This document shows positions 1 to 27,987 of a stretch of DNA of 27,987 nucleotides, piece after piece (the first letter of the stretch is position 1; every line of letters starts with the position of its first letter). The stretch covers positions 1 to 27,987 of IMG/VR virus record IMGVR_UViG_3300026076_000025. One strand, 5' to 3'. The notes under the pieces were generated by a model. The model worked only from the letters and a program-made list of their open reading frames with translations, was not told the origin of the DNA and searched no databases. The stretch is from a virus. A program made the translations under genes and the position numbers.

Positions 1-2
1 AT

Positions 3-3000
3 GGTTTGAAAGCCACTGGTTTCAAATCAATGGTTATCGCTCAGTACACTGGTGTATCTCTACAGAAAGACGATAGAGCATTCATCAGATATGATGAGTA
101 CAGTAACACATTTAACCAAGCATCACTAGCAGACGCATTTGCTACTGTTCCATATCACACCAAAGGTGACGCATATTGGAAGGATGACTGGAGAAACTTC
201 CACGTTCGTGCTTCTGAAGACGCATTCATTCAGTGTGTTAGTATCTTTGCTGTTGGTTTTGCTGATCACTTCCTAATGGAAAGTGGTGGTGATATGAGTA
301 TCACCAACTCTAATAGTAACTTCGGTAATACATCACTACATGCTATAGGTCATAAAGGTTATGCCTATGCACAGGATAAAGGTGGATATATTACTGACAT
401 TGTTCCTCCTCAAGTGGTGGACACAACTACTGGAAATATCAAGAAGAATGCTTATTATACAATTGATATTCCAGCAACAAAAAATCTTAACACTGCATCA
501 GACCAGACTAAGATCTATCTTGGAGACGATGAAGGATACAATCCTGAGACACGTCTCGCTGCATCTATTGATGGATTCCGTATAGGTGCTAGGTCAGATG
601 AAAAGTTATATGTAAAATTAATTCCTAGAACTGCTGGAAGTAGTAATATTTTCAGTGCTACATTATCTCCAAATGGATTTAAGAAGTTTAATGCAACTGC
701 AAGTATTCTTAATCCTACTGGTATTACAATTAACAATAAGGATCTAGATGCTGCTGACCTTATTGAAGCAAACAAAGAGTTTATTGCTTACGAGGCATAC
801 GGATATATTACTAATAAGTATCCATACCTCTTAGATAGAGAAGGTATTGATATTGTTAAGTGTCGTCGTGACATTGGATACCTACTTGATGCTACTATTC
901 AGGATTTAAGACTTGGTGGTAACATCAATACTATTCAGTCTGCTGAATCATATTATGTTGGTAACAACCTATCATATATTACATCAGAACTTACTGAAAC
1001 TCTAGAGGGTTACGACTACGCTAGAGATCTTGCTATTGCATCCATACGTAACTTTACATATCTACGTACTGGATCAGAAACTGTTGCAGGAACTGCTATT
1101 GTTGACATTGGTGATACCAGTGGTGTTGTACAGGGTATGACAGTTGCTGACTATGATCCTAGTCAGTTCACAGATAACAAACTCAATTCTGGTGCTACAC
1201 GTCCTGCATCTCCAGTTATTCCAGATAACACATACGTTAAGCGTGTTGTATCATCAACAGAGATTGAACTTGGACAGAAAGCAACCTTCTCTACTAAGAA
1301 GGTAATCTCTGATCGTAATGGTGATGCTAGAAACCTATTACTTTCAAACAAATTATTCATTGCTGCTGAAGCATTTGACAGAATGGTGTTGGACTTCCCA
1401 TCCTACACTTCACCTCAAGGATATGGTCCACAGGATTGCAGAGATGACTTAGTTGATATTGTTGAAGCAATTGCTGAGAATACTGCTTATGGTGGTAACG
1501 ATGAAGTATGGGATGCTGCATATCACTATGATAGTGGTGCAGTTCAATATATTTCACAGAAGAAAGACGAGACTCTTCGTGCAATTGAATATGCCAGAGA
1601 TATGTCTGTGCAGATCATGCGTAATGAGAAGTCATTCATCTTCGGTAGTCATGGTCTAACTCAAACATATGATAATACTGTCACTTATGAACCACCTGAA
1701 GTGGTTAATGACAGAAATGGTGACGCACGTAATCTAATACTTGCTAACAAGCAATTGATTGCTGCTGAATCTGTAGAGAGAATGTTGGTTCGTTCTTCTA
1801 CTGCTGAGTATACACCAACTGATGCTGAGTATGATCCAGCAACAGGTGATTTGACTCTAGACATTGCTAGTCATGGTCTACTTGGTCCAACTGCAATTAC
1901 TGCATCTAGTGCATCATATGATCCTGAGACTGGTTGGTTGACTATTACATCTAATTCTCATGGATTAGCTGCTGGTAGTAAGGTTAAGATTGAAGATGAA
2001 TCATTGACATTGACATGTTCAATGGATAACAATGCTTCTACTCATGTATATCCTAGATCATCTGATCCTATTAGTGATAAGTGGATTGAAGTTGTTGAAG
2101 CAGATAACAATACATTCAGTGTTGATGTTGGTAAGTCTTTACTAATTGGACATGATGTAACTGCTGCTACATATGCACCTGCTACTGGTTTGTTAACTGC
2201 AACTATTCCAGGTCATGAGTTAAGTGAAGGACAGAATGTAAGAGTTGAAGATGGAGCATTCACATTTACATGTGATGAAGATAACCATGCTACACAACAT
2301 GTTTATCCACGTTCATCTGATCCAGCATATCAGAGTTCTGTTAAGATTGTAAGTAATGGATCCAAGCATACAGTTACTGGTGCTGGATATAATCCTGATA
2401 AAGGTACAATAGAATTTACTCTTGCTAATCATGGATTCTCTGATGGAGATAAGATTAGACTTGATGACGATTCATTAGTCTTTACTTGTGCAATGGATAA
2501 CAATGCTACTCAGCATTCATATCCACGTAAGAGTGATCCTATCAGTGGTAAGTGGGTTACTATTACAAATACATCCAACAATACTTTTGAAGCACACGTT
2601 GGAACTACTGGTGCAGTAACATATGATCTTACTAATGCTAACTATGATCCTGTAAGTGGTCAATTGACAGTTAGTGTTGATGGAAACCATGACATAGATG
2701 TTGGTGAGAATATTAGATTTGCTACTGATGCATTAACATTCACATGTGGTATGGACGGAAATGGTTCTAACCATACTTATCCTCGTGTAACTGACCCTGC
2801 ATATAACACTGGACTAGAAGTTATTGGTGTTGGTGGTGACTATGATATCACTAATGCTAACTACAATCCATCTACAGGTGTACTTGAGTTCACTGTTGCT
2901 AATCATGGATTGACAAATGGAGAACTTATCAAGATTGCTAAGAATTCTCTAACATTCACATGTGGTATGGATAGCAATGCTTCCGAGCATAAGTATCCAC

Positions 3001-6000
3001 GTGCAAGTGATCCTTATTCTGGTGATTGGTTATCTGTTTATGATGTAGCACAGAATTCATTTAAAGTTCAGATTGCAGATGCTGGATCTAACGTAGAGTT
3101 TACACCAACTGGTGCTACATATGACCCTGCAACTGGTGACTTAGAACTTACTGTTGGTCCTCATAACTTATCTGTTGGTGAAGGAATCGTCATGGATGAC
3201 GGTGCTATATCCTTTACTTGCACAATGGACAACAACCAAGTTGCTCAGTCATATCCACGTGCAAACTTAGATAAAGCTTCTGGAAGATCTCTTCCAATTA
3301 CCTCAGTTGATACAGGTAAGTTTACAATTAATGTAGGTTCTGCTGGTACTAATAAGAACTTAACTCCTACTGGTGCAACATATAATGAGAACAATGGTGA
3401 CATGGTTCTTACTGTTGGTCAGCATGGATTACGTGTTGGTACTGACATTACACTAAAAGATAATTCATTAACATTTACTTGTGATAAGGATGCTGGTGCT
3501 ACTCAGCATTCATATCCTAGACCTGGTACTGACCCTTATGCTGGTAAGTCAATTGCTATTACAGCAGTTGGTTCTACACAACATACAGCAACTAATGTTG
3601 CATACACACCTTCGAATGGTGTTATGGTTGTTACTGTTGCTAGTCATGGATTCTCACCAGGAGATTACATTCAGGTAGCAGATAATTCTATTACATTAAC
3701 ATGTGATCTAGATGGTAACGTAAGTCAGAAGACATATCCACGTACCAACTTTGATTCACTCAGCAACAGATGGGTAGAGATTCTATCAGCAACTACTGAT
3801 ACCTTTACTATTAATGTTGGTTCTTCTACTGACAATTCAGTACACACATTTGTTTCTGCTTCTGCTAATGGTATCTTAAAGCAAGACGGAACACTAACAA
3901 TTAATGTTGGTTTTGATGCTGATCCTGCTAACAGATATAACCACACATTTGTATCTGCTCTTACTGATGCTGTAGAATATAAGCCTCAGTCAGCACATAC
4001 ATTTGTATCTGCATTAACAAATTCAGTTAAGCATCTACCACAGTCTGCTCACACATTTAAGAGAGCAGCTCAACATGCTATCTCTAAGAGAGGTGGTGAC
4101 ATCACAGTTAATGTTGGTAAGTCTCCTATTGTAGAGTTCACACCAACTAATGCTACCTATGATCCTAACACAGGATTGATGGAATTGACTATTGGTGCTC
4201 ACAGTTTGACTGCTGGCACAAGCATTAAGATCGATGATGATGCTCTCAAGTTTACTTGTGAGATGGATGGTAATTATAGTACCAAGTCTTATCCTCGTTC
4301 AACTGATCCTGTACATGATACTTCTATTGAAATTACAGCAGCATCAGCTACAACTATTACTATTAATGTTGGTCAATCTCCAATAGTAAGTCACAATGTT
4401 GATGATGGTTCATACAACCCTGCAACAGGTGAGATGACCTTGAAGATTGGAAACCACAGTCTAACTGTTGGTGAGTCAATCAAGATTGATGATGGTGGTG
4501 TAACATTCAGTTGTACTTATGGTAATGTACCACATACCTTTATCACTGGTGCTACTAATGGTATCACTGATGATGGTAGTAATGACTGGACAGCAGCGTC
4601 TGGTACAACTTACGATCCTATCACAGGTGAACTGGTTCTTGAAGTTGGATCACACAGTTTAACTCCTGCTTCCACACATACAGTAACAGACGCAGTATAT
4701 AATGCTGCAACTGGTGCTATGGTTGTTACTATTGCTAATCATGGATTTAGTAATGGTGATAGAGTTAAATTTGCTGAAGGTTCTATATCACTTAACTGTG
4801 CTATGGACGGTAATGTTTCTACTAAGACATACCCACGTAGATCTGATCCTACATTCGGTAAGTGGTTACAAATTTCTAACGTTGCTACAGATACATTCTC
4901 AGTTAATGTTGGTTCATCTCCATTAGTACAGCATACACCTACAGGTGCTAACTATAATCCTACCACTGGTATAATGGAACTTACCATTGGTGCTCATAGT
5001 TTGACTGTTGGTACTGCTGTTAAGATTGCAGATAACTCTCTAACATTCACTTGTGCTGAAGATAATCACGCAACAACACATACCTATCCACGTACAACTG
5101 ATCCATTCTCTGACAAATCATTTGCTATTACAGATGTAACTGCTACAACAATTAGTGTTCAGGTATTGAGTACAATCCCATCTACTAATACTACAGCACA
5201 CCTATTTGTTTCTGCAACTAATAACTGTGTTACATCTGGTGGAAACTATGCACACACATTTGTATCAGCTACTGCTAGTGGTCTTAAGAAAGCAAATAAC
5301 ACAATTACATTTGCACAGGATGCATTAACATTCACTTGTGATGCTGACAACAATGCTACACAGCACACATATCCACGTGCTACTGACCCATTCCGTAATG
5401 AAACACTGGGTCTAGATTCTGTCACTGCAACAACAATGACAGTATTCGTTGGATTCTCTGTTGGTAGTCAGAGTGCTAAGTCTTATCCTAGACCTGATAC
5501 TGAAACACATACAGCTGCTGCTGGTACAACATATGATCCTACTACAGGTATATTAAGTGTAACAACTGCTGCTCATAACATTAAGAACGGTGACTATGTT
5601 AAGTTTGATACTGCTGCGTTCACCTTCACATGTATGGAGGATAACAATAATACTCAGCATACTTATCCTCGTGTAACTGATCCAGTAAGTACTAAGTGGT
5701 TGAAGGTTTCTAATGTAACTTCAACTACATTTGAAGTACAAGTATTGGATGTTATTCCTTCTACTAACGTAACTGCTCACTTGTTCGTAACTGGTAGCAC
5801 CAACGGTATTACTTCTAAGGTTGACAGATCATATGATCAGGCAATAGAAATTACTGGCGTTACTGCTGATACTATTACAGTTAATGTTGGACCTTCAAGC
5901 AAGACTACAGACGTACATACTTTCGTATCTGCACTAACAGGTGCTGTTAAGTCTGGTGGTGGTTATATTCATACCTTTAAATCTGCTGATGCAGGTGCTG

Positions 6001-9000
6001 TTAAGACAGGTGGTAACTATCTACATCAATTTGTATCTGCTACTGCTGGTGCTCTAATTTCTGGTGGTAACTATGCTCACATATTCCAGAGTGCTGTTGC
6101 CAATGGACTAACAAGATACAATGACACAGTAACCATAGATGTTGGTACATCATCTAATACTACTGCACATACATTCGTCAGTGCTATACCTAAAGCAATC
6201 ACCACTGGTGGTAACTACACACACTCATTCATATCTTCTAATCCAAATGGAATTAAGAAAGCAAATGATCGTGTAAGAATTGATTATGGTGCATTGACAT
6301 TTACCTGTGATATGGATAATCACGGTAGTCCTCATGCTTACCCACGTATTAGTGACCCTGCATATCAAGAGGATCTACCAGTTGCAGCATCATCTACTAA
6401 TCAGATAACTGTTAATATTGGTAAGACAACTCAAGGTAATCTTGATGTAAGTAACGCAGTTTATAATCCTTCTACTGGTGACATGACAGTCACAGTTGGA
6501 CCTCACAACTTAGAGAGAGGTCAGGACATTAAGATCATTGGTAACTCTATCAAGTTCTCATGTAATAAGGACAACAACGCAACAGATCATGCGTATCCTA
6601 GACCTACTGATCCTGCTGGAACTACATCACTACCAATTAAGGATGTTGGTTCTACCTATCATAGTTCAACAGATGCTTCTTATGATCCAGCAACAGGTGA
6701 ATTACTATTAGTAGTTGCTAATCATGGATTTAGTAATGGTGATAGAGTTAAGATTGCTGATGGATCTCTCACATTTACATGTGATATGGATAACAATGCT
6801 ACTGAGCATGCTTATCCAAGACTTAAGGATCCTGTTAATGGTAAGTGGTTGACAATTTCTGGTGTAACAACTGATTCATTCAAGGTTAATGTTGGTCAGG
6901 CTGGTGCATCACAATCATACACACCAACTGGTGCTGATTATCAACCTGCAACTGGTAACTTAGTCCTAACCATTCCTAATCATAATATTCCTAATGGTAA
7001 GAATATTACTATAGCACAGAACTCATTGAAGTTCCGTTGCACAATGGGTGATACTTCTGAGATTAAGACTTATCCTCGTTTAACTGATCCTATCTTCACT
7101 ACTGGGGCTACAGCACAGGCAGTTTCTGGTGATGAGTTAGTTATTCAGGTTGGTGCATCACCTCTAGTTACTCACACTCCAACAGGTGCATCTTTTGACC
7201 CTGTAACTGGTCTAATGACATTGATCATTGGTAACCATAATATCAGTGTTGGTGATTCTGTTAAACTTGCTGATGGTGCTGTAACCTTTACATGTGCTCA
7301 GGATAATAATGCTACTAACCATGCATATCCAAGAACAACAATTGATTCACATAATGTATCTGATGCTAGTTACAATCCTACTAGTGGTGTTCTTACATTA
7401 ACTGCTAATGCTCATGGTATTAAGCAGGGAGACTGGGTTAAGGTAGCAGATAATGCTCTAACCTTTACATGTGCTCAAGATAGTAATGCAACTAACCACA
7501 CATATCCACGTGCATCTGATCCTATCAGTAACAAGTGGGTTAAGGTTCTTGCTGTAACTACAGACACATTTGATATTCTAGTATTAGACTTTGCTCCATC
7601 TACTAACACTACTACACATGCATTTGTATCTGCTGTTAATGGTGGTGTTACTCAGAAGAGAGATAAGTCATATGATTCTCCTGTAAATGTTACTGCTATT
7701 GCTGCTGATTCAATCACACTTGATGTTGGTAAGTCTTCTGACACTACACAGCATCTATTTGTTTCAGGTCTTGCTGATTCTATAACCAGTGGTGGTAACT
7801 ACAGTCACACATTTATATCTGCTGATTATGGTGCTGTTACTGCTGATATTACAGAGAATAAGTTCACTCCAACAGGTGCTAACTATGACCCTGCTAGTGG
7901 AGATCTTACTCTAACAATCGGTTCACACTCTCTTGCAGTTGGTGATGGTATTACCATTGATGATAACTCATTGACATTCAAGTGTCAGATGGATGGTGAA
8001 CAGTCTGATAAATTATATCCACGACCAGCAAATAAATCTTTAACTGCTACAACTGGTACAACATACAATCCTACAACAGGTATTGTTTCTGTTACAACTA
8101 CAGTCAATCATGGACTGAAGAATGGTGACTTCATTAAGATGACTGATGGTGCATTAACATTCAGTTGTGGATTCAATGGAGCAACAGGTAGCAATGCAGA
8201 GAAATCATACCCACGTCCTAGTGATCCTGTAAGTGGTAAGTGGATTAAAGTTTCTAACGTAAGTGCAAACACATTTGAATTCCAGTGTCTTGCTGGTGTA
8301 CCTTCTACTAACACAGATGTACATTCATTTGTAAGTGGTGTTGCTAATGCAATTACACGTCAAACTGCAACTGATTGGTCTTCTTCTAGATCATTGAATA
8401 TTATCGGTAGAACTTCAAATACAATTACAGTTAATGTTGGTGGAGCTGGAGATAACCAGACATGGACTCCTAGTGCTGCTGATTACAACGCAACTACTGG
8501 TGAGATGATCCTTACCATTGGTCAGCATGGTCTTCGTGAAGGTGCAAACATTATCCTTAAAGATAATTCACTAACCTTTACATGTTCTAAAGATAATAAC
8601 ACATCTAATCATAGTTACCCACGTCCAGGAATTGATCCATTTGCAGGTGAGAAATCTATCACTATTAATGAGGTAGGTGCTACACTTCACAGCGTTGCTG
8701 GTGCTGGTTATGTTCCTGAGACAGGTGTCCTTTCATTGACTGTTAACAATCATGGATTTACTGAAGGAGATTATATCCTGATCCAAGATGGTTCACTGGT
8801 GATGACATGTGACCTTGACGGTAACACAGTTTCCAAAAATTATCCACGGGCAGGATTTGACTACCCAAGTTCAAGGTGGTTGAAGATCCAGAATGTAACA
8901 ACAAATGTATTTGATGTTAACGTAGGTATCTCTAGTGATACTAGCAATCATACATTTGTATCTGCTGTTGCTAATGGTCTTAAGAGACAGAATGGAACTA

Positions 9001-12000
9001 TCACAGTTAACATTGGTGCATCTCCTTTAACTAACTACACACCAACTAATGCTTCTTACAATGCATCTACTGGTGATATGATCCTTACCATTGGAGTTCA
9101 TGACTTACAAAATGGTGAGAAGATTAAGTTAGCATCTGATTCTATTACATTCACATGTACAAAGGATAGCAATGCAACTAACCACACATATCCTAGAGTT
9201 ACTGATCCAGCATATGATAGTGATCTAGAAATTAAGGATGCTACAACCACAACTATTACAGTTAATGTTGGTATTGGTGCTGTTGCTGATCAGTACGATC
9301 ATACATTTGTAAGTGCAACTACTAATGCTGTTATCTTTAATCAGAGATACACTCATACATTTGTAAGTGCAACTACTAACTCTGTACATTTTGAACCACA
9401 GTCACCACATACATTTGTAAGTGCTACTGCTAATTCTATCAAGCATTATCCTACTGCTGATCATACATTTGTAAGAGCAGTTGCTAATAATATTGAGAAA
9501 GAATCAGGAACATTCACAGTTAACGTTGGTGCTGCTGCTCTTGCTGATCAATATCCACATCAATTCAAGAGTGCATCTGCTGGTGCTATTCAAACTGGTG
9601 GTGCTTACTTCCATAAGTTTGTTAGTGCAGTAACTAATTCAATACACAAGGTATTCACAGTTGCTGGTAACCAACAGTATCATAATCAAGATTGTATTGA
9701 TGATGTTGTTGATCTACTAGAAGCAGTTGGTGATAACATTGCCTATGGTGGTAATGATAAGACATGGGATGCTGCTTATTCATATAAGACTGGTGCTCAT
9801 GTTGCTGGTGAGGAAGAAGAAACCAATTATGTATTTGAGCAAGCACGTGAGATGGCTGCTCAAGCACTTAGAAACCAGAAGATACTTGTTACTGGACATC
9901 ATGGTCTTGCACAGGTATTTGATAAGAGTATCACATTCAATGAAGTTAACCCTGCACCATCAAATAAATTTGCTGATGCACGTAACTTAGTTGTTGCTAA
10001 CAAACTACTCATTGCTGATGAAGCATATGCAAGAATGTTGGTTGATCATCCTGGATTTGTACCTCCAACAGGTAACCCACAGGATTGTAAGGATGACATC
10101 GTAGACTTCGTTGAAGAAGTTTCATACAACCTAGCATATGGTGGTAACGATAGAGTTTGGGAGATGACCGATCTCTATGTACAGGGTATGGTTGAAGAAG
10201 TTGCTGGAGAAGAAGCACAAACTATCCAAGCACTTAACCATGCACGTGATTTGATGATTCAAATCGGTAGGAATGAAAACATTGTAACTCTTGGTTCTCA
10301 TGGTAGAACACAGGTTAGAGATACTTCTATCACTCAAGATGTTGCTCCTCATGTAAGCAATAGACATGCTGATGCTAAAGATTTAATCTTGGCTAACGTT
10401 GCCTTTGCAGCAGAGATAGCACTAGGTAGAATGATTGATCAGTTCCCTTCATACACATGGGGTGCTGGTTATAGTTCTGCTGATTGTTTAGATGATCTTA
10501 AAGATGTAGTTCAGGTTGTTGCACACAACACAGGTTATGGTGGCAACCATAGAGTATATGATGCTGCTAACCTTTATGTTGCTGGTGCTCATGCTGCTGG
10601 ATCTGAAAGTGAAACTATCTTTGCATTCAATGCAGTACGTGACATCATCAAAGAGATTGCTACTAACGTAGATGTTACTGTTGGTGGTCACTCATCATTG
10701 AGTCAGGTTAAAGATACTTCTATCACTAATGGTGTTGCTAATGGAGATTGCAACGTTGTACTCAGTACTATTGATACTTTAGTTGCTATCCTAACATCTA
10801 CAATTACTACTCCATCATCACTCAAAGGTGTAACACGTACAGATTCTAATGGTCCTTGTGAGGACATGAGATCTGCTGTTGGTGTTCTTACTAAGATTGT
10901 AACTGATGCTATTGATGATCCTAGTACACTGTCTGGTAAGAAGCATTCAGTAACTGGATCAACTTATGATCCTACCTCTGGTGCATTAACACTTGAGATT
11001 GGTTCACATAGTTATACAAATGGAACCAGTGTACACATCGTTGATAACTCTCTAACATATACATGTGCTAGAGATAACAACGCAACAAATCATACTTATC
11101 CACGTCCAACCGATCCAGTTTCTACAAATGATCCTACCATTACTGGCACTACTGCTACCTCAATCACGGTTAATGTTGGTGTATCATCTGATATCTCAGC
11201 TCATACCTTCGTCAGTGCATCCGAAAAAATAGTAGTTGGTGGAGTTACAAGAACTCCTTCAGTCGGATCATGTGAGGATGTAAGATCAACACTTAATTCA
11301 CTATTCAAGATTGTTATTGATACAGTTGAAACACCAACATCTCTTGATAGTGTAACAAGAACCATTTCTAATGGTGCTTGTCAGACTGTTGCATCTACAA
11401 TCACAACACTATACCAGATAATCACTGGAACTATCAACTCTGCTAGTTACCTTGATTCTATCGAAAGGAACCCTGTTCCTCTTGGTCTAGAGTTTGGTCC
11501 TTCTATCAATGCTAACGCAACCAGTACTAACTCTTACTTGTACTTCCAGTTCGTTGATGGAGTATACACAACTCTTACTAGAACAGTTGATGATAGTATC
11601 ACACAGAATACAACGTATCCTCAGTGTGTTGATCAAGCAAATGCTATACGTCAGTACTTCTCTAACATTAGCACAATTATCCAGACTGGATTAGGAACTG
11701 TTCCACGTAGTGAACCGTCACAACTATCTACTGCGTTGTCATCTAGAGCAACAGTATTTACTTTGACTCAAGGTATTGGATCTAATCCACATGACCTTGA
11801 AACAGGTACACCAATTAGATTGGTTCCACGTCCACGTTATGATCAGGCAACCAGTTCTTATGTTGATGTTGATAAGCGTTTCGTTAGACTTCCTAATGGA
11901 TTCTCTACCAACCAGAAATACTATGTAATTGCTCCTGCAAGGAACACCAAGCCAGAGAATTATGGAACCTCCACTACATTCAATGGTACTGATCAAACTA

Positions 12001-15000
12001 AGATCATGCTTGCAAGCAGCAAAGAGAATGCTGCTGCTGGTATCTACTTACATTCTGCTGAAGTAGAAGATATACATCCAGACATAGAGATTGATCTATA
12101 TCAATTTGTTCTTGATGATAACTATGATCTACATCAATATGCTTGTGTACTTGATGGTATAAGCAACACTAACATCCGTACAGATGTTCCACACATCTTT
12201 GATGTTCCATTCTCTAACATTACTGGACACACAGTATTCTTTAGAGAAAGAGAAGGTGGTGCTCTACCTCTAGTTGGTGCAGCATATGCTAGTGATACTA
12301 CTGTTGCAGATGTTAATGGTAGACTGTTAGGTAACAAGTATTTCTATGCTAGGTATCAAACAGAGAAAGTCTTTACTATCCATAAGACTAAGACTGATGC
12401 AGAGAACGGTGTCAACCCAATAACATATCAACCAGGTACTTACGACTTTAATGTCTTCGCTAACAAGCGTGAAGCACCAATGAGGTATGACCCAACGTTT
12501 GTTAATCCTAATACTAGCCCAACAATATATGGTAAGTGGTATATTCAGGTTGAGAATGATAATGGCACAGAGCAAATCATCAAGAGACTTAGAGAGTATG
12601 CTGATGGTATTGACAAGACTAATGACTCTTGGTTCGAAAGGATTAAGGATGAGAGACCTGCTAATGATAGACTATATCGTCTACGTTATGTTATACCTCA
12701 GTACCTACAGTCTGTTAGAGATCCACTTAACGGATTTACTATCAAGACAAGGACTGACGAGACTAGAAGGTTAGTACCTCAGAAACTAATTCTTAAGCCT
12801 GTTTCTGGTAACGTAACTAAAGCACGTTTCTCTAACCCAGTACAGTCTAATGAGTACATTGGTTATACTAAGCAAGACTTCATTAACTTCAGTCTTAATG
12901 ATACTGTATCATACGATCCATATAAGAAGGATCTCGTAGGTAATACACAGTTTGCTAAGATTGTTACAACCCAGAACTATATCTCCATGACTATTCAGTC
13001 TGGTAGATATATTACTCAGGGTGCTGATGATTTCTTAGAACTAACTGTATTCGAACAAGGTGTTACTAATCCTGCATTAGTTACCACTAAGTTTAACACT
13101 GTTAAGATCACTGCACCTCAAGGTGGATCATTCGTTGCTAACAAGACTCAATCAGTAGCTGGTAACAGAATTGAATGGTCTGGTAATACATCTGGTTATG
13201 CTTATCTACATGCTATCCTACAGGTTCCAGGTACAACTACTTGGCACATGATCCTTAAGGATGTTGTTGGTAAGATTGACTATGATGCTATTGATAACAC
13301 AAGGTTCAGTCAGGGTACAGCATTCGCTGATCTACTTGCTGATGCTGACTTTGGTAAGTCATTGGTACTTAAAGATCTTATTAAGAAAGGTTATCCTGAA
13401 TTATATTACAGACAGAATGGTGCTGGTGTTTATACTATCACACCAGGTGATATTATTGAAGACGATGCAAGCATCCAATACTATGTTGAATCAGTAGAAG
13501 ATGTTGGTCAGATTGATGACAACTTCTATGTGTTTAACACACAAGAGATTCAGAAACGTATCTATGGTCAGCAAGATGGTATCTACTATCTAACTGCTGT
13601 TCGTGGTAACATTTCACCACTACCTCAAGGTGCTGGTAACTTAGGTAACTTCAGGAACTTCAAGTTCTCCCAGCCTATCAGCAAACTATATCCATTAAAC
13701 TATAAGAACGATCCTCTCTGGTATCAGCAGTTGGATGCAACATTAGTTGATCCACCTCAGACATATTCTGCTGCTGATAACTATGTTCATGGTCTTGTAA
13801 GAGTTAATGACTTCAAGGGTTCACTAACTCAAGAGGGTATCATTGATCTGATTAATAACAATGCATTCGGATCTAATACTTATACACAAGTATCATCCTC
13901 TATTGATAATAGAATCAGAGCACAGAAGGGTAACGCTGCTTCTGGATCTGAAGACAGATTGATTCCTATCGCTGGTGACAGTACAGTCCGAACAGATCAA
14001 CGATACTACGTTGAACTTCGAAGACCATCTATCGCAAGAGCTGGTAACCACACATTTGAATATCTTGGTTTTGGTCCAGGTAACTACTCAACTGGTCTAC
14101 CTCAACGTCAAGAGGTTGTACTCACAGAGATACAAGACTTCTATGCTCAGTCTAAGAAGCAGAATGGTGGTCTAGTATTCTACACTGGTCTTAACTCAAA
14201 TGGTGACCTATACATTGGTAACCGTAAGATTGATGCTATCACTGGTGAAGAAGTATTCCTTGAGTCTGCAACATTACAAGATTCTGATGATGATGACGAG
14301 ACACTAGGTAATCTAGTTACTACGTTTGATACTCCTGTTACATTTAATGAGTACATCACTGTTAATGGTGGTGAAGCTCAGGATAAGAGAAGTACATTCA
14401 ACTCACCAGTTCTAATTAACGTTCTTGGAACTGTTAGAAACAACCCTGCGTTGGTAATTTCTTCCTTCGTTGATCCTGCTATCGATGATGGTTCTCTTGA
14501 TAGATCAGCATTCGTCAGAAATGTCGAAACTGGTGGTGATGTTGTCATTGCTAGGAATAAAATTTCCGCAGCAATTTTCCAGTTCAATAGTCGCAGAGAT
14601 GGTCAGGATTATAAGATCCAGACACATGTCGTAGGTGCTTCACCTTCTAACATTACTCCTGATCAAACTGGTGCATTTAATGCAAGTCAGATTGTTGCTT
14701 ACGGTAATGCTGGTGCTCCTAAGTCTGGTGACTTCCTACTTAAAGGTGGAAGCATTGGTAAGACTGGATCACTTGGTTGGATCTACTCTAACTACTACAC
14801 CATAATTGGTAACACTGTTCCTGAATCATTCGCATTCAATAACACTAACGTTATCACAGTTACATGGGCTACATTAACTAACCAACAACTTGGTATCACA
14901 TCATCCTCTGAAATTAGAATCAGTGGATTCTCTGATAGTGACTTTGATGGTACATGGCAGGTTATATCAAATGGATTTAACCCTGCTTCCAATACATTAC

Positions 15001-18000
15001 AGATTGCTATCGGTGCAACTAAGAACACTGTTAACAATCAGAACCCAAGAATGTGGTCTGATGAAGTTGCAGCTAATGCTAACATTAGACTTGAGTACTC
15101 TAACTCCAACTGGAAAGAGTGGGGTGTTATTGGTGCTGAAGCACTTAGAACAGAGACTGATGCTATTGGTGATTACAAACTTGGTGTTAACACAGTTGGT
15201 AGATCTGATAAGGCATCCTTCGAAACAAACTTCGTTGATGCTAAGACAGAACCACGTGCTAACTTAGATGTTGTTGGTACTGCATTCATTAGTGGTAAGA
15301 AGATCACTGATTATGCATCACATAACACAGATGCTACTAGAACATATCAGGATCGTACTGATGCACTCATGGTTGGTGGAGATTCTGCCACACCAGAGAA
15401 TGAAGCAACCTTACGTGTTTCTACTGCTAACGGTGGACGTGTTGGTATTAATGTAACTAACACTGAACTTGATAGAGCACTGGTTGTTGATGGTACATCT
15501 AGATTCACTGATGATGCTAAGTTCGAAGAGGACATTGAAATCAACGGTGGTGGTGGAACTAATACTGCACAGGTTAGAACTACTATTACTACAGGTACTA
15601 TTGAGTTCTTCCCAACTCTATTCGAAGGAACATTAGACTTTGCACCTCTTGCAACTACAGTTCATGTTGCTAATGACAGCACTGCTGATCAATTCATTCG
15701 TGTAGGTAATGCTTCACTCCATAGTAATATATGGGTTGGTGCTACTCCTGATACTTCCACCAATATTTCTAAGATAGAGATAGGTGGTGCTTATAATAAT
15801 AACGAATCATTATCATTCACACTTATAGGTACTAAGTCATTCAAGACTAAGGGAGACTTCCAGTTAGGCACAGCTAGAGGACTACTTGACACTGTTAAGT
15901 TAACCTCTACTGCTGGAACTGTTGAGTTCTTCTCTGGTAGTTCTGCTACATCTAAACTTGACTTTGCTACCAACGCTGCTGAGATCACAATCGCTGGTAA
16001 GGGTGGTACTACAACAATTAGAAACAACCTAGTCGTTGATTCTAGTGCTAGATTTAACTCTGACATCACACTCTGTGGTGGATTTGCTTCCTACTCATTC
16101 ACAGCATATAGATCACAAATTGGATCTACTGCATTCGCTCATGCTAGTGGAGATCTTGGTAACAATGTATTCAACAGTAATGTTGATCTGATTGATGTAC
16201 TAAGAGTTGCAAATACTTCTGATGTATACAACGCAGTTGATACAGCTGGTACTGGTGATTGGGGTGGAACAGTATTCCAGAATCAAATTACACAGATTGC
16301 TGGAACTGTTGAACCTCTAACTCTACCAGCTCTAACTGGTGAACAGTATTACTTACCACTTAAGAACCGTCCGTTCGATAACAATGGTTCTCAATATATT
16401 AGTGAGCAAGATATACTACTCATTGATACTGATGACAGTGGTAACAGACATCCAGAATTTGTAAGGGTTGTTTCTCTTCCAAGAATCAACGTTGCACCTT
16501 ACTGGATCGTAGTTGAAAGACTACCATTTGGTACATACACTGCCAAGAGATCTGATCATCCAGATACTACTGCTATCTACAAATGTATCGTTCAGTACAA
16601 TGCTACTTGGACAACTACAACAATAGATGACACAGGTGCTGAAGAGAATGTATACCTATCACAGTTCGGTGGATCTATCGCAATCGGTGATTATGTAATC
16701 ATTGATCGTGAAGATACTACTAGCCCTGCTAATGGTGTATTTGATCAGGGTGAGATGTTTAAGGTTAAGGCTCTCCTATCTCAGATTGCTAAGAAACTAT
16801 CCATCAAGAATGGTTGTGATACTGCTAATGAGGTAACAGTCTTTGAAGTTGATTCAACAACTGGTAACACATTAATCGGTACAGGTGGACAGACAACAAT
16901 CAGTGGTACATTGAGTATCGATGGTACATGTGCTACACCTTATACTAACTCTACTTCTAACAAGAAGTTAACTATAACAAATGGTTCCGACATTACAACC
17001 TTCGAGGTTGACACTTGTACAGGTGACACAACTGTTGGTAACCATCATGGTACAGTCTTCATGCTTTCTGAGCAGTTTGGTACATCACCTGCTGCATACA
17101 CTAAGGGTGTTGATGCTGTACATGTTTACAGACATAACCCAATGTCTGTTATCTCTGGTGGTCCTGCATCAACAATTGCTGACGCTGTTGTTCCTGCAAC
17201 ATCTAACATTGAGATACAAGGTAACTTAACATCATTCACTAAGGGTGATTTGGTTGCAATCTATACTGTCAATGCCATTGAGATTATTCAGATTACTGAT
17301 GATCCTTATACTGGTGCTGGTGGTGAATTGATTCTACCAACATCATCTAATGCTGAATATGCTAACGGTGGTCGTGCAATGGAAGACACCACTGCTCTAT
17401 CATTCTCTATCGGTGCTAACGTTGTTAAGTTAGACAAGTATGATAGGACTACCACACTCCTACATGACGTGGCTGCTACTCAAGCAGACAGAGCAACAGA
17501 TCTCAAGGCAAGAACACCTAACCAAAGTGATATCAGATTAGAGATCTCACTCAGGGATGCTGATTTAATTGCTCCTAAACTTGATTATGTAACTCTTGTA
17601 AGAATAGGAACTGAATTCTTCGTACCTGATTCTGTTGATGGAACACTTGATGCATTCTATGCAATCAAGATGCCTAAGCAGATTAGAGAACCTAACGTAG
17701 TTGGTACTACACCAGTCAAACTATTTGGTGGTGGATCTACAACTATCAATCAGGATCTTGAGGTCATGAGTGGTAATATCAGAATGTATGGTTCTGATGG
17801 TAAGACACTCGTTATGTCCATCGCTAACGATGATGGTCACTCAGGTGATGGTTCACTAGAAGATCCTAAGACAGATACTGCTGGCATGACACTTAAGGGT
17901 GCTGCTGCATTCTATGGTGATCTTAAGGTCTACTATGATAACTGTCAGATGCATGGAGTCTGTTCAACAGAGACTTCATTCAGAGTTACCAACAGAGAAG

Positions 18001-18644
18001 GTAACGTATTGATGGGTGAAACCTTCTATCAGGCTGGTAAAGTATTATCAGTTGAATCAGCAATTGATCCTATATTCCATATAGATAACTTAGGTGCTGC
18101 TGGTGCTGGTGGAACTGCTGGTCCTAAGGACTTCAAGATCTATCAGAACAACGCTATCGATTCATTCGGTATTGAGAAATACTGGACAGCAGGTGGTGGT
18201 AGAAGACATACTTATGTTGCCTTTGATCCTACAACAGGTCTTGGTCAGCAAATTGATAACCCACTACAAGTTAACCAGAACTATCTTGTTAACGCTGCTT
18301 CTGGAAGTAACATGGTTGTTTACCTACCAGACGATGCACAGACAGGTGACATGATTAGATTTGTTGAACTCAGTGGTAACCTGACATACAACACAAGTCT
18401 GATTATCAGAGCGAAGAAGATCAACAACATTGCTACGAATATTCAAGGTGATGGTGCTGGTTCAAGAATTGCTTCTGGTGCTGGTCAGACATTGAATACA
18501 GCATGGGATTCAGGTGAGTTAATTATCCAGACACGCAACGCATCATTCGGTCTAGTTTATGCTGGTACTGTTGACGTTGAAGGTTCTGCTTCTGCACAAA
18601 CTATTCCTCCTGCATTGAGAGGATGGTGGTTAATCGAACTCTAA
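3..18644 (+). CDS. giant modular virion structural / tail-fibre-like protein, 5'-partial
   Basis: One reading frame of at least 6,213 codons (well over 600 kDa by rough estimate) runs without a stop from the left edge to TAA at 18642-18644. The codon before the TTG at 6 is GGT and in frame, so the true start lies outside the window. Visible order: an N-terminal stretch with the motif GDMSITNSNSNFGN (about residues 95-108); a divergent helical module (about 748-1065); a full helical module (1315-1698); the first part of another module (to 1793); the YPR/HTFVSA array (1794-9650); the rest of that module and two more (9651-10735); short Cys-containing helical repeats (10743-11468) holding one solitary YPR unit; a long non-repetitive region; and a tail-fibre-like C-terminal part ending in GWWLIEL. 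No signal peptide, membrane segment or enzymatic motif was seen. Adjacent collar and chaperone genes support a virion tail role. Giant repetitive structural proteins are known in marine T4-like phages; assignment to a particular T4 gene would be guesswork. Confidence 0.85.
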   Translation, partial: GLKATGFKSMVIAQYTGVSLQKDDRAFIRYDEYSNTFNQASLADAFATVPYHTKGDAYWKDDWRNFHVRASEDAFIQCVSIFAVGFADHFLMESGGDMSITNSNSNFGNTSLHAIGHKGYAYAQDKGGYITDIVPPQVVDTTTGNIKKNAYYTIDIPATKNLNTASDQTKIYLGDDEGYNPETRLAASIDGFRIGARSDEKLYVKLIPRTAGSSNIFSATLSPNGFKKFNATASILNPTGITINNKDLDAADLIEANKEFIAYEAYGYITNKYPYLLDREGIDIVKCRRDIGYLLDATIQDLRLGGNINTIQSAESYYVGNNLSYITSELTETLEGYDYARDLAIASIRNFTYLRTGSETVAGTAIVDIGDTSGVVQGMTVADYDPSQFTDNKLNSGATRPASPVIPDNTYVKRVVSSTEIELGQKATFSTKKVISDRNGDARNLLLSNKLFIAAEAFDRMVLDFPSYTSPQGYGPQDCRDDLVDIVEAIAENTAYGGNDEVWDAAYHYDSGAVQYISQKKDETLRAIEYARDMSVQIMRNEKSFIFGSHGLTQTYDNTVTYEPPEVVNDRNGDARNLILANKQLIAAESVERMLVRSSTAEYTPTDAEYDPATGDLTLDIASHGLLGPTAITASSASYDPETGWLTITSNSHGLAAGSKVKIEDESLTLTCSMDNNASTHVYPRSSDPISDKWIEVVEADNNTFSVDVGKSLLIGHDVTAATYAPATGLLTATIPGHELSEGQNVRVEDGAFTFTCDEDNHATQHVYPRSSDPAYQSSVKIVSNGSKHTVTGAGYNPDKGTIEFTLANHGFSDGDKIRLDDDSLVFTCAMDNNATQHSYPRKSDPISGKWVTITNTSNNTFEAHVGTTGAVTYDLTNANYDPVSGQLTVSVDGNHDIDVGENIRFATDALTFTCGMDGNGSNHTYPRVTDPAYNTGLEVIGVGGDYDITNANYNPSTGVLEFTVANHGLTNGELIKIAKNSLTFTCGMDSNASEHKYPRASDPYSGDWLSVYDVAQNSFKVQIADAGSNVEFTPTGATYDPATGDLELTVGPHNLSVGEGIVMDDGAISFTCTMDNNQVAQSYPRANLDKASGRSLPITSVDTGKFTINVGSAGTNKNLTPTGATYNENNGDMVLTVGQHGLRVGTDITLKDNSLTFTCDKDAGATQHSYPRPGTDPYAGKSIAITAVGSTQHTATNVAYTPSNGVMVVTVASHGFSPGDYIQVADNSITLTCDLDGNVSQKTYPRTNFDSLSNRWVEILSATTDTFTINVGSSTDNSVHTFVSASANGILKQDGTLTINVGFDADPANRYNHTFVSALTDAVEYKPQSAHTFVSALTNSVKHLPQSAHTFKRAAQHAISKRGGDITVNVGKSPIVEFTPTNATYDPNTGLMELTIGAHSLTAGTSIKIDDDALKFTCEMDGNYSTKSYPRSTDPVHDTSIEITAASATTITINVGQSPIVSHNVDDGSYNPATGEMTLKIGNHSLTVGESIKIDDGGVTFSCTYGNVPHTFITGATNGITDDGSNDWTAASGTTYDPITGELVLEVGSHSLTPASTHTVTDAVYNAATGAMVVTIANHGFSNGDRVKFAEGSISLNCAMDGNVSTKTYPRRSDPTFGKWLQISNVATDTFSVNVGSSPLVQHTPTGANYNPTTGIMELTIGAHSLTVGTAVKIADNSLTFTCAEDNHATTHTYPRTTDPFSDKSFAITDVTATTISVQVLSTIPSTNTTAHLFVSATNNCVTSGGNYAHTFVSATASGLKKANNTITFAQDALTFTCDADNNATQHTYPRATDPFRNETLGLDSVTATTMTVFVGFSVGSQSAKSYPRPDTETHTAAAGTTYDPTTGILSVTTAAHNIKNGDYVKFDTAAFTFTCMEDNNNTQHTYPRVTDPVSTKWLKVSNVTSTTFEVQVLDVIPSTNVTAHLFVTGSTNGITSKVDRSYDQAIEITGVTADTITVNVGPSSKTTDVHTFVSALTGAVKSGGGYIHTFKSADAGAVKTGGNYLHQFVSATAGALISGGNYAHIFQSAVANGLTRYNDTVTIDVGTSSNTTAHTFVSAIPKAITTGGNYTHSFISSNPNGIKKANDRVRIDYGALTFTCDMDNHGSPHAYPRISDPAYQEDLPVAASSTNQITVNIGKTTQGNLDVSNAVYNPSTGDMTVTVGPHNLERGQDIKIIGNSIKFSCNKDNNATDHAYPRPTDPAGTTSLPIKDVGSTYHSSTDASYDPATGELLLVVANHGFSNGDRVKIADGSLTFTCDMDNNATEHAYPRLKDPVNGKWLTISGVTTDSFKVNVGQAGASQSYTPTGADYQPATGNLVLTIPNHNIPNGKNITIAQNSLKFRCTMGDTSEIKTYPRLTDPIFTTGATAQAVSGDELVIQVGASPLVTHTPTGASFDPVTGLMTLIIGNHNISVGDSVKLADGAVTFTCAQDNNATNHAYPRTTIDSHNVSDASYNPTSGVLTLTANAHGIKQGDWVKVADNALTFTCAQDSNATNHTYPRASDPISNKWVKVLAVTTDTFDILVLDFAPSTNTTTHAFVSAVNGGVTQKRDKSYDSPVNVTAIAADSITLDVGKSSDTTQHLFVSGLADSITSGGNYSHTFISADYGAVTADITENKFTPTGANYDPASGDLTLTIGSHSLAVGDGITIDDNSLTFKCQMDGEQSDKLYPRPANKSLTATTGTTYNPTTGIVSVTTTVNHGLKNGDFIKMTDGALTFSCGFNGATGSNAEKSYPRPSDPVSGKWIKVSNVSANTFEFQCLAGVPSTNTDVHSFVSGVANAITRQTATDWSSSRSLNIIGRTSNTITVNVGGAGDNQTWTPSAADYNATTGEMILTIGQHGLREGANIILKDNSLTFTCSKDNNTSNHSYPRPGIDPFAGEKSITINEVGATLHSVAGAGYVPETGVLSLTVNNHGFTEGDYILIQDGSLVMTCDLDGNTVSKNYPRAGFDYPSSRWLKIQNVTTNVFDVNVGISSDTSNHTFVSAVANGLKRQNGTITVNIGASPLTNYTPTNASYNASTGDMILTIGVHDLQNGEKIKLASDSITFTCTKDSNATNHTYPRVTDPAYDSDLEIKDATTTTITVNVGIGAVADQYDHTFVSATTNAVIFNQRYTHTFVSATTNSVHFEPQSPHTFVSATANSIKHYPTADHTFVRAVANNIEKESGTFTVNVGAAALADQYPHQFKSASAGAIQTGGAYFHKFVSAVTNSIHKVFTVAGNQQYHNQDCIDDVVDLLEAVGDNIAYGGNDKTWDAAYSYKTGAHVAGEEEETNYVFEQAREMAAQALRNQKILVTGHHGLAQVFDKSITFNEVNPAPSNKFADARNLVVANKLLIADEAYARMLVDHPGFVPPTGNPQDCKDDIVDFVEEVSYNLAYGGNDRVWEMTDLYVQGMVEEVAGEEAQTIQALNHARDLMIQIGRNENIVTLGSHGRTQVRDTSITQDVAPHVSNRHADAKDLILANVAFAAEIALGRMIDQFPSYTWGAGYSSADCLDDLKDVVQVVAHNTGYGGNHRVYDAANLYVAGAHAAGSESETIFAFNAVRDIIKEIATNVDVTVGGHSSLSQVKDTSITNGVANGDCNVVLSTIDTLVAILTSTITTPSSLKGVTRTDSNGPCEDMRSAVGVLTKIVTDAIDDPSTLSGKKHSVTGSTYDPTSGALTLEIGSHSYTNGTSVHIVDNSLTYTCARDNNATNHTYPRPTDPVSTNDPTITGTTATSITVNVGVSSDISAHTFVSASEKIVVGGVTRTPSVGSCEDVRSTLNSLFKIVIDTVETPTSLDSVTRTISNGACQTVASTITTLYQIITGTINSASYLDSIERNPVPLGLEFGPSINANATSTNSYLYFQFVDGVYTTLTRTVDDSITQNTTYPQCVDQANAIRQYFSNISTIIQTGLGTVPRSEPSQLSTALSSRATVFTLTQGIGSNPHDLETGTPIRLVPRPRYDQATSSYVDVDKRFVRLPNGFSTNQKYYVIAPARNTKPENYGTSTTFNGTDQTKIMLASSKENAAAGIYLHSAEVEDIHPDIEIDLYQFVLDDNYDLHQYACVLDGISNTNIRTDVPHIFDVPFSNITGHTVFFREREGGALPLVGAAYASDTTVADVNGRLLGNKYFYARYQTEKVFTIHKTKTDAENGVNPITYQPGTYDFNVFANKREAPMRYDPTFVNPNTSPTIYGKWYIQVENDNGTEQIIKRLREYADGIDKTNDSWFERIKDERPANDRLYRLRYVIPQYLQSVRDPLNGFTIKTRTDETRRLVPQKLILKPVSGNVTKARFSNPVQSNEYIGYTKQDFINFSLNDTVSYDPYKKDLVGNTQFAKIVTTQNYISMTIQSGRYITQGADDFLELTVFEQGVTNPALVTTKFNTVKITAPQGGSFVANKTQSVAGNRIEWSGNTSGYAYLHAILQVPGTTTWHMILKDVVGKIDYDAIDNTRFSQGTAFADLLADADFGKSLVLKDLIKKGYPELYYRQNGAGVYTITPGDIIEDDASIQYYVESVEDVGQIDDNFYVFNTQEIQKRIYGQQDGIYYLTAVRGNISPLPQGAGNLGNFRNFKFSQPISKLYPLNYKNDPLWYQQLDATLVDPPQTYSAADNYVHGLVRVNDFKGSLTQEGIIDLINNNAFGSNTYTQVSSSIDNRIRAQKGNAASGSEDRLIPIAGDSTVRTDQRYYVELRRPSIARAGNHTFEYLGFGPGNYSTGLPQRQEVVLTEIQDFYAQSKKQNGGLVFYTGLNSNGDLYIGNRKIDAITGEEVFLESATLQDSDDDDETLGNLVTTFDTPVTFNEYITVNGGEAQDKRSTFNSPVLINVLGTVRNNPALVISSFVDPAIDDGSLDRSAFVRNVETGGDVVIARNKISAAIFQFNSRRDGQDYKIQTHVVGASPSNITPDQTGAFNASQIVAYGNAGAPKSGDFLLKGGSIGKTGSLGWIYSNYYTIIGNTVPESFAFNNTNVITVTWATLTNQQLGITSSSEIRISGFSDSDFDGTWQVISNGFNPASNTLQIAIGATKNTVNNQNPRMWSDEVAANANIRLEYSNSNWKEWGVIGAEALRTETDAIGDYKLGVNTVGRSDKASFETNFVDAKTEPRANLDVVGTAFISGKKITDYASHNTDATRTYQDRTDALMVGGDSATPENEATLRVSTANGGRVGINVTNTELDRALVVDGTSRFTDDAKFEEDIEINGGGGTNTAQVRTTITTGTIEFFPTLFEGTLDFAPLATTVHVANDSTADQFIRVGNASLHSNIWVGATPDTSTNISKIEIGGAYNNNESLSFTLIGTKSFKTKGDFQLGTARGLLDTVKLTSTAGTVEFFSGSSATSKLDFATNAAEITIAGKGGTTTIRNNLVVDSSARFNSDITLCGGFASYSFTAYRSQIGSTAFAHASGDLGNNVFNSNVDLIDVLRVANTSDVYNAVDTAGTGDWGGTVFQNQITQIAGTVEPLTLPALTGEQYYLPLKNRPFDNNGSQYISEQDILLIDTDDSGNRHPEFVRVVSLPRINVAPYWIVVERLPFGTYTAKRSDHPDTTAIYKCIVQYNATWTTTTIDDTGAEENVYLSQFGGSIAIGDYVIIDREDTTSPANGVFDQGEMFKVKALLSQIAKKLSIKNGCDTANEVTVFEVDSTTGNTLIGTGGQTTISGTLSIDGTCATPYTNSTSNKKLTITNGSDITTFEVDTCTGDTTVGNHHGTVFMLSEQFGTSPAAYTKGVDAVHVYRHNPMSVISGGPASTIADAVVPATSNIEIQGNLTSFTKGDLVAIYTVNAIEIIQITDDPYTGAGGELILPTSSNAEYANGGRAMEDTTALSFSIGANVVKLDKYDRTTTLLHDVAATQADRATDLKARTPNQSDIRLEISLRDADLIAPKLDYVTLVRIGTEFFVPDSVDGTLDAFYAIKMPKQIREPNVVGTTPVKLFGGGSTTINQDLEVMSGNIRMYGSDGKTLVMSIANDDGHSGDGSLEDPKTDTAGMTLKGAAAFYGDLKVYYDNCQMHGVCSTETSFRVTNREGNVLMGETFYQAGKVLSVESAIDPIFHIDNLGAAGAGGTAGPKDFKIYQNNAIDSFGIEKYWTAGGGRRHTYVAFDPTTGLGQQIDNPLQVNQNYLVNAASGSNMVVYLPDDAQTGDMIRFVELSGNLTYNTSLIIRAKKINNIATNIQGDGAGSRIASGAGQTLNTAWDSGELIIQTRNASFGLVYAGTVDVEGSASAQTIPPALRGWWLIEL
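748..1065 (+). repeat. divergent helical module in giant protein
   Basis: Encodes an alpha-helical-looking segment beginning ADLIEANKEFIAYEAYGYI, with VKCRRDIGYLLDA in the middle and YARDLAIASIRN near the end. The spacing of the helix with ANK, the Cys-Asp segment and the ARD segment parallels the better conserved modules at 1315-1793 and 9651-10735, so it is probably a diverged member of the same family. Similar stretches (C-K-R-D-I-G-Y type) are, from memory, common in cyanophage structural proteins; I could not check this. Confidence 0.5.
1315..1698 (+). repeat. complete helical module (DARNL...QDC..D...AYGGND)
   Basis: Best complete example of a repeated module of about 128 residues. Its landmarks are DARNLLLSNK, AAEAFDRMVLD, a loop FPSYTSPQGYGPQDC, then DDLVDIVEAIAENTAYGGND, a YARDM segment and GSHGLTQ. 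The same landmarks recur in the split copy (1705-1793 plus 9651-9945) and in copies at about 9965-10338 and 10360-10735. This copy shows what an uninterrupted module looks like, which defines the insertion in the next one. Confidence 0.8.
1705..1793 (+). repeat. first part of a helical module split by the YPR array
   Basis: Encodes NDRNGDARNLILANKQLIAA followed by ESVERMLVR, matching the first 30 or so residues of the module at 1315-1698. Where the complete module goes on to the FPSYTSPQGYGPQDC loop, this copy changes at SSTAEYTPT into the YPR-type array. The missing second part is found 7.9 kb downstream at 9651. Confidence 0.8.
3942..4103 (+). repeat. HTFVSA tandem repeat, 3 x 54 nt
   Basis: Histidine codons opening each unit fall at 3942, 3996 and 4050, an exact 54-nt (18-residue) period. 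The units begin HTFVSALTDAV, HTFVSALTNSV and HTFKRAAQHAI; the first two end in KPQSA and LPQSA. The run lies between two YPR units. Confidence 0.85.
5916..6131 (+). repeat. HTFVSA tandem repeat, 4 x 54 nt (GGNY subtype)
   Basis: Unit starts at 5916, 5970, 6024 and 6078 give an exact 54-nt period. The units begin HTFVSALTGAV, HTFKSADAGAV, HQFVSATAGAL and HIFQSAVANGL, and the first three end in GGGY or GGNY. A related pair continues at 6168 and 6222, again 54 nt apart, after a 30-codon spacer. Confidence 0.85.
9300..9515 (+). repeat. HTFVSA tandem repeat, 4 x 54 nt, near-identical cores
   Basis: Unit starts at 9300, 9354, 9408 and 9462 give an exact 54-nt period. The first three share the DNA core catacatttgtaagtgc, so similarity persists at nucleotide level and points to recent expansion or homogenisation. 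The peptides begin HTFVSATTNAV, HTFVSATTNSV, HTFVSATANSI and HTFVRAVANNI. The run resembles the array at 3942 and lies near the right edge of the whole repeat region. Confidence 0.9.
9651..9945 (+). repeat. second part of the split helical module
   Basis: Resumes the module interrupted at 1793. VFTVAGNQQYHNQDC has the same 15-residue length as the loop FPSYTSPQGYGPQDC in the intact copy and shares Q, Y and QDC at the same places. DDVVDLLEAVGDNIAYGGND, an AREMA segment and GHHGLAQVFDKSIT follow, as in the complete module. Confidence 0.8.
9965..10735 (+). repeat. two further helical modules
   Basis: Two consecutive copies, at about 9965-10338 and 10360-10735. The first has FADARNLVVANKLLIADEAY, then QDCKDDIVDFVEE, AYGGNDRVW, HARDLM and GSHGRTQ. 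The second has ADAKDLILANVAFAAEIAL, then ADCLDDLKDVVQVVAHN, GYGGNHRVYDAA and GGHSSLSQ. Both keep the loop of about 15 residues uninterrupted, unlike the copy split at 1793/9651. Confidence 0.75.
10743..11468 (+). repeat. short Cys-containing helical repeats (VTRT type)
   Basis: Four repeats of about 37 residues with the pattern Gxx or NGxC, then a helix ending in L.xIV or LYQII, then a Pro/Ser-rich turn, TSL or SSL, and VTRT or IER. Examples are NGDCNVVLSTIDTLVAILT, NGPCEDMRSAVGVLTKIVTD, GSCEDVRSTLNSLFKIVID and NGACQTVASTITTLYQIITG. Between the second and third repeats a solitary YPR/HTFVSA unit is inserted (10935-11240). A further related-looking helix (CVDQANAIRQYFSNISTII) occurs near 11626. 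Confidence 0.75.
10935..11240 (+). repeat. solitary YPR + HTFVSA unit inserted in a helical repeat
   Basis: About 102 codons comprising STYDPTSGALTLEIGSHS, NSLTYTCARDNNATNHTYPR, ITVNVGVSSDISAHTFVSA and SEKIVVG. It interrupts what would otherwise read DDPSTLS-GVTRTPSVGSC, matching the neighbouring TTPSSLKGVTRT and ETPTSLDSVTRT. It is a complete unit far outside the main array and keeps the reading frame on both sides. Confidence 0.8.
11469..14160 (+). other. non-repetitive middle region of giant protein
   Basis: About 900 codons without obvious repeats. It contains LPNGFSTNQKYYVIAP, the acidic segment EVEDIHPDIEIDLYQFVLDD, FFREREGGALPLVGAAY, ERIKDERPANDRLYRLRYVI and YFVEL-type strands. Composition is mixed alpha/beta and more charged than the repeat array. 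From memory it resembles conserved parts of marine T4-like phage structural proteins, but no named domain can be assigned by eye. Confidence 0.5.
14161..18644 (+). other. tail-fibre-like C-terminal part of giant protein
   Basis: About 1,490 codons rich in short beta-strand turns typical of fibre shafts. Landmarks are NGDLYIGNRKIDAITGEE, ALVVDGTSRFTDDAKFEEDI, TTIRNNLVVDSSARFNSDI and TTINQDLEVMSGNIRMYG. Two copies of a KLSI/KLTI-NG, TVFEVD/TTFEVD, TG-T-(I/V)G strand occur near 16795-17040. The last part, with VVYLPDDAQTGDMIRFVELS and final RGWWLIEL, looks like a compact terminal domain. The fibre role is inferred from composition and from the collar/adhesin genes that follow. Confidence 0.55.
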
Positions 18645-18648
18645 ACAT

Positions 18649-20310
18649 ATGACTGCACTCTACGACTCTATTAAAACGATGAGAGTTGCCAAAGTCGGAA
18701 CCATCCTACCTTGGGGTGGTGACGGAGGCACAGGATTCCTCGCTTCTAATATTCCTAAAGGATGGATAGTATGTACAGGTCAGACTTTAAAAGCATCTGA
18801 CTATCCACTACTAGCATCTACTTTAGGTGACACCTATGGTGGTGACATGACTGATGCAGGTGGTGGTCATTATCCATTCCCTTACTATGGGTATGAGAAT
18901 GCTGAGTTTAGGTTACCTAACCTATCCAATAGAGTTATGACTGACCTAGAGAATACAGATCTTAATGATCCAACGTATCAATTAGGACAGAATGATGCTC
19001 AGAGTGTAGTTGGTGGTTTGATTAGTGATTATGGTGAGACAACACCAGTTACTACAACTTATGAAGCAACATCTGATATTGATTTCACACTCAACATAGC
19101 TGGTAACTTATACTTTAAGTTTACTAACATATCATTATTTGCTCCTGATTTTATTGAGACAATATACACATTGAATCGTAAGTTGGGTATCAATCATACC
19201 CCTGCTCATGGTCACGCAGATAGAATAGCATCTACTAACGTTAACCCAACAGGTGCAATGACGTTTAGAACAGACCAAGGTGTTGAGATGACTGGTTCTG
19301 CTACAGTATATTGTACAACTGAAGGACCAAACACATGCTCACTTAAATCTGCTGAACCAACAACATGGCAGAATGGTGCAACTGCTATTACATTCTATGG
19401 TGATGAAACTCATGAACATACTCTACCACGTTGTGATAGTTTCATGGAGTTCATAACAGACAGTACTAATAAAGACTACTGGGGTCATGTTCCTGCTGGT
19501 GCTGCTAACTGGCGTACAAATACCAATGATAGAGGATCTGGACATGGCAGTACAACATACACACAAACAATTTTCAGTAGAGGAAATACTGATCAGATAT
19601 TAGATACTACTCCTGTAGAGACACATAAAACTCCATGTCACACAGGTATGTTCCCAAGACCAATGGAGTTTAGATCTAGACCAAACTTCTATGGATATGA
19701 TACATCATCACCAGTAAGATCTGATGGTTTGGTGGACGATCCTGAGACTGCACCAGTATTCAGTGTTAGTGGTTGTATATTAGATGGTACTAGTAAGATT
19801 ATAATCCCTGCTGGTACTGATCTAAGGAGACAATATGGTACTGCACCAGATACATGGAATCAGTGGGATAGAATAGTTCCATTGATGTATGTCACACCAG
19901 TTAATGATGATGATAAGTATGACATATTAAGAGAAGGTACATTTGTACAGACAATGGAAGCTGCTACTGATCTTGGTGTTAATCCTACACCACAGTGGGA
20001 AGTTACTCTTAACTCATCGACATTAGTATCTGGTACATATGATCTTAAGTTTAGACATGGTGCATGGCCAGCGTCACTAAACCAGGCTGCTGAGAATAAG
20101 GATCCAATCCAAACATCTTACAGAGCACATAATCATGGTAGTTTTGAAATACAACAGGGTATAGGATCAATGGCTGGTCCTCCATCACATACTGCTGACA
20201 ACGCAGATGGTTCTGCATTACAAGCACAAAGTTTGGAAAATGCTCTAAATATTTCATGTGATACTACACAACCTTCGTTAACGTTAACATTCATTATTAA
20301 AGCATTCTAA
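18649..20310 (+). CDS. tail-collar domain fibre protein (553 aa)
   Basis: Probable virion adhesin or short-tail-fibre-like protein. The N-terminal collar domain (about residues 14-95) is recognisable from KVGTILPWGG, the segment IPKGWIVCTGQTLKASDYPL (the usual 'P.GW..CDG..l....YP.L' signature), LGDTYGG and FRLPNLSNRV. HxH motifs at H183-H189 (HTPAHGH), H255/H257 (HEH) and H494/H496 (HNH) recall the metal-coordinating histidines of T4 gp12 and gp37 tips; metal binding here is inferred. The C-terminus TLTFIIKAF resembles the ends of the next two proteins. The start is ATG, 4 nt after the giant gene's stop, without a well-placed Shine-Dalgarno, so translational coupling is likely. The long region between collar and C-terminus is not recognised and may be the variable receptor-binding part. 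Confidence 0.85.
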   Translation: MTALYDSIKTMRVAKVGTILPWGGDGGTGFLASNIPKGWIVCTGQTLKASDYPLLASTLGDTYGGDMTDAGGGHYPFPYYGYENAEFRLPNLSNRVMTDLENTDLNDPTYQLGQNDAQSVVGGLISDYGETTPVTTTYEATSDIDFTLNIAGNLYFKFTNISLFAPDFIETIYTLNRKLGINHTPAHGHADRIASTNVNPTGAMTFRTDQGVEMTGSATVYCTTEGPNTCSLKSAEPTTWQNGATAITFYGDETHEHTLPRCDSFMEFITDSTNKDYWGHVPAGAANWRTNTNDRGSGHGSTTYTQTIFSRGNTDQILDTTPVETHKTPCHTGMFPRPMEFRSRPNFYGYDTSSPVRSDGLVDDPETAPVFSVSGCILDGTSKIIIPAGTDLRRQYGTAPDTWNQWDRIVPLMYVTPVNDDDKYDILREGTFVQTMEAATDLGVNPTPQWEVTLNSSTLVSGTYDLKFRHGAWPASLNQAAENKDPIQTSYRAHNHGSFEIQQGIGSMAGPPSHTADNADGSALQAQSLENALNISCDTTQPSLTLTFIIKAF

Positions 20311-21677
20311 TGGCAGTTTTCTATAATAAAGAAAGAGCAAAGTACGGTAACTTGACAGGTCAAATAATTATTTGGCCAGTAGAGTATGAAGGATTACCTG
20401 ATGGTGCTGTAAACGCAAAGAATTTACCTGCTGGTTATTTAAAGTGTGATGGTACAAAGTACTATGAAAAGGATTACCCACAACTAGCAGCCATTTGTGG
20501 TGTGGGTGATAACTGTAAGTTCATGCGTAAGAATAATGATTTAACTAATTTTGATACGTTAACTGACTCACAGTTCATGGTTCCTGATCTTGGATCTAAG
20601 TATCCTGAACCAACTTCAGGTGCTAACTCAGGATTATATAATAATATAAGATTAGATAATGCATTAGGTACAGAGGTTAGTAGATCTGGTATTGCTATTG
20701 AAGCAGTGTCTGCTATTGGTACTAATGTAAGAATAGATTATAGTGGATCTATTTCAGTACCAAGTCAAGAGATTGATGTTCGTGGTAAACCATCATGGAC
20801 ATATGCTGGTGCAACACACCGTACAGATGATGAAGGTGTAGAAGAGAATGCTATTCATCCACATACACACTTCCACTCAGCAACAAGAGCAAGAAACTTA
20901 GCAGTAACAGAGAATAGTACTAATGCTCCATTAACTCAGGGTCAACTTGGTAGAAGAAATGCTTCTACTATTCCTATTCAAGAGTGGTTAGATGAAACTA
21001 CAAACAGTAGTGGAGTTGCTGGTTCTGGACAACAACCATGTATGGCTATAGATAAATGGTCTCCAGGTTCAGGTGGTGGTGCAACATCAACACAGGGATT
21101 ACAGGGTACTATCTATTGGGGTCACTGCATATATGGTGCTGGTGAACAGTACACATATAACTGTATCAGTAACGCAAGTTATACTCTTAATAGAGGTAGT
21201 CTTGATGGTTCTGCTGATGGAGCAAACAAAGGACGTTACAGAAACAACATTCAAACAATATTATTTGGTTGTTATAACACAGGTAGTGGTGCTGACACTA
21301 ATGATACTTTAACAGTACCAGTAACATACATTGCTAATGCTTCAGGTGTTCCTGAAGATTTTCTTGGTAATAGTTTATTTGATGTACTACCACTACAAGC
21401 AAATGATTCAGTAGTTAGTGGTCGTGCTACAACAGACTTAGAGAATACTGTAACAGATACAGTAGAACTACCACGTGAGGGAGGTATTGATCCTACCATA
21501 CATAATCACCGTATTGATATAGATAAAGGTGATCATAACTATCAGGTTAAGACAAATGCTATTGTCATTCCACCTGAAAACTTATCAACTACAATGACTA
21601 TTGGAGCTGATTCATCAGTGTCAATTGACTCTGCATGTGCTCCTTTTGTTGTAATGGAATACTTAATTAAGATCTAA
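20310..21677 (+). CDS. tail-collar domain fibre protein (455 aa)
   Basis: Second collar-type adhesin. The collar signature spans about residues 16-100: GQIIIWPVEYEG, NLPAGYLKCDGTKYYEKDYP, LAAICG and DSQFMVPDLG. A dense histidine cluster IHPHTHFH has histidines at 183, 185, 187 and 189; a second motif HNH lies at 398-400. Its first histidine sits at the same residue number (183) as in the 553-aa protein, which supports shared architecture. The C-terminus reads APFVVMEYLIKI. The start codon shares one base with the previous stop (TAATG), so ribosomes probably terminate and reinitiate. Closely similar openings (MAVFYNKERAKYG) are, from memory, typical of cyanophage collar proteins; I could not verify this. 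A structural, receptor-facing role is inferred. Confidence 0.85.
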   Translation: MAVFYNKERAKYGNLTGQIIIWPVEYEGLPDGAVNAKNLPAGYLKCDGTKYYEKDYPQLAAICGVGDNCKFMRKNNDLTNFDTLTDSQFMVPDLGSKYPEPTSGANSGLYNNIRLDNALGTEVSRSGIAIEAVSAIGTNVRIDYSGSISVPSQEIDVRGKPSWTYAGATHRTDDEGVEENAIHPHTHFHSATRARNLAVTENSTNAPLTQGQLGRRNASTIPIQEWLDETTNSSGVAGSGQQPCMAIDKWSPGSGGGATSTQGLQGTIYWGHCIYGAGEQYTYNCISNASYTLNRGSLDGSADGANKGRYRNNIQTILFGCYNTGSGADTNDTLTVPVTYIANASGVPEDFLGNSLFDVLPLQANDSVVSGRATTDLENTVTDTVELPREGGIDPTIHNHRIDIDKGDHNYQVKTNAIVIPPENLSTTMTIGADSSVSIDSACAPFVVMEYLIKI

Positions 21678-24600
21678 TGACATCAACACAACTATACAGA
21701 AATGCTAGGCAAGGTTTCTATACAGATCTTACCGTAGATACAACACCAGTGGGTGCTATTGTACCCAATTTAAAGACTGGCACAAATTCATTTGACCATA
21801 GTTTTGTTAAGTTTGGTGCTACTACATTTCCTAATTTAACAGAGACTACTGGTAATGCATATCAAGTAGCAGATAATCCTGCATATACTCATGATGGTTA
21901 TTTGTATTGTAATGGTGATGAGTATAATATTGGAGATTTTCCAGGATTATTTGAAATAGTTGGTAACAAGTATGGTGGTAGAGCTAGTAGTGGTATTGAT
22001 GTAACAAATGGTGGATCAGGATATACAACACTACCAATCGTAGGAATTACTGCGCCTGGTGGAGGTAGTGGTGTGCAAGCAACTGCTGCTGCAATAGTTG
22101 AGAATGGTGTAATTGTACGTGTTGATGTTGTTAATCCTGGATCAGGATACACATCTGCACCAACAATACAATTTACTGGTGGTAATGGATCAGGTGCTAC
22201 TGCTGTAGCAAGAATTGATCTTATTGATGGTTCTATTGAAGGTATTACTACTGCCAATGTAATGGACTGGTGGGGTGATCCAAACTTAGGAACATTTAAA
22301 GTACCTGATTTAAGAACTAAAAAGGTTGTTGGTAATGGTCCTGTATTTGGTAATAACTCTCCTAACGTAGGTAACTCTACACTTGGTGTTGGTACTACTG
22401 GTGGTGCATGGTATCTTGATAAGAATCAGCAAGATGAATACTTCTCACTTGGTAGGATAGTTACTACTGGATATGAGGATGTTGTTGAGACTGTTGAGTG
22501 TACTATCATCGGTCAACAACAGGTTGAGATATCCATGAGAGAGACTAAACTTTCTGGTGCTCCTCAACATAGTCACAGTGTATATCATACTATACCAGGA
22601 TTTAATGAGTATCAATCTGAAGCATCAGGTGATAGATATCTACAAGACTATCGTGAAGGTAGAGGTAGACTTGCTAGATGGTATCCTACTGGTGGTATTG
22701 TATTCACACACAAGCATGGGTTGTTAAGAAGTCCTATTACAGATAATACTGTTGCTACCTATGATGTATTTGATGCATTGGGTGGTGCTGCTGGTTGTGG
22801 ATCATTGAGAGATCCAGCTGCTTCTGCTGCTGATATGCATTACATGGCATCAGGTGCTCAAGGTGCTGGTACATATGAATTCCAAACTTACATACCAGAC
22901 CCAGTAATGAAACAATTTACTGGTTCATCTACTATTGGTGGTAGAACAGTTAACACTGGTGGTACTCCTGTTTATGATTATTCAGATGAGTGGACATATA
23001 CATCACCAGGATCATACAGCATCAACTTAGGAAATATTTCAGGTACACCAGACAGATTAATCTATGAGGTTAAAGGTGGTGGTGGATCTGGTGCTGCTGG
23101 TAATGTTGCAGGTAATGATGGTGGTGCAAGTTCTATTACTGCTGGTAGTGAATTGATATTAGTTGCTAACGGTGGAAAAGGTGGTGGTGCATCCAACGGA
23201 CAGCAAGGAGGAGATGGTGGTGACGGTGGTACTGCCACACAATCTGGTAGTGTTTCAGCTACTGGTAACTTAAATGGTGCAGACGGTGGAGATGGTACGA
23301 ACGGTCAAACATCAGATGGTTGGCCAGTGGCAGACTATCCAAATGATCCAGGCGGTGGTGGTACTGGTGGAACCATAAGTGAGAATGAAGGTAATGGTAC
23401 TGCTGGTATAAACTTACTCGTGGGTGGACAGAGTGGTACATATACTGAGACACTTAGTAGTGATGGTACATTCACAACCACAGGTATAAGCAATCCAACA
23501 TCAGTACAGTTCACAGTAAGAGGTGGAAAGGGTGGAACTGCTGGTCGTGGTGGATACACAGGATATAATGGTGGAACTATAGTAGTTGACATGATCAGTT
23601 CACAGTTGGGTAGTTTCTCAGGAACTGGATGGTCAGTCAAAGCAGGTACTGCTGCTAGTAATAGAAATGGTGGATCCAATAGCATGGGTGCTAATGGTGG
23701 ATACGGTGGTGAAGGACACATAGAAGCAGATGGAGGTGGTGGAGGTGCTGCCACATGTCTACTTCGTGGTACTCAAATTTTAGTTGGTGCTGGAGGTGGC
23801 GGTGGTGCTGGTGCATCTGGATATGACGGTGGTGCTGGTGTGAATGGTGGGGGACCACCATCAGGATACTCACAACCTGACGGAACATCTCAAGCATTAG
23901 GACCAGGAGCTGGTGGTGGCGGTGGTCACTACGGATGTATCGGTGGTGGAGGTGGAGCTGGCGGTGCTGGTGTTGCTAGAAATGGTATCGACTTCGCTGG
24001 ATTAGGTAATGGTGGTGCATCAGGAGGTCCAGGCGGTGCTCCTGGCGGAGACGGAGGTCACCAAGGTGGTGGTGCTGGACTGTCAGGTGTTAGTTCTTAT
24101 CGTACTGACTGGTTTAGTCTCAACTCATTTAGTCACTCAAATACTGGTAACGGATCTGTTACTCTAACTGCTGTATATAATAATGACTACTGGACTGCTG
24201 GAGGCGGTGGTGGTGGATCAGGTGCTCAGTGGGGTGGATCAATACAATGGTCACAATTAAATAATCCTGGTTCAATATCAGTTACACTTGGTAGTGGAGG
24301 TTCAGGTGTTAGTCCAGGTGGACAAACTACTGGATCCACAGATAGTGGTAAAGATGGATATGTTAAGGTTGGACTAGGTAAGATCGTTGGATATACTGGT
24401 GGAAACACAGGTACATCAACAGGTGACATTGTTGCATCAGGATCACAATCAAATACAGTATGGGATGTAAATGTTGTTGGTAATGGTCAGGGTACTGGCA
24501 GTGCTGGTAATTTCAAACTACCAACCACACAAGTACCAGACGTTTATATTAGTGGTGGTGGTGCAACAACTGATGGACAGGCATCTGTAACTGTGGGATC

Positions 24601-25474
24601 CAATAAAGTAACAGCAGTCACTTTAGATTCTGCTGGTGGTGGATACACAGAGATACCATACATCTATGTTATGAATGGTGCTGGTGGTGGAACTAAGGTC
24701 ACATCTACCATTGATGCTGCTGCTGGAACTATTGATCAATTGTTCTTAGCTACTAATAGTTCACAACAATATACCAACTATGTCAAGTTCGGTGGTCTCA
24801 GTGGTACAACTGGCACACGATTCATTACACTGAACCCAGTTGACACAACCAATACAAATTATTTCTCCATCAAGGCATGTAGAGGTAATGGTGTCAATGG
24901 TGGTAACGTACCAGAAGAAGTGTTACGTGTATATTATCAAGCAGCAGACGCAACTGACTGGACATTGGTTGATACTATTATCACACCAAACTCAGTTAGA
25001 ACTGATCCTATCATTGGTGATGTTCCTATCATCAGTCAAGCATGGGATGGTGCGAGTGGTGCTACTAAATGGTATACTTATTCAGTAGCATTACCAACAG
25101 CAGCAAAAGCAGTTGGTACTAAGATAAAGATTGAACAACCACGTGCTACACCTAGTGCTGCTAATGATAATGATGCAGACAGTGACCATTATGGTATTGC
25201 TGAATTCATTTACTGGAATGAGAAGGTGACAGGTCTTGTATTTGTTCCTACTGCTGGTAAGATCAGTAAGCCAGGTGTTGACTCACTAAGTTATACTGTT
25301 CAAGGTGAGCAAGGACCAGGTATTACATATAGTTCTGGTCTTGGTGCATCTGAAGCAACGTTGACATTAAAATCAACTACTAAGATAGAACCACAGGCTA
25401 CCATTGACCCAGATATAGATGTACCACTGGTGCATCCATACATATTATGCAAGTACTTGATTAAAGCTTTCTAA
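21677..25474 (+). CDS. glycine-rich tail adhesin with collar domain (1265 aa)
   Basis: Largest of the three adhesins. The collar half-domain DGYLYCNGDEYNIGDFP...NKYGG (about residues 73-101) resumes after an insertion as GTFKVPDLRTKKVVG near residue 205. HxH motifs occur at H298/H300 and H345/H347. Two beta-rich lead-ins (WTYTSPGSYSINL at about 439 and GTYTETLSSDGTFTTTG at about 587) each run into a glycine-rich stretch (VKGGGGSG at about 465; VRGGKGG at about 614), continuing to about residue 902. Such modules resemble the polyglycine-II layered tips of T-even-type gp38 adhesins. Residues of about 1030-1150 form a further beta-rich domain; the C-terminus is CKYLIKAF. The start overlaps the previous stop by one base (TAATGA). 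Receptor binding is inferred from domain type and position. Gly-rich DNA gives Pro-rich reading frames on the other strand that are not genes. Confidence 0.85.
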   Translation: MTSTQLYRNARQGFYTDLTVDTTPVGAIVPNLKTGTNSFDHSFVKFGATTFPNLTETTGNAYQVADNPAYTHDGYLYCNGDEYNIGDFPGLFEIVGNKYGGRASSGIDVTNGGSGYTTLPIVGITAPGGGSGVQATAAAIVENGVIVRVDVVNPGSGYTSAPTIQFTGGNGSGATAVARIDLIDGSIEGITTANVMDWWGDPNLGTFKVPDLRTKKVVGNGPVFGNNSPNVGNSTLGVGTTGGAWYLDKNQQDEYFSLGRIVTTGYEDVVETVECTIIGQQQVEISMRETKLSGAPQHSHSVYHTIPGFNEYQSEASGDRYLQDYREGRGRLARWYPTGGIVFTHKHGLLRSPITDNTVATYDVFDALGGAAGCGSLRDPAASAADMHYMASGAQGAGTYEFQTYIPDPVMKQFTGSSTIGGRTVNTGGTPVYDYSDEWTYTSPGSYSINLGNISGTPDRLIYEVKGGGGSGAAGNVAGNDGGASSITAGSELILVANGGKGGGASNGQQGGDGGDGGTATQSGSVSATGNLNGADGGDGTNGQTSDGWPVADYPNDPGGGGTGGTISENEGNGTAGINLLVGGQSGTYTETLSSDGTFTTTGISNPTSVQFTVRGGKGGTAGRGGYTGYNGGTIVVDMISSQLGSFSGTGWSVKAGTAASNRNGGSNSMGANGGYGGEGHIEADGGGGGAATCLLRGTQILVGAGGGGGAGASGYDGGAGVNGGGPPSGYSQPDGTSQALGPGAGGGGGHYGCIGGGGGAGGAGVARNGIDFAGLGNGGASGGPGGAPGGDGGHQGGGAGLSGVSSYRTDWFSLNSFSHSNTGNGSVTLTAVYNNDYWTAGGGGGGSGAQWGGSIQWSQLNNPGSISVTLGSGGSGVSPGGQTTGSTDSGKDGYVKVGLGKIVGYTGGNTGTSTGDIVASGSQSNTVWDVNVVGNGQGTGSAGNFKLPTTQVPDVYISGGGATTDGQASVTVGSNKVTAVTLDSAGGGYTEIPYIYVMNGAGGGTKVTSTIDAAAGTIDQLFLATNSSQQYTNYVKFGGLSGTTGTRFITLNPVDTTNTNYFSIKACRGNGVNGGNVPEEVLRVYYQAADATDWTLVDTIITPNSVRTDPIIGDVPIISQAWDGASGATKWYTYSVALPTAAKAVGTKIKIEQPRATPSAANDNDADSDHYGIAEFIYWNEKVTGLVFVPTAGKISKPGVDSLSYTVQGEQGPGITYSSGLGASEATLTLKSTTKIEPQATIDPDIDVPLVHPYILCKYLIKAF
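21980..22270 (+). repeat. GSGYT..P domain nested inside the collar domain
   Basis: Two tandem strands-and-turn units, GGSGYTTLPIVGITAPGGG and PGSGYTSAPTIQFTGGNGSG, separated by GVIVRVDVV, lie between NKYGG and GTFKVPDL, which are adjacent or close in the sibling collar proteins. A diverged unit GGGYTEIPYIYVMNGAGGG recurs near 24640 in the same protein. This repeat type is common in phage structural proteins. Confidence 0.7.
22988..24390 (+). other. polyglycine-type receptor-binding region of adhesin
   Basis: About 465 codons containing many GGGGG-type runs separated by polar residues, for example DGGGGGAAT, VGAGGGGGAGA, GPGAGGGGGHYG and TAGGGGGGSGAQWGG. Two beta-strand lead-ins precede the runs. 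Known T-even gp38-type adhesins pack such runs as polyglycine-II helices with exposed variable loops; the same fold is inferred here. Short aromatic insertions (YRTDWFSLNSF, NDYWTA) between the runs are candidates for receptor contacts. Confidence 0.7.
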
Positions 25475-25477
25475 ATA
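25470..25477 (+). promoter_or_regulatory. candidate T4-like late promoter (TCTAAATA)
   Basis: Matches the T4 late promoter core TATAAATA at 7 of 8 positions, overlaps the stop codon of the adhesin gene, and lies 22 bases before the ATG at 25500. This 25-base gap (25475-25499) is the only intergenic space between 18649 and 27857, making it the natural place for a promoter. A GGAG at 25482-25485 is a possible but rather distant ribosome-binding sequence. Confidence 0.4.
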
Positions 25478-25499
25478 CTACGGAGATACTAATAATACA

Positions 25500-26381
25500 A
25501 TGGCAGATGCACCAGTACTGCAAGTACAGTTAGATGTTATCAATCAGGAGATTGAGTACAACGGTACACCAAAGACTATTCCTGAATCATATTGGAAGGA
25601 CACTCTCACTCCAATACTATATCCTTTATGGGATAGTGACAAGGATAAACTTATCACATTCCAATGGTTTACTAACGATACATATGTTGCCAAGCGTAGG
25701 AAGTATGTAAAAGATTTCAAAAATGACTCATTCAAGTGGGTTGACTATGAAATGGAAGCAGTTGGTGTTACTGAAGCAACTGACTTCAAAGACAAACTAA
25801 TTGAAGGATTCTATTTAATTGATTCACTTGAGAACCAAGAGTTCCAAGATGAACTTGCTAGAATGTATTCTAAACAGAAAGCAGTTTCACCAATGAGTGT
25901 AAGACTAGCAAGAAATTTCTTGTTGGATGAAACAGACTGGACACAGTTAGCAGATGCACCAATTGATGCTGATACTAAAGCACAGTATACATTGTATAGA
26001 ACTAAACTAAGAGAACTAACTGATTCTACTGAGTTTACTAATGACACAGAGAATACTAAGTTCCCTATATCTCCAGAGTTTTACAATAAAATACACAAGG
26101 TAGACTTCCCAACTGAAGATTATCTTGCAACTGCATCACAGTTTATTGAGATGGGTAAGCACCGTCTCCAAAAGTTTAGAGATAAGATAGCATATTTCTT
26201 GACACTCAAGTCAGAGACTGATAAGACATACTTCAGTGATATGTTGATACAGTATGAGAAGGTCAAGACTGATAAGGTACTAGCAGCACATGATTTAGAT
26301 GATACTGCTGCTAACAAGGCATTCTTGGAGAAAATTATCAAGGAAGCAAGTGATGAACTGAATAATGGTAACTACTCATGA
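25500..26381 (+). CDS. putative tail fibre assembly chaperone (293 aa)
   Basis: Residues of about 132-175 contain RLARNFLLDETDWTQLADAP followed by KAQYTLYRTKLREL and, after a gap, KFPISPEF. This is the hallmark layout of the phage tail assembly chaperone family (Phage_tail_APC type: R..L..TDWTQL.DAP..., W/Y..YR..LR.L, FP..P). Family members usually sit directly downstream of tail-fibre genes and help fold or assemble fibre tips, and that is the position here. The protein is longer than the minimal domain: an N-terminal part of about 130 residues with many aromatic residues precedes it, and a Lys/Glu-rich helical tail (about 210-293) follows. No signal or membrane segment was seen. The client (one of the three collar proteins or the giant protein) is inferred. 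The start ATG follows the only gap in the cluster and a late-promoter-like sequence. Confidence 0.7.
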   Translation: MADAPVLQVQLDVINQEIEYNGTPKTIPESYWKDTLTPILYPLWDSDKDKLITFQWFTNDTYVAKRRKYVKDFKNDSFKWVDYEMEAVGVTEATDFKDKLIEGFYLIDSLENQEFQDELARMYSKQKAVSPMSVRLARNFLLDETDWTQLADAPIDADTKAQYTLYRTKLRELTDSTEFTNDTENTKFPISPEFYNKIHKVDFPTEDYLATASQFIEMGKHRLQKFRDKIAYFLTLKSETDKTYFSDMLIQYEKVKTDKVLAAHDLDDTAANKAFLEKIIKEASDELNNGNYS

Positions 26382-26731
26382 TCATACAGGGTAACGAACT
26401 ATCAGTATTTCAGTTGATGGAATACTATGCTAATCGTAACCAATGTTATTTGGTATACATGGATCTTAGCACATATAATGCTCTTGATGCAAGCAAGAAA
26501 GCAACAGTGAATTCATGGTATGAAGGATTCATTGATGAGTATGCACTTGACATCATCAAGCAAGGGCTGTATACTACTATCAGGTTTGAGACAGAGGACT
26601 CTGCTACAGTGAATGCTAGTGCTTGGTTCCCCAAGTTGGCAGACTGTCCTAACTCAGATCATTTTATAAATGCGTATGTCTTAGACACATACGGTGATAT
26701 AGTATGGCAAAACGTTCCCGACCCCAGTTAG
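26378..26731 (+). CDS. hypothetical protein (117 aa)
   Basis: Not recognised. The protein is acidic and rich in Tyr, Asp and Asn, with a helix-like start (ELSVFQLMEYYANRNQCYLV), a central segment ASKKATVNSWYEGFIDEYAL, and a C-terminal half ending DTYGDIVWQNVPDPS. No signal peptide or membrane helix. The start overlaps the chaperone stop as ATGA (26378-26381) and the next gene starts inside its last 28 bases, so it belongs to the same translationally coupled group. Being placed between an assembly chaperone and a methyltransferase does not settle its function. Confidence 0.7.
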   Translation: MIIQGNELSVFQLMEYYANRNQCYLVYMDLSTYNALDASKKATVNSWYEGFIDEYALDIIKQGLYTTIRFETEDSATVNASAWFPKLADCPNSDHFINAYVLDTYGDIVWQNVPDPS

Positions 26732-26928
26732 AGAAGTTAGAAAACTCTTATCTATTAGAAGATAAGTTTATGATGCCAGGTATATGTGTTAAAGAACCGT
26801 ATGGTGAATGGGCTGCTGTCCCTATCATGGGTAAACACAACAGATACATGGTTATACACAATGGAGAAATGATCAAGGCATGTAATTATACCACTGCCTA
26901 TAACTTTATAATGAAACAGTATTCATGA
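26704..26928 (+). CDS. hypothetical small basic protein (74 aa)
   Basis: Not recognised. It has a basic N-terminus (MAKRSRPQLEKLENSYLLED), then a compact beta-like core with GEWAAVPIMGKHNRYMVIHN and a final Tyr-rich helix ending NFIMKQYS. The ATG at 26704 lies inside the previous gene (28-base overlap) and its TGA overlaps the methyltransferase ATG as ATGA (26925-26928). Conserved overlaps on both sides support it as a real gene despite its small size. Confidence 0.65.
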   Translation: MAKRSRPQLEKLENSYLLEDKFMMPGICVKEPYGEWAAVPIMGKHNRYMVIHNGEMIKACNYTTAYNFIMKQYS

Positions 26929-27857
26929 AGGATTACATTTTATTTGGTGACTGTCTTGACTCACTCAAGATAATTGCGAATGAACAAGAGAAGGCACGTA
27001 TGTGTGTCACATCTCCACCTTACTATGGTTTGAGAAACTATGGTGATGAAGAGAAACAGTTAGGACAGGAACAAAGTCCTGAAGAATACATTGAAAATAT
27101 GGTTAAGGTCTTTCGTTTAGTAAGAGATTGTCTTACTGATGATGGCACACTATGGTTGAACATAGGTGATTCATATTATAATTACAGAAAAGATGGATGT
27201 ATACCTAAACAGACATTCTCTAATAATAGACAAGACTTACCTGAAACTACACCACGTAGATCTAATAAACTTGTAGGATACAAAGATAAAGATCTTATTG
27301 GTATACCTTGGATGCTTGCATTTGCACTACGTGCTGATGGTTGGTATCTAAGGCAAGATATTATATGGCATAAACCAAATCCAATGCCAGAGTCAGTTAG
27401 AGATCGTTGTACTAAAGCACACGAGTACATATTTCTATTAAGTAAGAGTAAATACTATCACTATGACAACGAAGCAATCAAAGAACCAGCAAAAGACTGG
27501 GGAACAAGAGACAGAACAAATGGAAAGTACCACAATCCAGGAACAGGACTGCAACCGCATACAGGTCTTACAAAATCATATACAAAACGCAATAAACGAT
27601 CTGTCTGGTCAGTAAATAAGAAACCATACAAGGGTGCTCACTTCGCAACATATCCAGAAGAACTCATTGAACCATGTATTCTTGCTGGTAGTGAGAAGGG
27701 TGATATAATATTAGATCCTTTCATGGGTAGTGGCACTACCGCATTTGTTGCTAAGAAACATAGTAGAGCATACATTGGGTGTGAATTGCACAAGGAGTAT
27801 GACAGTTTAATAACTGACCGTATTCGCACCATTCCAAACAAATTACCGTTATACTAA
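26925..27857 (+). CDS. site-specific DNA methyltransferase, class beta amino-MTase (310 aa)
   Basis: Predicted to transfer a methyl group from S-adenosylmethionine to the exocyclic amino group of adenine (N6) or cytosine (N4). Motif IV TSPPYYG is at residues 29-35, near the N-terminus, and the SAM-binding motif I region DPFMGSGTT at 264-272, near the C-terminus. Motif IV before motif I is the beta-class order. Between them lie GTLWLNIGDSYYN, IPWMLAFALRADGWYLRQDI with IWHKPNPMPESV, and a probable target-recognition segment. SPPY is frequent in N4-cytosine enzymes but does not by itself settle the base. All core motifs seem intact and the length is usual for stand-alone enzymes. No restriction endonuclease gene is visible, so it is probably an orphan phage methyltransferase for protection or regulation. 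The start overlaps the previous stop as ATGA. Confidence 0.9.
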   Translation: MKDYILFGDCLDSLKIIANEQEKARMCVTSPPYYGLRNYGDEEKQLGQEQSPEEYIENMVKVFRLVRDCLTDDGTLWLNIGDSYYNYRKDGCIPKQTFSNNRQDLPETTPRRSNKLVGYKDKDLIGIPWMLAFALRADGWYLRQDIIWHKPNPMPESVRDRCTKAHEYIFLLSKSKYYHYDNEAIKEPAKDWGTRDRTNGKYHNPGTGLQPHTGLTKSYTKRNKRSVWSVNKKPYKGAHFATYPEELIEPCILAGSEKGDIILDPFMGSGTTAFVAKKHSRAYIGCELHKEYDSLITDRIRTIPNKLPLY

Positions 27858-27987
27858 TAATGTTGAGAGGAACTGATGTGGTTCCTATGCCCCAAACCTA
27901 CTGACTAGTCTGACTTAGAAGCAGACACATGACCGTTGGTAGAAACCTATTACTGCACATGACAGATGGTTGAAAGTGGTGGGGGTT
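27858..27987. other. 3' non-coding stretch with two perfect hairpins
   Basis: No open frame longer than about 14 codons with a plausible start was found here by reading. Two exact inverted repeats are present: AGGAAC (27868-27873) with GTTCCT (27881-27886), loop 7 nt; and GTCTG (27908-27912) with CAGAC (27922-27926), loop 9 nt. There is no T-run after either, so they are not typical intrinsic terminators. The stretch could be an untranslated leader, part of a small RNA, or the upstream region of the next gene. Confidence 0.4.

Follow-up and report, generated by a model that had tools for sequence, protein, structure and literature searches.

The analysis of the giant tail-fibre gene of a marine T4-like cyanophage revealed a unit of about 100 residues inserted in the join of two helical repeats. 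This unit is probably a domain cassette carried by recombination and not a dedicated mobile element. The same place is filled in some alleles and empty in others and has changed state repeatedly, the unit and its flanks have conflicting histories, and one allele is a mosaic. A second loop and another tail gene also hold related units, and near-identical backgrounds carry one unit or several.

The window, as the whole stretch of DNA analysed is called here, is the 27,987-base virus record IMGVR_UViG_3300026076_000025 (positions 1-27,987). It is dominated by a single reading frame of at least 6,213 codons (Table 1). Residues 1-2666 of the encoded protein match phrog_5342, 4527, 18802 and 701, which are cyanophage tail-fibre and virion-structural families, and its homologues are giant tail-fibre proteins of named Kyanoviridae. 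The gene is that of a tail-fibre protein of a T4-like marine cyanophage. Three collar-domain proteins, a tail assembly chaperone-like protein and a DNA methylase are encoded 3′ of it; the methylase gene lies downstream of the tail genes at 26925-27857 (N6_N4_Mtase, E 5e-57). The giant protein contains helical repeats A (about 130 residues) and B (36 residues) and the probably beta-rich YPR/HTFVSA unit, in which an 81-residue core (YDPxTG ... C ... YPR ...) is followed by an HTFVSA tail.

Table 1. Positions of the giant gene, the units and the insertion sites (window coordinates unless a locus is given)
Feature	Position	Strand	Description and basis
Giant cyanophage tail-fibre/virion structural protein	3..18644	+	ORF open throughout; 5′ end outside window
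Array region, residues 603-3092	1809..9278	+	29 YPR-core HMM matches (some partial); HMM
Site 2, empty in window	9747..9809	+	GGNDKTWDAAYSYKTGAHVAG, then EEEETN; loop of repeat A
Helical repeat B1 (C...SSLKGVTRT), uninterrupted	10749..10856	+	alignment (C29)
Helical repeat B2, first part, ends DDPSTLS	10857..10934	+	B2-B3 join split by unit; alignment (C65)
Solitary YPR/HTFVSA unit (site 1), residues 3645-3746	10935..11240	+	exactly 102 codons
81-residue unit core, residues 3648-3728	10944..11186	+	HMM match; AlphaFold2-predicted beta domain, pLDDT mostly 80-93
HTFVSA tail of unit	11187..11240	+	ends I-V-V-G; next residue G
Remainder of B2-B3 join, GVTRTPSVGS	11241..11270	+	directly 3′ of unit; sequence
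Helical repeat B3 (C...TSLDSVTRT), uninterrupted	11271..11378	+	alignment (C203)
1,369-aa ORF of a different tail gene (site 3)	L184:1750-5856		unit between DNTA and RSNKT

An earlier note on this DNA had described a complete unit of about 102 codons that splits DDPSTLS from GVTRT. Its coordinates proved exact, the frame is open, and the neighbouring joins are intact, reading TPSSLKGVTRT between B1 and B2 and TPTSLDSVTRT between B3 and B4. The unit at this join (site 1) reads G-KKHSVTGSTYDP...YPR...HTFVSASEKIVVG, with DDPSTLS on the left and GVTRT on the right. An HMM grown from it gave 30 matches in the window protein, namely 29 in the array region and the site-1 unit, which scores E = 1e-33 over its core against this HMM of its own making. 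Judged by these profile matches, the likeness of the site-1 unit to the array units is far beyond chance. The unit carries the signature of the YPR-unit family (core HMM match, YDP..TG, C, YPR and an HTFVSA-type tail) and matches phrog_1276 with E 5e-16; the family as delimited by our HMM overlaps phrog_1276, 701, 5342 and 18802.

Homologues both with and without the unit, which the earlier note had suggested looking for, were found. A scan of IMG/VR yielded 78 loci, and 30 of these (L001-L030) align across both flanks of site 1; the other 48 (L031-L078) do not align over both flanks and were left out. Of the 30, sixteen carry a single unit, L017 carries two, and 13 are empty. The set grew to 110 rows through a second scan, made with a right-flank profile, and 73 distinct alleles remained after 37 rows identical over 164 codons had been merged; L182 does not reach site 1 and was left out. 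Site 1 is filled in 23 of the 73 alleles and empty in 50, the filled set comprising 22 rule-assigned alleles (20 single, 2 double) plus L175, which the rule missed and which was added by hand. Five pairs of filled and empty alleles have flanks 87-94% identical in nucleotides, which is the presence/absence looked for in a promiscuous domain: L167/L165 (left flank 94%, right flank 91%), L007/L018 (91 and 93%), L014/L025 (89 and 89%), L011/L026 (89 and 91%) and L161/L148 (87 and 91%; immediately to the right of the insert, 35 of 36 bases agree). Of the 17 named-phage loci, none aligns well over both site-1 flanks, so the insertion/deletion at this site is known here from uncultured records only.

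Site 1 spans 316 residues in L175 and 105 in L174, with flanks 94-97% identical in nucleotides. The solitary unit has apparently been expanded in place in L175 to several cores with the same edges, and this is possibly the birth of an array.

The flank tree of all 73 rows (quick search, unit excluded) requires at least 11 changes of state, 10 of them forced by well-supported branches. On a careful 31-row flank tree there are seven changes, six of them forced, and grouping of the empty alleles as one clade is rejected (p-AU 0.0014). Gain and loss at site 1 are indistinguishable on these trees: a history of one old gain and 12 losses is hardly more costly than the minimum of 11. The observations could therefore be read as an old insertion with repeated deletion, that is, a single ancient entry and many losses, the conflict between unit and flank trees being due to fast evolution and noise. 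Such a history agrees with the position of the empty alleles L018, L019 and L023 inside a filled clade and with the fact that one origin of all 26 site-1 units in the unit tree was not rejected (p-AU 0.14). We nevertheless regard it as unlikely. The conflict between unit and flank trees exceeds, by deltaL, that of all 11 flank windows tested alongside, the mosaic allele L014 suggests transfer, and related units are found in a second loop and a second gene.

The main comparison of the two histories was performed with 17 of the 20 single-unit alleles (all except L006, L013 and L163). Each tree was rejected by the other data set, the flank tree by the unit data (p-AU 2.2e-4) and the unit tree by the flank data (p-AU 7.9e-9); with smaller sets the unit data gave p 0.0011 for eight taxa and p 0.0035 for nine taxa including L013. 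As a control, 11 flank windows of equal width were each tested against the remaining flanks with the same eight taxa. The deltaL was 44.2 for the unit (p 0.0016) versus 1.8-22.6 for the flank windows, five of which rejected the tree of the rest of the flanks at p<0.05, the lowest p of 0.0023 being near the 0.0016 of the unit. The unit is the most discordant piece of the gene by deltaL and is not set apart by p. Judged from these tests the giant gene recombines generally, which weakens, without removing it, the independent history found for the unit.

The mosaic allele is L014, whose flanks are 89% identical in nucleotides to those of the empty allele L025. The L014 unit shares 91% nucleotide identity with the unit of L015, although the flanks of these two alleles are only 83-84% identical. 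Positions separating L015/L016 from L025 were used as diagnostic sites. To the left of the unit, all four sites between -1 and -20 are donor-like and those at -25 and -31 are L025-like; to the right, all eight between 0 and +16 are donor-like and those from +21 to +57 are L025-like. Immediately next to the unit, the diagnostic sites depend in part on the filled state, through the glycine codons; further out they are mixed, with other donor-like runs. This pattern suggests a donor-like cassette with an edge of about 20 nt set in the background of another lineage, and it looks like one transfer.

Units are not confined to site 1. The site-2 loop, which reads SYKTGAHVAG / EEEETN in the window, is in view in 50 of the 73 alleles; it is filled in four (L015, L016, L155 and L175) and empty in 46. 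L167 is filled at site 2 as well, its unit being cut by the contig end, and all five of these alleles are also filled at site 1. Site 3, in the different tail gene, belongs to a set of 77 loci, the first 42 of which were counted (L227-L261, 35 loci, lie outside the count). Among the 41 readable loci 14 are filled and 27 empty; these figures include repeats, as one filled and seven empty rows duplicate another row, and L210 is cut. The isolate S-CAM1 has no unit at site 3 and reads straight through (KYDGTGTPSNKSIVFDSW), and S-CAM3 is empty there too by match lengths. The unit thus occurs in different protein contexts, two helical-repeat loops and another tail gene, as is looked for in a promiscuous domain. 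Overall, the in-frame cassette behaviour proposed in the earlier note is borne out by presence and absence at the same place, by related units in other contexts and by a history in conflict with that of the flanks.

The junctions were then considered as possible traces of a dedicated mobile protein cassette, in which the DNA ends of the unit would be recognised by a recombinase or homing activity and inserted in frame into loops. The edges are indeed constant. In the window GGT is both the first and the last codon of the unit and GGA follows; glycine is the first, last and next residue in 18 of 18 filled rows in which the left edge was set by flank alignment (the window and 17 loci). Glycine edges are found in all 23 filled alleles, where only the right-edge count is independent, the left edge having been sought at a glycine. 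The edge pattern G-x-x-x-x-V ... G-G is common to site-1 and site-2 units, and three different insertion contexts are known. The glycine codons noticed earlier at both edges are thus real; their interpretation as a short junction duplication failed. Edge-similarity scores gave no signal of a target-site duplication at the site-1 junctions: left and right edges had a mean score of 3.96, with -4 in the window (left GKKHSV, right GVTRTP). Left edges from site 2, which is another target, scored 7.98 on average against site-1 right edges. The glycines are no target duplication, because left edges from a different target resemble the site-1 right edges even more. Candidate duplications in L013, L017, L155 and L167/L168/L174/L175 (GVNRT/GIIRT, GIYRTVSS/GVGRTVSS) were rejected, as the site-2 left-edge control scored higher. 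An argument from the lack of glycine at empty junctions held in the first 13 empty alleles; it was dropped because glycine is present at the junction in 9 of all 50.

Further points speak against a dedicated element. No integrase, transposase or endonuclease was identified by Pfam in the scanned window proteins, a scan that covered little of the array stretch, and all 102 codons of the unit encode the structural unit itself. Units at site 3 have other ends (FTPT ... FDN), and short-tract recombination suffices for L014. We consider a dedicated cassette improbable.

The array region was the donor favoured in the earlier note. It in turn interrupts a different helical repeat at a loop (ERMLVRSSTA / NQDCIDDVVDLLEAV). 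Phylogenetic analysis by quick search included 107 units, among them 26 from site 1, four from site 2 and 44 array rows. One clade (SH-aLRT 95) holds 20 of the 26 site-1 units, all four sampled site-2 units and none of the 44 array rows, which argues against the array as a recent donor. Site-2 units nest among site-1 units (support 90), and a site-1 clade without site 2 was not rejected (p-AU 0.30). Forcing the L013 unit into the solitary clade raised the likelihood above that of the free tree, so the quick tree is not the best tree. The core of the window unit is 74-90% identical to same-site cores of close relatives and reaches at most 58.8% identity with the 27 own-array cores compared. The earlier note had named two outcomes that would speak against a second entry: a tree that places the unit as the deepest lineage with no related array unit, and presence of the unit at this place in all homologues. 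As to the first, the unit has no near relative in the array; as to the second, not every homologue carries it. That the unit is a copy ejected from the array of the window by unequal recombination is very improbable, despite the shared domain family and protein: these identities and the clade devoid of array rows refute it as a recent event. The unit may have an old origin in the array.

Array-type copies may reach site 1 elsewhere. The second site-1 unit of L017 is 65% identical to the last array core of the window and 67-68% identical to those in the arrays of three relatives. Both double inserts, in L017 and L155, resemble array units, and the placement of L013 in the tree is uncertain. Independent entries through L013, L017 and L155 were considered and dropped, as the AU tests did not reject a single origin.

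Relatives vary in how many cores they have in the array, which lies at 1809-9278 in the window. Two 54-base tandem repeats of 2.5 copies each are present at 5938-6074 and 9299-9434 of the window, and the latter encodes repeated HTFVSA-type tails without a core.

AlphaFold2 predicted the unit as a ten-strand beta domain, with pLDDT values by tens mostly of 80-93 and one block of 69. Models of the helical flanks were poor (pLDDT 51, low confidence in both runs) and were not used as evidence. Pfam gave no family for the window core and none significant for 30 diverse units (best E 0.029); the Ig-type models C2-set (E 0.075) and TIG (E 0.032) each appeared in one of the 30 members and were not significant. 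Foldseek returned nothing at E<=0.001 for the predicted unit. Its best structural likenesses were to beta-barrel regions of phage endosialidases (3ju4 and 1v0e, residues 424-505; 4hiz, residues 255-339) with Z 6.8-7.3 and rmsd 2.1-2.4 A over 76-79 residues, to the first catalytic cysteine half-domain (FCCH) of UBA1/UBA6 with Z 5.4-6.9, and to a phage N4 tail protein, all at Z <8, which according to the tool is common for unrelated folds, and at 6-16% identity. Both the endosialidase barrel regions and FCCH are inserted barrels; the predicted unit resembles the endosialidase barrels and the E1 FCCH at a level that does not establish kinship. Sequence searches of the PDB gave weak scattered matches, with a best E of 0.095 for the region and, for the unit profile, of 0.0023 for a single carbonic anhydrase matched along 41 positions. 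By these searches the domain is without a Pfam family and without a convincing relative among solved structures.

The unit is best filed as a promiscuous domain of phage proteins, a known kind, and literature searches that included its peptide motifs found no description of the domain itself. Fraser and co-workers reportedly described in 2006 small beta Ig-like domains added in frame to many tailed-phage virion proteins, and these are said to aid surface contact, a likeness to the YPR unit. The YPR units differ from them in having no significant Pfam family, in occupying the joins of a helical-repeat fibre and in occurring also in long arrays. We infer that the unit is a surface module of the fibre, for which contact with a glycan or receptor is more likely than a role as a mere spacer. 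Among the giant cyanophage tail-fibre proteins homologous to the window protein is S-PM2d218 (T4-LIKE GC 734) of S-PM2, which mutated during coexistence of S-PM2 with its Synechococcus host (PMC9910659). The accessible parts of PMC3037559 and PMC6224464 contain nothing on this gene. Recent mosaicism in phage receptor-binding proteins, including tail fibres and tail spikes, has been described (Smug et al. 2023, PMC10684548); the cyanophage case differs from it, as far as the accessible text of that study goes, in that its main text nowhere uses the word 'cyanophage' and no case of a domain inserted repeatedly at the same place is described.

Taken as a recombination-borne cassette, the unit would be an insertion/deletion polymorphism at the point where two helical repeats join and would be spread and lost through ordinary phage recombination, with no activity of its own. 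Crossovers would fall in the conserved repeats that flank the unit and leave short tracts. The phages involved appear to carry a RecA-like recombinase: a RecA-family gene is present in the records of two of three relatives, and gp23 in all three. The domain would be tolerated as its ends would lie close together in a loop. Exposed at the surface, it may serve as decoration or as a receptor- or glycan-contact module whose presence and number would be varied in the contest with the surfaces of Synechococcus and Prochlorococcus. Unit swaps between viral lineages may in this way alter virus-host contact.

More widely, and only tentatively, the domain cassette may circulate within and between tail genes of marine T4-like cyanophages much as a small gene cassette does between genomes. 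One lineage with conserved edges would have settled in two or more loops of the giant fibre and may seed local arrays, giving 0 to 30 matches in genome-sized records and a combinatorial host-contact coat without a reverse-transcriptase or invertase system. Domain insertion in phage tails has often been inferred from distant comparisons. Here it is visible among close natural relatives: alleles of the same place are empty or filled, one allele is a mosaic, related units sit in a second loop and in a second gene, and one site holds one unit or several. How an inserted domain arose and what it does become testable questions, with S-CAM1 empty at site 3 and other isolates carrying related units.

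Unit sequences were detected in 290 phage records, all named as Synechococcus, Prochlorococcus, cyanophage or marine-virus. A search of bacterial genomes with a single-protein query, which is a weak test, gave no related stretch among 188 candidates. In the window, the first 78 loci and the 17 named-phage loci taken together, the HMM counted 951 units, grouped in 163 runs and spread over many loops; many of these loci are overlapping or near-identical. The record of 192.8 kb that holds L154 contains site 1 and gp23, its completeness is not stated, and it has no unit match; the 202.5 kb record that holds L005 has 30, of which 29 lie in the giant ORF and the other lies in the 1,369-aa tail-protein ORF. 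These two related T4-like records, with 0 versus 30 YPR-unit matches, share the giant fibre gene. In L032, L034, L046 and L053 an HTFVSA-type stretch precedes the core, and the same repeat seems to have been inserted there in a permuted register.
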